DNA of 49,834 nucleotides, taken from the NCBI GenBank assembly GCA_029101305.1, contig JAQXQS010000124.1:1-49834 (forward strand), read 5' to 3'. A program made the position numbers and the translations under genes. The stretch is from Clostridia bacterium. Its GTDB lineage: Bacteria; Bacillota; Clostridia; Lachnospirales; Lachnospiraceae. Positions 1 to 49,834 of the stretch are shown here, one piece after another (position 1 is the stretch's first letter; every line of letters begins with the position of its first letter). The notes under the pieces were generated by a model that saw nothing but the letters and a program-made list of their open reading frames with translations, was not told the origin of the DNA and ran no database searches.

Positions 1-1
1 A

Positions 2-217
2 AGTAGAAAGTGGTTTAGACTTATTGCAAAACCTGCTGTTAATCAAGCAAGTATATCTACAATAGAGGTTTGTGCTTTTGAATTTTTGCTGCCGAAATTA
101 GAAGAACAAAAGAAAATTGCAAACTTTTTAAATACCCTCGATCACCTCATCACTCTTCACCAGCGGAAGTGCAATTATTCTTTTTACATGCGAAAAACAC
201 CATTTTCAAACAATTAA
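2..217 (+). CDS. hsdS: Type I restriction-modification specificity subunit HsdS, C-terminal fragment
   Basis: The reading frame is open from the window edge and stops with TAA at 215-217, so only about 71 C-terminal residues are visible. The stretch PKLEEQKKIANFLNTLD followed by HLITLHQRK is the classic end of the second conserved helix in HsdS proteins, which select the DNA target for the methylase-restriction complex. After HQRK the tail (CNYSFYMRKTPFSNN) does not resemble the usual leucine- and lysine-rich ending I know; it may be a local variant or the result of a past rearrangement. The hsdR start codon lies 20 bases downstream, so the two are probably co-transcribed. Confidence 0.85.
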   Translation, partial: SRKWFRLIAKPAVNQASISTIEVCAFEFLLPKLEEQKKIANFLNTLDHLITLHQRKCNYSFYMRKTPFSNN

Positions 218-237
218 TCACAAAGGAGAACATAACT

Positions 238-3207
238 ATGCCAGAATTAGAGTCAATGATAGAGAAAAAGTTAATTGATCAATTGGTTTATGGGGAATCT
301 CAGTGGGTTTACCGGGATGATTTGAAAACGGAGTCTGATTTATGGGCAAATTTCAGATATATTCTGGAACAGAATAATAAGGACAGGCTAAATGGGAAAG
401 GGCTGTCTGATTCTGAGTTTGAGCAGGTAAAGAACCAGTTGCAATTTCCCTCATTTTATAAGGCTGGTGAGTGGCTGGTTGGTGAAAATGGGAAAGTTCA
501 GGTTCATGTACAGCGGGATACGGAAAAACTGCATCTTGTAGTGATGAATCACGAACATATAGCTGGTGGAAGTAGTGTGTATGAGGTAATTAATCAGTAT
601 AATGCTTTAAAAACGGATGAGGACAGCAGGGCTGCGGAGAGAGACCGGCGGTTTGATGTTACCTTGATGATTAATGGTCTGCCAATGATACATATAGAAT
701 TAAAAAATAAGCATCATTCCTATATGGAAGGCTTTCGACAGATAAAAAAATATATTGCAGAAGGAAAATTTACTGGTATTTTTTCGGCGGTGCAGATGTT
801 TGTTGTTAGTAATGGTGCAGACACCAAGTATTTTGCAGCTGCTGGGGAAAATGAACTGAAGGCAGAATTTATGAGCGGCTGGGTAGATAAGGAGAATAAT
901 CCGGTGTCTGATTATCTGGCTTTTGCAAAGAGCGTTCTTCGAATTCCAGAAGCACATGAAATGATTGCCAGATATACAGTTCTGGATGAGGTTGCAAAGC
1001 AGCTGATTCTCCTTCGCCCATATCAGATTCATGCGATTGAATCTATACGGGATGCCTCAAAAAAAGGAAAGTCTGGGTTCGTATGGCATACAACCGGATC
1101 TGGGAAAACGTTGACATCCTATAAGGCAACCAGAAATTTATTGATGGATATCCCTGCAATTGATAAAGCTATATTTCTGATAGACCGGAAGGATCTGGAT
1201 GCACAGACAACTATGGCATTTCAGGCATATGCAAATAATGATCTGATAGATGTGGATGAAACAAATAATGTGGGGGATCTGAAGAAAAAGCTGAAATCAG
1301 GTGACCGCCAGGTTATTGTGACTACAATCCAGAAAATGCAGATTCTGATAGGAAAAAGGCTTCAGGAAGATACTCCGGAGTATACAAAGATTAAAAATTT
1401 GAAAATTGCATTTGTTGTAGATGAATGTCATAGAGCCGTTACGCCGAAAATGAAAAGAGAACTGGAACGCTTTTTCAGACGGTCTTTGTGGTATGGATTT
1501 ACTGGAACGCCAAGATTTTCAGAAAATCCTTATCCACAGATGGGAGATTTGCCTCGAACAACAAAAGATTTATATGGAGAATGTCTTCACCGTTATACTA
1601 TACAGAATGCAATTCATGATAAATCTGTATTAGGATTCCAGGTAGAGCATAATGGACCAAAGCATATTGCAGATGAAACTGACAGCAAAGCATATGAAAA
1701 TGAAACTCATATGTTGAAAGTTTTGGATATTATTTTGAACAAATCCTATCACAAACTTGGCTTTCAGAATGGAAAAGGACAGACATATGAGGGCATGCTT
1801 ACAACAAGTTCGATTCCTATTGCCCAGAAATATTATGAGCTGCTGACCAGAGTAAAAAATGGGGAAACTTCTCTTGTAATTGATGAAAAAATGAAACAGG
1901 TGCTTCCAGATTTTCCCAAATTTGCCATTACCTATTCGGTAACAGAAAATGAGGATGGCTCCTGCGTAAACCAGGAAAAAATGCAGAAATCTCTGGATGA
2001 TTATAATGGTATGTTTGGTACGAAATACGATGTTTCGCAGATACAGGGATATAATGCAAATTTAAATAAAAGGCTTGCCAGAAAAGCGCCAAAGTATAAG
2101 AGAAGAAGCGAACAGCTAGATCTGGTGATTGTAGTAGACAGATTGTTGACAGGTTTTGATGCGCCATGTATGTCTACCATATTCATCGATAGACAGCCCA
2201 TGGGACCACACGATCTGATTCAAGCATTTTCCAGGACTAACCGTATTTTGGATAAAAATAAAACATATGGACAGATTGTGACTTTCCAGGCTCCAAAGCT
2301 GTTTAAATCAAGTGTAGATAATGCAATAAAATTATATTCAGCGGGAAGTACGGGAATAGCAATAATGGCAGAGTGGGAAGAAGTGGAACCTGCATTCCGA
2401 AAAGCTCTTTTGGCACTTAGGGTTTGTGCAAAAACTCCTTCCGAAATTCCAAATATGTCTTTAAAAGAAAAGAAAATATTTGCCAAATTGTTTCAGTCCT
2501 TTGATAGTCTGTTTGCAGAGTTAAAGTCCTTTACCAAATACGATGATACGATGTTGGAGCAATATGGCATAACGGAAGCAGAATATGAGGATTATGTGGG
2601 ACATTATAAAAATGTAATGGAAGAAATTCGTCCTGATCCAGGTACGGACGACAAAGTTGATCCGGTTCCAGATCCAGACTATGAATTAATGGCGTATAGC
2701 CATACCCAAATTGATTATGAATATATCATCAATTTGATTCAAAATATTGTCACTCCGTCTGAGGGAGAAGAAGCAGTTACTCCAGAGGAACGGCAGAAGA
2801 AGATTGCAGAAGTAAGGCAGTATGTAGAAGAATTACGTAAGAATAATGAAAAAGTTGCGGATATTATGTCTACGTTAATAGATGAAATTGAGGTGGATGA
2901 GAAAAAGTACAAGGGTCAGTCTATTCTGAATATTGTGGAAAATACGAAACAAGATTGCGTGGAGCGAATCATTACTGATTTTTGCAGAACCTGGCATGCT
3001 TCGAAAGAGGATGTTATGTATGCTGCAGTTCATTATAGAAATGGACAAATTCCCAATGAGAGTGTAATCAAGTCAACCGCAGATTATACTAGTTATTATG
3101 AAACACAGGAAAGACCTTTGCCTAAATATACTTATTATAAGCGGTTGATAGAAGAGTTGAAAAAAACGTTGGAGGAAGAAGTCAAGCCACTGCTAATGAC
3201 AGCATAA
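238..3207 (+). CDS. hsdR: Type I restriction enzyme R subunit (HsdR)
   Basis: This is the motor and nuclease subunit of a type I restriction-modification complex: it translocates DNA using ATP and cuts unmethylated DNA. Of 989 residues, the N-terminal nuclease shows D140 and E154-x-K156 (PD-(D/E)xK type). The SF2 helicase core has Walker A TTGSGKT with K290, a DECH box at 395-398, the YGFTGTP motif and the QAFSRTNR motif VI. The C-terminal third is charged and helical, as expected for docking to the methylase core. The ATG at 238 is chosen because AAAGGAG lies just upstream and MPELESMIEKK is a typical HsdR start; an upstream in-frame ATG at 169 lies inside hsdS. Length is normal for the family. 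hsdM is presumably upstream of the window. Confidence 0.95.
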   Translation: MPELESMIEKKLIDQLVYGESQWVYRDDLKTESDLWANFRYILEQNNKDRLNGKGLSDSEFEQVKNQLQFPSFYKAGEWLVGENGKVQVHVQRDTEKLHLVVMNHEHIAGGSSVYEVINQYNALKTDEDSRAAERDRRFDVTLMINGLPMIHIELKNKHHSYMEGFRQIKKYIAEGKFTGIFSAVQMFVVSNGADTKYFAAAGENELKAEFMSGWVDKENNPVSDYLAFAKSVLRIPEAHEMIARYTVLDEVAKQLILLRPYQIHAIESIRDASKKGKSGFVWHTTGSGKTLTSYKATRNLLMDIPAIDKAIFLIDRKDLDAQTTMAFQAYANNDLIDVDETNNVGDLKKKLKSGDRQVIVTTIQKMQILIGKRLQEDTPEYTKIKNLKIAFVVDECHRAVTPKMKRELERFFRRSLWYGFTGTPRFSENPYPQMGDLPRTTKDLYGECLHRYTIQNAIHDKSVLGFQVEHNGPKHIADETDSKAYENETHMLKVLDIILNKSYHKLGFQNGKGQTYEGMLTTSSIPIAQKYYELLTRVKNGETSLVIDEKMKQVLPDFPKFAITYSVTENEDGSCVNQEKMQKSLDDYNGMFGTKYDVSQIQGYNANLNKRLARKAPKYKRRSEQLDLVIVVDRLLTGFDAPCMSTIFIDRQPMGPHDLIQAFSRTNRILDKNKTYGQIVTFQAPKLFKSSVDNAIKLYSAGSTGIAIMAEWEEVEPAFRKALLALRVCAKTPSEIPNMSLKEKKIFAKLFQSFDSLFAELKSFTKYDDTMLEQYGITEAEYEDYVGHYKNVMEEIRPDPGTDDKVDPVPDPDYELMAYSHTQIDYEYIINLIQNIVTPSEGEEAVTPEERQKKIAEVRQYVEELRKNNEKVADIMSTLIDEIEVDEKKYKGQSILNIVENTKQDCVERIITDFCRTWHASKEDVMYAAVHYRNGQIPNESVIKSTADYTSYYETQERPLPKYTYYKRLIEELKKTLEEEVKPLLMTA

Positions 3208-3235
3208 AGATTTACGACTATTTTTATTGTTTATG

Positions 3236-3246
3236 TCAGCGTAAGT
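3236..3246 (+). repeat. Left copy of inverted repeat flanking the recombinase gene
   Basis: TCAGCGTAAGT sits between hsdR and the recombinase gene. Its exact reverse complement, ACTTACGCTGA, occurs at 4235-4245 just after the recombinase stop. The pair could be recognition arms or a recombination site for the enzyme; this is inference from position only. Confidence 0.55.
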
Positions 3247-3270
3247 GATTTGGGAAAATGGAGGAAACTT

Positions 3271-4197
3271 ATGCAAAATGATATGAGCAATTCAGCGCTA
3301 TTTTGTGATTATTATGCACAGTGGGTAGAAATATACAAACGTGGGGCAATTCGGGAAGCAACAATGGCGAAGTACCTGATGACACAAAAATGGGTGGAAA
3401 AACTGGTACCTGCATTGAGAGTTTCGGAACTAACAAGAACGGCATATCAGAAGCTGTTGAATGATTACGCGAAAGAACATGAAAGACAGACAACTTTAGA
3501 TTTCCATCATCAGCTAAAAGGTGCAATTTTGGACGCAGTAGATGAGGGCTTGATTGAAAGGGATCCAACCAGAAAGGCAATTATCAAGGGAAAAACACCA
3601 CGTGCTAAAAAAATCAAATATCTGAATCAGTTTGAACTTCACACTTTAATTGCTGATTTAGATATAAAGGAAAAGGCAAACTGGGATTGGTTTATTCTTT
3701 TAGTTGCAAAGACCGGAATGCGTTTTTCGGAAGCTCTTGCTATTACACCGTCAGATTTTGACTTTTCCAGACAAACCTTGTCAATTAGTAAAACATGGGA
3801 TTACAAAGGAGAAGGAGGATTTCTGCCAACGAAAAACAAATCTTCTGTACGAAAAATTCAAATAGACTGGCAGATCGTTGTTAAATTTTCCGAGCTGACG
3901 AAGGGGCTTCCAGAAGATAAACCTATTTTTGTGGGAGATGCTAAGATTTATAACTCCACAGTAAATGACGTACTTACAAGACATTGTAAAAAATGTGGTA
4001 TTTCAGTAATCTCGATTCACGGCTTGCGGCATACACATGCGTCATTATTGTTGTTTGCTGGTGTATCAATTGCAAGCGTAGCGCGCAGATTAGGGCATGC
4101 GAGTATGACGACGACACAGAAGACATATCTTCATATTATTCAGGAACTTGAAAATAAGGATGTGGATCTGGTAATGAGAACTTTGTCTGGTTTATAG
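3271..4197 (+). CDS. Tyrosine recombinase / phage-type integrase linked to the type I RM locus
   Basis: 308-residue site-specific recombinase. The N-terminal SAM-like core-binding domain covers about residues 10-95 and the catalytic domain about 115-300. Catalytic residues are visible: R151 in TGMRFSEA, H250-x-x-R253 in HGLRHTHAS, H276 in LGHAS and nucleophile Y286 in KTYLHI. ATG 3271 is preferred because GAGG lies 7-8 bases upstream; a TTG start at 3250 would add seven residues. It follows hsdR by 63 bases. In many gut Firmicutes a recombinase at this place inverts hsdS halves to switch methylation specificity, so that is the most likely job. It could alternatively be the integrase of a lost mobile element, but no other mobile genes are beside it. 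Confidence 0.88.
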   Translation: MQNDMSNSALFCDYYAQWVEIYKRGAIREATMAKYLMTQKWVEKLVPALRVSELTRTAYQKLLNDYAKEHERQTTLDFHHQLKGAILDAVDEGLIERDPTRKAIIKGKTPRAKKIKYLNQFELHTLIADLDIKEKANWDWFILLVAKTGMRFSEALAITPSDFDFSRQTLSISKTWDYKGEGGFLPTKNKSSVRKIQIDWQIVVKFSELTKGLPEDKPIFVGDAKIYNSTVNDVLTRHCKKCGISVISIHGLRHTHASLLLFAGVSIASVARRLGHASMTTTQKTYLHIIQELENKDVDLVMRTLSGL

Positions 4198-4234
4198 AGT
4201 CTGTAGAAGCATAATGTAAATTTATAACAAAAAT

Positions 4235-4245
4235 ACTTACGCTGA
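4235..4245 (-). repeat. Right copy of inverted repeat flanking the recombinase gene
   Basis: ACTTACGCTGA is the exact reverse complement of 3236-3246. It lies 38 bases after the recombinase stop codon in an AT-rich stretch. Confidence 0.55.
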
Positions 4246-4300
4246 TTATAAAAAAACAATTGCAATCCTAACCAATATTATATACAATAGTCTGAGCGCT

Positions 4301-4466
4301 CTAGAGCGTGTTTGAAAAATCATTCCTGCAATCTGCACGTCCCACTTTGCGGTATATTTTGCCCTCTTTCAGTCGGCGTAGCCCGCTACGCCTCATTCAA
4401 TCGGACAAAATCTCCCACAAATTGTGACGCACATCTTGCAGAAAGCCTTTTTCAAACACGCTCTAG
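4301..4466. repeat. 166-bp palindromic (MITE-like) intergenic element
   Basis: Perfect 19-bp terminal inverted repeats: CTAGAGCGTGTTTGAAAAA at 4301-4319 and its complement at 4448-4466. The interior also folds: CTGCAA near the left end pairs with TTGCAG near the right, ATTTTG with CAAAAT, and GGCGTAG with CTACGCC around a short loop near 4380. The whole unit could form one long cruciform or RNA hairpin. It encodes nothing convincing. Copies of the terminal sequence recur at 7617-7635, 18556-18573 and 25120-25135, so it belongs to a dispersed family. Confidence 0.85.
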
Positions 4467-4525
4467 CGTGTGTAAAAAAGACATTAAGCCGCACCCTGCG
4501 GGGCAGACGGCGAGCAATTGAATAT

Positions 4526-4594
4526 AAGGGCAAAGCAGCCGAAAGGCTGTGACGCAAAACTATAGGGCCTGTAAAATGGCAGCCAGCTGCAGAA
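4526..4594 (+). ncRNA. Cyclic-di-GMP-I (GEMM) riboswitch
   Basis: The sequence carries the GEMM-I landmarks in order: GGGCAAAG, a first hairpin GCAGCC-GAAA-GGCTGT capped by a GNRA tetraloop, then GACGCAAA, CTATAGGGCCT, and ATGGCAGCCAGCTGC of the second helix. GEMM-I aptamers bind cyclic di-GMP and control genes in cis. A strong intrinsic terminator starts about 20 bases later, giving a transcriptional-control layout. The first downstream gene is the split hybrid kinase at 4767. A c-di-GMP-metabolising protein is encoded at 7651-10515. The match is by eye against the known consensus. Confidence 0.85.
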
Positions 4595-4612
4595 TGAACG
4601 AAATAGGGATAA

Positions 4613-4650
4613 GTGCGTACTATGGTGAATACTGCAGTACGCGCTTTTTA
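4613..4650 (+). terminator. Intrinsic terminator downstream of the riboswitch (expression platform)
   Basis: Stem GTGCGTACT (4613-4621) pairs with AGTACGCGC (4636-4644, one G-U pair) and is followed by TTTTTATAT. It is placed where the regulatory terminator of a GEMM riboswitch would be. Confidence 0.8.
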
Positions 4651-4686
4651 TATAATAGGAAATTTCATTGGAATGCTCTGTTACAT

Positions 4687-4717
4687 AAAAAGCCCTGCCG
4701 GGCAGGATTCCTTTTTA
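4687..4717 (+). terminator. Second short terminator hairpin
   Basis: AAAAAG, then CCTGC-CGG-GCAGG at 4694-4706, then CTTTTT. The stem is short but GC-rich, with A-tract and T-tract on the two sides. It stands between the riboswitch and the kinase gene and could act as a second block to read-through. Confidence 0.55.
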
Positions 4718-4766
4718 TAGATTATCCATAAATATGTTGTAATAGAAAGTACGGTGCAAATTTAGA

Positions 4767-5483
4767 ATGAATAACCAGCTATACAAAGAGGAACTTCTGT
4801 ATTCAGTGGTGGAGCCCCAGCTATGTGAGGAGACATACGGGGCAATCCAGACGGCAATCCAGAACAATCATGCGGTAGGATTTATCGCAGGATATTATGA
4901 TGAACAGATGACAATTGCATATATAAGCCAGTATTTCCTGCACAACCTGGGATACAGCTATGAGGAATTCATGCAGGTAACCTCTGGTTCGTTGAAAAAT
5001 GTGGTTTACGGGGAAAATAGCTCCTTCGTAGAGTGCGGCCGATTCCAGAAAATCCAGGGGCATGGGGAAATGCAGATTATGTCCCGGGATGGAATACCGC
5101 TGGATATAACCTGTTATAAGACGGACACGGTAGATGCAAAGGGAGTTCCCATGTGGGTGCTTTCCGCACATATGGATCACATGCAGGAGAACCTGAAGCT
5201 GGTGAACCAGGTAATCCGTTCCGGATTCTGGTCAGTGGAGTGTGATGGAGATGGGAAATATAAGTCCGTTTTTTTCAGCCATGAATTTCGTGCCATGCTG
5301 GGATACCATGACACATTGGATTTTCCAAACCAGCTGGATATTTGGGAAGCTTCCATTCATCCAGATGATCGGGCTGGGGTAGAGGAAGCATTTTTCGGTG
5401 CTATCGCGGATAAGACCAATCAGAGAAAATATGATGTAAAATACCGCATGCGCCTGGCTGACGGCAGCTATGAATGGTTTTAG
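4767..5483 (+). CDS. N-terminal PAS half of a hybrid histidine kinase (cut by in-frame TAG)
   Basis: 238 residues holding two PAS-type sensor modules: about 35-130 (IAGYYDEQMTIAYISQYF, LGYSYEEFM) and about 145-238 (GFWSVECDGDGKYKSVFFSHEFRAMLGY, WEASIHPDDRAGVEEAF). The frame ends at TAG 5481-5483 in the middle of the conserved PAS phrase DGSYEWF/DSAEITRRPDG, yet the same frame continues without another stop into the kinase half at 5529. The full gene would be 4767-7619, about 950 codons. No membrane segment or signal peptide is seen, so it is probably cytoplasmic. The start has only a weak ribosome site. It is the first gene after the c-di-GMP riboswitch. It may be a pseudogene half or a stand-alone PAS protein. 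Confidence 0.75.
   Translation: MNNQLYKEELLYSVVEPQLCEETYGAIQTAIQNNHAVGFIAGYYDEQMTIAYISQYFLHNLGYSYEEFMQVTSGSLKNVVYGENSSFVECGRFQKIQGHGEMQIMSRDGIPLDITCYKTDTVDAKGVPMWVLSAHMDHMQENLKLVNQVIRSGFWSVECDGDGKYKSVFFSHEFRAMLGYHDTLDFPNQLDIWEASIHPDDRAGVEEAFFGAIADKTNQRKYDVKYRMRLADGSYEWF
5481..5483 (+). other. In-frame amber codon interrupting the hybrid kinase gene
   Basis: TAG in the sequence TGGTTTTAGGACAGC. Homology of the PAS domain continues in the same frame on both sides, so one substitution (for example from CAG or AAG) explains it; no base insertion or deletion is needed. Confidence 0.85.
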
Positions 5484-5528
5484 GACAGCGCCGAGATCAC
5501 CAGACGTCCAGATGGAGCGGCCTACCGT

Positions 5529-7619
5529 ATGGCTGGTATTTTCGTGAATGTAGATAAAGAAGAGAAACTTTTGCGATACACACAGCAGGTGGATGCACAG
5601 CGCCAGGAGCTGAGCGCGAAAAATAAGATTATGGATCTGCTGATTCAGGGAACGGTAAAACTGGTAGACCGTTATGCGGCATGTGATTTTGAAGAAGATA
5701 TTTATCATTTTTACAGTCAGAGTCTGGAAGATTCTGTTTATGCACCAACTGGGGCATATCACGATTTTGTGATAGTAATGGCGTCAAGATTTAAGACCGT
5801 TTCCACAGATCTTACGCTGGAACAGGCCTTTTCCCCGGAAAATATACGGGAGAACCTGAAAAAAACAGATGATATTTACCGTTTTGAATATTGCTCCAAA
5901 GATGAAAAACAGTTTAAATCCGTTGCAATCACGCCTTTGTCCTGGTCTGAAAAGGAAAAGGGAAAAGTACGTGCTGTGTTGCTTATGTCACAGGATATCA
6001 CGGAAGAAAAAATGGTGGAGATCCAGTCCAGGAAGGCACTTCGCGAGGCTTACGAGGCAGCAGAGCGGGCCAGCAAGGCCAAAACGGAATTTTTGTCCAA
6101 TATGTCCCATGATATCCGTACGCCTATGAATGCCATTGTGGGAATGACAGCGATCGCAGGAGCGAATATTGAGAATCAGGATCGTGTGGTAGATTGTCTG
6201 GGAAAAATCACCCAGTCCAGCCGCCATCTTCTCAGCCTAATCAATGAAGTGCTGGATATGTCACGTATTGAAAGTGGAAAGATCGCGCTGGTGGAAGAGG
6301 AGTTCAATCTGTCTGATCTTTGTGATAATCTGGTTTCCCTGACGAAAGCGCAGACAGACCTGCACCATCATGAATTCAATATCCGGATCAACCGGATCGA
6401 GCACGAAGATGTATGCGGTGACAGCATGCGTATCCAGCAGCTGGTCACCAATATTTTGTCAAATGCAGTGAAATATACACCAGATGGCGGACGAATTGAA
6501 TTTACCATCCGGGAGCTCCCCACCAATTCAACCGGTCTTGGCTGCTATGAATTCGTGGTGCAGGACAATGGTATTGGAATGACGGAAGAATTCCAGAAGG
6601 TGATGTTTGAGCCATTTACCCGCGCAGATGATAAAAGAACTTCCAAAATCCAGGGAACCGGTCTTGGTATGGCGATTGCCAGAAATTTTGCCAGGATGAT
6701 GAATGGCGATATTAAGGTGGAAAGTGCTCCTGGTAAAGGAAGTAAATTTACCATCACCATTTTCCTGAAGCAGCAGAATAAAGAAATCAAAGCAATTGAT
6801 GAGCTGATCAATCTGCCAGTGCTTGTGGTAGATGATGACAGGGACTGTTGTGAAAACACAGTGGCACTTTTAAATGAGATCGGTATTGATGGGGAATGGG
6901 TAACTTCCGGTGCGGAGGCAGTGGCACGGACAACAGAGCGATATGAGAGGGATGACAATTATTTTGCCGTTATCATTGACTGGAAAATGCCGGGGATGGA
7001 CGGAATCGAGACAACCAGGCAGATCCGTAAAAAAGTAGGAAATGATGTGACGATCATTATTTTGTCTGCTTATGATTATGCGGAGATTGAGCAGGAGGCC
7101 AGGGAAGCCGGCGTGGACGAGTTTATTGCCAAGCCGTTGTTCCGTTCACGCCTGACAGCAACGCTTAAGAATATTATCCAGGGAAAACCAAGCGCTGCAG
7201 CCAGACATTACCTGGAGGATATTTCCAATTGTGATTATACGGGCAAGAGAGTCCTGCTGGTGGAGGACAACGACCTGAACAGGGAAATTGCCCAGGAAAT
7301 TATCGGAATGACAGGCGCTATTGTTGAGACAGCGGAGAATGGGAAAGATGCTGTTGGAATGATGACAGCAGCTAATGAGGGATACTATGACCTTGTGTTT
7401 ATGGATATTCAGATGCCGGTTATGAATGGGTATGAGGCGACTGCTGCGATCCGTTCTCTTCACAGGCCGGATGGGAAAGAAATCCCTATCGTAGTCATGA
7501 CGGCGAATGCATTTGCAGAAGATATCCTGCTGGCGAAGAATGCGGGAATGAATGAGCATATTGCCAAGCCGCTGGATATGACAAGGCTGCGGGATGTGAT
7601 GAGACGGTGGCTGCAGTAG
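5529..7619 (+). CDS. Hybrid histidine kinase, C-terminal half: HisKA, HATPase and two receiver domains
   Basis: 696 residues from ATG 5529 (GGAG lies 12 bases upstream, so restart after the TAG is possible). The first 160 residues finish the PAS region and a coiled linker. HisKA has H194 in SNMSHDIRTPMNAI. The HATPase domain has NILSNAVKYTPDGG, DNGIGM and GTGLGMA. Two receivers follow: the first with D484 in IIDWKMPGMDG, the second starting VLLVEDNDLNRE with phospho-acceptor D626 in FMDIQMPVMNG and lysine in HIAKPL. The transmitter and both receivers look intact, so this half could still be active if translated. It is convergent with the HD-GYP/GGDEF gene 31 bases away. No output domain is seen; phosphotransfer to another protein is likely. 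Confidence 0.85.
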   Translation: MAGIFVNVDKEEKLLRYTQQVDAQRQELSAKNKIMDLLIQGTVKLVDRYAACDFEEDIYHFYSQSLEDSVYAPTGAYHDFVIVMASRFKTVSTDLTLEQAFSPENIRENLKKTDDIYRFEYCSKDEKQFKSVAITPLSWSEKEKGKVRAVLLMSQDITEEKMVEIQSRKALREAYEAAERASKAKTEFLSNMSHDIRTPMNAIVGMTAIAGANIENQDRVVDCLGKITQSSRHLLSLINEVLDMSRIESGKIALVEEEFNLSDLCDNLVSLTKAQTDLHHHEFNIRINRIEHEDVCGDSMRIQQLVTNILSNAVKYTPDGGRIEFTIRELPTNSTGLGCYEFVVQDNGIGMTEEFQKVMFEPFTRADDKRTSKIQGTGLGMAIARNFARMMNGDIKVESAPGKGSKFTITIFLKQQNKEIKAIDELINLPVLVVDDDRDCCENTVALLNEIGIDGEWVTSGAEAVARTTERYERDDNYFAVIIDWKMPGMDGIETTRQIRKKVGNDVTIIILSAYDYAEIEQEAREAGVDEFIAKPLFRSRLTATLKNIIQGKPSAAARHYLEDISNCDYTGKRVLLVEDNDLNREIAQEIIGMTGAIVETAENGKDAVGMMTAANEGYYDLVFMDIQMPVMNGYEATAAIRSLHRPDGKEIPIVVMTANAFAEDILLAKNAGMNEHIAKPLDMTRLRDVMRRWLQ

Positions 7620-7637
7620 AGTGTGTTTGAAAAATTC
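7617..7637 (+). repeat. Single end of the CTAGAG-type repeat at a gene junction
   Basis: TAGAGTGTGTTTGAAAAATT matches the end of the 4301-4466 palindrome with one change. The kinase stop codon TAG (7617-7619) is part of the match. Confidence 0.6.
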
Positions 7638-7650
7638 TAAATAGTATTGT

Positions 7651-10515
7651 TTATTTTGTATCGGCCATTTCATTGCCGGTTGGTGTGTCACCATTCTCCG
7701 ACATGGTCAGATATTCATACCCTGGATGGAAATCATAGTTTTCCGTCTGTTTGTAATATTGCATGAAAATACGCTCCATAATATTGGGGATTTCCGTTTC
7801 CATAGGCTCGAACAGGATGATCAGATATTGCATGGCGCTGTATCTGGTACAGATATCTACCCTTCGGATGGTTTTGCGGATCGCTTGTTCCATCTGGGAA
7901 AGGGCCTGTTCGATTTCTTCAATATGAGGAAGGGTATCCACCGTGGTTTCCATGGTGACCATGACCAGATAACAATGACAGCTGCTGCGGATAATGAGCT
8001 GCCGCATATATTCATATTGTCTGGAGAAATCACGGTAGCTGAGGTCAAGGGCGCCGGAGTAGTTACCACTTTCCCGAAGTGTTTTTGCAACCTGTCTCAG
8101 ATCTTTGCCAATGCCAGGTGCATCTGGCTTCTGGTAGCTGATCTGCTGGTAGAAGGAAAACTGGTTTTTCCCATTTTGTTTCACGTAGTAGAGAGCTTTA
8201 TCTGCTTTGGAATAGCAGTCTGCAAATGTATCACTGATTGTACACATGTATAGTCCGGCAGATAATGCAGCATATCGGATCTCAGAGTCTGCTTCTGCAA
8301 TGGAGTGGAACTGCTTAAATAATCCAGTCATTATTTCGGATACAGACGCAGCAGTTACATCAGGCAGGAACAGAAGGAATTCATCACCTCCAAGACGACA
8401 GGCGATTCCGTCTGTAGCGTAACGGGAAAGCAGATTGCCCAGATTTTTCAATGCACGGTCACCAGCTTTGTGTCCGTGGATGTCATTGATCTTTTTCAGG
8501 TTATCCATATCCAGGAAAATAAGGCAGCCATTGTGCTTCTGCATTAGTTCTGCAATCAGCCGTTCACCCAGACTACGCATGGGAAGACCGGTAAGGAAAT
8601 CGTAGCTTTTGGTATCCTCCTGGCTCTTGATGGTGGTAACCACATCAGATATAAACTTATTAATGGTGTGTTCCAGTTCTGGCTGTGACAGGGTGACTGT
8701 CTCGGCAGAAGATGCGTTTGCGGAGGAATCAATCTGGGAAAGACGGTTTTCATTCAGCAGTTTAAGGAAAACATCTGCAATTTCCGGGTCAAACTGTGTT
8801 CCACGGTTCTTACTGATTTCTTCCCGGATCATTTCTATCGGGAGGGCATTTCGGTAAATCCTGCGGGAATTCATGGCATCATAGCTGTCTGCGACTGCTA
8901 CGATACGTGCGTGAAGGGGAATATCAGTTCCAGCCAGTCCATCCGGATAGCCTTTACCATCAAAACGTTCATGATGGTTCCGGGCAATTTCAATCACATG
9001 AGGAATCAAAGTAACATCTTTCAGGATCTCTGCACCAATAACCGTATGTCTTTTTATAAGATTATATTCTTCATCGGTCAGCCGGGAAGGCTTGTTCAGA
9101 ATCTGGTCAGGAATACCAATTTTACCGATATCATGGAGATAAGTGGCGTGCCGGATATGCTCCACATCTTCAGGAGCCCAGCCTAGCTCTTTGGCAATCA
9201 ATGCGGAGTACTCTGCTACACGGTGGGAATGACCGCGGGTGTATTCGTCTTTTGCCTCAATGGTTGTAGCAAGCGTCTGCATCATCTGCAGGGACATTTT
9301 TTCGGTCTGCTTCTGCTTTTCCAGAAGTTCCTGCTTCTGGCGTTGCAGTTCCATGTCCTGGACATGGCTGGAGGTGCGGATAATATTTACAAAAAACAGA
9401 ATGAGCATGCCGATACCGATAAAAATACCAGATAGTACTGGGACAAAATATGCGGAAATCATTTCCACTGCAACACAAAGCAAGGCAAGCAGCAGGCCAA
9501 GAAGCAGAAGATGGTCAGTGCGGCTCTGGCTTGTACGGATGTAAAGGCAGAGATGAATAAAAATAGTTAAAAATGTCACAGTAAGTATAATATGTGCAAC
9601 CGGAAGCGTCTCAATATAATCTGCGATGCCCAGGGCAGTGAGACTGGTGCAGACGACAAAGTTGAGAACTGCAATTCCACCTATATACCTGTAAAGGCGG
9701 CGGTGAAGCCCCTGCTGGACACTGTCCGCATAGAGAAGCAGGGGAATGGGGCACAGCATGATCATGACGAAGCATAAGGAACCAAGAGAAGACGCATTTT
9801 GAACCAGCAGCTGGCGAATCTTAGATTCCCCAAGCATCCAGATAGCGCCCATGACCATGCACCAGCCCAGGTATTCCATATCAAAGCGCGTGTGGTAAAT
9901 GGCGCCAAGCGCAAAGCTGAATGAAATAGTGATCAGCCCGGCAAACAGGATGAAGAAAGCGATATATGTAGGAAGACCGAATTGATTGAAAATGGCCTGC
10001 CAGATATCTGCTTTGTTGCCACAGTAAACGGAGTTGACGATACCGGAATAATTAGTAGTGTAGGTAGTCAGCTCGATCCGGAGCTCTTTGCCTGCATCTT
10101 CGGAAGAAACCGGACAGAATACATAGCGGCTGGCAGAATTTTTCCCAACCAGGCGGGTATCATGGGTATTGTAACGCTCCCGCAATTCGCCGCCCACATA
10201 GAAATCTACATCCTGCAGGGAGGAGCGGATGGCGAAAGAGGTTTCGTTAAAATCCAGAGGAAGTATGGTGGTGATCACCATGGTCTGACCAGCTGGAAGA
10301 TTATAATCACCGGGAACCGTGATTTCTTCGCTGGTTCCATCTGCTTTTTGCCAGGTGAAGGTGCCGGAGTAGAGAACGGAACCGGAATTGGTATCAGGTG
10401 TTCGTTCGTCAGTTCCGAAAATCTGCATATAAAGAAACCACCCAAGAATGGCAAGCATCAAAATATAGAAAAAATAACGAGAGCCCTGACAGACGGGGGC
10501 TTTTTTTTCTTTCAA
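7651..10515 (-). CDS. Membrane c-di-GMP enzyme with HD-GYP and GGDEF domains
   Basis: 954-residue polytopic membrane protein predicted to both break down and make cyclic di-GMP. One N-terminal membrane segment (about 14-32) is followed by an extracytoplasmic beta-rich region (about 45-170), then about seven helices (about 178-390), like 7TMR-DISM receptors. A coiled linker leads to HD-GYP at about 415-590, with H461-D462 (YLHDIGKIGIP) and HHERFDGKGYP from 514. A GGDEF domain follows with the intact signature at 709-713. The last 170 residues look like a degenerate second GGDEF-like fold lacking the signature. The start is TTG at 10515, supported by AAGGAG seven bases upstream. It lies convergent to the split hybrid kinase and divergent from the second hybrid kinase. 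With a c-di-GMP riboswitch 3 kb away, it is a natural source or sink of that ligand. Confidence 0.92.
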   Translation of the reverse strand: MKEKKAPVCQGSRYFFYILMLAILGWFLYMQIFGTDERTPDTNSGSVLYSGTFTWQKADGTSEEITVPGDYNLPAGQTMVITTILPLDFNETSFAIRSSLQDVDFYVGGELRERYNTHDTRLVGKNSASRYVFCPVSSEDAGKELRIELTTYTTNYSGIVNSVYCGNKADIWQAIFNQFGLPTYIAFFILFAGLITISFSFALGAIYHTRFDMEYLGWCMVMGAIWMLGESKIRQLLVQNASSLGSLCFVMIMLCPIPLLLYADSVQQGLHRRLYRYIGGIAVLNFVVCTSLTALGIADYIETLPVAHIILTVTFLTIFIHLCLYIRTSQSRTDHLLLLGLLLALLCVAVEMISAYFVPVLSGIFIGIGMLILFFVNIIRTSSHVQDMELQRQKQELLEKQKQTEKMSLQMMQTLATTIEAKDEYTRGHSHRVAEYSALIAKELGWAPEDVEHIRHATYLHDIGKIGIPDQILNKPSRLTDEEYNLIKRHTVIGAEILKDVTLIPHVIEIARNHHERFDGKGYPDGLAGTDIPLHARIVAVADSYDAMNSRRIYRNALPIEMIREEISKNRGTQFDPEIADVFLKLLNENRLSQIDSSANASSAETVTLSQPELEHTINKFISDVVTTIKSQEDTKSYDFLTGLPMRSLGERLIAELMQKHNGCLIFLDMDNLKKINDIHGHKAGDRALKNLGNLLSRYATDGIACRLGGDEFLLFLPDVTAASVSEIMTGLFKQFHSIAEADSEIRYAALSAGLYMCTISDTFADCYSKADKALYYVKQNGKNQFSFYQQISYQKPDAPGIGKDLRQVAKTLRESGNYSGALDLSYRDFSRQYEYMRQLIIRSSCHCYLVMVTMETTVDTLPHIEEIEQALSQMEQAIRKTIRRVDICTRYSAMQYLIILFEPMETEIPNIMERIFMQYYKQTENYDFHPGYEYLTMSENGDTPTGNEMADTK

Positions 10516-10577
10516 GGTAATTCTCCTTTCTGAAGTAAAAGTGTATAGCCAGGTTTAAGTTTTTTTTCTGTAGCATA

Positions 10578-10583
10578 ATTATA
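10578..10583 (-). promoter_or_regulatory. Probable -10 element for the HD-GYP/GGDEF gene
   Basis: Read on the minus strand this is TATAAT, about 65 bases before the TTG start, in a very AT-rich divergent spacer. No good -35 was found, so the call is tentative. Confidence 0.35.
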
Positions 10584-10780
10584 CTACAAAAGTATGAAAA
10601 AGTCTTGTAAAAATCGGGCACAATTTAGAGTGCAGCCAATAAAAGAAAAACAGGCGCTGGATAATGAAGGCAAAATAGCTGGACATTTACAGGATTTTTA
10701 TTATAATGAAAAAAAGAGAATCACCGACCGGAAAAACAAAATCAGTGTCTGCAAGAAACACGGAGAAGGAGATGATTTCT

Positions 10781-12766
10781 ATGGAAAGTCTGGAACAGAT
10801 CAATGAGAAAGAGATTTTGAAAAATGCAAGGATAGGTCTCTGGCGGGTTGAATTTGAGGGTAAACGGATTGTACGGTTCTATGGAAATGCTGTAATGGAT
10901 GAGCTTCTGGGAATACAGAAGCCAGTGACTGCCGAAGAACGACTTGCCTTTTTCTTTGAACATATTCATCCAGATGATAAGGCGCTATTTCAGGAATATG
11001 TGAATAAACTGACAGAAGTGTGTACAGAGATCGTTTATCGTTACATACATCCCGCTTCTGGTGAAATGATGGTCCGCTGCGGCGGTTCCCGTGATATGTC
11101 AGTGAAGAATTATATCAGTGTAACAGGAATCCATCAGGATATTTCAGGTATGCTGCGGCTGGAGAAGAGCAGGGTAACGGAGCGATGGCTTACAGAGCAG
11201 AATATAACACTTCGTAAAGAGCAGGTTATGCAGGAGGATTATTACCGGGATCTGCTGGATGTGCAGAATTGTGGTCTGTTGGCGTACACACTGCCGGGAC
11301 ACCGGGTGATTCATATGAATAAGGAAGCTTTGCGTATGTATGGGGTTAAGGATATAGAGGAAGCACAGCACAGTCTGGGAATCATCCTTTCCAAGGTACA
11401 TTATCCGGAGCCGGAGGTACGTGAGAAATTAAGGCGGCTTCGCAGCGAAGATGTGGTAGTGGATTATGAATGTATTATCAATCAGGGCCAGAAAAACGAG
11501 TGCCACGCAATGGCAAAGACCAAGGCTATTTATATGCCCAATGGAGAAAGAGCGGCAGTAACTACATTTATTGATGTTTCCGATATGATGATGCTTAAGA
11601 GGGCTTTGCAGCAGGCGAAAGAAGGAAGTGAAGCGAAGTCAGCATTTCTTTTTGCCATGTCCCATGACCTTCGCACCCCTATGAATGCCATTATTGGTTA
11701 TGCAGAACTTCTTGAGGCCCATTGGGGGGAGAAGGAAATAACCTGGGATTATCTGCAGAAGCTGAAGGTGGCTAGTCAGTTCCTGCTGACGTTGATCGGA
11801 AATGTGCTGGAAGTATCCAGAATCGAGAATGGCAAGGAGACCATGCATGAAACGGTGTGGAATCCCCGCAAATTAAGTGAGACGATGGATATCCTTCTGA
11901 GAAATGAGATTGAAAGGAAAAATCTGGATATCACACGTCACATTCAGCTTTCTCATACCAGTGTAATGTGTGATGTGGCGAAAATACGTGAAATTCTTAT
12001 GAACCTGATGAGTAACGCGGTGAAATATACTCCGGCGGGTGGAAAAATCCATCTCACGATCGATGAGCTTCCGGCGCAGACATCAGAACAGATAATATTG
12101 CGGCTCAGGGTGGAAGATAATGGAATGGGCATAGCAAAGGATTACCTTCCTCATTTGTTTGAGGCGTTCAGCCGTGAAAAGGATTCCGCACAGAGTGGTA
12201 TTATGGGCACCGGACTGGGACTTCGCATCGTGAAATCCTTTGTAGACTTGATGCATGGAACCATTGAAGTGGAAAGTACACAAGGAGAAGGAAGCTGCTT
12301 TACCGTGGAGATTCCATTGCGGCTTGCTTCAGAAGCAGAATGCAGACAGGCTGCTGCTTCAGTGGCGAAACAGGTTTCCCTAGCAGGGAAAAGAATTCTG
12401 CTGGCAGAGGATAATGCGCTGAATGCGGAAATTACAACTACGATTCTGAAAGATACCGAGATTTATGTGGAACTGGCGGAGAATGGAGCTGAGGCAGTTT
12501 GTCGGCTTCAGGAGGCTCCGATAGGATACTATGACCTGATTCTTATGGATATCCAGATGCCAGTCATGAATGGATATCAGGCGGCAAGGACAATTCGTGA
12601 GTTACCGGATGCCCGGGCAAAAATACCGATTGTTGCAATGACCGCTAATGCTTTCGAGGAAGACCGCCAGGCCGCTTTTGATGCAGGGATGAATGCCTAC
12701 GCCGCGAAGCCGATTGAAGTGGCGAAGCTGCTGAATGTGCTCGCGCAGACATTGGATGTGGAATAA
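10781..12766 (+). CDS. Cytoplasmic hybrid histidine kinase with PAS domains and one receiver
   Basis: 661 residues. Two PAS-like modules (about 15-115, ending in an IHPDD phrase, and about 155-275) precede a HisKA domain with H295 (FAMSHDLRTPMNAIIG). The HATPase domain shows NLMSNAVKYTPAGG, VEDNGMGI and GTGLGLRIV. The C-terminal receiver starts RILLAEDNALNAE and carries phospho-acceptor D590 in LMDIQMPVMNG and a lysine in AAKPI. ATG 10781 is preferred because GAAGGAG stands nine bases upstream; in-frame ATGs at 10772 and 10706 are weaker. No membrane helix is visible. It is divergent from the HD-GYP/GGDEF gene and 18 bases ahead of the C39-like gene, with which it may be co-transcribed. Output is not obvious, as the protein ends at the receiver. 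Confidence 0.88.
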   Translation: MESLEQINEKEILKNARIGLWRVEFEGKRIVRFYGNAVMDELLGIQKPVTAEERLAFFFEHIHPDDKALFQEYVNKLTEVCTEIVYRYIHPASGEMMVRCGGSRDMSVKNYISVTGIHQDISGMLRLEKSRVTERWLTEQNITLRKEQVMQEDYYRDLLDVQNCGLLAYTLPGHRVIHMNKEALRMYGVKDIEEAQHSLGIILSKVHYPEPEVREKLRRLRSEDVVVDYECIINQGQKNECHAMAKTKAIYMPNGERAAVTTFIDVSDMMMLKRALQQAKEGSEAKSAFLFAMSHDLRTPMNAIIGYAELLEAHWGEKEITWDYLQKLKVASQFLLTLIGNVLEVSRIENGKETMHETVWNPRKLSETMDILLRNEIERKNLDITRHIQLSHTSVMCDVAKIREILMNLMSNAVKYTPAGGKIHLTIDELPAQTSEQIILRLRVEDNGMGIAKDYLPHLFEAFSREKDSAQSGIMGTGLGLRIVKSFVDLMHGTIEVESTQGEGSCFTVEIPLRLASEAECRQAAASVAKQVSLAGKRILLAEDNALNAEITTTILKDTEIYVELAENGAEAVCRLQEAPIGYYDLILMDIQMPVMNGYQAARTIRELPDARAKIPIVAMTANAFEEDRQAAFDAGMNAYAAKPIEVAKLLNVLAQTLDVE

Positions 12767-12784
12767 CTTCGGGAGAAAATAAAC

Positions 12785-13405
12785 ATGAAAAATCCATTAC
12801 ACTATCAGATATCAGAATACGATTGCGGACCTACCTCCATGTTAAATGCGATCATCTATTTATTTGAGCGGGACGAGATTCCGCCGGAGGTGATCCGGAA
12901 CACCATGCTCTACTGCCTGGATTGTTACAGCAAGGAGGGCATTCCGGGAAAAAGGGGAACCTCCAGGGCAGCGATGATGTTTCTAAGTAACTGGCTGAAT
13001 GAATATGGAAGCCTGGAAACAATGAGTGTGAGCAGTGAATATCTGTCTGGTGCGGATGTATACATAGGCGCAGGAAGCAGAATCAACCAGGCATTGAGCC
13101 ATGGCGGTGTTGCTGTGGTCAGGCTGTTTCTTGATGAGCCTCATTATGTGCTTCTTACCGGTGTCAGGGATGGAAGTATTCTGCTGTTTGACCCCTATTA
13201 CTGGGATGAACCTTATGAAGAAAAGGATATCCGTATTGATCTGGAGCATCCAAGAGAATACAACAGGGAAGTTCCTTTTCATTATTTTAACCGGGAGGAG
13301 GATGCCCTGTATGCCTTAGGCAAGACAGACGCCCGGGAAGCGGTGCTGGTCTATAACGAGAAGACCAGAATTCCGGTGGAAGAGGTTATCGAATACTTTA
13401 TTTAA
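12785..13405 (+). CDS. C39-like papain-fold protein
   Basis: 206 residues. The start QISEYDCGPTSMLNAI matches the N-terminal motif of peptidase C39-like proteins, with probable catalytic C14. H120 in PHYVLLTGV and D136 in LFDPYYW complete a papain-like triad, and Q8 could form the oxyanion hole. There is no ABC transporter domain, signal peptide or transmembrane segment, so it is not a bacteriocin exporter; many free-standing C39-like proteins have unknown substrates. It follows the hybrid kinase by 18 bases and ends before a strong terminator, so it probably belongs to the same transcript. Confidence 0.7.
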   Translation: MKNPLHYQISEYDCGPTSMLNAIIYLFERDEIPPEVIRNTMLYCLDCYSKEGIPGKRGTSRAAMMFLSNWLNEYGSLETMSVSSEYLSGADVYIGAGSRINQALSHGGVAVVRLFLDEPHYVLLTGVRDGSILLFDPYYWDEPYEEKDIRIDLEHPREYNREVPFHYFNREEDALYALGKTDAREAVLVYNEKTRIPVEEVIEYFI

Positions 13406-13427
13406 TATAAATACCTTATCTGGTACA

Positions 13428-13490
13428 AATACTTTCTGTTATCTGACTTAAAGCATATTTGAAAGTCGGATAGCAGGAAGTATTTTTCTT
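13428..13490 (+). terminator. Long hairpin terminator after the C39-like gene
   Basis: A 22-base stem (13428-13449 with 13463-13484, three mismatches or wobbles) closes a 13-base loop and runs into TTTTTCTT. Confidence 0.8.
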
Positions 13491-13632
13491 TAAGGGAAAG
13501 GCTGTTAGCGGCGGTTTCTTGTATCTTTTTTCATTATTCTGTAATAAAATAGTAACAAAAATGTATTTTCCTCATATTTCCATCAAAATCTAATGATATT
13601 ATGAATAAGGTAAAATGCGGGAGGAAAGAGCC

Positions 13633-14319
13633 GTGAAAAAAATAGAAATTCTTGTAGTAGAGGATGAGCCAAAGCTGGCACAGACGATCTCGGATTTTCT
13701 GAGGATCCAGAATTACGAAGTGGAAACTGTGCTCACAGGAAACAAAGCATTGGAATATTTTCTTCAGAATAAACAGAAGGTGGATCTGATCCTTCTGGAT
13801 CTTATGCTACCAGATATTTCCGGATATACCGTACTGAAAGAGATACGAAAGATATCGGAAGTTCCGGTTATTATTTTGTCTGCAAGGTCGGCGATAGCAG
13901 ACCAGATGAGTGGTTTTGAAAAAGGCGCAGATGATTATATCACGAAGCCGTTTACCCTGGCACTTGTAAAAATGCATATTGAAGCAGTCTTAAAACGTGC
14001 CGGGAAAATGCGTACCCTGCTGGAATATAAAGATCTGCAGGTGGATGTGAATGCACAGCTTATTTATTATAAGGAGAAAGTCCTGGAGACAACCAGAAAG
14101 GAATTTGACCTGATGCTTTATTTTATGGAACATCCTGGAGTGGTTTTGCCCAGAAATACGATTTTGGATGCAGTCTGGGAATACGATTACACAGGGGATG
14201 TACGGACCATTGATACCCTGGTGAAGCAGCTCCGCAAGAAGCTGGGTGACGGTGGTAACTATATACGGACGGTCTATGGCGTAGGTTACATTTTCGGGGA
14301 GGACAGCCATGAAAAGTAG
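13633..14319 (+). CDS. OmpR/PhoB-family response regulator
   Basis: 228-residue DNA-binding response regulator. The receiver domain (about 1-118) has acidic pocket EDE, phospho-acceptor D56 in LLDLMLPDISG, and lysine in DDYITKPF. A winged-helix output domain follows (about 130-225), with the family phrases RKEFDLMLYFMEHPG, RTIDTLVKQLRKKLG and IRTVYGVGYIF. The start is taken as GTG 13633, eight bases after GGGAGG; an upstream ATG at 13615 would put the ribosome site inside the gene. It overlaps the sensor kinase gene by 11 bases and heads the arylsulfotransferase locus, so it is the likely regulator of that locus. Confidence 0.92.
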   Translation: MKKIEILVVEDEPKLAQTISDFLRIQNYEVETVLTGNKALEYFLQNKQKVDLILLDLMLPDISGYTVLKEIRKISEVPVIILSARSAIADQMSGFEKGADDYITKPFTLALVKMHIEAVLKRAGKMRTLLEYKDLQVDVNAQLIYYKEKVLETTRKEFDLMLYFMEHPGVVLPRNTILDAVWEYDYTGDVRTIDTLVKQLRKKLGDGGNYIRTVYGVGYIFGEDSHEK

Positions 14320-15586
14320 ATCAGGATTCTGGGAAAAGGGTAAGGCATCGTGGACGGTAGTCATTGTGTTTGCAATTGCTGCTATTTTGTACAGCGTCTG
14401 CTGTTATCCTTTATATACGGCGTCCAAAATACGAGTTATGCGCCAGTTGTATGAGGATATTCAGGATATGGATCTGGAAGACTTTAGTGAAGAGGACGAG
14501 GAAACACTAAATGATTACCAGAGAGAAAAGTTTGAACTGGTAATCATGGATGAGAATTACAAGGCAATTTATACCTCCAGAACCTGGATGCAGACAACGC
14601 ACGTACAGAAGCAGATTGTGAATAAGATCGACTTATATACAGAAAAGGGAACTATAGAGGAACGGAATGTCGATACACGGCATGTGCTGAAATTCCGGGG
14701 GAAAATCCAACAGGGAGAACAGACTTATTATATATACATGAAAAAGGATGTCCAATCTGTATTGGAGCTCATGAAAGCTACCCGGATCTACCTGGCTGCA
14801 GTTTTGATTCTGATGGCAGTTTTTACTTATGTTTTAGAGAAGAAAAGTAAAGAGGGATTACAGAAGCGGGAAAAGCAGTCGGATTACCAGTTTCTGGAAA
14901 GTCAGAGAGAATTTGTGGCAAATATTTCCCATGAACTGAAGACTCCGCTGGCAGTAGTATCCAGCCAGGTGGAAATGCTGGAAATCGCAGGTGATAAAAT
15001 TGACCGTTCCTATTATTATTCTTCCATCCATGAAGAACTGGATAAGATGTCCAAAATGGTAGGAGAGCTGCTGGATTTTTCCATGCTGGATAATGAGATG
15101 AGTGCTATGGAAATGAGCAGGGTGAATGTGTCAGAGCTGGTTGAATACCTGCTTCTCCGTTATGATGCCATTTTTCGGAAAAATGAGATCAAGCTGGAAA
15201 CAGAAATTGATAAAAATTGTATTGTATATGGAAACCGGATGTATCTGGAGAGGGCGGTTAATAATTATGTGATGAATGCTTTTCAGCATACCGAGCAGGG
15301 CAAGCGTATCTGTATCACATTGAAGAAAGAGAAAAAACAGATACGTCTGGAGGTTTACAATGACGGGGAGCCGATTAAAGAAGACCAGATGGAACATATC
15401 TGGGATAGCTTTTACACAACTTCCCAGAAGAAGAAACCGGTTACGTCAGAAAATGATGTGAGAAATGTAGGGCTTGGCCTGTTTATTGTACGCAAGATCG
15501 TGACGAAACATAATGGAACCTGTGGCGCCAGCAACCAGGAAAATGGTGTCCTGTTCTGGATCAAGCTTCCGGAAATGCTTTTATGA
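14309..15586 (+). CDS. Membrane sensor histidine kinase
   Basis: 425 residues. Two membrane helices (about 12-36 and 160-180) enclose an extracytoplasmic sensor of about 120 residues. The cytoplasmic part has HisKA with H208 (VANISHELKTPLAVV) and a HATPase domain with NNYVMNAFQHTEQGK (N box), YNDGEPI and GLGLFIVRKIV. No clear HAMP domain is seen between the second helix and HisKA. The ATG overlaps the end of the response regulator gene, with GGGGAGG upstream, indicating translational coupling. The signal sensed is unknown; the two exported arylsulfotransferases downstream suggest a phenolic or sulfated compound, which is inference. Confidence 0.92.
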   Translation: MKSRSGFWEKGKASWTVVIVFAIAAILYSVCCYPLYTASKIRVMRQLYEDIQDMDLEDFSEEDEETLNDYQREKFELVIMDENYKAIYTSRTWMQTTHVQKQIVNKIDLYTEKGTIEERNVDTRHVLKFRGKIQQGEQTYYIYMKKDVQSVLELMKATRIYLAAVLILMAVFTYVLEKKSKEGLQKREKQSDYQFLESQREFVANISHELKTPLAVVSSQVEMLEIAGDKIDRSYYYSSIHEELDKMSKMVGELLDFSMLDNEMSAMEMSRVNVSELVEYLLLRYDAIFRKNEIKLETEIDKNCIVYGNRMYLERAVNNYVMNAFQHTEQGKRICITLKKEKKQIRLEVYNDGEPIKEDQMEHIWDSFYTTSQKKKPVTSENDVRNVGLGLFIVRKIVTKHNGTCGASNQENGVLFWIKLPEMLL

Positions 15587-15631
15587 GAACCGTTACGAAA
15601 TAATTAGAATGGAAACAAGGAATTTAGAAAC

Positions 15632-17704
15632 ATGAAGAAATGGAAAAAGAAGACAAAAATAATCGTACTGCTTATATTTTTAATCTTACTTGTATTATTC
15701 GCGGCATTATGCTGGAAAAAGCGCCGGGGAATTTATAATACTTATATGAAGCTGACAGGCCAGGAAATCCCCTACTCCGTGAAGGAAAAAAGAAAAAAGG
15801 CTTATGGTTATTATGAGCAGAAGCTGAACGTATCTATGAATCTGGAAGATACTATTCCCATAGCAGAAAACGATGATTCCGCAGCAGCGGTAGAAACTAC
15901 GATTCCCCAAGAGGAGACGTTAGTGGCAGCTTCTTATGAAATCGACAGGCAGCTGCAGGCTGAACAGGAAAATGGTTACAGCTGGGAAGAACCCATGGTG
16001 ATCCAGAACCCTTATCAGAGTGCGCCGCTTACTGCCGTTGTGATTTTTGATACACCAGAAGAATGTGCAGTCCGTTTTACCGTGAAGGGAAAAACAGAGG
16101 CGGCAGATATCAGTGGAGAAATAGAAGCCAGTGTTTCCCACAGAGTACCGGTAATCGGTCTTTATCCGGATATGGACAATACGGTGGTGCTGGAGCTTCT
16201 GGATGAGAATGGAAAGGTAACTGCTTCCCAGGAACTGACGATTACAACAGAGGCTTTGCCGGAGAAGCTGACAGACGCAGTGAAACCGGTAAAAGTCAGT
16301 GGAGAATCTGCATTTGAGCTTACGATGGTGTATGGACAACAGACGACATATCCATTTGCTTACGACTGTATGGGAGATATCCGTTGGTATCTGAGCGGGG
16401 AAAAAACAACCGGTCTGTATATGTTGTCTAATTGCCGGATGATAGTAGCAGATAAGGCTGGATATGTCCCATCGCAGGAAAAACCGCAGCCAACCAATCT
16501 ATATGAGCTGGATTATCTGGGGCGTGCATATACCATGTATTATGTGGCAGCAGGAAATCATCATGAAGTGATTGAAAAGGAGCCAGGAGGAAATCTTCTT
16601 GTACTTACCAGCTCACTGGAAGGACATATTGAAGATAAGATTCAGGAAATTGACAGGCAGACTGGTGAAGTGGTAAATGAGCTTATTATGGGAGACATTA
16701 TCGACAGTGAATATGAAGACAGGGTTGACTGGACCCATTTAAATACCGTGTCCTACCAGCCGGAAACAGATACCATTGTGATCAGTCCGAGAAACCTGGA
16801 ATCTGTGATCAAGATTAACTGGACGACAAAGGAAATCCAGTGGATCCTATGTGATCCGAGATTCTGGGAAGGCACGGAATATGAGAAATATGTACTTCAG
16901 CCAGAGGGCGATTTTGTCTATCATTTCCAGCAGCATACAGCATATCAGCTGGATGCAGACCTGGATGGCGACAGTGAGACTGTTGAGATCAGTATGTTTG
17001 ACAATCACGCTGTGAAGCTGAGAAAAAAGGCCATGGAATATTACGATGGAAAGAAAGAATCCTATCTGCTGGTATATTCTGTAAATGAAAAAGAGAAAAC
17101 AGTACAGCAGATTAAGAAGCTTCCGGTTCTCTGGTCGAATATTACCTCTTCTACTATTTATGATGAAGAGAGTAATCATATTTTTGGCATGAGTGGACAT
17201 GTTAAAGTTGCGGAAGACAAAAGACATGGAATGACCTATGAATTTGATTACGATACAGAAGAGCTCATAAATCAGTTCAGCCTGAAAGATTATTTTTACC
17301 GGGCATCAGAAATGAAGCTTGATTATAACGACCTTGCCGCTCCTATGGAGCTGAAAGAAAATTATATTCTTGGTGAACTTTTCCAGCCAGTAAAAACAAA
17401 CAAGTGGCTCTGGACGAAAAAACCGGAACAGATACTGGAAGATGAAGACGTTACGTTCCATCTTACGGGTCAGGTCCTTTATGTGGGGACTTATGATCAT
17501 CAGATTTCCCAGATCCTTTTTCATGGAAAGGACAATACCTATGTGTATGATACGACAGATATCAGACTGCATGATGAGGATTATCTGGCGTATTACGAAC
17601 ACCTTCCGGTACCGCTGCAGGGATTGGCTGCAGATGAATATGAAATTTATGTAATGTATCAGGATGGATTTTATGATACTGCACAGAAAATTACGATAAA
17701 ATAA
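15632..17704 (+). CDS. Membrane-anchored arylsulfotransferase (ASST family)
   Basis: 690 residues. One N-terminal membrane helix (about 9-29) is followed by an extracytoplasmic beta domain (about 105-215) and a six-bladed propeller-like catalytic domain. ASST enzymes move sulfate from one phenyl sulfate ester to another phenol through a sulfo-histidine, without PAPS. The expected active-site set is visible: H310-H311 (GNHHEVIE), H369-x-N371, R387 (ISPRNLESV) and H435 (FQQHTAYQ), which should be the sulfated histidine. It lies 45 bases after the sensor kinase with AAGGA ahead of the ATG. It is paralogous to 18594-20735; the aligned catalytic residues even fall at the same numbers. The substrate is not predictable from sequence. 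Confidence 0.85.
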   Translation: MKKWKKKTKIIVLLIFLILLVLFAALCWKKRRGIYNTYMKLTGQEIPYSVKEKRKKAYGYYEQKLNVSMNLEDTIPIAENDDSAAAVETTIPQEETLVAASYEIDRQLQAEQENGYSWEEPMVIQNPYQSAPLTAVVIFDTPEECAVRFTVKGKTEAADISGEIEASVSHRVPVIGLYPDMDNTVVLELLDENGKVTASQELTITTEALPEKLTDAVKPVKVSGESAFELTMVYGQQTTYPFAYDCMGDIRWYLSGEKTTGLYMLSNCRMIVADKAGYVPSQEKPQPTNLYELDYLGRAYTMYYVAAGNHHEVIEKEPGGNLLVLTSSLEGHIEDKIQEIDRQTGEVVNELIMGDIIDSEYEDRVDWTHLNTVSYQPETDTIVISPRNLESVIKINWTTKEIQWILCDPRFWEGTEYEKYVLQPEGDFVYHFQQHTAYQLDADLDGDSETVEISMFDNHAVKLRKKAMEYYDGKKESYLLVYSVNEKEKTVQQIKKLPVLWSNITSSTIYDEESNHIFGMSGHVKVAEDKRHGMTYEFDYDTEELINQFSLKDYFYRASEMKLDYNDLAAPMELKENYILGELFQPVKTNKWLWTKKPEQILEDEDVTFHLTGQVLYVGTYDHQISQILFHGKDNTYVYDTTDIRLHDEDYLAYYEHLPVPLQGLAADEYEIYVMYQDGFYDTAQKITIK

Positions 17705-17774
17705 AAGAAAGTGTTTACTCATACTGTCGACGGTTGGGGAGCACTATAGAGAGCAGATTTGAGGAGTGTGGAAA

Positions 17775-18542
17775 ATGAAGAAAAAAGTTTTATTGAGGTT
17801 AATGGGAATTGTTTTGGCGGCTGGTATGATGGCTGGTTGTGGTAGCAGCAATAGTGCTACAGAAGAAAGCACGAAGACAGAAAGCGCAGCAGACAGCGAG
17901 GATACTGCTTCTGCATCAGAAAGTGATGACAAGGAAAGCACAGATGAAGCAAAAGATGCTGGCGTTCAAAACGCAGATGAAAACGCAGATGAAAATGCTG
18001 AGGAAGATACTGAGGCTGCTGCGGCAGAGGATTCTGAGGAAGAAGATAGCCAGGAGGAAGAGTCTGGCGAAGACGAAGAGGACGCAAGTGAGGGCACTAA
18101 GGCGAATACTGCAAGAACCAACAGTAACTATGGGGATGTAGTTTCAGTATCAGGCTGGAATATTACAGTGGAAGATGTGGAGATCAATTCTTCTCTGGAA
18201 AATGTAAGCGTGGATCTTGGCTATACAGGTGTGGAGACAAGCGATTACAAAAAAGAGGCAGATGCAGGCAAAACCTTCTGTCTCATTAAATTAAAGATTG
18301 AAAAAGATGGAAGCAAAGAGACTCTGGACTGGGCAAACCTGAAGCTGACAGATGGCGAAGGCAATGAGTATACCAGAATGGATGATGAATTTATTACAGA
18401 GCTTGGTATGACACGTATGGCAGGAACTTCTTTGAATTTTGGTTCAAACGAAGGCTGGATCGCATTTGAAATCAATGAGAATGCGGAAGGTCTGGAGCTT
18501 AGCTATCCATTTGAGGAAGAAGCATATAATTACGCATTGTAA
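17775..18542 (+). CDS. Acidic-linker lipoprotein with DUF4352-like domain
   Basis: 255 residues with a signal peptide and lipobox MMAGC (C22), so it should be lipid-anchored outside the membrane. Residues about 25-115 are a low-complexity linker rich in Ser, Ala, Asp and Glu, typical of cell-wall spacers. The C-terminal domain (about 120-255: SGWNITVEDVEI, FCLIKLKIEKDG, GWIAFEINENAEG) resembles the immunoglobulin-like DUF4352 family. ATG 17775 is chosen over GTG 17766, which overlaps the GAGGAG ribosome site. It sits between the two arylsulfotransferase genes and may help hold or present them or their substrates; this is inference. Confidence 0.8.
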   Translation: MKKKVLLRLMGIVLAAGMMAGCGSSNSATEESTKTESAADSEDTASASESDDKESTDEAKDAGVQNADENADENAEEDTEAAAAEDSEEEDSQEEESGEDEEDASEGTKANTARTNSNYGDVVSVSGWNITVEDVEINSSLENVSVDLGYTGVETSDYKKEADAGKTFCLIKLKIEKDGSKETLDWANLKLTDGEGNEYTRMDDEFITELGMTRMAGTSLNFGSNEGWIAFEINENAEGLELSYPFEEEAYNYAL

Positions 18543-18555
18543 TGATACTGGAATA

Positions 18556-18573
18556 CTAGAGCGTGTTTGAAAA
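18556..18573 (+). repeat. Single copy of CTAGAG repeat end
   Basis: CTAGAGCGTGTTTGAAAA is identical to the terminus of the 4301-4466 palindrome. Here it stands alone between the lipoprotein and the second arylsulfotransferase gene, 14 bases before the ribosome site AAGGAGG. Confidence 0.7.
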
Positions 18574-18593
18574 GATAGTACAAGGAGGCCGGC

Positions 18594-20735
18594 ATGAAGA
18601 ATAAGAGATACCGGGAACTGGCTGCAATACTTGTAATGGCAACAATGGCAGCAGGTCCTGCTATAACTGTAAGTGCAGAAGAGAATACGGAAGCTGTATC
18701 CGGGCAGGCTGGGACAGACGATGTGGAAGAAGGTACTGCGGAATCTGCTGTGGATGCGTCGGATGCACATAATGAGGATACTGCATCCAAAAACACAGCG
18801 TCCGGAGAGACAGCATCTGCGGATACAGCATCTGAAGATACCGCATCTGAGAATACTGCATTGGAATTAACGGACCGATTCGCCCAGCAGACTGCAATAG
18901 ACGAAGCGCTTCTTCAGGAAGCCCAGAATGGTTATTCCCTGGAAGATGCCTTGATCGTAGTTAATCCATATGGCACATCCCCTTTGAGCGCAGTTGCTGT
19001 TTTTTTCACAGAAGAAGCCTGTGGCGGAACTGTAACAGTAAAAGGAAAATCAGCAGAAAATGATGTGACTGGTACCTTTGAGACTGCCACGGATCACATT
19101 GTTCCGATTTATGGTCTTTACAATAACGATACCACAGAAGTTGTGATCACACTGGATGATGGAACATCCGCAACCTTCGAAGTAACTACCGAAGATATCA
19201 ATGTGGATTACGGAACAATTTCCACAGAAATGAAAAGAGAGGCAAGCTATGATTACAATGATCTGACCTTTGTCTGCTCCACAATGGGCTCGCTGTATGC
19301 AGTAGATGCTGCAGGGGATATTCGTTTCTACACCAATATGGGCGGCTCCCTTGGTGTCCACCAGCTGGAAAACGGACATCTGCTTATGCCAGCTTCCTAT
19401 GTATTAAAAACCAGTTATTATAAAGAAGGAATGATCGAGACAGATCTGATGGGAAAAATCTATGGAGAATATATGGTTCCCGGAGGACAGCATCATGATT
19501 TTGTAGAAATGCCAGATGGAAATTTACTGATAGCTTCCGATAGTCCGGATCTTAGCACGGTAGAGGATTATGTGATAGAGCTTGACCGTCAGACCGGAGA
19601 AGTGGTCTGGGAGCTGGATATGAAAGACCTGATGGGAACAGAAGATGGTCAGTCAGCCTCCATGGATTCAGATGGAAGCGAGGAGTCGGACTGGTTCCAT
19701 AACAATGGCCTCGCCTATGATGAGGCGAATGACCTGGTTCTGCTTTCTGCACGACATAAAGATGCGATCGTTGCAGTAAAAATGGAAGATAAATCTATTG
19801 CCTGGATTCTGGGAGACCCCACAGGATGGGGAGAGGATTACCAGTCCTACTTCTTTACCCCGGAGGGCGAGGATTTCGAATGGTTTTATGCACAGCACAA
19901 TGTTTCTATCCTTGATAATGGTGACATTGCTCTGTTTGACAATGGTACTGCAAAGGTAAAAAGGGTAGACGGTGAGAACCGGGTAAGCGGTGGTGATGTG
20001 TATTCAAGAGCTGTTGTTTACCAGATTGATACGGAAAACATGACAGTTTCCCAGGTGGGCGAATATGGAAAAGAACGTGGGGCAGACTGGTATTCAGACT
20101 GGATCTCCGGTGTGGTTTCCCTGGATGGCACGAAGGATCACTTGTGGATCACAGCAGGTTCCCATTTACACAGCGACGAGGAAAACCGCAGCGACTATTA
20201 TCCAAAGGATATGTTTGTGCCAGGTCTTATCAAAACCACACATATCGATCAGGTGGATAATGGAGAGCTCAGCTTCGAGCTTACCATTTCCGGAGATACT
20301 TACAATGCACTTACCTTCCGTTCTTTCCGGATGCCTCTTTATACAGAGGGAAAGTATGATGTGGAAGCAGTTCCGGAAGTATATGGTACACTTGGGGAAA
20401 CAAGCTATGAGGAAGCCGATGCAGATGTAAGCAGTGCACAGGCATTGCCGGATGGCTGGAATCTGGTTCTGGATGGAAGCAAGATCAGTGTAAACGGAAG
20501 CTTCCAGACAGATGCTGCAGCAGATGCACTGGTTCCTGGAAAAATGATCCTGGTAAGCGGGGATTCCCAGCGGGCTTATGCTTTGACCCAGTCCGCGGCA
20601 GCAGGTGATAATGGCACAAATGTGACTGTAAAAGGCTGGACGTCTGTGGATGGACTGGAAGGCCAGGACTGGGATATTTATCTGGATCTGGATGGTGTCC
20701 TTTACAACACCGGATATAAATACAGCCAGTCATAA
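18594..20735 (+). CDS. Secreted arylsulfotransferase (ASST family)
   Basis: 713 residues. A signal peptide ends near VSAEE (about residue 27), so the protein is exported and, lacking a membrane helix, may be released or wall-held. Residues 28-92 are a low-complexity linker. A beta domain (about 105-210) is followed by the ASST propeller. Catalytic residues match the family: H300-H301 (GQHHDFVEM), H369-x-N371 (FHNNGLAYD), R387 (LSARHKDA) and H435 (YAQHNVSIL), the likely sulfo-histidine. AAGGAGG lies just before the ATG. It is the last gene of a run with the two-component pair, the anchored ASST and the lipoprotein, and ends before a strong terminator. It resembles the PAPS-independent enzymes known from gut Eubacterium; acceptor and donor are unknown. 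Confidence 0.87.
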   Translation: MKNKRYRELAAILVMATMAAGPAITVSAEENTEAVSGQAGTDDVEEGTAESAVDASDAHNEDTASKNTASGETASADTASEDTASENTALELTDRFAQQTAIDEALLQEAQNGYSLEDALIVVNPYGTSPLSAVAVFFTEEACGGTVTVKGKSAENDVTGTFETATDHIVPIYGLYNNDTTEVVITLDDGTSATFEVTTEDINVDYGTISTEMKREASYDYNDLTFVCSTMGSLYAVDAAGDIRFYTNMGGSLGVHQLENGHLLMPASYVLKTSYYKEGMIETDLMGKIYGEYMVPGGQHHDFVEMPDGNLLIASDSPDLSTVEDYVIELDRQTGEVVWELDMKDLMGTEDGQSASMDSDGSEESDWFHNNGLAYDEANDLVLLSARHKDAIVAVKMEDKSIAWILGDPTGWGEDYQSYFFTPEGEDFEWFYAQHNVSILDNGDIALFDNGTAKVKRVDGENRVSGGDVYSRAVVYQIDTENMTVSQVGEYGKERGADWYSDWISGVVSLDGTKDHLWITAGSHLHSDEENRSDYYPKDMFVPGLIKTTHIDQVDNGELSFELTISGDTYNALTFRSFRMPLYTEGKYDVEAVPEVYGTLGETSYEEADADVSSAQALPDGWNLVLDGSKISVNGSFQTDAAADALVPGKMILVSGDSQRAYALTQSAAAGDNGTNVTVKGWTSVDGLEGQDWDIYLDLDGVLYNTGYKYSQS
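18777..18866 (+). repeat. Six tandem 15-bp coding repeats in the arylsulfotransferase linker
   Basis: Six units encode the pentapeptide pattern (D/N/E)TA(S/L)x at residues 62-91: DTASK, NTASG, ETASA, DTASE, DTASE, NTALE. The units differ at DNA level, so the array is old or under codon drift. Confidence 0.75.
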
Positions 20736-20765
20736 ATCTATATCTTATATCTGGCTCAGGTATTA

Positions 20766-20800
20766 AACGGACATGTCTGCTTATGCAGACATCACTATGA
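20766..20800 (+). repeat. Dispersed hairpin repeat, copy 1
   Basis: AAACGGA-C-ATGTCTGC-TTAT-GCAGACAT-CAC forms an 8-bp perfect stem (20773-20780 with 20785-20792). A near-identical unit lies at 47904-47938. Confidence 0.6.
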
Positions 20801-20845
20801 ACGTAGCGTAAAATTCTTATTGATCGATATAAAACACCCTCACAG

Positions 20846-20892
20846 AGCGGCGGCCAATTCTGTAAAAGCAGAATTGACACGCCGCTTTTTTC
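20846..20892 (+). terminator. Strong intrinsic terminator closing the arylsulfotransferase operon
   Basis: AGCGGCG and CAATTCTG on the left pair with CAGAATTG and CGCCGCT on the right around a TAAAAG loop, followed by TTTTTT. The stretch from 20736 to 21060 otherwise holds only the small hairpin repeat and AT-rich sequence. Confidence 0.88.
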
Positions 20893-21091
20893 TATCATGG
20901 TCTCAAATATGGTTACTGTTCAGAAACAAGAATGTGAAAAAGTGCTCGTATGTGAGAAATTAGCGAAAATAAATAAAACCAGTTGAAATTATAACGTGAC
21001 CGTTGTAAACTTTAATTATAAAAACAGATTTGGGCAGCTTTCTAACATCAGAAAAAAGTCGTGATGCTGGGAGCTGTTTGACGACAAACAT

Positions 21092-21457
21092 GTGCTTCTG
21101 GTGGAAGATAACATGCTGAATGCGGAGATCGCTACAGAGCTCCTTAAAAGTATCGGCCTGGTCGTTGACTGGGCAGAGAATGGAGCTGAGGGTGTGAAGA
21201 AATTCCAGGATTCTGGTGTAGGCGAATACTTTGCAGTGTTTATGGATATTCAGATGCCGGTTATGGATGGTGTGGAGGCTACAAAGTGCATCAGGGGATG
21301 TGAACGTCAGGATAATGACATTCCGATCTTTGCCATGACAGCTAATACCTTTGCAAGTGACCGGAAAATCTGCCGGGAAGCAGGAATGAACGGTTATATT
21401 GCCAAGCCTGTGAATATTAAAGACATTGAGAGTACTTTGATTGAGGGAACAGAATAA
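21092..21457 (+). CDS. Stand-alone receiver domain (possible remnant of a hybrid kinase)
   Basis: 121 residues consisting of one receiver domain: LLVEDNMLNAEIA, phospho-acceptor D52 in FMDIQMPVMDG, TANTF, and GYIAKPVNI with the conserved lysine. It is closely similar in style to the terminal receivers of the hybrid kinases at 5529 and 10781. The start is poor: GTG 21092 lacks a well-spaced ribosome site, and the in-frame codons just upstream (DDKH) read like the natural lead-in to a kinase-fused receiver, cut by a stop at 21062. The fold appears complete, so it could work as a single-domain regulator, but a leftover 3' end of a deleted hybrid kinase is equally likely. Confidence 0.6.
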   Translation: MLLVEDNMLNAEIATELLKSIGLVVDWAENGAEGVKKFQDSGVGEYFAVFMDIQMPVMDGVEATKCIRGCERQDNDIPIFAMTANTFASDRKICREAGMNGYIAKPVNIKDIESTLIEGTE

Positions 21458-21505
21458 AGAGAAAGCATTTGACCTAAGAGTGATGTTGACAGAATAAATT
21501 ATAGA

Positions 21506-21646
21506 AACTGTTCAGAGCCAACCTCCAAAATGCGACCCATTTCGTCGGTGTGGCGTATCCGCCAAATGGATTTATGTGCAAAAGTGTTCATTCATGCAAG
21601 CATGATTCACACTTTTGCACATAAATCCGCTTGACTCTGAACAGTT
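21506..21646. repeat. 141-bp palindromic intergenic element
   Basis: Outer arms AACTGTTCAGAG (21506-21517) and CTCTGAACAGTT (21635-21646) are perfect complements. An inner perfect 20-bp stem lies at 21568-21587 with 21609-21628. The tip contains CATGCAAGCATG. It does not end in a T-run, so it is unlikely to be an ordinary terminator. Confidence 0.8.
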
Positions 21647-21653
21647 ACAAATT

Positions 21654-21705
21654 AAAAATGCTGCAAAATCATTTTATATGGTGATTTTGCAGCATTTTCT
21701 TTTTT
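21654..21705. terminator. Bidirectional terminator between the receiver gene and the AraC gene
   Basis: A perfect 15-bp stem (AATGCTGCAAAATCA at 21657-21671 with its complement at 21682-21696) has A-rich sequence on one side and TTTTCTTTTTT on the other. It lies between convergent genes. Confidence 0.85.
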
Positions 21706-21706
21706 C

Positions 21707-22612
21707 TCATATCTGGGAAAAGCTCCGGCGGTATGCTGCCGGGCTGTAGCTTAGTGTCTTTTTGAAAACAGAACAGAAATAATTGCTTGAGGAAAATCCC
21801 AGCTGGTAGGCAATATCCGTGATGGAAGCGTTCGTGGTTTTCAGAAGCATCTGGGCACGGTCCATCTTCTGGAGGGTGATGTATTCTGCTGGTGTGATGC
21901 CAAGCTCTTCTTTAAATTTCGTCTTAAACCGGGACAGGGAATAGTTAGATTCCTGTGCAAGCTCCTGCAGGGAGATCGGCTCCTCAATATGCTGCTCGAT
22001 GTATTTCAGGGCAAGACCGATATCTGAATTAAGCTGTTCGTTGACCTGTTCCTGGGGAGAAACGGCCGTGAGATAATTAAGGCTTGCCAGAACGCAGGTC
22101 AGATACTGGACTCCGGCAATGGAATCATCCGGGGTTCCATAGGAAATCAGGTTAAAAGCGGTGCGCAGCATGGAAATCTGGGAACTGCCTACATGATACA
22201 GATGCTGATCCATATTCAGAAGACGATAGCACAGGATATTGCTGTAATTCTGGTTCAGCCCAAGGAAATTATTGTGTTCCTTCAGATCCAGCTGCATGGC
22301 AAAAAATTCACAGCGGTTCTGTGCAATCGGTCCGGTGGTATGAAGTTCATAGGGACGGGTAATGAAAACATTATTCCCGGTGGAACAATAGCTGGTGCGG
22401 ATACCACCCTTCATGACGTAAGTTTTCCGCTGGCCTTTTACCATAAAGTGGAGCTCTACAATGTCAGAATGATAGTGCAGGGGAACGGGGGTACCAGGTG
22501 CCATTGGTGTAAAATGGGAAAGGTTCTTCAGACCTGGAATCTTGTGTCTGTCTGCTGTCAGTATTTTTTTGTGTTCGTTCCATACATAGTCGTCAAATAT
22601 TTCCTGTTCCAT
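21707..22612 (-). CDS. AraC-family transcriptional regulator with cupin-type sensor
   Basis: 301 residues. The N-terminal part (about 20-150: MAPGTPVPLHYHSDIVELHFMV, NNVFITRPYELHTTG) is a cupin-like ligand-binding domain. The C-terminal part (about 195-300) has two helix-turn-helix motifs: ISLQELAQESNYSLSRFKTKFKEELG and SITDIAYQLGFSSSNYFCSVFKK. It is divergent from the aldolase-TRAP cluster, the usual place for a local sugar-responsive activator. The effector is probably the imported sugar acid or a breakdown product; that is inference. Confidence 0.9.
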   Translation of the reverse strand: MEQEIFDDYVWNEHKKILTADRHKIPGLKNLSHFTPMAPGTPVPLHYHSDIVELHFMVKGQRKTYVMKGGIRTSYCSTGNNVFITRPYELHTTGPIAQNRCEFFAMQLDLKEHNNFLGLNQNYSNILCYRLLNMDQHLYHVGSSQISMLRTAFNLISYGTPDDSIAGVQYLTCVLASLNYLTAVSPQEQVNEQLNSDIGLALKYIEQHIEEPISLQELAQESNYSLSRFKTKFKEELGITPAEYITLQKMDRAQMLLKTTNASITDIAYQLGFSSSNYFCSVFKKTLSYSPAAYRRSFSQI

Positions 22613-22886
22613 TCAAGTCGCCTCTTATCCTAGATGTCAGGTTTAAAGTCAGGTTCAAATGAGTTTGTCCAATAGCTGGAAACTGTAATTACTCTGAACA
22701 GTTACCGAAAATTATAAAATAGTACTAAATATTTTGCTGAAAGCAATTTTAAATTATTTATATTATACTATAACCACAGTTGAAAAGCAATTGCAGAGTG
22801 CCGGCCACCGCGGGGCAGGCATGCAGCTCAGAAAAAGAGTGACGGAAAAAAGAGGAAAAGTAACTGACATCAAGAGGGAGAAGAGA
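22613..22886. promoter_or_regulatory. Divergent control region between the AraC gene and the aldolase cluster
   Basis: 274 bases. It contains one CTCTGAACAGTTAC repeat arm at 22692-22705 (partial palindrome with AACTGT at 22681), and an AT-rich stretch with several TATA-like hexamers around 22755-22780. A GC-rich piece (about 22798-22820) follows. Likely AraC binding sites and promoters lie here, but I could not fix them. Confidence 0.4.
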
Positions 22887-23810
22887 ATGAAAAAAACAAT
22901 TGCAGGCGGCGTATGGCCGGTTATGATCACACCATTTACAGAGGACAACAAGATCGATTATGATGCAGTCCTGAGAATCATTGAATGGTATGACAAGAAT
23001 GGTGTTGATGGAATTTTTGCAGTATGCCAGTCAAGCGAAATGTTTGAGCTGAGTCCAGAGGAGCGTGTAGAGCTTGCGAAATTCATCATCAACAATACAC
23101 CAAAGCATATGGGAGTTATCGCTTCCGGACACTGTGCTGAGAAAGTAGAGGATCAGATCCGCGAAGCACAGACTGTGATCGATGCTGGTGTAGATGCATA
23201 CGTGTTTATTTCCAATCAGTTTGCAAAAGAGAACGAAAGCGAAGATGTGGCTAAGAAAAATATTGAATATCTGCTGGATCACATTGATGGAGATATGTTC
23301 GGTGTTTATGAATGCCCGGCACCATATAAGAGACTTTTATCTCCGGAGCTTTTGAAATGGTGTGCAGAAACAGAGAAATTCGCATTCCTGAAAGACACCT
23401 GCTGTGATCTTGACCAGCTGGAAGCAAAGTGCAAGGCTGTTGAGGGAACCGGATTAAAGATCTTTAACGCAAATGCAGCTACTCTTCTGAAGAGTATGCA
23501 GATGGGATGTGCAGGATATTCAGGAGTTATGGCAAACTTCCATCCGGACTTATATGTATGGCTTTGCAAAAACTATAAAGAGCAGCCGGAGAAAGCACAG
23601 GAGATGATGAATTTCCTTGGTGCAGCTTCCACCATCGAGTGCCAGGTATATCCGGTAAACAGTAAATACCATATGAATCTGGTGGGTGTGCCGATGACAC
23701 TTAGATCAAGAAGACAGGATTATAAGCTTCTCACAGGAAGCAAAAAGCTGGAGATCGAAGAGTTCTGTGCAATCACAGACACATTCCGCAAGAACTTTTT
23801 CGCAAAGTAA
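22887..23810 (+). CDS. Dihydrodipicolinate synthase / N-acetylneuraminate lyase family aldolase
   Basis: 307-residue class I aldolase of the NAL/DHDPS superfamily. The Schiff-base lysine is K169 (FAFLKDTC) and the companion tyrosine is Y141 in VYECPAP; the N-terminal loop is VWPVMITPFTEDNKIDYD. Members cleave or form 2-keto acids such as sialic acid, KDG or related sugar acids using pyruvate. ATG 22887 is chosen because GAGGGAG lies upstream and the family normally starts here; the upstream in-frame extension is basic and unrelated. The usual DHDPS context (lysine genes) is absent; a TRAP transporter and glycosidase follow, so a catabolic sugar-acid role is more likely than lysine synthesis. 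Confidence 0.87.
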   Translation: MKKTIAGGVWPVMITPFTEDNKIDYDAVLRIIEWYDKNGVDGIFAVCQSSEMFELSPEERVELAKFIINNTPKHMGVIASGHCAEKVEDQIREAQTVIDAGVDAYVFISNQFAKENESEDVAKKNIEYLLDHIDGDMFGVYECPAPYKRLLSPELLKWCAETEKFAFLKDTCCDLDQLEAKCKAVEGTGLKIFNANAATLLKSMQMGCAGYSGVMANFHPDLYVWLCKNYKEQPEKAQEMMNFLGAASTIECQVYPVNSKYHMNLVGVPMTLRSRRQDYKLLTGSKKLEIEEFCAITDTFRKNFFAK

Positions 23811-23946
23811 ATGTAAAATGGACTCAGAACCACTGAGCAGCCGAGAGGTATTTCTTAAGATTTGTAATTGGGGTTACAAATATACGTGAAACAAAGTAAA
23901 AAGGGAAACAAAAACACATATTGTGTAAAATCAGGAGGATGAGAGA

Positions 23947-24996
23947 ATGAAAAAAAGATTAATGGCAGCAGTTTTATCAACAGCTATGGCAGCTACAATG
24001 TTATTAACAGGAAGCATCAGTGTACAGGCAGCAGATGCAGCTGCAGCAAATGACCCGGCAGTAGAGCTGATCTTCACATCTGTATCTGTAAGCGGTGACT
24101 CCCATACAGAGGCTATGTATGCATTTGCAGATAAGGTAGAGGAATTATCCGGCGGCTCCGTAACATGTAAATGCTATGATAACGGCTCCCTGTTCTCTTC
24201 TGAGAATGAGTTCGACGCTCTTCTGAACGGAGATGCTGACCTGGCTTATATTTCTTTCCCGACCATCGCAACACAGATTCCGTCCTACAGCATGTTTGCT
24301 TCCGGATATCTGTTCAGCTCCTATGAGCATATGACAAGCGTACTGAACGGCGATATTGGATTAAATAAGATCCGTCCGGAAATCGAAGAGAAGCTGAATA
24401 TCAAACCTCTTTCCAGCTTCTATCTTGGAAGTCGTGTAATCAATACAAGAGAAAAAGAAATCAACAGCTACGATGACATGAGCGGATTACTTCTGCGTAT
24501 GCCAAACTCTGAAGCATGGCTGTTCCTTGGCGAGGCACTTGGTGCCAACCCGACCCCGCTTTCCTTCAGTGAGCTGTACACCGCACTTCAGACAGGTGCT
24601 GTAGATGCACAGGACAATCCGCTTCCAAGTATCGAGAGTGCGAAATTCTACGAAGTAACAAAATACATCGCAATCACAAACCATGTAGTTGACTCCATTA
24701 TGCCATGTATCAACGGTGACACCTGGAATGAGATGACAGAGGCTCAGCAGGAAGCTGTTACAGAGGCTATGGAATATGCAAGAGACGTAAACGACACAGC
24801 AAGACTTGACAGAGAAGCAGAGCTGATCAAATTCTTCGAAGAGCAGGGACTTACTGTTACCTATCCTGACATCAACGAGTTCAAAGAAAAAGTTCAGGCT
24901 AAGTACATGGAAAACGAAGACATGATCAAAGACTGGGATATGGACCTTTACAATGAGATCCAGGCTATGGCAACTACAGAGGAAGCTGCTGAGTAA
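23947..24996 (+). CDS. dctP: TRAP transporter solute-binding protein (DctP family)
   Basis: 349 residues with a signal peptide cleaved near SVQAADA (about residue 28); there is no lipobox. The family phrases are clear: the GDSHTEAMYAFADKVEELSGG start, LNGDADLAYISFPTIATQIPS, the acid-binding arginine segment LLLRMPNSEAWLFLGEALGANPTPLSFSE in pieces, and LQTGAVDAQDNPL. These proteins capture organic or sugar acids outside the cell. AGGAGG lies before the ATG. It precedes dctQ and dctM, with a hairpin between it and dctQ that could keep the binding protein in excess over the membrane parts. Confidence 0.93.
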   Translation: MKKRLMAAVLSTAMAATMLLTGSISVQAADAAAANDPAVELIFTSVSVSGDSHTEAMYAFADKVEELSGGSVTCKCYDNGSLFSSENEFDALLNGDADLAYISFPTIATQIPSYSMFASGYLFSSYEHMTSVLNGDIGLNKIRPEIEEKLNIKPLSSFYLGSRVINTREKEINSYDDMSGLLLRMPNSEAWLFLGEALGANPTPLSFSELYTALQTGAVDAQDNPLPSIESAKFYEVTKYIAITNHVVDSIMPCINGDTWNEMTEAQQEAVTEAMEYARDVNDTARLDREAELIKFFEEQGLTVTYPDINEFKEKVQAKYMENEDMIKDWDMDLYNEIQAMATTEEAAE

Positions 24997-25084
24997 CCAG
25001 GCGGTCAGGATAATATGTAAGATATGACAATAAAGCTATAAAACCGACGGTAAACTTGAGACATCTGTCTGACTTATAAAAAGA

Positions 25085-25118
25085 AAAAGTCCCAGGCTGC
25101 GTGCGGCCTGGGATTTTC
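25085..25118 (+). terminator. Partial terminator between dctP and dctQ
   Basis: TCCCAGGC (25090-25097) pairs with GCCTGGGA (25106-25113), flanked by AAAAAG and TTTTC. It lies inside the operon, where such hairpins usually lower distal expression or stabilise the upstream mRNA. Confidence 0.7.
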
Positions 25119-25119
25119 A

Positions 25120-25135
25120 CTAGAGTGTGTAAAAA
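25120..25135 (+). repeat. Degenerate CTAGAG repeat end before dctQ
   Basis: CTAGAGTGTGTAAAAA matches the repeat end seen at 4301, with the TTTG core shortened, as in the copy at 4463-4478. Confidence 0.45.
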
Positions 25136-25185
25136 AAAGGCACTAGAAGGGAACTGATGAAATACCTTCGAAAGGAGAGGAAACT

Positions 25186-25680
25186 GTGGATAAGTTCAAA
25201 AAGATCGTGAAAAAGATCGTGGATTTCCTGGGCGTAACCATTCCCAATATTACGTTCCTGGTAATTTTCCTTACATTTATGGTAACGATCATATCCAGAT
25301 ATTTTTTCAAAACTCCTGTAACCTGGAGCTATGAGGTATCTGTACTGGGATATATGTGGACCATGTTCTTCGGCGTTGGAAAAGCAATGGAAGCGGATGA
25401 ACACGTAGTATTTGGTCTGGTTTACGATGCGGTGAAACCGCGCACCCAGTTTATTTTTAAAGTAGTTTATAACGTATTTCTGCTGATTCTGCTTGTAGTA
25501 TGTTTTGTACCATGCTTCCAGTCCATGATCGGAAAGAAGATGGTGACAGGTGTGCTGAAGCTTCCATATACAGTGGTATTTGCGCCATTTATGTATATGC
25601 TTGCAGAGATCATTGTGAGAACCTGCATTAATATCAGAAATGCATTCAAAGAATACAAGGAAGGAGGAAAAGAATCATGA
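25186..25680 (+). CDS. dctQ: TRAP transporter small permease (DctQ family)
   Basis: 164 residues with four membrane helices (about 18-40, 50-70, 90-110 and 128-148), the normal DctQ layout. The phrase RYFFKTPVTWSYEVSVLGYMWTMFFGVG in pieces is characteristic (WxxE in the second helix). The start is GTG 25186, behind AAAGGAGAGG. Its last codons overlap the dctM start by four bases (ATGA), so the two are translationally coupled. Confidence 0.92.
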   Translation: MDKFKKIVKKIVDFLGVTIPNITFLVIFLTFMVTIISRYFFKTPVTWSYEVSVLGYMWTMFFGVGKAMEADEHVVFGLVYDAVKPRTQFIFKVVYNVFLLILLVVCFVPCFQSMIGKKMVTGVLKLPYTVVFAPFMYMLAEIIVRTCINIRNAFKEYKEGGKES

Positions 25681-26963
25681 GTATGCCGATTATCATGCTG
25701 TTTGTTGTTATGGCCATCTGTTTCATAATCCGTATGCCTGTTTCATTCTCCATGCTTGCAGCTTCTATTACCTATTTTCTGCTTGCAGCCCCGGATAAGC
25801 TGGGCCAGGTATTCACAGTTATCACTGGAAACATGTTTGCCAACTATACCATGCTTGCAGCTCCGCTGTTTATTTTCATGGCAAATGTGTTAAACGAAGG
25901 TGAGGTAACAGACAAGCTGTTCTCCTTCTGTAATGGTCTTCTTGGAAGATTAAAAGGTGGTACAGCACAGGTTAACGTATTTATTTCCCTTATTTTCTCC
26001 GGTATGACCGGTTCTGCTATTGCAGATGCTTCCGGTATTGGTCTTATGGAAATCGACCAGATGAAAAAAGAGGGTTACGACGCAGAGTTCAGCAGTGCCA
26101 TTACAGCCGCTTCTGCAACTGTAGGACCGATTTTCCCGCCAAGTATTCCAATGGTTATTTATGCCATGTTGTCTGGTGCTTCCATTGGTAAGCTGTTCAT
26201 GGGCGGTATGGTTCCTGGCGTTTTACTTGCCATTCTTCTTATGATCTACGTTGCGTTTATTTCTCACAAGAGAAATTATCCGGCTGGTGTTGTCATGAGC
26301 AAGAGAGAGTTTCTGAGAGCTACATTACAGGCTCTTCCGGCACTTTTTACAGTTGTTATTCTTCTTGGCGGAATTTATTCCGGTATCTGTACTCCTACAG
26401 AGGCTGGTGCTGTTGCTTCTGCATATGCGCTGATCATCTCTGCACTGGTTTACAAAACACTGGGATGGAAAAAGCTTTGGGGTATTATTAAGAAATCCGC
26501 TGCCAACACAGCTACACTGGCTCTCCTTTGCGGAACCTCCATGCTGTTCTCCTACATTATCTCTCTGGAGCAGGTTCCGAGAGTAGTTGCAAGCCTTGTT
26601 ATGGGAATCACAGACAACAAGTACATTTTCCTGTTTATTGTAAACATCGTATTCCTTCTTCTGGGCTGTGTACTTGATGTAAGTACCATCCAGCTGGTTT
26701 TCGTACCGATGGTACTGCCGCTGGTACAGGCTATGGGAATCGACCTTGTTCATTTCGGTGTTGTTATCTGCCTGAACATGATGATCGGTCTTTCCACACC
26801 GCCATTTGGTATGCTGTTGTTTATTGTTTCCGGACTTGGAAAAACGAAGATCAAGGGTGTCATACGGGAGATATTGCCGATGGTACTGATCATGATCGCA
26901 TTGTTATTCCTTGTTACTTATGTACCGGATATTATCATGTTTATACCTAACAACTTCATGTAA
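25677..26963 (+). CDS. dctM: TRAP transporter large permease (DctM family)
   Basis: 428 residues with about 11-12 membrane helices. Family phrases include MLAAPLFIFMANVLNEG, the FSGMTGSAIADASGIG loop, GPIFPPSIPMVIYAM and TPPFGMLLFI. It forms the Na+-driven pore with DctQ and takes substrate from DctP. The gene is followed by a compact terminator. The whole transporter lies between a NAL-family aldolase and a glycosidase, pointing to a sugar acid rather than a C4-dicarboxylate. Confidence 0.94.
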   Translation: MSMPIIMLFVVMAICFIIRMPVSFSMLAASITYFLLAAPDKLGQVFTVITGNMFANYTMLAAPLFIFMANVLNEGEVTDKLFSFCNGLLGRLKGGTAQVNVFISLIFSGMTGSAIADASGIGLMEIDQMKKEGYDAEFSSAITAASATVGPIFPPSIPMVIYAMLSGASIGKLFMGGMVPGVLLAILLMIYVAFISHKRNYPAGVVMSKREFLRATLQALPALFTVVILLGGIYSGICTPTEAGAVASAYALIISALVYKTLGWKKLWGIIKKSAANTATLALLCGTSMLFSYIISLEQVPRVVASLVMGITDNKYIFLFIVNIVFLLLGCVLDVSTIQLVFVPMVLPLVQAMGIDLVHFGVVICLNMMIGLSTPPFGMLLFIVSGLGKTKIKGVIREILPMVLIMIALLFLVTYVPDIIMFIPNNFM

Positions 26964-26983
26964 AATATGATCTTGGGTAATGA

Positions 26984-27011
26984 GAAAGGGACTGTTTTGC
27001 AGTCCCTTTTG
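26984..27011 (+). terminator. Intrinsic terminator after dctM
   Basis: AAAGGGACTG-TTTTG-CAGTCCCTTTT is a short perfect hairpin with a T-tract. Some read-through into the glycosidase gene 54 bases later is possible. Confidence 0.8.
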
Positions 27012-27064
27012 CTGACTTTTGAGGGAAATGGCGAAGGTTGTTTTGTAAAGGAAAGGTGAAAAAT

Positions 27065-30000
27065 ATGGGCACGATAGAGGAAATGAAGAAAATGCTTGCA
27101 GACCCGCCGAAGGAGTACCGCAGTGCTCCGTTCTGGGGATGGAATGATAAGCTGGAAAAAAAGAATCTGGGCGAACAGATCGCAGGATTTAAACAAGCCG
27201 GGATGGGTGGATTTTTTATTCATTCAAGAGAAGGCTTAGAGACAGAGTATCTTTCCACAGAATGGATGGAGGACGTGAAGTTTTGTGTGGATAAAGCACG
27301 GGAAAATGACCTGGAGCTGTGGATATATGATGAAGATAAATGGCCGTCAGGTGCTGCGGGTGGAATGGTGAGCCGGGAGAATCCGGCAGAGTTTACCGCA
27401 AGAGCGCTCACTATGGAGTGTGTACGGCCGAAGGATACGCAGCAAGAGGTTCGCGCAAATGAAGTAACAGATACAGAGATTATACAGGGAGTTTATGTAA
27501 TCAGTACGGAGAATAATGGCAGATTTATAAAACGAATGAAAGAATATGCCACTTACGAAGAGGCTGTTTTGGCCTGCGGTACTGATGAGGAGATTCTCAT
27601 CCTCCGCCAGGAAATTTCCGGAAAAAGTGAATGGTACAACGGCTTAATGCCGCCGGACAATCTGAACCCGGAGAGCGTAAAAGCCTTCCTGAAGTTGACC
27701 CATGAGCATTATGAGGAAGCCTTTGGCGGAAGCTTCCCGAAAGAAGTGAAGGGCTTTTTTACAGATGAGCCCAATTGCTGTGATTTTTACAGTGTATTTC
27801 ATGAAGGAAGACCGTGGATTCCGTGGAGCATTGGATTTAAAGAATATTTCGTGGAAAAAAGAGGCTATGATCCCCAGGAAAAGCTGCCGTATCTGTTTTT
27901 TGACGGGGAGGAGGCGTCTAAGATCCGTCACGATTATTGGAAGACAGTGGCGCAGCGGTTTGAAGAGAGCTACATGAAGCAGGTTTATGAGTGGTGTGAC
28001 GAAAGAGGACTTCGTACAACGGGACACATTTTATATGAAAATGACCTGGGGTACCAGACCCGTGTATGTGGTGCTGCAATGCCGCAGCTCCGCTATCTGC
28101 ACAATCCGGGAATTGATCTTCTGGGTGCGCAGACAGATGAGTATCTGACCGTGAAACAATGTGCCAGTGTGGCGCATCAGTATGACCGTTCCATGACCAT
28201 CAGTGAGGCTTACGGCTGTACTGGATGGGAGCTGGATTTTTCCACCCAGAAATGGCTGGGGGACTGGCAGTTTGCCCTGGGAATCACAAGAAGATGCCAG
28301 CATCTTGCTTTATATTCCATCACGGGCTGTAGGAAAAGAGATTATCCGCCTGTTTTTAATTACCAGAATACCTGGTGGGAAGACAATGATAAAATGGAGG
28401 ATTATTTCGGCCGCCTGGCGTTGTGCCTTTCCCAGGGTGAGCCGGTACGCAAAGTGCTGATGCTCCACCCGATTTCCAGCATCTGGACCCAGTGCCGCAG
28501 TGACCGGGAGGAGGATTTCACCCATCTGGAAATGAACATGGGATGGCTGGATGAACATATTACTTCACTGAACCGGAAAGGGGAGTATTATAACCGGAGC
28601 GCAAAGGCTTTGACCGCGGGACATGTGGATTTTGATTTTGGGGATGAGCTTCTGCTGGAACAGGATGGCAAGGTAGAGAACGGAATGTTTATAGCTGGAA
28701 AGTGCCGTTATCAGGTGGTTGTGGTTCCGGGAGTATGCAATTTATTTGCAAATACAGTGAAGCTGCTGAAGGAATTTATTGGATCTGGCGGCACTGTGAT
28801 CTGGCTGAAACCTTATCCGGTGATGATCGAAGGGGAAAAAATCTGCGGTGAAAAATATGGAGACATCCGGGAGCTTCTTGGCGAGGAAGCTTTTGTTCAT
28901 ACCGTGGAGCATGAATGGGAGCTGACGGAAGCTGTGAGAAGGTGCACCGGAATAGATTTCTCAGTGAGAAATGCCAGCGGGGCAGAAGACGGGGAGATTC
29001 TTTCTATGCTTCGTGAAACTGAAGATGGGCATATTCTTTTCCTCAGCAACCATGACCGGAACAAGGAACATCAGGTTTACATAAAGATAGACTGCGGGAA
29101 TGTGGTGGAAGAATTTGATCCTCTGACGGGAGAACTCCATAAGGTAGATACGGTGAAAGAGCGCGAAGGTGTCTGCTTTACAAGAACATTTGCCACGGGA
29201 ATGAGCCGAGTTTATTTTATCCGAAAAGAAAGAGCCTGGGAAGTATTAGAGCTTTCTGAAAAAGCTGCCACTTTCCCATACCGTCATCCTCATTATACAG
29301 ATCCGGTTCTGGCAACTTTCGGACCGGATGCCAGATTTAGAAGGACTATGGAAAATGTGCTGACTATAGACCGGTGCACTTATGAACTAGGCGGAGAAGA
29401 AAATCCGATTTTTCGTTTGCAAAATGAAGCTTACGTCGGAAATAATATGGTAAAAGCTGATAAAATTGGAAAAGAAGCAGAATCAGGAAATGAGAGTAGC
29501 TTGGACCGGCTTTGCTTAGGCAATACGGGAGAGTCCGCAGAAATGGAAATCTGGCAGGCACAGCGGGAAATCCGGGAGAAGCTGCATATGCAGCAGGTTT
29601 ATTACAATGGTGCACCCCAGAGATATACCTGGGTGGATCAGCCACACCCGTCAGATGGAACAGAGTTTGCTATGCATTTCAGATTTCATGTGGCGGAGGA
29701 TATTTCCGGTGCGTGCAGCTTCGTGATCGAGAAACCGTATGGTCTGGAAGTATATCTGGACGGGAAAAAATGCGAGCAGACGGATTCCTGGTTTATTGAT
29801 AAAGATATGATCTGTTTCAGATTACCTGCGCTGACAAAAGGAGCGCATAAAATTACAGTCAGAGGAGCATACGACCAGAAACGGGAACTGGAAGATGTAT
29901 TTATAACGGGAAATTTTGCAGTTGATCTGGATGGAAATATTTTCCGGGAAAAAGAAATGATACACACAGGTGACTGGAGTATGCAAGGTTATGTAAACTA

Positions 30001-30376
30001 TCCGGGAGGAATGATTTACCAGTACAAGGTTCCGCAGCTGATATCTGATAAGCAGGTTCTTCTTCATCTTGGAGAGTGGAAGGGAACTCTTCTGAAAGTC
30101 AGGGTAAACGGTCAGGAGGCTGGCTTCCATTTCGAAAAGAAGAATTGTGTTACAGATGTGACTGGTTTATTTGAGAAAGAGGAAAATATCCTGGAAATCG
30201 AAATTTCCGGAAGCCCCAGAAATATGTTCGGACCATTCCACCAGTCTTACACCGGCTGCAGCCGGATCAGCTGGGCAGACTTCCGCACAGAAGGCATGTT
30301 CCACACTGATGGAAAGGTGCTGAAACCGTATGGAATGATGGGGCAGAGTTATATTTGTGAATATGAAGAGCAGTAA
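27065..30376 (+). CDS. Cytoplasmic GH106-like glycosidase (alpha-L-rhamnosidase type)
   Basis: 1103 residues, no signal peptide. The N-terminal catalytic region has the GH106-like opening (PKEYRSAPFWGWNDKLE, AGMGGFFIHSREGL, YDEDKWPSGAAGG). A flavodoxin/GATase-like segment lies near 550-620 (VVVPGVCNLFANTVKLLKEF), and beta-sandwich carbohydrate-binding domains of the GH2 sugar-binding type fill about 860-1090. ATG 27065 follows AAGGTG; the upstream ATG at 27038 has no ribosome site. The lack of export suggests it cuts small oligosaccharides after uptake. The aldolase and TRAP genes upstream and the YhcH gene downstream support a shared sugar-acid pathway. The family includes rhamnosidases, but substrate cannot be fixed from sequence. 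Confidence 0.8.
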   Translation: MGTIEEMKKMLADPPKEYRSAPFWGWNDKLEKKNLGEQIAGFKQAGMGGFFIHSREGLETEYLSTEWMEDVKFCVDKARENDLELWIYDEDKWPSGAAGGMVSRENPAEFTARALTMECVRPKDTQQEVRANEVTDTEIIQGVYVISTENNGRFIKRMKEYATYEEAVLACGTDEEILILRQEISGKSEWYNGLMPPDNLNPESVKAFLKLTHEHYEEAFGGSFPKEVKGFFTDEPNCCDFYSVFHEGRPWIPWSIGFKEYFVEKRGYDPQEKLPYLFFDGEEASKIRHDYWKTVAQRFEESYMKQVYEWCDERGLRTTGHILYENDLGYQTRVCGAAMPQLRYLHNPGIDLLGAQTDEYLTVKQCASVAHQYDRSMTISEAYGCTGWELDFSTQKWLGDWQFALGITRRCQHLALYSITGCRKRDYPPVFNYQNTWWEDNDKMEDYFGRLALCLSQGEPVRKVLMLHPISSIWTQCRSDREEDFTHLEMNMGWLDEHITSLNRKGEYYNRSAKALTAGHVDFDFGDELLLEQDGKVENGMFIAGKCRYQVVVVPGVCNLFANTVKLLKEFIGSGGTVIWLKPYPVMIEGEKICGEKYGDIRELLGEEAFVHTVEHEWELTEAVRRCTGIDFSVRNASGAEDGEILSMLRETEDGHILFLSNHDRNKEHQVYIKIDCGNVVEEFDPLTGELHKVDTVKEREGVCFTRTFATGMSRVYFIRKERAWEVLELSEKAATFPYRHPHYTDPVLATFGPDARFRRTMENVLTIDRCTYELGGEENPIFRLQNEAYVGNNMVKADKIGKEAESGNESSLDRLCLGNTGESAEMEIWQAQREIREKLHMQQVYYNGAPQRYTWVDQPHPSDGTEFAMHFRFHVAEDISGACSFVIEKPYGLEVYLDGKKCEQTDSWFIDKDMICFRLPALTKGAHKITVRGAYDQKRELEDVFITGNFAVDLDGNIFREKEMIHTGDWSMQGYVNYPGGMIYQYKVPQLISDKQVLLHLGEWKGTLLKVRVNGQEAGFHFEKKNCVTDVTGLFEKEENILEIEISGSPRNMFGPFHQSYTGCSRISWADFRTEGMFHTDGKVLKPYGMMGQSYICEYEEQ

Positions 30377-30382
30377 TTTCCC

Positions 30383-30549
30383 GATGCCACGGTTTGTTCC
30401 GCAGCTACGCTGCTCTCACAATCCGGGGGGCATGCGGAATTCGCTGATTTACTGCGTAAATCGCTATTTCCTCATGTTTGGCGGGTCAAAAGGTCAAAAG
30501 CTTTATCGTGCAAGCATGAACAGCTTTCTGACCTTTTGACCCTGGCATC
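30383..30549. repeat. 167-bp palindromic intergenic element
   Basis: Outer arms GATGCCA (30383-30389) and TGGCATC (30543-30549); a strong inner stem GGGTCAAAAGGTCA (30483-30496) pairs with TGACCTTTTGACCC (30529-30542). The tip contains TGCAAGCATG. Its left part (GTTCCGCAG...CTCTCACAATC, 30395-30423) resembles 47950-47978 in the element before the GH3 gene. Confidence 0.75.
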
Positions 30550-30587
30550 ATAAAAAAATGAAGTTACAGAGATTAGGAGGATTTACC

Positions 30588-31046
30588 ATGATTGCAGATT
30601 ATGCAGATAAATTAAGTTTATATAAAGAATTTAAAGATTACGCTGAAATGATTCAGCAGTTTATTGAAAGACAGAAAGCGGAAGAGCTTCCGGAAGGCAG
30701 ATACGATCTGGAAAACGGTATTTTTGCATTGGTTCAGAAATATACGACCAAGCCACTTGAAGGTGCCATGATGGAATCCCATAAGAAATACTGTGATCTG
30801 CAGTATATTGCCAAAGGTGTGGAGCGGATTTACTGGGCATCCCTTAGAAATCTTACAGTAGTGGACGACAAGACGCCGGACGCGGATATTCTTTTTTACC
30901 AGAGCGGCCCGGAGCAGGGCTTCACCAGGCTGGAGCCCGGGATGTTCGGCTTCTATGGTCCGGAAGATGGACATATGCCGTGTATTACAGATAGTGAACC
31001 ACAGGAGATGGTGAAGATTGTGTTTAAGATTCCGGTGGAAGGGTGA
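30588..31046 (+). CDS. YhcH/YjgK/YiaL-family protein (sugar-acid anomerase-like)
   Basis: 152 residues of the DUF386/TabA family, a cupin-like beta fold. Characteristic phrases are HKKYCDLQYIAKGVERI, FGFYGPEDGHMPCI and EMVKIVFKIPV, with probable metal-binding His and Glu residues. In E. coli the relative NanQ (YhcH) acts as a sialic acid anomerase beside NanA; others accompany plant sugar-acid pathways. AGGAGG lies seven bases before the ATG. Its place at the end of an aldolase, TRAP and glycosidase run makes an anomerase role for the imported sugar acid plausible; this is inference. Confidence 0.88.
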   Translation: MIADYADKLSLYKEFKDYAEMIQQFIERQKAEELPEGRYDLENGIFALVQKYTTKPLEGAMMESHKKYCDLQYIAKGVERIYWASLRNLTVVDDKTPDADILFYQSGPEQGFTRLEPGMFGFYGPEDGHMPCITDSEPQEMVKIVFKIPVEG

Positions 31047-31092
31047 AATTATTAATACGTGAAGAGAGAAAACGCATTTCCAGTGATACAGA

Positions 31093-31122
31093 TTGACAAG
31101 CTCTTTTCCATAAGCGTATACT
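31093..31122 (+). promoter_or_regulatory. Sigma-A promoter for the ECF S component gene
   Basis: TTGACA (31093-31098), an 18-base spacer, and TATACT (31117-31122), about 60 bases before the ATG. Confidence 0.7.
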
Positions 31123-31183
31123 ATAACGTGTTAAAACCTGTTTTGGGAAAAGCAGGAGAGAATACATTTAGGAGGAAAGAGCT

Positions 31184-31735
31184 ATGAAAAACAACAACAG
31201 TATCAAAACCGTAGTTGCCATTGGTATCGGTGCAGCGCTGTTCTTTGTGCTGGGACGTTTCGTTGCGATCCCAAGTCCGGTTCCGAACACAAATATCAGT
31301 CTTCAGTATGCAGTGCTGGGACTTCTCGCAGCAATGTATGGCCCGGTTGCAGGCGGACTGATCGGCTTCATCGGACATACCCTGATCGACCTGTCCTGGG
31401 GTGGAAGCCCATGGTGGAGCTGGGTTATCACATCTGCATTTGTGGGAGTAGTAGTTGGTCTGTTTGCGAAGAAGCTTCAGGTACAGGAAGGTGATTTCGG
31501 TAAAAGCAAAGTTGCTGTTTTCACTGTTGCAAACGTGATCGCACATGTAGTTGGATGGGTAGTTGTTGCCCCGGTACTTGACATTGTGATCTATGCTGAG
31601 CCGGCTAACAAAGTATTTGCACAGGGTGCATTCGCTGCAATTTCCAATACCATTACAGGTGTTGTAGTTGGCGGACTTCTGATTCTGGCTTATACTAAGA
31701 CAATTGCAAAGAAAGGTTCTCTGGATCAGGAGTAA
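31184..31735 (+). CDS. ECF transporter S component, UPF0397 family
   Basis: 183 residues with about five to six membrane helices. The opening VVAIGIGAALFFVLGRF, PVPNTNISLQYAVLGLLAAMYGPVAGGLIGFIGH in pieces, and GSPWWSWVI match UPF0397/COG4720 proteins, often named riboflavin-type ECF substrate binders, though the ligand is not firmly known for the family. The N-terminal AxxxA-like face (GIGAALF) fits docking to an EcfT subunit. AGGAGG lies before the ATG. The ATPase and T genes follow after a terminator. No vitamin riboswitch was recognised upstream. Confidence 0.88.
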   Translation: MKNNNSIKTVVAIGIGAALFFVLGRFVAIPSPVPNTNISLQYAVLGLLAAMYGPVAGGLIGFIGHTLIDLSWGGSPWWSWVITSAFVGVVVGLFAKKLQVQEGDFGKSKVAVFTVANVIAHVVGWVVVAPVLDIVIYAEPANKVFAQGAFAAISNTITGVVVGGLLILAYTKTIAKKGSLDQE

Positions 31736-31814
31736 GGTAATTCAGAGGGTAATGCTTGCTGAGGCATTCGTGAAGCAGTTATTAATCGGATGCGAAAGGT
31801 AACATTTGAGATTA

Positions 31815-31842
31815 GGCTGAGACTTGTGCTCAGTCTTTTTTT
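31815..31842 (+). terminator. Intrinsic terminator after the S component gene
   Basis: GGCTGAG (31815-31821) pairs with CTCAGTC (31829-31835), followed by seven T. Confidence 0.85.
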
Positions 31843-31856
31843 GTTATAGAATAGTT

Positions 31857-31900
31857 AACAGCTCAGATCTAACCTCAAAAATATTTAGTTCTGAACCGTT
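31857..31900. repeat. Short imperfect copy of the AACTGTTCAGA palindrome
   Basis: AACAGCTCAGA and TCTGAACCGTT are imperfect complements and resemble the arms of the element at 21506-21646. The interior is only about 20 bases, so it looks like an internally deleted copy. Confidence 0.5.
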
Positions 31901-31961
31901 ACAAATAGTTTAAATCTGATATAAAGATGTATTATAGTTTATTCGTTTTTTGAGGTACTAT

Positions 31962-33686
31962 ATGACAGAGAAAAAATCTCCTATAATTTCTTTTAAAAAT
32001 TTTTCTTTTCAGTACCGGGCACAGAAAAAGCCTACACTGAAAGAAATCAACCTGGACATTTATCCAGGTGAGCGTGTGCTGATCGCCGGCCCGTCCGGCT
32101 GTGGGAAAAGTACGCTGGCAGGCTGTATAAACGGACTGAATCCTTTTTCCAATCCAGGAGAATGTACGGGACAGCTTATGGTGGATGGCGTGGATGCTCC
32201 GAAGAGCAGCATTTTCCAGCTTTCCGCACATGTGGGAACAGTGCTCCAGGATCCGGACGGACAATTCATCGGGCTGACGGTGGGGGAAGACATTGCCTTT
32301 GCCCTGGAGAACAGCTGCATGCCACAGGATGAGATGCATCAGATCACCCGCCACGCAGCAGAATTGGTGGGAATCCAGGATCATCTGGGTTATGCGCCTC
32401 ATGAGCTTTCCGGCGGGCAGAAGCAGAGAGTCAGCCTGGCTGGTGTCATGGTTGACCAGGTGAAAATCCTGCTTTTCGACGAGCCGCTGGCGAACCTGGA
32501 TCCGGCTACCGGCAAACAGACTATTGAGTTGATCGATGAGATCCAGGAAAAAACAGATACGACAGTGGTGATCATTGAGCACCGCCTGGAGGACGTTCTT
32601 TGGCGGAATGTTGACCGTATTATCCTTATGGGGGATGGCCGGATTCTGGCAGACCTTCACCCGGATGAACTTTTGTCCACCAGTCTTCTTGAAGAAAATG
32701 GAATACGTGAGCCCCTCTACCTTACGGCTATGCGCTATGCCGGGGTGGAGATCACTTCTGGGAAAAAGCCTGCCCATGTAACGTCTGTGGTACTTGATGA
32801 GGCAGACCAGATGAAGGTGAAAAACTGGTTTCAGGCAGGTCCATCTGTGGAAGCTGCGGCTAAAGGCGAACCGCTGCTTGAGATCAAGAATCTCAGCTTC
32901 GGATATGAGAAAGGACAGCAGACTCTGCGGGATGTTTCCCTTACCATTCATAAAGGTGAAATGGTAAGCATCGTAGGCAAAAATGGTGCAGGTAAATCGA
33001 CCTTTTCCAAGCTGGTCTGTGGATTCGAGACACCAGACAGCGGAGAGATTCTTTTCCAGGGAAAAGACCTTTTGCAGGAGAATATCCGCCACAGAGCGAA
33101 GCATATCGGCTATGTGATGCAGAATCCCAACCAGATGATTTCCAAGACCATGATCTTTGATGAGGTGGCATTAAGCCTTAGGAATATGGGAAAAAGCGAG
33201 GAGGAAATCCGGGAAAAAGTAGAGGAGACGTTGAAAGTCTGTGGACTTTACCCATTTCGGAACTGGCCGGTTTCAGCACTCAGCTTCGGACAGAAGAAGC
33301 GTGTGACCATTGCCAGTGTGCTGGTGCAAGATCCGGAGCTGATCATTCTGGATGAGCCTACAGCAGGGCAGGATTTTCACCATTATACAGAGATTATGGA
33401 GTTCCTTCGTGGACTGAACGAAAAAGGAGTGACCGTTGTGATGATCACTCACGATATGCATCTGATGCTGGAGTACACGCCGCGGGCGCTGGTATTTGCA
33501 GACGGCAGGCTGATCGCGGACAGAAGCGCGGCTGCTGTTCTCTGTGATCCACAGCTGATCAGTCAGGCTGCTTTGAAGGAGACCAGTCTTTTTACTCTGG
33601 CGAATCAGCTGGGAATCAGTCCGGCAGAGGCGTTTGTAGAGCGTTTTATTGAGGAGGACAGGGAGGTGCGAAGCCATGGCCGCTAA
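31962..33686 (+). CDS. ECF transporter ATPase, two ABC domains fused
   Basis: 574 residues carrying two complete ABC ATPase domains. Domain 1: Walker A GPSGCGKST (K49), signature LSGGQKQRV, Walker B ILLFDEPLANLDP. Domain 2: Walker A GKNGAGKST (K345), signature LSFGQKKRV, Walker B LIILDEPTAGQD. It equals an EcfA1-EcfA2 fusion of the YkoD type and powers vitamin uptake with the T and S components. ATG 31962 with GAGG just upstream is preferred to TTG 31950. The end overlaps the T component gene by 11 bases. Confidence 0.93.
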   Translation: MTEKKSPIISFKNFSFQYRAQKKPTLKEINLDIYPGERVLIAGPSGCGKSTLAGCINGLNPFSNPGECTGQLMVDGVDAPKSSIFQLSAHVGTVLQDPDGQFIGLTVGEDIAFALENSCMPQDEMHQITRHAAELVGIQDHLGYAPHELSGGQKQRVSLAGVMVDQVKILLFDEPLANLDPATGKQTIELIDEIQEKTDTTVVIIEHRLEDVLWRNVDRIILMGDGRILADLHPDELLSTSLLEENGIREPLYLTAMRYAGVEITSGKKPAHVTSVVLDEADQMKVKNWFQAGPSVEAAAKGEPLLEIKNLSFGYEKGQQTLRDVSLTIHKGEMVSIVGKNGAGKSTFSKLVCGFETPDSGEILFQGKDLLQENIRHRAKHIGYVMQNPNQMISKTMIFDEVALSLRNMGKSEEEIREKVEETLKVCGLYPFRNWPVSALSFGQKKRVTIASVLVQDPELIILDEPTAGQDFHHYTEIMEFLRGLNEKGVTVVMITHDMHLMLEYTPRALVFADGRLIADRSAAAVLCDPQLISQAALKETSLFTLANQLGISPAEAFVERFIEEDREVRSHGR

Positions 33687-34509
33687 GACCGTATTGAATT
33701 ATCTGCCCCGGGAAAGTGTGATCCACAAAATGACCGGAACCACCAAGCTGGCATTTTTCCTGTTGTTTACTTTTGCAAGCATGATTACTTATAATACCTG
33801 GGTGCTGCTGGGGTTATTCGCTGTGAGCCTGGCGGCATTTAAGCTGAGTAAGATCCGTTTCCGCGAAGTGCGGTTCATGATGATCTTTATGCTGGTATTT
33901 CTGCTGTTGAACAATCTGTTTATTTTTCTGTTTGATCCAAACCAGGGAACAACATTGTATGGCACCAGACATGTACTTTGCCATCTGTTCTGGCGGTATG
34001 ATCTGACTGCTGAGCAGCTGTTTTATATGCTGAATATTTCCCTGAAATATTTTGTGGCGCTGCCAGTTGCTATCCTGTTTATTTCTGCAACGAACCCAAG
34101 TGAGTTTGCTGCCAGTCTGAACAGTATCGGGATTTCTTATAAGGTGGGCTATTCGGTGGCGATTGCGCTTCGCTACATTCCGGATATCCAGCGTGATTAC
34201 CATAGTATCAGCCAGGCTCAGCAGGCCAGAGGCGTGGAGCTGGGGAAAAATGAGCACTTTTTTGCCCGGTTGAAGAATTCGGTGAATATTCTTCTGCCAT
34301 TGATCCTTACCAGCCTGAACCGGATCGATACTATTTCCAATGCTATGGAATTACGTGGATTTGGAAAAGATAAGAAGAGGACATGGTACATGAAACGGCC
34401 GTTTGAGAAACGGGATTTCGTGGCGATTGGAATCGGTGTGGCGCTGCTGGCGGTCAGCCTGGCGGTGACCATAAAGTGGGGGAGATTTTATAATCCGTTT
34501 GTGGGATGA
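33676..34509 (+). CDS. ECF transporter transmembrane T component
   Basis: 277 residues with about five membrane helices. The cytoplasmic coupling motifs are seen: SISQAQQARGVELGKN and ISNAMELRGFGKDKKR in pieces (two A/E-R-G motifs), which contact the ATPases. The opening TGTTKLAFFLLFTFASMITY is typical. The start overlaps the ATPase gene, with GGGAGGTG upstream. It completes a dedicated three-gene ECF module with 31184 and 31962. Confidence 0.92.
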   Translation: MAAKTVLNYLPRESVIHKMTGTTKLAFFLLFTFASMITYNTWVLLGLFAVSLAAFKLSKIRFREVRFMMIFMLVFLLLNNLFIFLFDPNQGTTLYGTRHVLCHLFWRYDLTAEQLFYMLNISLKYFVALPVAILFISATNPSEFAASLNSIGISYKVGYSVAIALRYIPDIQRDYHSISQAQQARGVELGKNEHFFARLKNSVNILLPLILTSLNRIDTISNAMELRGFGKDKKRTWYMKRPFEKRDFVAIGIGVALLAVSLAVTIKWGRFYNPFVG

Positions 34510-34531
34510 AAGTGAATAGAGGGAATGAGTA

Positions 34532-34583
34532 GGGGCTGCCGCTTCACAATTTGTTGTGATAGTGCGCAGCTCCTTAATTTTTG
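34532..34583 (+). terminator. Hairpin terminator after the ECF module
   Basis: GGGGCTGCCGCTTCACAA (34532-34549) pairs imperfectly with 34554-34573 and is followed by TTAATTTTT. Confidence 0.65.
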
Positions 34584-34639
34584 GATAAGATAAGAGACAA
34601 GTTTAAGGCAATTTATTAAGATAACGTAAGATAATACTA

Positions 34640-34668
34640 TTGACAGAAATTAGGAAAGAAGTTACTAT
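34640..34668 (+). promoter_or_regulatory. Probable promoter for the toxin-like gene
   Basis: TTGACA (34640-34645), a 17-base spacer, and TACTAT (34663-34668). The start codon is about 75 bases further on. Confidence 0.5.
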
Positions 34669-34740
34669 GATATAACGCATTGCGTGTATAAAAATGATAC
34701 TGAACCAAGATGTTTGTTTATGAAAGGGTAGTATATCGTA

Positions 34741-35270
34741 TGAGTAGAAGGGGAAATGTTGATATTATTGCAGATTCAGATGGTAGAAAGATTGTTGTAA
34801 TTCGCGATATACGATTTAAAGGAAAGAGGAAAATTAATTGGGAAGATGTTAAGGCATATCTTCGAACTTATGTAGGAGAATTCTATAGAATTATATCTGA
34901 TGATGAAATTATCTATATTGGAAATGATTTGCCGAATGAATATACTGGATCAAAATATACCTACAAATTAAAAGGAACTGTTGCAAAAGCAAAAGCAAAT
35001 GCAACACAGGGATTACCAGAGTTATTGAAAATAGCACAAGGTGGAAATTACCGGGAAAATAGTGAACAAAAACATAATCGGAATGCTAAATTTGGATGGT
35101 ATAGATATGATTCATATTTTGCGTTGCCGATATATGGTGAAAAGAACGAGGTCGAGAGATATAATATTTTTCATGCGTCTATGATTATAAGGCATTCAGA
35201 AGATGGAAAAAAGTATTTGTATGACATTGTAGATATAAAAAAAGAAACGGGCAACCCGCTTGAATCATAA
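34741..35270 (+). CDS. Toxin-like protein of mobile-element style (function unknown)
   Basis: 176 residues; ATG 34741 has AAAGGG about 11 bases upstream, and an ATG at 34710 is an alternative. The second half (NRNAKFGWYRYDSYFALPIY, NIFHASMIIRHSEDGKKYLYDIVDIKKE) follows a pattern I associate with small nuclease- or polyvalent-protein domains carried by integrative elements in Clostridia (LPD or PBECR-like groups); I cannot assign a family with certainty. The region is more AT-rich than its neighbours, suggesting transfer. The first 25 codons (GNVDIIADSDGRKIVVIRDIR) recur in damaged form at the end of the HTH gene at 35419. Confidence 0.6.
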
Positions 35271-35418
35271 GATTGTACACGACACAAAACCCATTTCTTT
35301 ATTTAAAGAATAACTTGGAAAGAAGAGTTTGTCAATGTAATTTTGAAAAAGGTTTTACTTTATAAAGTGAAAAATTATTATAAATAATACATTGATTTTT
35401 ATAGATTGGAGAATAACT

Positions 35419-35652
35419 GTGAGCAGGGGAAAAGAAGTAAAAGAATTACGGGAAAAAATGGGAATGAACCGAAGAGAATTTAGTAACTATTATGGAATCC
35501 CATATCGAACAGTTCAGGATTGGGAAGCTGAAAAGCGGGAACTTCCGGATTATCTTTTGCGCTTGCTGAAATATCGGGCTGAAATAGAACTAAAAGTGGG
35601 AAAAGAGAATGTTGAAATTATTGAAGATTCAGATGGTCAAAAATTGTTGTAA
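35419..35652 (+). CDS. Small XRE-type HTH protein with a truncated foreign tail
   Basis: 77 residues. The HTH covers about 4-55 (VKELREKMGMNRREFSNYYGIPYRTVQDWEAEKR in pieces), close to small antitoxin-like regulators common in Lachnospiraceae. The last 15 residues (ENVEIIEDSDGQKLL) match the start of the 34741 protein, and the DNA stays similar past the TAA, so a one-base loss has cut off a second copy of that gene. GTG 35419 is chosen because GGAG lies eight bases upstream. It may control the toxin-like gene just before it. The spacer 35271-35418 is AT-rich with no clear feature. Confidence 0.7.
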   Translation: MSRGKEVKELREKMGMNRREFSNYYGIPYRTVQDWEAEKRELPDYLLRLLKYRAEIELKVGKENVEIIEDSDGQKLL

Positions 35653-35746
35653 TTCGTAATATACAATAAAATACATAGCATGTTACAATGTACGAAGCAG
35701 TTATAATAAAAACGATAAACTACAGATATTACAGGAGGAAAGATAC

Positions 35747-36292
35747 ATGAGCTGTATAACTACATACACAAGAAAACATTTCGACCCTGTTCATCCGGAG
35801 CCGGAAGGAATCTGCATCCAGGATATTGCCCATGCATTGTCCATGATCTGTCGTGGAAATGGGCATGTAAGTACCTTCTGGTCAGTTGGTGAGCATTGTA
35901 TCTGCTGTGCAAAAGAGGCATTGGGACGGGGGTATTCCCATCGGCTGGCGTTGGCTTGTCTTCTTCATGATGCAAGTGAGTGTTATATGTCTGATGTGCC
36001 AAGACCACTGAAACAGGAAATGCCAAGATATAGAGAGATAGAAGATCAGCTTCTGGAAGTAATCTATGAGAAGTTTCTGGGAAGTATGCTGACAGCTGAG
36101 GAACAGCGGCTTTTAAAGGAAATTGATGATGATCTTCTGTGGTATGACTTGGAGATTTTGCTGGAGGAGAAGCAGCCGGGGGAGGCACCGAAGCTGCATT
36201 TTGAGCTGGATTATACGGTTCGGGATTTTGAATCGGTTGAGAAGGAATATCTGAAGCTGTTTGAGAAACTGTTGGCAGAAGATAAGTTATGA
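35747..36292 (+). CDS. HD-domain phosphohydrolase (YfbR-like)
   Basis: 181 residues of the HD superfamily. Metal ligands visible are H50 (SVGEHCI), H74-D75 (ACLLHDASECYMSD) and an acidic residue in EIDDDLLWYD. The order and spacing resemble the YfbR 5'-deoxynucleotidase group and phage-type HD proteins beginning with a short beta lead (TYTRKHFDPVHP). It probably removes phosphate from a nucleotide, but the substrate is not certain. AGGAGG precedes the ATG. It is followed in the same direction by small genes, possibly co-transcribed. Confidence 0.85.
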   Translation: MSCITTYTRKHFDPVHPEPEGICIQDIAHALSMICRGNGHVSTFWSVGEHCICCAKEALGRGYSHRLALACLLHDASECYMSDVPRPLKQEMPRYREIEDQLLEVIYEKFLGSMLTAEEQRLLKEIDDDLLWYDLEILLEEKQPGEAPKLHFELDYTVRDFESVEKEYLKLFEKLLAEDKL

Positions 36293-36379
36293 TCCGCGAA
36301 AAAATTACAACTTAGCGGTTAAGAATTAAGCAATACAAGGAATATGTGACATGGTCAGAAAGGAATCATACTTAAGAAA

Positions 36380-36595
36380 ATGAAATACAAGGTTTTGGAA
36401 ATCCAGGAAGATCTGGATTTCGGGTGCGAGGAAAGAAGTGAAGATTCTCCGGTGATGGCAGTGGTGTTGCTGAAGGGTGAGGATGGAAGCGAGAAGATGA
36501 CCCGGCAGGTGGATCAGATGCTTTATGACAGGGAGATTAATGTGGGAGATTTTGTCGTGTTTGATGAGAGCATGAAACTAAAGAAAAAAGAATGA
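36380..36595 (+). CDS. Small acidic hypothetical protein
   Basis: 71 residues with a beta-rich look (YKVLEIQEDLDFGCEE, MAVVLLKGEDG, VGDFVVFDESMKL), no membrane segment and no family I recognise. The ribosome site is weak (AAGGA about 14 bases upstream). Position between the HD gene and the phosphatase gene on the same strand supports it being real. Confidence 0.6.
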   Translation: MKYKVLEIQEDLDFGCEERSEDSPVMAVVLLKGEDGSEKMTRQVDQMLYDREINVGDFVVFDESMKLKKKE

Positions 36596-36636
36596 GTTTT
36601 CTAAAATTGTGATTACACCAGGAGGTACCATAACAA

Positions 36637-37179
36637 ATGGGACATTTATATTTCGTAAGACACGGACAGACAATCTGGAACGTAGAGAATAAAATCTGTG
36701 GGGCGACAGATATTGCACTTACAGATTTTGGCCATGAACAGGCAATTGAGACTGGGAAAAAGATTCTGGAAGAGGGAATCCAGGCGGATGAGATTCTGTA
36801 TTCCCCACTGATCCGGGCGGCTGAGACGGCCAGACATATTTCAGAAATTACAGGGATTCCAAGGCGGGAAGAGCCAAGGCTGACGGAGCAGAATTTCGGA
36901 AAGTGGGAATCCACACCAAGAGATGGCGCCGATTTCCGAAAAGCCAAAGAGCTTTTTGCCTGCAATTATGAGGGAGGGGAATCTATGCTCCGTCTGGCTC
37001 AGAGAGTTTATAATCTGCTGGATGAAATCAAGGCAGAATCCAGTGAGAAAACTTACATTCTAGTGGCCCATAACGGAATCGCCAGAATGGTACAGTCTTA
37101 TTTTTATGATATGACAAATGAGGAATACGCGGCATTTGGTGTGAAAAATTGCGCGGTTGTACGGTATGAATTCAAGTAA
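36637..37179 (+). CDS. Histidine phosphatase (phosphoglycerate mutase-like)
   Basis: 180 residues. The RHG motif is R8-H9-G (LYFVRHGQTIWN); other family marks are GATDIALTDFGHEQA, YSPLIRAAETARHI, the E in LTEQNFGKWES and the second histidine in LVAHNGIARM. Such proteins remove phosphate through a phospho-histidine; the short length suggests a phosphatase rather than a glycolytic mutase. AGGAGG lies 10 bases before the ATG. Confidence 0.92.
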   Translation: MGHLYFVRHGQTIWNVENKICGATDIALTDFGHEQAIETGKKILEEGIQADEILYSPLIRAAETARHISEITGIPRREEPRLTEQNFGKWESTPRDGADFRKAKELFACNYEGGESMLRLAQRVYNLLDEIKAESSEKTYILVAHNGIARMVQSYFYDMTNEEYAAFGVKNCAVVRYEFK

Positions 37180-37261
37180 TTGTTCAGAGCACGATTTCGG
37201 GTATATTTGTCAAAGATGTTTCTGTACAATTACATTTTTATAAAAAGGAGAACACAAAACC

Positions 37262-37483
37262 ATGGGAAAAATTATCGATTTATCATCAGTACTGGAAAAA
37301 GAGGAGAAATTGCAGCGGGTGGAGGATTTTCTGGAAGAGCTGAAGGATGATTTCGCCGAGCTGATCGAAGAATATGAGGAGGATAATGCAGACCAGGATA
37401 AGCTGGATGCAATGACAGATGCTTTGGATGCGCTGGAAGATGCCTACGATATTATATCGGATATTGTGGCAGATGAAATATAA
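37262..37483 (+). CDS. Small acidic helical hypothetical protein
   Basis: 73 residues, nearly all helix-forming and very acidic (LEELKDDFAELIEEYEEDNAD in pieces), probably a coiled-coil hairpin. No family is recognised. AAAAGGAG lies upstream of the ATG. Confidence 0.7.
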   Translation: MGKIIDLSSVLEKEEKLQRVEDFLEELKDDFAELIEEYEEDNADQDKLDAMTDALDALEDAYDIISDIVADEI

Positions 37484-37496
37484 AAAATCCTAAAAA

Positions 37497-37529
37497 CCTA
37501 TTGACATAGTAGGATAATAGTGGTAATAT
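37497..37529 (+). promoter_or_regulatory. cysK promoter with overlapping CCTA-N9-TAGG operator
   Basis: -35 TTGACA at 37501-37506, a 17-base spacer, and -10 TAATAT at 37524-37529. The palindrome CCTA (37497-37500), nine bases, TAGG (37510-37513) wraps the -35 box. The same arrangement stands before larE at 46762-46778. A sulfur-responsive Rrf2-type repressor (CymR-like) is the likeliest binder, by inference. Confidence 0.7.
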
Positions 37530-37681
37530 CCATTTATCAGATGAAAATACTAGGAAATTATAGAACAAAGAAATTATACTACTGTAAAGCGGTGCAGAAT
37601 CTGTCTGGGAAATATTTCAGTCCTGGTATATTATAGGAAGTATTTTTCAACGTCAGCCTGCAGACCGGGAAAGGAATGGAT

Positions 37682-38611
37682 ATGGCATACTATAAGGGAA
37701 CACTTGGATTAATTGGAAATACTCCACTTGTTGAGGTTACGAACATTGAGAAAGAGCTTGGACTGGAAGCAACCATTCTTGTAAAGCTGGAATACTTTAA
37801 CCCGGCAGGAAGCGTTAAGGACAGAATCGCTAAGGCCATGATCGAAGATGCAGAGCAGAAGGGAATTCTTAAAGAGGGTTCTGTTATCATCGAGCCTACT
37901 TCCGGTAATACCGGAATTGGTCTTGCATCTATCGCTGCAGCGAAGGGATATAGAATCATTCTTACCATGCCGGAGACCATGAGTGTTGAGCGTAGAAACA
38001 TTCTGAAAGCATACGGCGCAGAGCTTGTTCTTACAGATGGAACGAAGGGTATGAAAGGCGCCATTGCCAAGGCAAACGAGCTTGCAGAGGAGATTCCGAA
38101 CAGCTTTATCCCAGGACAGTTTGTGAACCCGGCGAACCCGGCTGTTCATAAAGCGACTACAGGCCCAGAGATCTGGAGAGATACTGAGGGCAAGGTAGAT
38201 ATCTTTATCGCAGGAGTGGGTACTGGTGGAACACTTACCGGAACAGGTGAGTATTTGAAGGAGCAGAAGCCGGACGTGAAGATCGTAGCACTTGAGCCTG
38301 CTACATCACCAGTATTATCAGAGGGAAAAGCCGGCCCGCATAAGATTCAGGGAATCGGCGCAGGTTTCGTTCCAGAAGTTCTGAATACCAAGGTTTATGA
38401 CGAAGTGTATAAAGCAGAAGCTGAGGATGCTTTTGCAACAGCCAAACTTCTTGCACATAAAGAAGGAATCCTTGTAGGAATCTCTTCTGGTGCTGCATTA
38501 AAGGCTGCAATTGACTATGCGAAGAAACCGGAGAATAAGGGTAAGGTGATCGTTGCACTTCTTCCGGATACAGGAGACAGATATTATTCTACACCATTGT
38601 TTACAGAGTAA
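37682..38611 (+). CDS. cysK: Cysteine synthase A (O-acetylserine sulfhydrylase)
   Basis: 309 residues; makes cysteine from O-acetylserine and sulfide with PLP. The PLP lysine is K46 in GSVKDRIA; other motifs are [11 protein letters not shown] (substrate loop), [15 protein letters not shown] (phosphate loop) and [11 protein letters not shown] 37682 is chosen since AAAGGA sits about seven bases upstream; ATG 37676 overlaps that site. The gene has its own promoter with a CCTA-N9-TAGG operator shared with larE. It converges on the YesN gene, with a long hairpin between. Confidence 0.95.
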
Positions 38612-38648
38612 ATAAGAATTGAAGCAGCCATTCAGAAAATGACAGAAG

Positions 38649-38706
38649 ATCAGCAGGTCTGATATGCATTGTGAACAGAGCATATCAGACCTGCTGATTT
38701 GTAATT
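38649..38706. terminator. Bidirectional terminator between cysK and the YesN gene
   Basis: A perfect 19-bp stem: 38649-38667 with 38680-38698, loop of 12. It stands between convergent genes, where either strand could terminate. Confidence 0.8.
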
Positions 38707-40267
38707 ATGATTGTTTTTTTCTGTATTGATCCGGTGTCATGCCTTCCACTTTTTTGAATGCTCTGAAAAAATAACGTACGTTATTATATCCTGACAAAAG
38801 AGCAATCTGATACATTTTCTTATCTGAGGAAATCAGTAATTCTTTTGCGTGTTTTACTCTTACTTTATTTAGATAATCAATAAAACTTTCCCCTGTTTTC
38901 TTTTTAAAAATATGGCTTAAATAACTTCGGTTTACATAAAATAGGGAAGCGGCAATCTCTACACTGACATTTTTCTGATAATAATGTTCGATATATGTCT
39001 TTACATTATTAATCAGATCTTCGTCTCCATAGATCTCCTGTGTAATAAAGTTATTTGCAATATTTGTAAAAAAAGTTCTGTAATACCGATAAAGTTCAGA
39101 CAGACTGAAAATTATATTTACTGCGTTTTGCGTATTTGCTTCTGTACGCATGATTTGTAATTCCGGTATGGAATAACTTAACATATAACGTACTTGACCG
39201 CTGATGTGATAGCAGTTAAACTTTATATCCGCTATGGAAAGGTCGGGTATTCTTCGATAAAGGTCAAATAGTTCGTCTATCAATTTACCTGTTTCCTCTA
39301 CTCGTCCTGCTTCTACAGAAAAAACCAGTCTTTCCATGTTTTTCCATGGAATCCTTTTGGGAAGCTCACTTTGCTCGATATATTCGAATACATTCTCAAA
39401 GCTGTCTGTTTTCTTTTGATTCAGAGCAAGTATAGTTTCTTTAAATGCACCTGTCAGTTCTGAAATATTTGTATGTGCTGCGCTGATGCCATAAAGTACT
39501 TCCAGTTTACATTTCCAGAACAGCGAAGAAAGTTCTTTGATTATCTGTCGGACATATGTATTTTCCAGAAACAGTTCTTCCTGTGGAAATGTCATGATGA
39601 GAAATCCCAGGTTATCCGAATTTGAATGCGCTATAAACAAAATATTACTCTCATATTGATTTTCCTGTATAAAATATTCTATTTCTTCTTTTGGAAGGGC
39701 TTTTTCTGAATACAGTGTAATCAGTACGATTTTTCTTTTCTGAAACATGAACCGTATCTTTCTGGAAACAAATTCTCCTGCACCTGTCAGATGACCTTCA
39801 ATTATATTTCGGATTATCCCAAGATCATAATTTACCTGTGATTTTTCATAATGTTCTGTTTCAAGCTTGGTTTTTACAGTCTCGGTTTCTATTAAGTCTA
39901 TTTTTTTTATGACTTTCTTTACAGATTCAACAATCTCTTCTGTACTGAAAGGTTTTAAGATATAATCTATAACTTTGGCGTGAATAGCCTGCCGCATATA
40001 TTCAAAATCCTGATAACCGCTGATAACGATCAAGGCAATTTCCGGATATTGCTCCGACAGAATTGGAAGCAGGGCAGTTCCATCCATAACAGGCATTTTC
40101 ATATCTGTTATTACAAGTTCTGGATGGACAGTATTGATTAATTCCAGCCCCGCCTTGCCGTCTTCTGCTTCACCTGCGCATTGCAGGATATCAGATACAG
40201 GAGCCAGTTTTTCAATGGTTCCTTTTCTTGTTAAAAATTCATCGTCAATAATAACATATTTGTACAT
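38705..40267 (-). CDS. YesN-type response regulator with AraC output domain
   Basis: 520 residues. The receiver domain (about 1-120) has D8-D9-E and phospho-acceptor D55 (VITDMKMPVMDG) and lysine in DYILKPF. A middle helical region of about 280 residues is followed by a C-terminal AraC double HTH (VSVEIAASLFYVNRSYLSHIFKKKTGESF and KMYQIALLSGYNNVRYFFRAFKKVEG in pieces). The ATG at 40267 is set by AGGAGG six bases upstream, ten bases after the kinase stop. With the kinase it forms a carbohydrate-responsive pair typical of gut Firmicutes, probably acting on the divergent sugar-binding protein and glycosidase genes. Confidence 0.93.
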   Translation of the reverse strand: MYKYVIIDDEFLTRKGTIEKLAPVSDILQCAGEAEDGKAGLELINTVHPELVITDMKMPVMDGTALLPILSEQYPEIALIVISGYQDFEYMRQAIHAKVIDYILKPFSTEEIVESVKKVIKKIDLIETETVKTKLETEHYEKSQVNYDLGIIRNIIEGHLTGAGEFVSRKIRFMFQKRKIVLITLYSEKALPKEEIEYFIQENQYESNILFIAHSNSDNLGFLIMTFPQEELFLENTYVRQIIKELSSLFWKCKLEVLYGISAAHTNISELTGAFKETILALNQKKTDSFENVFEYIEQSELPKRIPWKNMERLVFSVEAGRVEETGKLIDELFDLYRRIPDLSIADIKFNCYHISGQVRYMLSYSIPELQIMRTEANTQNAVNIIFSLSELYRYYRTFFTNIANNFITQEIYGDEDLINNVKTYIEHYYQKNVSVEIAASLFYVNRSYLSHIFKKKTGESFIDYLNKVRVKHAKELLISSDKKMYQIALLSGYNNVRYFFRAFKKVEGMTPDQYRKKQS

Positions 40268-40277
40268 TTGCTGCCTC

Positions 40278-41999
40278 CTACTGTAAAATCGGAACGCGTA
40301 TTGAAATTTTTGCACCTTTTTCCGGCTGCTCATCCAGGAATAAACCGTAATTTTTTCCGTAATACAACTGAATACGGGTATGTATATTTTTTATGCCTAT
40401 GCTTTGGGCACAGCGTTGTCCTAATTCTGAAAATTTAGGTTCTTTATTCAGCAGTGATTTGAGCTGGAAAATTTTTTCAGGAGAAAGACCAATTCCATTA
40501 TCTTCTACAGCTAATATCATGTCAGATTTTTCTATTCTGGCAGTTACCTGAATTTTGTCTCCATTCTTACAGTAATTTAATCCATGATATAAGGCATTTT
40601 CAACAAGGGGCTGAAGAATTAGTTTCAGGACTACAATATCTTTGCAAATTTCAGGAACAGCTATTTTCAGGGTATATTGATGATTAAAACGAATTTCCTG
40701 AATTATGGAATAGTCTGCGGTATGACGCAATTCTTCCCGGAGAGGAACCAGTTCACTTTCTGTTTTTATACTATAACGGAACATTCTGCCAAGTGCCATT
40801 GACATTGTGGAAATGGCAGGGATTCTTTCAAGTGTGGCGATGCTGTTAATAGATTCCAGTGTATTATATAAGAAATGAGCATTTATCTGGGACTCCAGTG
40901 ATCGCATCTGCGAATCCAGTAAAATCAGTTTGTTTTCCAGCTCGTTTTTCACATAAAGGTTCTTGTCATCCAGCATTTTTTGATAGGAAGCATACAAAAT
41001 CCCAATCTCGTTGTTAAGATTAAAATACGGAACTACTGATACATCTGCAGTCTCTTCTGGCTGCAGCATTAAATCGCTTAAAGTAGTGATCGGTTTTGTA
41101 AGACTGTTTGCTAATATCATGGAAATCAAAATTGCAACGATAATGCTGGTAAGTATTACTGCAACAAGCGTGATCTTTATAATGCCAAATTGTCTGTACA
41201 GTTCTTCCTGATTAATGAATACCTTTAAAACAAGTGGATCCAGAGTCAATTTTTGCTCATATTCCAAAACGTTTCCATTTTTGATAACAGAAGAATCTGT
41301 TGAAGAAACAATCTGATCATTATTATAAATAACAAGACGGGCAATAAGTGGCATTGGATTTATTTCCTCAAGGCTTAAAAAATGGGGATTGCAGTCGACC
41401 ATTAAAATGCCCAGAAAACCTTTATCATATATATCATAAAGTGCAGTACAAAAAGATATGGATTCCGAAGGTTTCCCATCAAAAAAATCTTTTTTACAGG
41501 GACCATACAGATAAGTTCCGCCGTGTAAAGAAAGCGTTTTTTTATACCAGTCGTTGTCTAACGGATCATATTCAGGCTTTACATTGATTCCATTTCCGTA
41601 ACCACTTCCCAGAACTGTTCCATTTGGTAAAAAAAGAAAAATACCGTTCAGATCATTATTGTTATAATAATAATTCTGCAAAGATATGCGTACTTTTTCA
41701 TTGCTCTGAAAAATGTCTTTACTGTCTGTTATGTGATTTGTATTACGGTAGCGTTGGATGTTATCTATAATGGAATTATGGTTTTCTCCTGGCAAGTATA
41801 GTGCCTCCAGAATATGTTCAAGAACATCCAGAGATTCTTCTGTATGAGAGGTACATATTTTTAAAATATTATCAGATACCTGGCTGGTTTGGGTATCAGC
41901 TAGCTGCCGGTATCGACTGTAGGTATATAATGATGTTATAAGCACTGGAAGAACAGATATGATCAGAAATATGATTAAAAATTTATTACGAAGTTTCAT
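40278..41999 (-). CDS. YesM-type sensor histidine kinase
   Basis: 573 residues. Two membrane helices (about 7-27 and 280-302) border a large extracytoplasmic cache-like sensor. A HAMP region (ILANSLTKPITTLSDLM) and coiled linker lead to the His_kinase domain with H375 in NAHFLYNTLESIN, then a HATPase domain (NALYHGLNY, VEDNGIGLSPEKI, IGIKNIHTRI). AAAGGA stands eight bases before the ATG. The adjacent divergent gene encodes a sugar-binding protein without its own permease, so the binding protein might feed this sensor; that is inference. Confidence 0.93.
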   Translation of the reverse strand: MKLRNKFLIIFLIISVLPVLITSLYTYSRYRQLADTQTSQVSDNILKICTSHTEESLDVLEHILEALYLPGENHNSIIDNIQRYRNTNHITDSKDIFQSNEKVRISLQNYYYNNNDLNGIFLFLPNGTVLGSGYGNGINVKPEYDPLDNDWYKKTLSLHGGTYLYGPCKKDFFDGKPSESISFCTALYDIYDKGFLGILMVDCNPHFLSLEEINPMPLIARLVIYNNDQIVSSTDSSVIKNGNVLEYEQKLTLDPLVLKVFINQEELYRQFGIIKITLVAVILTSIIVAILISMILANSLTKPITTLSDLMLQPEETADVSVVPYFNLNNEIGILYASYQKMLDDKNLYVKNELENKLILLDSQMRSLESQINAHFLYNTLESINSIATLERIPAISTMSMALGRMFRYSIKTESELVPLREELRHTADYSIIQEIRFNHQYTLKIAVPEICKDIVVLKLILQPLVENALYHGLNYCKNGDKIQVTARIEKSDMILAVEDNGIGLSPEKIFQLKSLLNKEPKFSELGQRCAQSIGIKNIHTRIQLYYGKNYGLFLDEQPEKGAKISIRVPILQ

Positions 42000-42044
42000 T
42001 CGTTAGTCCTTTCCTTTTTGAGAGCAACCATTTCATGCATACTC

Positions 42045-42073
42045 TTGTATTTATTCTTACATACAGATATAAT
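42045..42073 (+). promoter_or_regulatory. Promoter for the sugar-binding protein gene
   Basis: TTGTAT (42045-42050), a 17-base spacer, and a perfect TATAAT (42068-42073). It lies in the divergent spacer shared with the YesM kinase gene. Confidence 0.65.
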
Positions 42074-42136
42074 TTAAGCCATAAAATTTATTTGCTTAAG
42101 TTACTTTTTGTTACAATCGATAAGGAGTTTATGTCA

Positions 42137-43360
42137 ATGAAAATTCGCAGCCTTTTTCGTTTCCCTTTTCTTGCTGGTGTTTTTTTGGCTGGTGTCTGTA
42201 CGCTAACAGTATCTCAAGCCACAGTAAAAGCATCTGAATCAGCTGAAGAAGTTCCTGATAGTATAACAATTATGACTCCGTTATACTCAGAGACTTCTTT
42301 AAAAAAATTCTTTGAAGAAGAATATCCGCAAATACGATTGGACATACTTTCCTATCCGGAAGATCAGTATTACACAATTTTAAAGAGTCGTCTTTCTACC
42401 ACGCAGGCAGCAGATATCATTGATGTTCAATTAGATTATGCAGGTCCTAACGGCGTAAAAGAACTTGGCCCTGCCGGCTATTTATATCCTCTTTATAAAA
42501 TATCAGAAAATTCTTCTGACGGCAATGAAGAAAATCTTCTCGTTTCTGAGGGAAATGTTTATGGAAAAGCCCAGTTGAAAATGACGCTGGGGCTTACTTA
42601 TAACAAATCTGTTTTTGAAAAATACGGACTCTCTTATCCGGAATGCTGGGAAGATTTTTTAGATTGTTGTGAAAAACTAAAGGAGTATGGTATTCAGCCA
42701 TTGGTTATTGAGGGACACAATAAATCCAGTTTTCAGTATCCTCTTTATCAGATTGCCGCCAATCAGCTGTATCCTTACTTTGCAGAATATGACAGTAAGC
42801 TTCGGTCTGGCACTGCTAAATTCACGGATCCTGGTACCTGGGATCATATATTTGAAACTTATATTTCACTGTTTGAACAGAATTATATAAGTAAAGAATG
42901 CCTAACCTATAATATGGAAGAAGCTTCCGCACAATTACTGAATGGAAATGCGGCTATGATGTTTGATACATCTCTTAATTACAATTCATATATTAACACG
43001 GATTCTTTAAGAAATACATTTTATTTTGCTCCGTTCCCTGCCAATCACAGGGGAGAACAATTATATGCCAGTGAGTCTTATGTCGGTGGTTTGAGTATTA
43101 GTGCAGCGTCAGAATACACCGTTTTTTTGAAGAATGTTCTTGTAAATTATAATAATAAGCTTCAGCAATATAATAATTCGAAAAGAACTGCATTCTCTGA
43201 TGAAAAATTCTCTGATCTGCCAGTTTTTCCTTTCTGCAATCAGGAATGGCCAAACGAGGTGGAAATAGTCATGGAATACCAATTATCCTCCTATCTTTCC
43301 GGAGCGACTGAAAGTATTTCTGACATTACTGGGGCCATGCAGGCAGAAATAGAAAAGTAG
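42137..43360 (+). CDS. Extracellular sugar-binding protein (ABC family 1), no permease nearby
   Basis: 407 residues. The signal peptide (about 1-34) ends near VKASES; the LAGVC stretch is not a good lipobox. The mature part is a family 1 solute-binding protein (ITIMTPLYSETSLKKFFEEEYPQI in pieces, DIIDVQLDY, GLTYNKSVFEKYGLSYPECWEDFL in pieces, LLNGNAAMMFDTS). ATG 42137 gives proper spacing to AAGGAG; ATG 42131 is three bases after it. There are no ABC permease genes in the window, so it may use a transporter elsewhere or act as a sensor partner for YesM. The GH106-like gene starts 90 bases later. Confidence 0.85.
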   Translation: MKIRSLFRFPFLAGVFLAGVCTLTVSQATVKASESAEEVPDSITIMTPLYSETSLKKFFEEEYPQIRLDILSYPEDQYYTILKSRLSTTQAADIIDVQLDYAGPNGVKELGPAGYLYPLYKISENSSDGNEENLLVSEGNVYGKAQLKMTLGLTYNKSVFEKYGLSYPECWEDFLDCCEKLKEYGIQPLVIEGHNKSSFQYPLYQIAANQLYPYFAEYDSKLRSGTAKFTDPGTWDHIFETYISLFEQNYISKECLTYNMEEASAQLLNGNAAMMFDTSLNYNSYINTDSLRNTFYFAPFPANHRGEQLYASESYVGGLSISAASEYTVFLKNVLVNYNNKLQQYNNSKRTAFSDEKFSDLPVFPFCNQEWPNEVEIVMEYQLSSYLSGATESISDITGAMQAEIEK

Positions 43361-43450
43361 ACCTAACATTTGTACATCATTTTTTTAACAATAGTTCTTC
43401 CGTCTTCTGTTATTATCAACTTACCAATTAAATTTTGAAGGAGGAAGGAT

Positions 43451-46400
43451 ATGAAGAAAGCAACAAAACAAGGTACTGTACTTTTTATCAGTGCAGCTAT
43501 GACTGCAGGCGCTTTTTCCCCAGCCCTTGTCATGGCAGAGGGAACAAATCTTAAAGAATCATCAATCAGTGCTGCTGAATTTGAAGAACCCGGAATGGAG
43601 TATCGCCCGGGAGTACGCTGGTGGTGGCCTGGTGGTGCAGCAAAAACAGAAGACCTTATTGCACAGATTGAATACCTGGCAGAAAACAATTTTGGAACGG
43701 TAGAAATCAATCCATTTAATAATGGATATGTAATGACAGAAGCTGCTCAGGAAGATCTGGAAAATATTTTAAATTACGATACTCCTGAATATTATGAAAA
43801 ATTAAAAGCTGTGGTTGCTGCAGCGGCAGAAAAAGGAATTACAGTTGATCTGAATATCGGTTCAGGCTATTGTGCAAGTGACGACTCCGTTCAGCAGGAA
43901 GACACCATGGGAAATATGGGACTTGGACGAACAACGGTTTCCATTGAAGAAGATGCTGTTGGTGCAGAATGCACACAGGATGTGCCGCCTGTTGAAATCA
44001 GTTCTTTATATCTTACTCAGTTAACTCCTTTTGCATATGCTTACTGTGCGCCTGATGGAACAGAAGGAACCTGGACTGGTACAAATGCGAAACTCCAGGC
44101 CGTTATCATTTCAAAAATTGTAAGCACAGAAGGCGCCAATATTATTGATCCGAATGCAGGGATGTTTGGTGCATCTGATGAAAACGCAGATCCTGACGCG
44201 GAGCCTGTTCCACTGAATTTTTATGATCCGGAAACAAAAGAGGTTACAAAATCTTATACCAAACAATATGTTTTAGATCCAGGGAAAACAACGGTTATTC
44301 CTGTAGATCAAATTAAAGACGGAAAAATAACGTTTACCCCAGACGAAGCAGGAGATTATGAAATCATTGGTCTTTACAATGAAGATTCTAATAGCGTCGG
44401 AATTACAGAATTACACTATAATCCAGATAAAAGAGACTATGTAGTAGATCATCTGGATGCAGATGCAGTTGCAACATATGTAAAGAACTGGATTGAGGGA
44501 AATGACGAATATCCAAGTGATCTGCATACAATTACCGAAGAGTACAATGATACCCTCCGTGCTGCATTTAATGACAGTTACGAGTTCCATAATGATAATT
44601 TTTATAATGATAAAATTTATGAAGCAGCAGCTGACAGCAATAACATTCTCGGCTATGATTTTTCCAAGTATTTGCCGATTATGTATGACATCGGATCTGC
44701 CAATTTTAACCTTGGTATGGTAGCGAATCCGGAGAACCCGGAAATCACATATCAGACAACTGCAAATAATCCACTTACCTATGATTTAAGTGAAGATGAA
44801 ATTTCCAGAATCAAGTATGATTTCCAGCAGTTAATCGACCAGGCATTCCAGTCAGGTATGGAAAGCTTCAGCAAAACATTGGCAAATTATGGTCTTGTCT
44901 ACAGACAGCAGGCCTATAATCCGCCAATTGATACCTTAAAATCTTCCAAATACGTAGATATTCCGGAAACAGAAGGATTGGATGAGCTTCAGTTAAAGCG
45001 TGTTACATCTGGTGCACACCTTTATGGAAAAAATCTTATTACTTCTGAGGTATATACTTTAGGAAGTACACCTTATACGTTAACACCGTCCTTTATTAAA
45101 GAAGGCTATGATCTTATGGCTACTTCAGGTGTTACCAATTTCTTCTATCATGGATTAAATGCTACGTACTATGGCACTGATGAACAGAAAGAAGCAGGTG
45201 TATGGGGAGAAGAAGGATGGCGTGCATGGCCGACTATAGGAATCGAAACAAATGAAACAGATTCTCTCTCTGATTATTACAAAACTCTGAATATGTACAG
45301 TGCACGTAATAATTATGTGATGCAGGCTGGTACCCAGAGTGCGGATGTAGCAGTTTACATGCCATTATTTGGCTCTGTTGAGGCGAATGATACGATTAAT
45401 ACACTGAACACAGAGGGATATTTATATGATGTTATGAATGACGATGTGATTCAGAACGAGCTTTCCACAGAAAATGGAAAACTGACTGTTGCAGCTTCCG
45501 GAATTACTTATGATGCACTTATTGTTGATAAACAGTCTCTTCCGACAGCAACTATGGAAAGTCTGGAAAAGCTTTCTGAGGAAGGTGCGAATATCGTATT
45601 TTTTGGAGAACTGCCAAATCGCCAGCCAAGTTATCTTGATGGAGCTTATCAGGAAGCAGATGCCCATATCAGTGAACTTTCTGCTGATATGCAGAAACAG
45701 GAATCTGTAAAGACTGTAGCCACTGCGGATGAATTAAAAGCAAGCCTTTCAGAAGTTGCAGATCCGGAAATCACCTATGCTTCTAATGAGCAGGTAAGAA
45801 TGAACAGAAGAACCCTTGAAAGCGGCGGCGAAGTTGCTTATATCCGTAATCTGGATCAGGAAAACAGTAATGTGGTTGACGTTCAGATTGCTGAAGGTCT
45901 TTGCAATGGTTATCTTCTTGATCAGAATACGGGAAAAATTTATAGTACAGATATTTCCTCCGGTACACTTTCTCTTGAATTGAAACCAGATTCCTCTATT
46001 ATTCTGCTTTGTGAAACAGAAGGAAATGGATATTCTACTGCTGAAAACGGGAAACCAGAAGCGCTTGTCAGCGAGACAGCTTCTACTGTCGAAACAGGTG
46101 CTGTTACCCTTACTGTTACTGCAGATAACATTGGTACAAATGTTCCTTCTGATACTGCAGAAACAAAAGTTTATGAGGGAGATGTTCTTGGTGATTGGGG
46201 AGATGATTCCTTCCAAAATGGAGAATTAAAATACGTAAGTGATGAGGGCATTTATAATACAACCTTTACAATAGATGATCTCGCTCCTTATACAAACGGG
46301 GAAAAATCTCTTGTTTTAAGTCTTGGCGAAACCAAGTATGCAGCAGAGATTATTGTAAATGGTGTTAATCTTGGTCAGCTTGTATATGCACCATATGAAA

Positions 46401-46627
46401 GAGATATTACTTCGGCTCTTACAGAGGGAGAAAATACTCTTGAAATTCATGTGCAGCCACTGAGACATAACCGTCGTGTTGGCTTAAGAGAAGCCTATTT
46501 AGCAGATCCTGAAGCAAATGCAAAATATGAATACTATAGTAAAACTGTAGAAGGTTCAATGGGAGCTGATCCGGTTGTTATGGGCGGCGGTATTGTGGGA
46601 CCACTTACTTTAAATGTTATTGGATAA
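43451..46627 (+). CDS. Secreted GH106-like glycosidase (alpha-L-rhamnosidase type)
   Basis: 1058 residues. A signal peptide ends near LVMAEG (about residue 30), so the enzyme acts outside the cell. The catalytic region opens with RPGVRWWWPGGAAKTEDLIAQI in pieces and FGTVEINPFNNGY, the GH106-like (beta/alpha) barrel start. A beta-sandwich domain near 920-1040 (SLGETKYAAEIIVNGVNLGQL, ENTLEIHVQPLRHNRRVGLR in pieces) is a sugar-binding module. There is no sortase motif or wall anchor. AAGGAGG precedes the ATG. It is probably co-expressed with the sugar-binding protein and under YesMN control. It is related in type to the cytoplasmic enzyme at 27065. Confidence 0.82.
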   Translation: MKKATKQGTVLFISAAMTAGAFSPALVMAEGTNLKESSISAAEFEEPGMEYRPGVRWWWPGGAAKTEDLIAQIEYLAENNFGTVEINPFNNGYVMTEAAQEDLENILNYDTPEYYEKLKAVVAAAAEKGITVDLNIGSGYCASDDSVQQEDTMGNMGLGRTTVSIEEDAVGAECTQDVPPVEISSLYLTQLTPFAYAYCAPDGTEGTWTGTNAKLQAVIISKIVSTEGANIIDPNAGMFGASDENADPDAEPVPLNFYDPETKEVTKSYTKQYVLDPGKTTVIPVDQIKDGKITFTPDEAGDYEIIGLYNEDSNSVGITELHYNPDKRDYVVDHLDADAVATYVKNWIEGNDEYPSDLHTITEEYNDTLRAAFNDSYEFHNDNFYNDKIYEAAADSNNILGYDFSKYLPIMYDIGSANFNLGMVANPENPEITYQTTANNPLTYDLSEDEISRIKYDFQQLIDQAFQSGMESFSKTLANYGLVYRQQAYNPPIDTLKSSKYVDIPETEGLDELQLKRVTSGAHLYGKNLITSEVYTLGSTPYTLTPSFIKEGYDLMATSGVTNFFYHGLNATYYGTDEQKEAGVWGEEGWRAWPTIGIETNETDSLSDYYKTLNMYSARNNYVMQAGTQSADVAVYMPLFGSVEANDTINTLNTEGYLYDVMNDDVIQNELSTENGKLTVAASGITYDALIVDKQSLPTATMESLEKLSEEGANIVFFGELPNRQPSYLDGAYQEADAHISELSADMQKQESVKTVATADELKASLSEVADPEITYASNEQVRMNRRTLESGGEVAYIRNLDQENSNVVDVQIAEGLCNGYLLDQNTGKIYSTDISSGTLSLELKPDSSIILLCETEGNGYSTAENGKPEALVSETASTVETGAVTLTVTADNIGTNVPSDTAETKVYEGDVLGDWGDDSFQNGELKYVSDEGIYNTTFTIDDLAPYTNGEKSLVLSLGETKYAAEIIVNGVNLGQLVYAPYERDITSALTEGENTLEIHVQPLRHNRRVGLREAYLADPEANAKYEYYSKTVEGSMGADPVVMGGGIVGPLTLNVIG

Positions 46628-46682
46628 GCATGTAATGATCTTAAAAATGTAGTATTAAATATGTGAGTTTAAGTATGAAACG

Positions 46683-46729
46683 AAGTTGTCGCTTTACGCA
46701 AATTTGTAAAGCGGCAGCTTTGCTTTTTC
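46683..46729 (+). terminator. Terminator after the secreted glycosidase gene
   Basis: GTTGTCGCTTTAC pairs with GTAAAGCGGCAGC around a loop of eight, followed by TTTGCTTTTTCTT. Confidence 0.8.
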
Positions 46730-46760
46730 TTATTGTATACCTAAAACTAAGTGCAACTAA

Positions 46761-46795
46761 CCCTATTGACATACTAGGGTATCTTATAGTAACAT
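46761..46795 (+). promoter_or_regulatory. larE promoter region with CCTA-N9-TAGG operator
   Basis: CCCTA (46761-46765), nine bases beginning TTGACA (46766-46771), TAGGG (46775-46779). The palindrome and its centre match the cysK promoter at 37497-37513. The -10 is less clear; TAACAT at 46790-46795 has an 18-base spacing. Confidence 0.65.
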
Positions 46796-46896
46796 AATTC
46801 AAATGTGATCTATGGGAATGGAAGTCCTAGCTGTTTATTGTTTACTGTTAGGAGAGATTCCTGTTTAGAAATAAACTGCAGCAGGAGGAAATCAAT

Positions 46897-47721
46897 ATGA
46901 GTGAAACAACCGCAACCAAAGAACAGCAGAATAAATATGAAAACCTTAAGGAGTACTTACGCAGTCTGGGAAGCGTAGCGGTAGCTTTTTCCAGCGGCGT
47001 AGATTCTACATTTCTTTTAAAAACGGCTCATGATGTGCTGGGGGATAAATGTTTGGCAATCACTGCTATGTCCTGCTCTTTTCCAAAGAGAGAATTGGAG
47101 GAGGCGAAAGCTTTCTGCGAAAAAGAGGGAATCCGCCACATTACGGTAGAATCTGAGGAACTGGAAATCGAGGGATTCTGCCAGAATCCAACAAACCGCT
47201 GCTATATCTGCAAGAAAGAGCTATTTGAGAAAATCTGGGAAATTGCCAGAAAAGAGGGCTTGAATGCAGTGGCAGAAGGTTCCAATATGGATGATAACGG
47301 GGATTACAGACCAGGTCTGCAGGCAGTTGCAGAACTTGGGGTAAAGAGTCCGCTGCGTCACAGCGAATTATATAAAGATGATATCCGTGCACTGTCCAAA
47401 GACCTGGGGCTTCCAACCTGGGAAAAACAGTCCTTTGCCTGTCTTTCCTCCCGTTTTGTATATGGCGAGACCATTACAAAGGAGAAGCTTGGCATGGTAG
47501 ATAAAGCGGAGCAGCTGCTTCTGGATTTTGGTTTCCATCAGCTCCGCGTCCGTATTCACGGAACACTTGCCAGAATCGAGGTTCTGCCGGATGAGCTGCC
47601 AAAGGTGCTGGATAACCGAGAGCAGATCGTGAAAGCATTTAAAGAGTACGGATTTTCTTATGTAACAATGGATCTTCAGGGGTATCGCATGGGAAGTATG
47701 AATGAGACCTTGAAGAAATAA
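46897..47721 (+). CDS. larE: ATP-dependent sulfur transferase LarE
   Basis: 274 residues of the PP-loop ATPase family. The loop is AFSSGVDSTFLL; AEGSNMDDNGDYRPG and FACLSSRFVYGE are LarE marks. LarE adds sulfur to the pyridinium dinucleotide that becomes the nickel-pincer cofactor of lactate racemase. Three cysteines are well placed: C102 and C105 (RCYICKK) and C182. LarE forms with this trio are thought to carry a 4Fe-4S cluster instead of sacrificing a cysteine; this is from family knowledge and not proven here. No larA, larB or larC is in the window. AGGAGG precedes the ATG. Confidence 0.9.
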   Translation: MSETTATKEQQNKYENLKEYLRSLGSVAVAFSSGVDSTFLLKTAHDVLGDKCLAITAMSCSFPKRELEEAKAFCEKEGIRHITVESEELEIEGFCQNPTNRCYICKKELFEKIWEIARKEGLNAVAEGSNMDDNGDYRPGLQAVAELGVKSPLRHSELYKDDIRALSKDLGLPTWEKQSFACLSSRFVYGETITKEKLGMVDKAEQLLLDFGFHQLRVRIHGTLARIEVLPDELPKVLDNREQIVKAFKEYGFSYVTMDLQGYRMGSMNETLKK

Positions 47722-47744
47722 AAATCAGATCAGGCAATTTACGT

Positions 47745-47797
47745 TGTGGTGGAGAAAAGTGTCGTTGGAGATATTTTTCTTCACCACATTTTTTATT
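47745..47797 (+). terminator. Terminator after larE
   Basis: TGTGGTGGAGAAAA (47745-47758) pairs with TTTTCTTCACCACA (47775-47788), followed by TTTTTTATT. Confidence 0.8.
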
Positions 47798-47903
47798 AAA
47801 CCGCATATAAGCATTTCCTGAGAGGTTCATTCGCGCCACAAATCCTGTCATCCATGCCATTTCCTTTCTTTTCCAAACAAAGTCCGATAAGATAAATTTC
47901 AGC

Positions 47904-47938
47904 AAACGGAAATGTCTGCTTACGCAGACATCACAATA
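47904..47938 (+). repeat. Dispersed hairpin repeat, copy 2
   Basis: AAACGGA-A-ATGTCTGC-TTAC-GCAGACAT-CAC; differs from 20766-20800 at two positions over about 28 bases. The change T to C in the loop leaves the stem intact. Confidence 0.6.
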
Positions 47939-48099
47939 TGAAAGTCGATTGTTCCGCACCTCTGGTGCTCCCACAATCAACGACTGTATTCGTAATCCGG
48001 GCTATCGCCCTACTTACTCATATAGTCTAGCCTGTGCGATATCCATAAATCCACCATGCAAGCATGGTGAATTCATGGCTGCCGCACAGGACTTTCATA
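47937..48099. repeat. 163-bp palindromic intergenic element before the GH3 gene
   Basis: Arms TATGAAAGTC (47937-47946) and GACTTTCATA (48090-48099) are perfect complements. Inner stems are CCTGTGCG (48031-48038) with CGCACAGG (48083-48090), and CACCATG with CATGGTG around CAAG at 48052-48069. The part at 47950-47978 resembles 30395-30423. The stretch 47798-47903 holds no gene that I can support. Confidence 0.7.
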
Positions 48100-48126
48100 G
48101 TAAAAACAGGAGGTAAAAGGAAAGAG

Positions 48127-49834
48127 ATGAAGAAAAAAAGAAGTCACATTTTCCGTGGACTTGCCAGCATTTTCCTTGCATTGATGGTGCTGTTCGGAAC
48201 CGTCATGTCAGTGGCACTTAGCTGGGAAGGCCGTGTAAACGAGCTTCTGGGCATTTCGGATGACACTTTTGTGAAAAGCCAGAATCCCGATGACTACTAT
48301 TACAAGTCTGATTATGAAGATCCGGCAGATCTGATCAAAGCAGAAATTGCCCTGAATACCAGAATGGAAGCCGAAGGTGCGGTGGCACTGAAAGGTACAC
48401 CGGCTGTTGATGGAACCGGAGTTACCTTATTCGGAATGCGCAGCCAGGCAATGCAGTACGGCGGCTCCATGGGTTCCTTGGTAGAAACCAAGCAGGCAGT
48501 GCGGCTGGCTGACGCACTGGAGGAATACGGATTTTCTGTAAATCCGGCGATGGTTTCCTTTTACGAGGATATAGAAAAAACATATGCGCCGACCAAAGCT
48601 GCCGGTGGCAACTGCGTAGATACAAACGAAGGTTCTACCGTGAACGAAGTTCCTGTAAAAGAATACTTTGCAGTTTCTCCGGATTCCATGGAAGGCTACA
48701 AAGACGCAGCAATCGTAGTTCTCGGAAGAGACGCAGGCGAAGGTGCCTGCTTTTACCCAGGAGCAGACGGAATCGCAGATCCGGAGGAATTTTCCAACAG
48801 TCCTACCGGAAACATCTTAAGCCTGTCAAATGCAGAGAGAGCGCTGATCAACTATGTAGAAAACCAGGGCTTTAAGAAAATTGTGGTTCTTCTTAACTCC
48901 GCATGTGCAATGGAGATTGAAGAACTGAAACAGGATGACGCAGTAGACAGTATCCTCTGGATCGGAAATCCAGGCTGCTATGGAACATACGGAATCGCAC
49001 AGCTTCTGAAAGGAGACGTGCTTCCATCCGGACATCTCACCGATACCTATGCAGTGAACTCTGCACTTGCACCTGCAATGAGAGATTACGGTGCATACGT
49101 ATTTACAAATGCAGACGATATTGACACATCTTCCAACAACGCCCTGCGAAGCAGATGGTATCTGGCAGAAGAAGAGAGCATTTACATTGGCTACAAATAT
49201 TATGAAACCCGTTACTTCGATTCTGTTCTTGAACAGGGAAATGCATCTCAGGCTTTGACCGGTGAGACTGCAGATGGCGGAAAAGTATGGGATTATGACA
49301 ATGAAGTATCCTACAGCTTTGGATATGGCGTAGAAGGTTCCTCTTTCTCCGAGGAGATTACCGATGCGAAAATCGACTGGAGTGGGGAAACTCAGTCCGA
49401 AGTTACGGTAAAAGTAACAAACACCGGCGACAATGCAGCGAAACATGCAGTTCAGCTTTATGTTTCCCTTCCATACACTGATTATGACAAAGAAAATGGT
49501 GTGGAAAAATCTGCAATTCAGCTGGTTGGATATGGAAAAACAGGAGAGGCACAGGAAAATTCCTTCGAGGATGTAGTTCTTCTTGAGCCAGGAGAAAGCG
49601 AAGATGTGACTGTCACATTTACCGCAACCGACTTGTATTCCTATGATATGACTTATGAACATGATGATGTAACTGGTGCATACATTCTGGAAGCTGGAGA
49701 TTATTATTTTGCAACTGGAAATGGCGCCCATGATGCAGTCCAGGGAGTTCTGAAGGAACAGTATCCGGACAAAATGAAAGATACAGAGCCGACAGGTGAT
49801 GTTTATAAAGAGACTGTTGATTCTGAGATGACTT
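48127..49834 (+). CDS. Membrane-anchored GH3-family glycosidase, domain-swapped type (3' end outside window)
   Basis: The frame runs open from ATG 48127 to the window edge, about 569 residues. One membrane helix (about 10-32, FRGLASIFLALMVLFGTVMSVAL in pieces) anchors it with the rest outside. The first folded part is the GH3 C-terminal (alpha/beta)6 sandwich (EGAVALKG, DAAIVVLGRDAGEG, LNSACAMEIEEL, SILWIGNPGCYGTYGIAQLLKG in pieces, LPSGHLTDTY), followed by a fibronectin-III-like domain (about 415-510, VTVKVTNTGDNAAKHAVQLYVS in pieces). The usual N-terminal barrel is therefore expected after the window edge. This inverted order is known in some Lachnospiraceae GH3 proteins. AGGAGG lies about 13 bases upstream. 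An open antisense frame exists but is not credible. Confidence 0.85.
   Translation, partial: MKKKRSHIFRGLASIFLALMVLFGTVMSVALSWEGRVNELLGISDDTFVKSQNPDDYYYKSDYEDPADLIKAEIALNTRMEAEGAVALKGTPAVDGTGVTLFGMRSQAMQYGGSMGSLVETKQAVRLADALEEYGFSVNPAMVSFYEDIEKTYAPTKAAGGNCVDTNEGSTVNEVPVKEYFAVSPDSMEGYKDAAIVVLGRDAGEGACFYPGADGIADPEEFSNSPTGNILSLSNAERALINYVENQGFKKIVVLLNSACAMEIEELKQDDAVDSILWIGNPGCYGTYGIAQLLKGDVLPSGHLTDTYAVNSALAPAMRDYGAYVFTNADDIDTSSNNALRSRWYLAEEESIYIGYKYYETRYFDSVLEQGNASQALTGETADGGKVWDYDNEVSYSFGYGVEGSSFSEEITDAKIDWSGETQSEVTVKVTNTGDNAAKHAVQLYVSLPYTDYDKENGVEKSAIQLVGYGKTGEAQENSFEDVVLLEPGESEDVTVTFTATDLYSYDMTYEHDDVTGAYILEAGDYYFATGNGAHDAVQGVLKEQYPDKMKDTEPTGDVYKETVDSEMT

What the first reader, a model, noticed from the sequence alone, without database searches (positions are those of the whole stretch)
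4526..10515. c-di-GMP riboswitch beside a two-headed c-di-GMP enzyme and a split kinase
A GEMM-I-type aptamer with a terminator platform leads into a hybrid kinase gene, and the convergent gene makes a membrane protein with both HD-GYP and GGDEF domains. Sensor RNA, phosphorelay and c-di-GMP turnover within 6 kb suggest a local feedback circuit. The link between ligand and target gene is inference; the riboswitch could once have controlled another gene.
Basis: partly seen in the sequence, partly recalled or inferred. Interest (0 to 1): 0.72.

Follow-up and report, generated by a model that had tools for sequence, protein, structure and literature searches.

The report
c-di-GMP riboswitch controlling a kinase gene
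A gut bacterium carries a genuine RNA switch for the messenger c-di-GMP in front of a sensor-kinase gene, a pairing kept in many related bacteria and apparently passed between genera, although in this genome the kinase gene is interrupted by a stop codon.

Summary
The riboswitch is real: RF01051 (c-di-GMP-I), 4519-4594, 62 bits against a gathering score of 35, followed by terminator-like hairpins. Of 23 testable loci found by the kinase's N-terminal region alone, 19 have RF01051 directly upstream, 1 at the operon head and 3 none; of six distant homologues (21-27% identity) none has it. In a sister sub-family the block is 92-97% identical between genera whose rpoB is 76.3-81.5% identical, mostly among different neighbours, suggesting horizontal exchange. 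The 'split kinase' is one frame, 4767-7619, with a single in-frame TAG at 5481-5483. The TAG may be real, since three isolates carry other single stops, or a base error, since this MAG's rpoB also has an in-frame stop. The HD-GYP-GGDEF enzyme is real, but the kinase was not beside its orthologues in 5 genomes, so the 'local feedback circuit' is not supported. Likely mechanism: c-di-GMP causes termination and lowers kinase synthesis (OFF); the direction is inferred from C. difficile, and folding did not settle it. Known kind, new member.

The parts
4519..4594 (+). c-di-GMP-I (GEMM-I) riboswitch aptamer, 76-nt form
   Evidence: RF01051 62.0 bits, gathering 35; paired columns covary in 19 aptamers of the family
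4611..4646 (+). intrinsic terminator 1 of the expression platform, followed by a U run
   Evidence: -16.8 kcal/mol hairpin; stem pairs P 0.95-0.99
4693..4718 (+). second terminator-like hairpin (readable on both strands) with U run
   Evidence: 2 sites found, shuffles 0.6 +/- 0.7; sequence
4767..7619 (+). hybrid histidine kinase reading frame: N-terminal part without Pfam match, PAS_3, HisKA, HATPase_c, REC, REC; one internal stop
   Evidence: homologues with uninterrupted frames
4767..5480 (+). N-terminal part of the kinase up to the stop (HKa), the query for the linkage tests
5481..5483 (+). in-frame TAG that splits the kinase frame
5529..7619 (+). kinase core as listed by ORF finders; ATG at 5529 is internal to the frame
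7651..10515 (-). protein with HD-GYP and GGDEF domains; neighbour, probably not part of the unit
   Evidence: orthologues elsewhere without the kinase
4301..4466 (.). 166-bp palindromic repeat (MITE-like) immediately upstream of the riboswitch leader
   Evidence: inverted repeat, 74% complementary; many copies in this genome and matches in 20 of 64 genomes of the genus
4260..4288 (+). promoter-like site upstream of the repeat (weak)
   Evidence: 9 of 12 matches; number found not above shuffles

Best explanation
This is a c-di-GMP-I riboswitch with a transcription-terminator platform that controls the hybrid histidine kinase gene 4767-7619. The two form an old pair that close relatives mostly keep, and in one sister sub-family a promoter-riboswitch-kinase block has been exchanged between genera of gut Lachnospiraceae. 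Shown: the aptamer, the terminator hairpins, the conserved linkage, and the high identity of the block against rpoB. Inferred: when c-di-GMP is high the transcript ends at 4646 (OFF switch) and little kinase is made; when it is low the sensor phosphorelay is made. In this genome the unit is probably impaired: the kinase frame carries an in-frame TAG (unless that is a base error), and a multicopy palindromic repeat separates the aptamer from the only upstream promoter-like site. The HD-GYP-GGDEF gene is most likely a chance neighbour that contributes, with the genome's other GGDEF domains, to the cell's c-di-GMP pool.
For: RF01051 hit. Covariation in the family: 98.6% of cells paired, 21 double-changed cells against 5.9 in shuffles and at most 8 in slid controls, 5 double-changed pairs against 3.0. 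Linkage found from the protein side: 7 of 7 full-length N-terminal homologues (4 partial rows dropped) have RF01051 upstream; over unique loci, 23 testable, 19 directly upstream, 1 at the operon head. Control: of 32 kinase-core homologues outside G000, all 9 known members of the N-terminal family have a riboswitch place in front, and 1 of the other 23, whose N-termini I did not compare (Fisher 3.6e-7; places compared by eye; the nine are related, so the p-value overstates). A hairpin with U run follows the aptamer in the 21 leaders printed. Horizontal exchange: 25 between-genus pairs with rpoB 76.3-81.5% against kinase locus 92.1-97.3%, block ends close to the gene, mostly different neighbours. 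OFF: the confirmed class I switches of C. difficile were uniformly off (PMC6200980, abstract and passages).
Against: Three of 23 close loci have no riboswitch (L127, L130, L132) and none of six distant homologues has one at gathering score in the roughly 2 kb upstream examined; further weak rows were not tested. Three of the 19 have degenerate aptamers (L017, L018, L147; 39.7-42.4 bits). The number of further pair types (12) does not exceed shuffles (12.2). A stricter hairpin scan finds a terminator in 35 of 40 leaders of the short aptamer form, and not in family member L150. No antiterminator was established: 5 of 32 leaders at p<=0.05, window p 0.12. OFF is not universal: a C. difficile class I switch with 10-fold induction (PMC3649979, passage) and Geobacter GEMM-Ib switches whose genes fell when the cGAMP cyclase was deleted (PMC6456294, passage) are reported. 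The promoter argument is weak: 49 of 118 leaders lack a listed -10 hexamer. Exchange was shown for the 1068-aa sub-family, not for the window's divergent copy. No expression data.
Confidence: 0.66

Rival explanations
1. Local feedback circuit: the adjacent HD-GYP-GGDEF enzyme sets c-di-GMP, which sets kinase synthesis, and the kinase acts back on the enzyme.
For: All parts lie within 6 kb. Other c-di-GMP-I riboswitches of the genus precede c-di-GMP enzymes (14 of 78 classifiable places). In G001 a different GGDEF gene lies 1.4 kb from the kinase's riboswitch (L019 11051-11521).
Against: The kinase is not in the stretches examined around the enzyme's orthologue in 5 genomes. No riboswitch precedes the enzyme gene. 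5 of 31 HisKA matches lie within 5 kb of a GGDEF match. No Pfam output domain was found in the kinase, and nothing shows that it contacts the enzyme.
Confidence: 0.08
2. The in-frame TAG is a base error of the MAG; the cell's kinase gene is intact and the riboswitch unit is functional.
For: The same genome's rpoB, an essential gene, has a single clean in-frame TAA, so single-base errors or strain mixing probably occur in this assembly. No other stop in the kinase frame.
Against: Single in-frame stops also occur in records of named isolates: E. ramulus L134, C. comes L136, Brotaphodocola L131, and two further copies are truncated (L125; L213). Loss of this kinase is therefore not rare.
Confidence: 0.4
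3. The stop is tolerated: two proteins are made, a sensor-only protein (238 aa) and a kinase core from an internal start near 5529.
For: An ATG at 5529 with GGAG upstream (one search prints the stretch); both halves keep their domains.
Against: 16 of 24 loci of the family have one uninterrupted frame. TAG is an ordinary stop in 5 of 28 window genes and no pyrrolysine synthetase scores above cut-off.
Confidence: 0.1
4. The riboswitch is an orphan left over from another gene.
For: A multicopy repeat (4301-4466) and a recombinase gene lie just upstream. A second such riboswitch of the genome (C158) is followed by a 141-aa kinase remnant and then an unrelated-looking ORF.
Against: The riboswitch-kinase order in 19 of 23 close loci; leader and kinase move together in the exchanged sub-family.
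Confidence: 0.06

Closest known systems
c-di-GMP-I (GEMM-I) riboswitches, RF01051
   Same: Sequence and structure match above gathering score, terminator platform, sense orientation upstream of a signalling gene. GEMM RNAs in front of c-di-GMP enzyme and signalling genes are already described (PMC3971182, passage; PMC7266159, passages).
   Different: Nothing found in the aptamer; the target is a hybrid histidine kinase family for which my searches found no report.
cmrRST of C. difficile, a phase-variable signal-transduction operon under a c-di-GMP riboswitch (PMC6837544, passages)
   Same: c-di-GMP riboswitch controls phosphorelay genes.
   Different: There the switch is Cdi-2-2 (class II), acts positively, and has an invertible element. 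Here it is class I with terminators and a single hybrid kinase gene.
Bc1 riboswitch of Bacillus thuringiensis (PMC11218506, abstract and outline)
   Same: Class I aptamer with two intrinsic terminators in the leader.
   Different: Bc1's terminators are 28 bp apart and its downstream genes did not follow intracellular c-di-GMP. The function of the window's second hairpin is unknown.
C. difficile class I switches such as flgB Cdi-1-3 (PMC6200980, abstract and passages)
   Same: Class I aptamer; basis for the inferred OFF direction.
   Different: The negatively regulated loci named there encode flagella, an adhesin, a metalloprotease and hypothetical proteins.

Membership tests
c-di-GMP-I riboswitch (RF01051) | covariance-model score above gathering | tested here: met
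   62.0 vs 35 bits
c-di-GMP-I riboswitch (RF01051) | helices supported by covariation in relatives | tested here: met
   12 pairs, 98.6% of cells paired, 21 double-changed cells against 5.9 shuffled; further pair types 12 against 12.2, not in excess; the distal P3 part was left out because the two aptamer forms differ in length there
c-di-GMP-I riboswitch (RF01051) | expression platform before a sense gene | tested here: met
   terminator hairpin 4611-4646 and kinase ATG 4767
c-di-GMP-I riboswitch (RF01051) | binds c-di-GMP rather than cGAMP | not testable with these tools
   needs in-line probing; the specificity positions known to me are recalled, not from a call
c-di-GMP-I riboswitch (RF01051) | ligand-dependent switch of the terminator, ON or OFF | tested here: inconclusive
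   5 of 32 leaders with p<=0.05 for a P3/terminator antiterminator; window p 0.12
hybrid histidine kinase | HisKA, HATPase_c and receiver domains | tested here: met
hybrid histidine kinase | uninterrupted frame | tested here: not met
   TAG at 5481-5483; may be an assembly error
GGDEF plus HD-GYP protein | both domains above Pfam cut-off | tested here: met
   GGDEF 112.5 bits, HD_5 131.1 bits; GGDEF and HD...GYP letters visible
GGDEF plus HD-GYP protein | cyclase and phosphodiesterase activity | not testable with these tools
   needs enzyme assay
local riboswitch-kinase-enzyme module | adjacency kept in relatives | tested here: not met
   0 of 5 genomes with the enzyme orthologue; in one of them (G068) the contig is only 4.8 kb
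cmrRST-type system | class II riboswitch | tested here: not met
   class I here; no RF01786 match in the genome, but no control genome rang
cmrRST-type system | DNA-binding response regulators in the operon | tested here: not met
   kinase gene is followed by a convergent gene

The most novel reading that the evidence does not exclude
A compact cassette (promoter, c-di-GMP-I riboswitch, hybrid kinase; about 3.6 kb, in some genomes within a longer 7.5-kb block) is exchanged horizontally as one unit among gut Lachnospiraceae genera, so that recipients gain a sensor kinase already wired to their c-di-GMP level. It is often lost again by single stop codons or aptamer decay. The same kind of N-terminal part with the same kind of riboswitch also occurs on a GGDEF output (L111, L115).
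Probability: 0.6. Interest if true: 0.55.

Novelty: new member of a known kind. Interest (0 to 1): 0.42.

Why it matters
c-di-GMP seems little studied in commensal Lachnospiraceae: a search for c-di-GMP, riboswitch and Blautia returned one paper, whose Blautia passage concerns another riboswitch (open-licence PMC only). In this genus at least 32 of 78 classifiable c-di-GMP-I riboswitches precede kinases or c-di-GMP enzymes, so the messenger may set part of the cell's own sensory inventory. A horizontally exchanged riboswitch-kinase block present in sequenced strains of B. wexlerae and B. massiliensis makes this testable. For the window itself the value is a correction: the riboswitch-kinase link holds, the local circuit does not.

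Tried and rejected
Single-protein scan of genome contigs with the N-terminal part: no relative; the extra scan that the tool then allows was made with an alignment, 16 loci. Antiterminator by duplex energies: weak, so ON/OFF was left open. Internal deletion of a PAS-like region in the window's kinase: considered from the longer relatives and rejected, because L217 and L218 have frames of similar length (951 and 958 aa). Recoded TAG: rejected. Chance linkage: rejected. c-di-GMP-II in this genome: none found, but no control rang. Literature searches listed no report of this kinase family under a riboswitch; the library is open-licence PMC only. PMC3649979, PMC6456294 and PMC9495176 were read as passages only.
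Full report
What is there. cmscan of the window gives RF01051 (c-di-GMP-I riboswitch) at 4519-4594 on the + strand with 62.0 bits, E 8.1e-10, over the whole model. The genome (3.52 Mb, 226 contigs, 93.7% complete) has three such places; it is in the genus that holds genomes matching records of Blautia schinkii, B. luti, B. wexlerae and B. massiliensis. Downstream come a hairpin at 4611-4646 with a U run (stem pairs at probability 0.95-0.99), a second hairpin at 4693-4707 that reads as a terminator on both strands, and a start codon at 4767. Aptamers of the same gene family covary: 98.6% of cells paired over 12 pairs, 21 double-changed cells against a shuffled mean of 5.9, 5 double-changed pairs against 3.0; further pair types (12) do not exceed shuffles (12.2) (19 sequences, 18 distinct; the distal part of P3 was not counted because two aptamer lengths occur).

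The split kinase. The frame 4767-7619 holds PAS_3, HisKA, HATPase_c and two receivers; its first 165 residues have no Pfam match. It has exactly one internal stop, TAG at 5481-5483. It is not two genes by design: most homologues keep one frame. TAG ends 5 of 28 window genes and no pyrrolysine synthetase passes its cut-off, so recoding is unlikely. Whether the stop is real is open. Against: rpoB of the same genome has a single clean in-frame TAA, which in an essential gene points to a base error or strain mixture in this assembly. For: of 24 unique loci of this family, 6 are interrupted. These are the window; L134 (TGA at residue 136), L136 (TAA at 547) and L131 (TGA at 173), all in records of named strains and otherwise 93-97% identical to the B. 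wexlerae protein; L125 (loses the kinase core); and L213 (match ends at residue 827 of the B. wexlerae protein). 16 show no stop (L126, L127, L128, L129, L132, L133, L135, L137, L138, L140, L188, L214-L218), one (L130) was not classified, and one (L139, the contig of L111) has a GGDEF output instead.

Does the riboswitch belong to the kinase? I searched for the N-terminal part (4767-5480) without reference to riboswitches. In 31 genomes seven full-length matches were found (four further rows match only the C-terminal half of the query and were dropped); all seven have RF01051 upstream. The genome-contig scan with alignment A1 gave 16 loci, and the family search of 397 genomes gave 13 strong matches (E 3.7e-87 or better) that include the N-terminal part; after removing duplicates (and contig lengths) 24 unique loci remain. 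L131 begins 244 bases from a contig end and cannot be judged. Of the other 23, 19 have RF01051 directly upstream (L137 by blastn identity to an aptamer; L133, L135, L139 and L140 are the contigs of L054, L058, L111 and L055, whose aptamers are), one (L126) has it at the head of a two-kinase operon, and three have none (L127, L130, L132). Three of the 19 are degenerate (L017, L018, L147; 39.7-42.4 bits). One search also lists much weaker rows. Of those that reach into the N-terminal part I took six (G350, G136, G444, G135, G418, G407; 21-27% identity to the window's protein): none has an RF01051 match at gathering score in the roughly 2 kb upstream. The linkage is thus a property of the close family. 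As a control, of 32 kinase-core homologues outside G000, a riboswitch place precedes all 9 known members of this N-terminal family and 1 of the other 23, whose N-termini I did not compare (Fisher 3.6e-7; places compared by eye; the nine are related, so the p-value overstates).

How general. RF01051 occurs in 39 of 64 genomes of the genus, 38 over the cut-off; the search used strict filters, so this is a lower bound. I looked at its 108 places: 24 have a withheld (N) downstream gene, 6 have no ORF or lie at a contig edge, and of the other 78 a conservative rule finds 18 histidine kinases and 14 GGDEF, EAL or HD-GYP proteins; 46 are neither (14 of them match solute-binding proteins). The rule misses broken genes, the window's own among them.

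Horizontal exchange. In eight genomes of six genera the best-aligned stretch of the kinase locus (2.3-3.7 kb) is 92.1-97.3% identical at the DNA level in all 28 pairs, while rpoB loci are 76.3-81.5% identical in the 25 between-genus pairs. In named loci that keep an intact aptamer (B. wexlerae, E. ramulus ATCC 29099, B. sp. MSJ-9, B. sp. Marseille-P3087, B. massiliensis, C. comes) the similar block runs from about 50-170 bases before the aptamer, or from its first bases in C. comes, to within about 60 bases after the kinase stop. The neighbours mostly differ; B. wexlerae and P3087 share a nearby transporter-like gene, and E. ramulus and MSJ-9 share one gene on opposite sides. Fusicatenibacter, C. 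comes, B. luti and B. schinkii share a downstream solute-binding-like gene, and for the first three the block extends to about 7.5 kb. The Fusicatenibacter block starts after the aptamer and the B. luti aptamer is degenerate, so there the riboswitch did not stay with the kinase. This fits repeated exchange of a promoter-riboswitch-kinase block with later losses. The window's copy is outside this recent group (37-62% amino-acid identity).

The neighbour. 7651-10515 encodes HD-GYP and GGDEF domains. Orthologues (E <= 1e-100) are in G001, G004, G040 and G068 (70-73%) and G061 (55-57%), and in none does the examined stretch hold the kinase or the other window neighbours tested (for G068 the contig is only 4.8 kb). 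The genome has 29 GGDEF and 31 HisKA matches, and 5 of the 31 HisKA matches lie within 5 kb of a GGDEF match, two of them the window's own and one in the same frame. On the other side, in G001 a different GGDEF gene lies 1.4 kb from the kinase's riboswitch. The adjacency by itself is not evidence of a circuit.

Mechanism. The 21 leaders I printed (20 distinct loci, one of them, L003, outside the family) have a hairpin and U run after the aptamer. A stricter scan finds one in 35 of 40 leaders of the short aptamer form; family member L150 is among the five without. In C. difficile the confirmed class I switches were uniformly off in response to c-di-GMP (PMC6200980, abstract and passages), although an earlier study reports one class I target with 10-fold induction (PMC3649979, passage), and cGAMP-type GEMM-I switches of Geobacter behave as on (PMC6456294, passages). 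I therefore infer, without certainty, an OFF switch: high c-di-GMP, termination, little kinase. I could not demonstrate the antiterminator. In the window a 166-bp palindromic repeat, with many copies in this genome and matches in 20 of 64 genomes of the genus, ends 52 bases upstream of the aptamer; the stretch between shows no -10-like hexamer of my list, unlike L015, L126 and L049, and the one promoter-like site lies beyond the repeat. This is suggestive only: 49 of 118 leaders fail the same hexamer test. No Pfam output domain was found in the kinase; its partner is unknown.

Verdict. The riboswitch-kinase link is raised from inference to well supported within the close family. The local circuit is not supported. 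The kind is known (c-di-GMP riboswitch controlling signalling genes); the new part is the kinase family and its exchange as a block.

Noticed in passing
window 4301-4466: MITE-like 166-bp palindrome flanked by CTAG on both sides (by eye), with a dozen further 92-98% identical copies listed in this genome and matches in 20 of 64 genomes of the genus.
   Followed up: partly
L210 (G000:C128): rpoB of the window's own genome carries a single in-frame TAA, a warning about base errors or strain mixture in this MAG.
   Followed up: yes
L003 (G000:C158:17461-17536, - strand): A second c-di-GMP-I riboswitch of this genome precedes a 141-aa remnant, 44% identical to the N-terminus of another riboswitch-led hybrid kinase (L084); a GGDEF match with a stop lies about 3 kb away.
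   Followed up: partly
L089, L093, L096, L113, L121 and L070, L071, L075: c-di-GMP-I riboswitches of the genus also precede solute-binding lipoproteins, including one with a 5'-nucleotidase C-terminal domain match whose look-alike (by eye) follows the kinase directly in L132 and L136.
   Followed up: no
L082 (also L078, L079): A riboswitch-led protein combining a MotA/TolQ/ExbB match with an EAL domain (L078 and L079 by clustering).
   Followed up: no
window 30382-30550 and 47939-48097, - strand: Two Clostridiales-1 RNAs (RF01699), 101.6 and 111.4 bits.
   Followed up: no
window 169-4197: HsdR restriction subunit followed by a tyrosine recombinase gene, an arrangement often tied to phase-variable type I systems (recalled).
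   Followed up: no
window 15632-20735: Two arylsulfotransferase (ASST) genes beside a two-component pair.
   Followed up: no
window 21092-21457: Lone receiver-domain ORF, possibly the remnant of a hybrid kinase.
   Followed up: no
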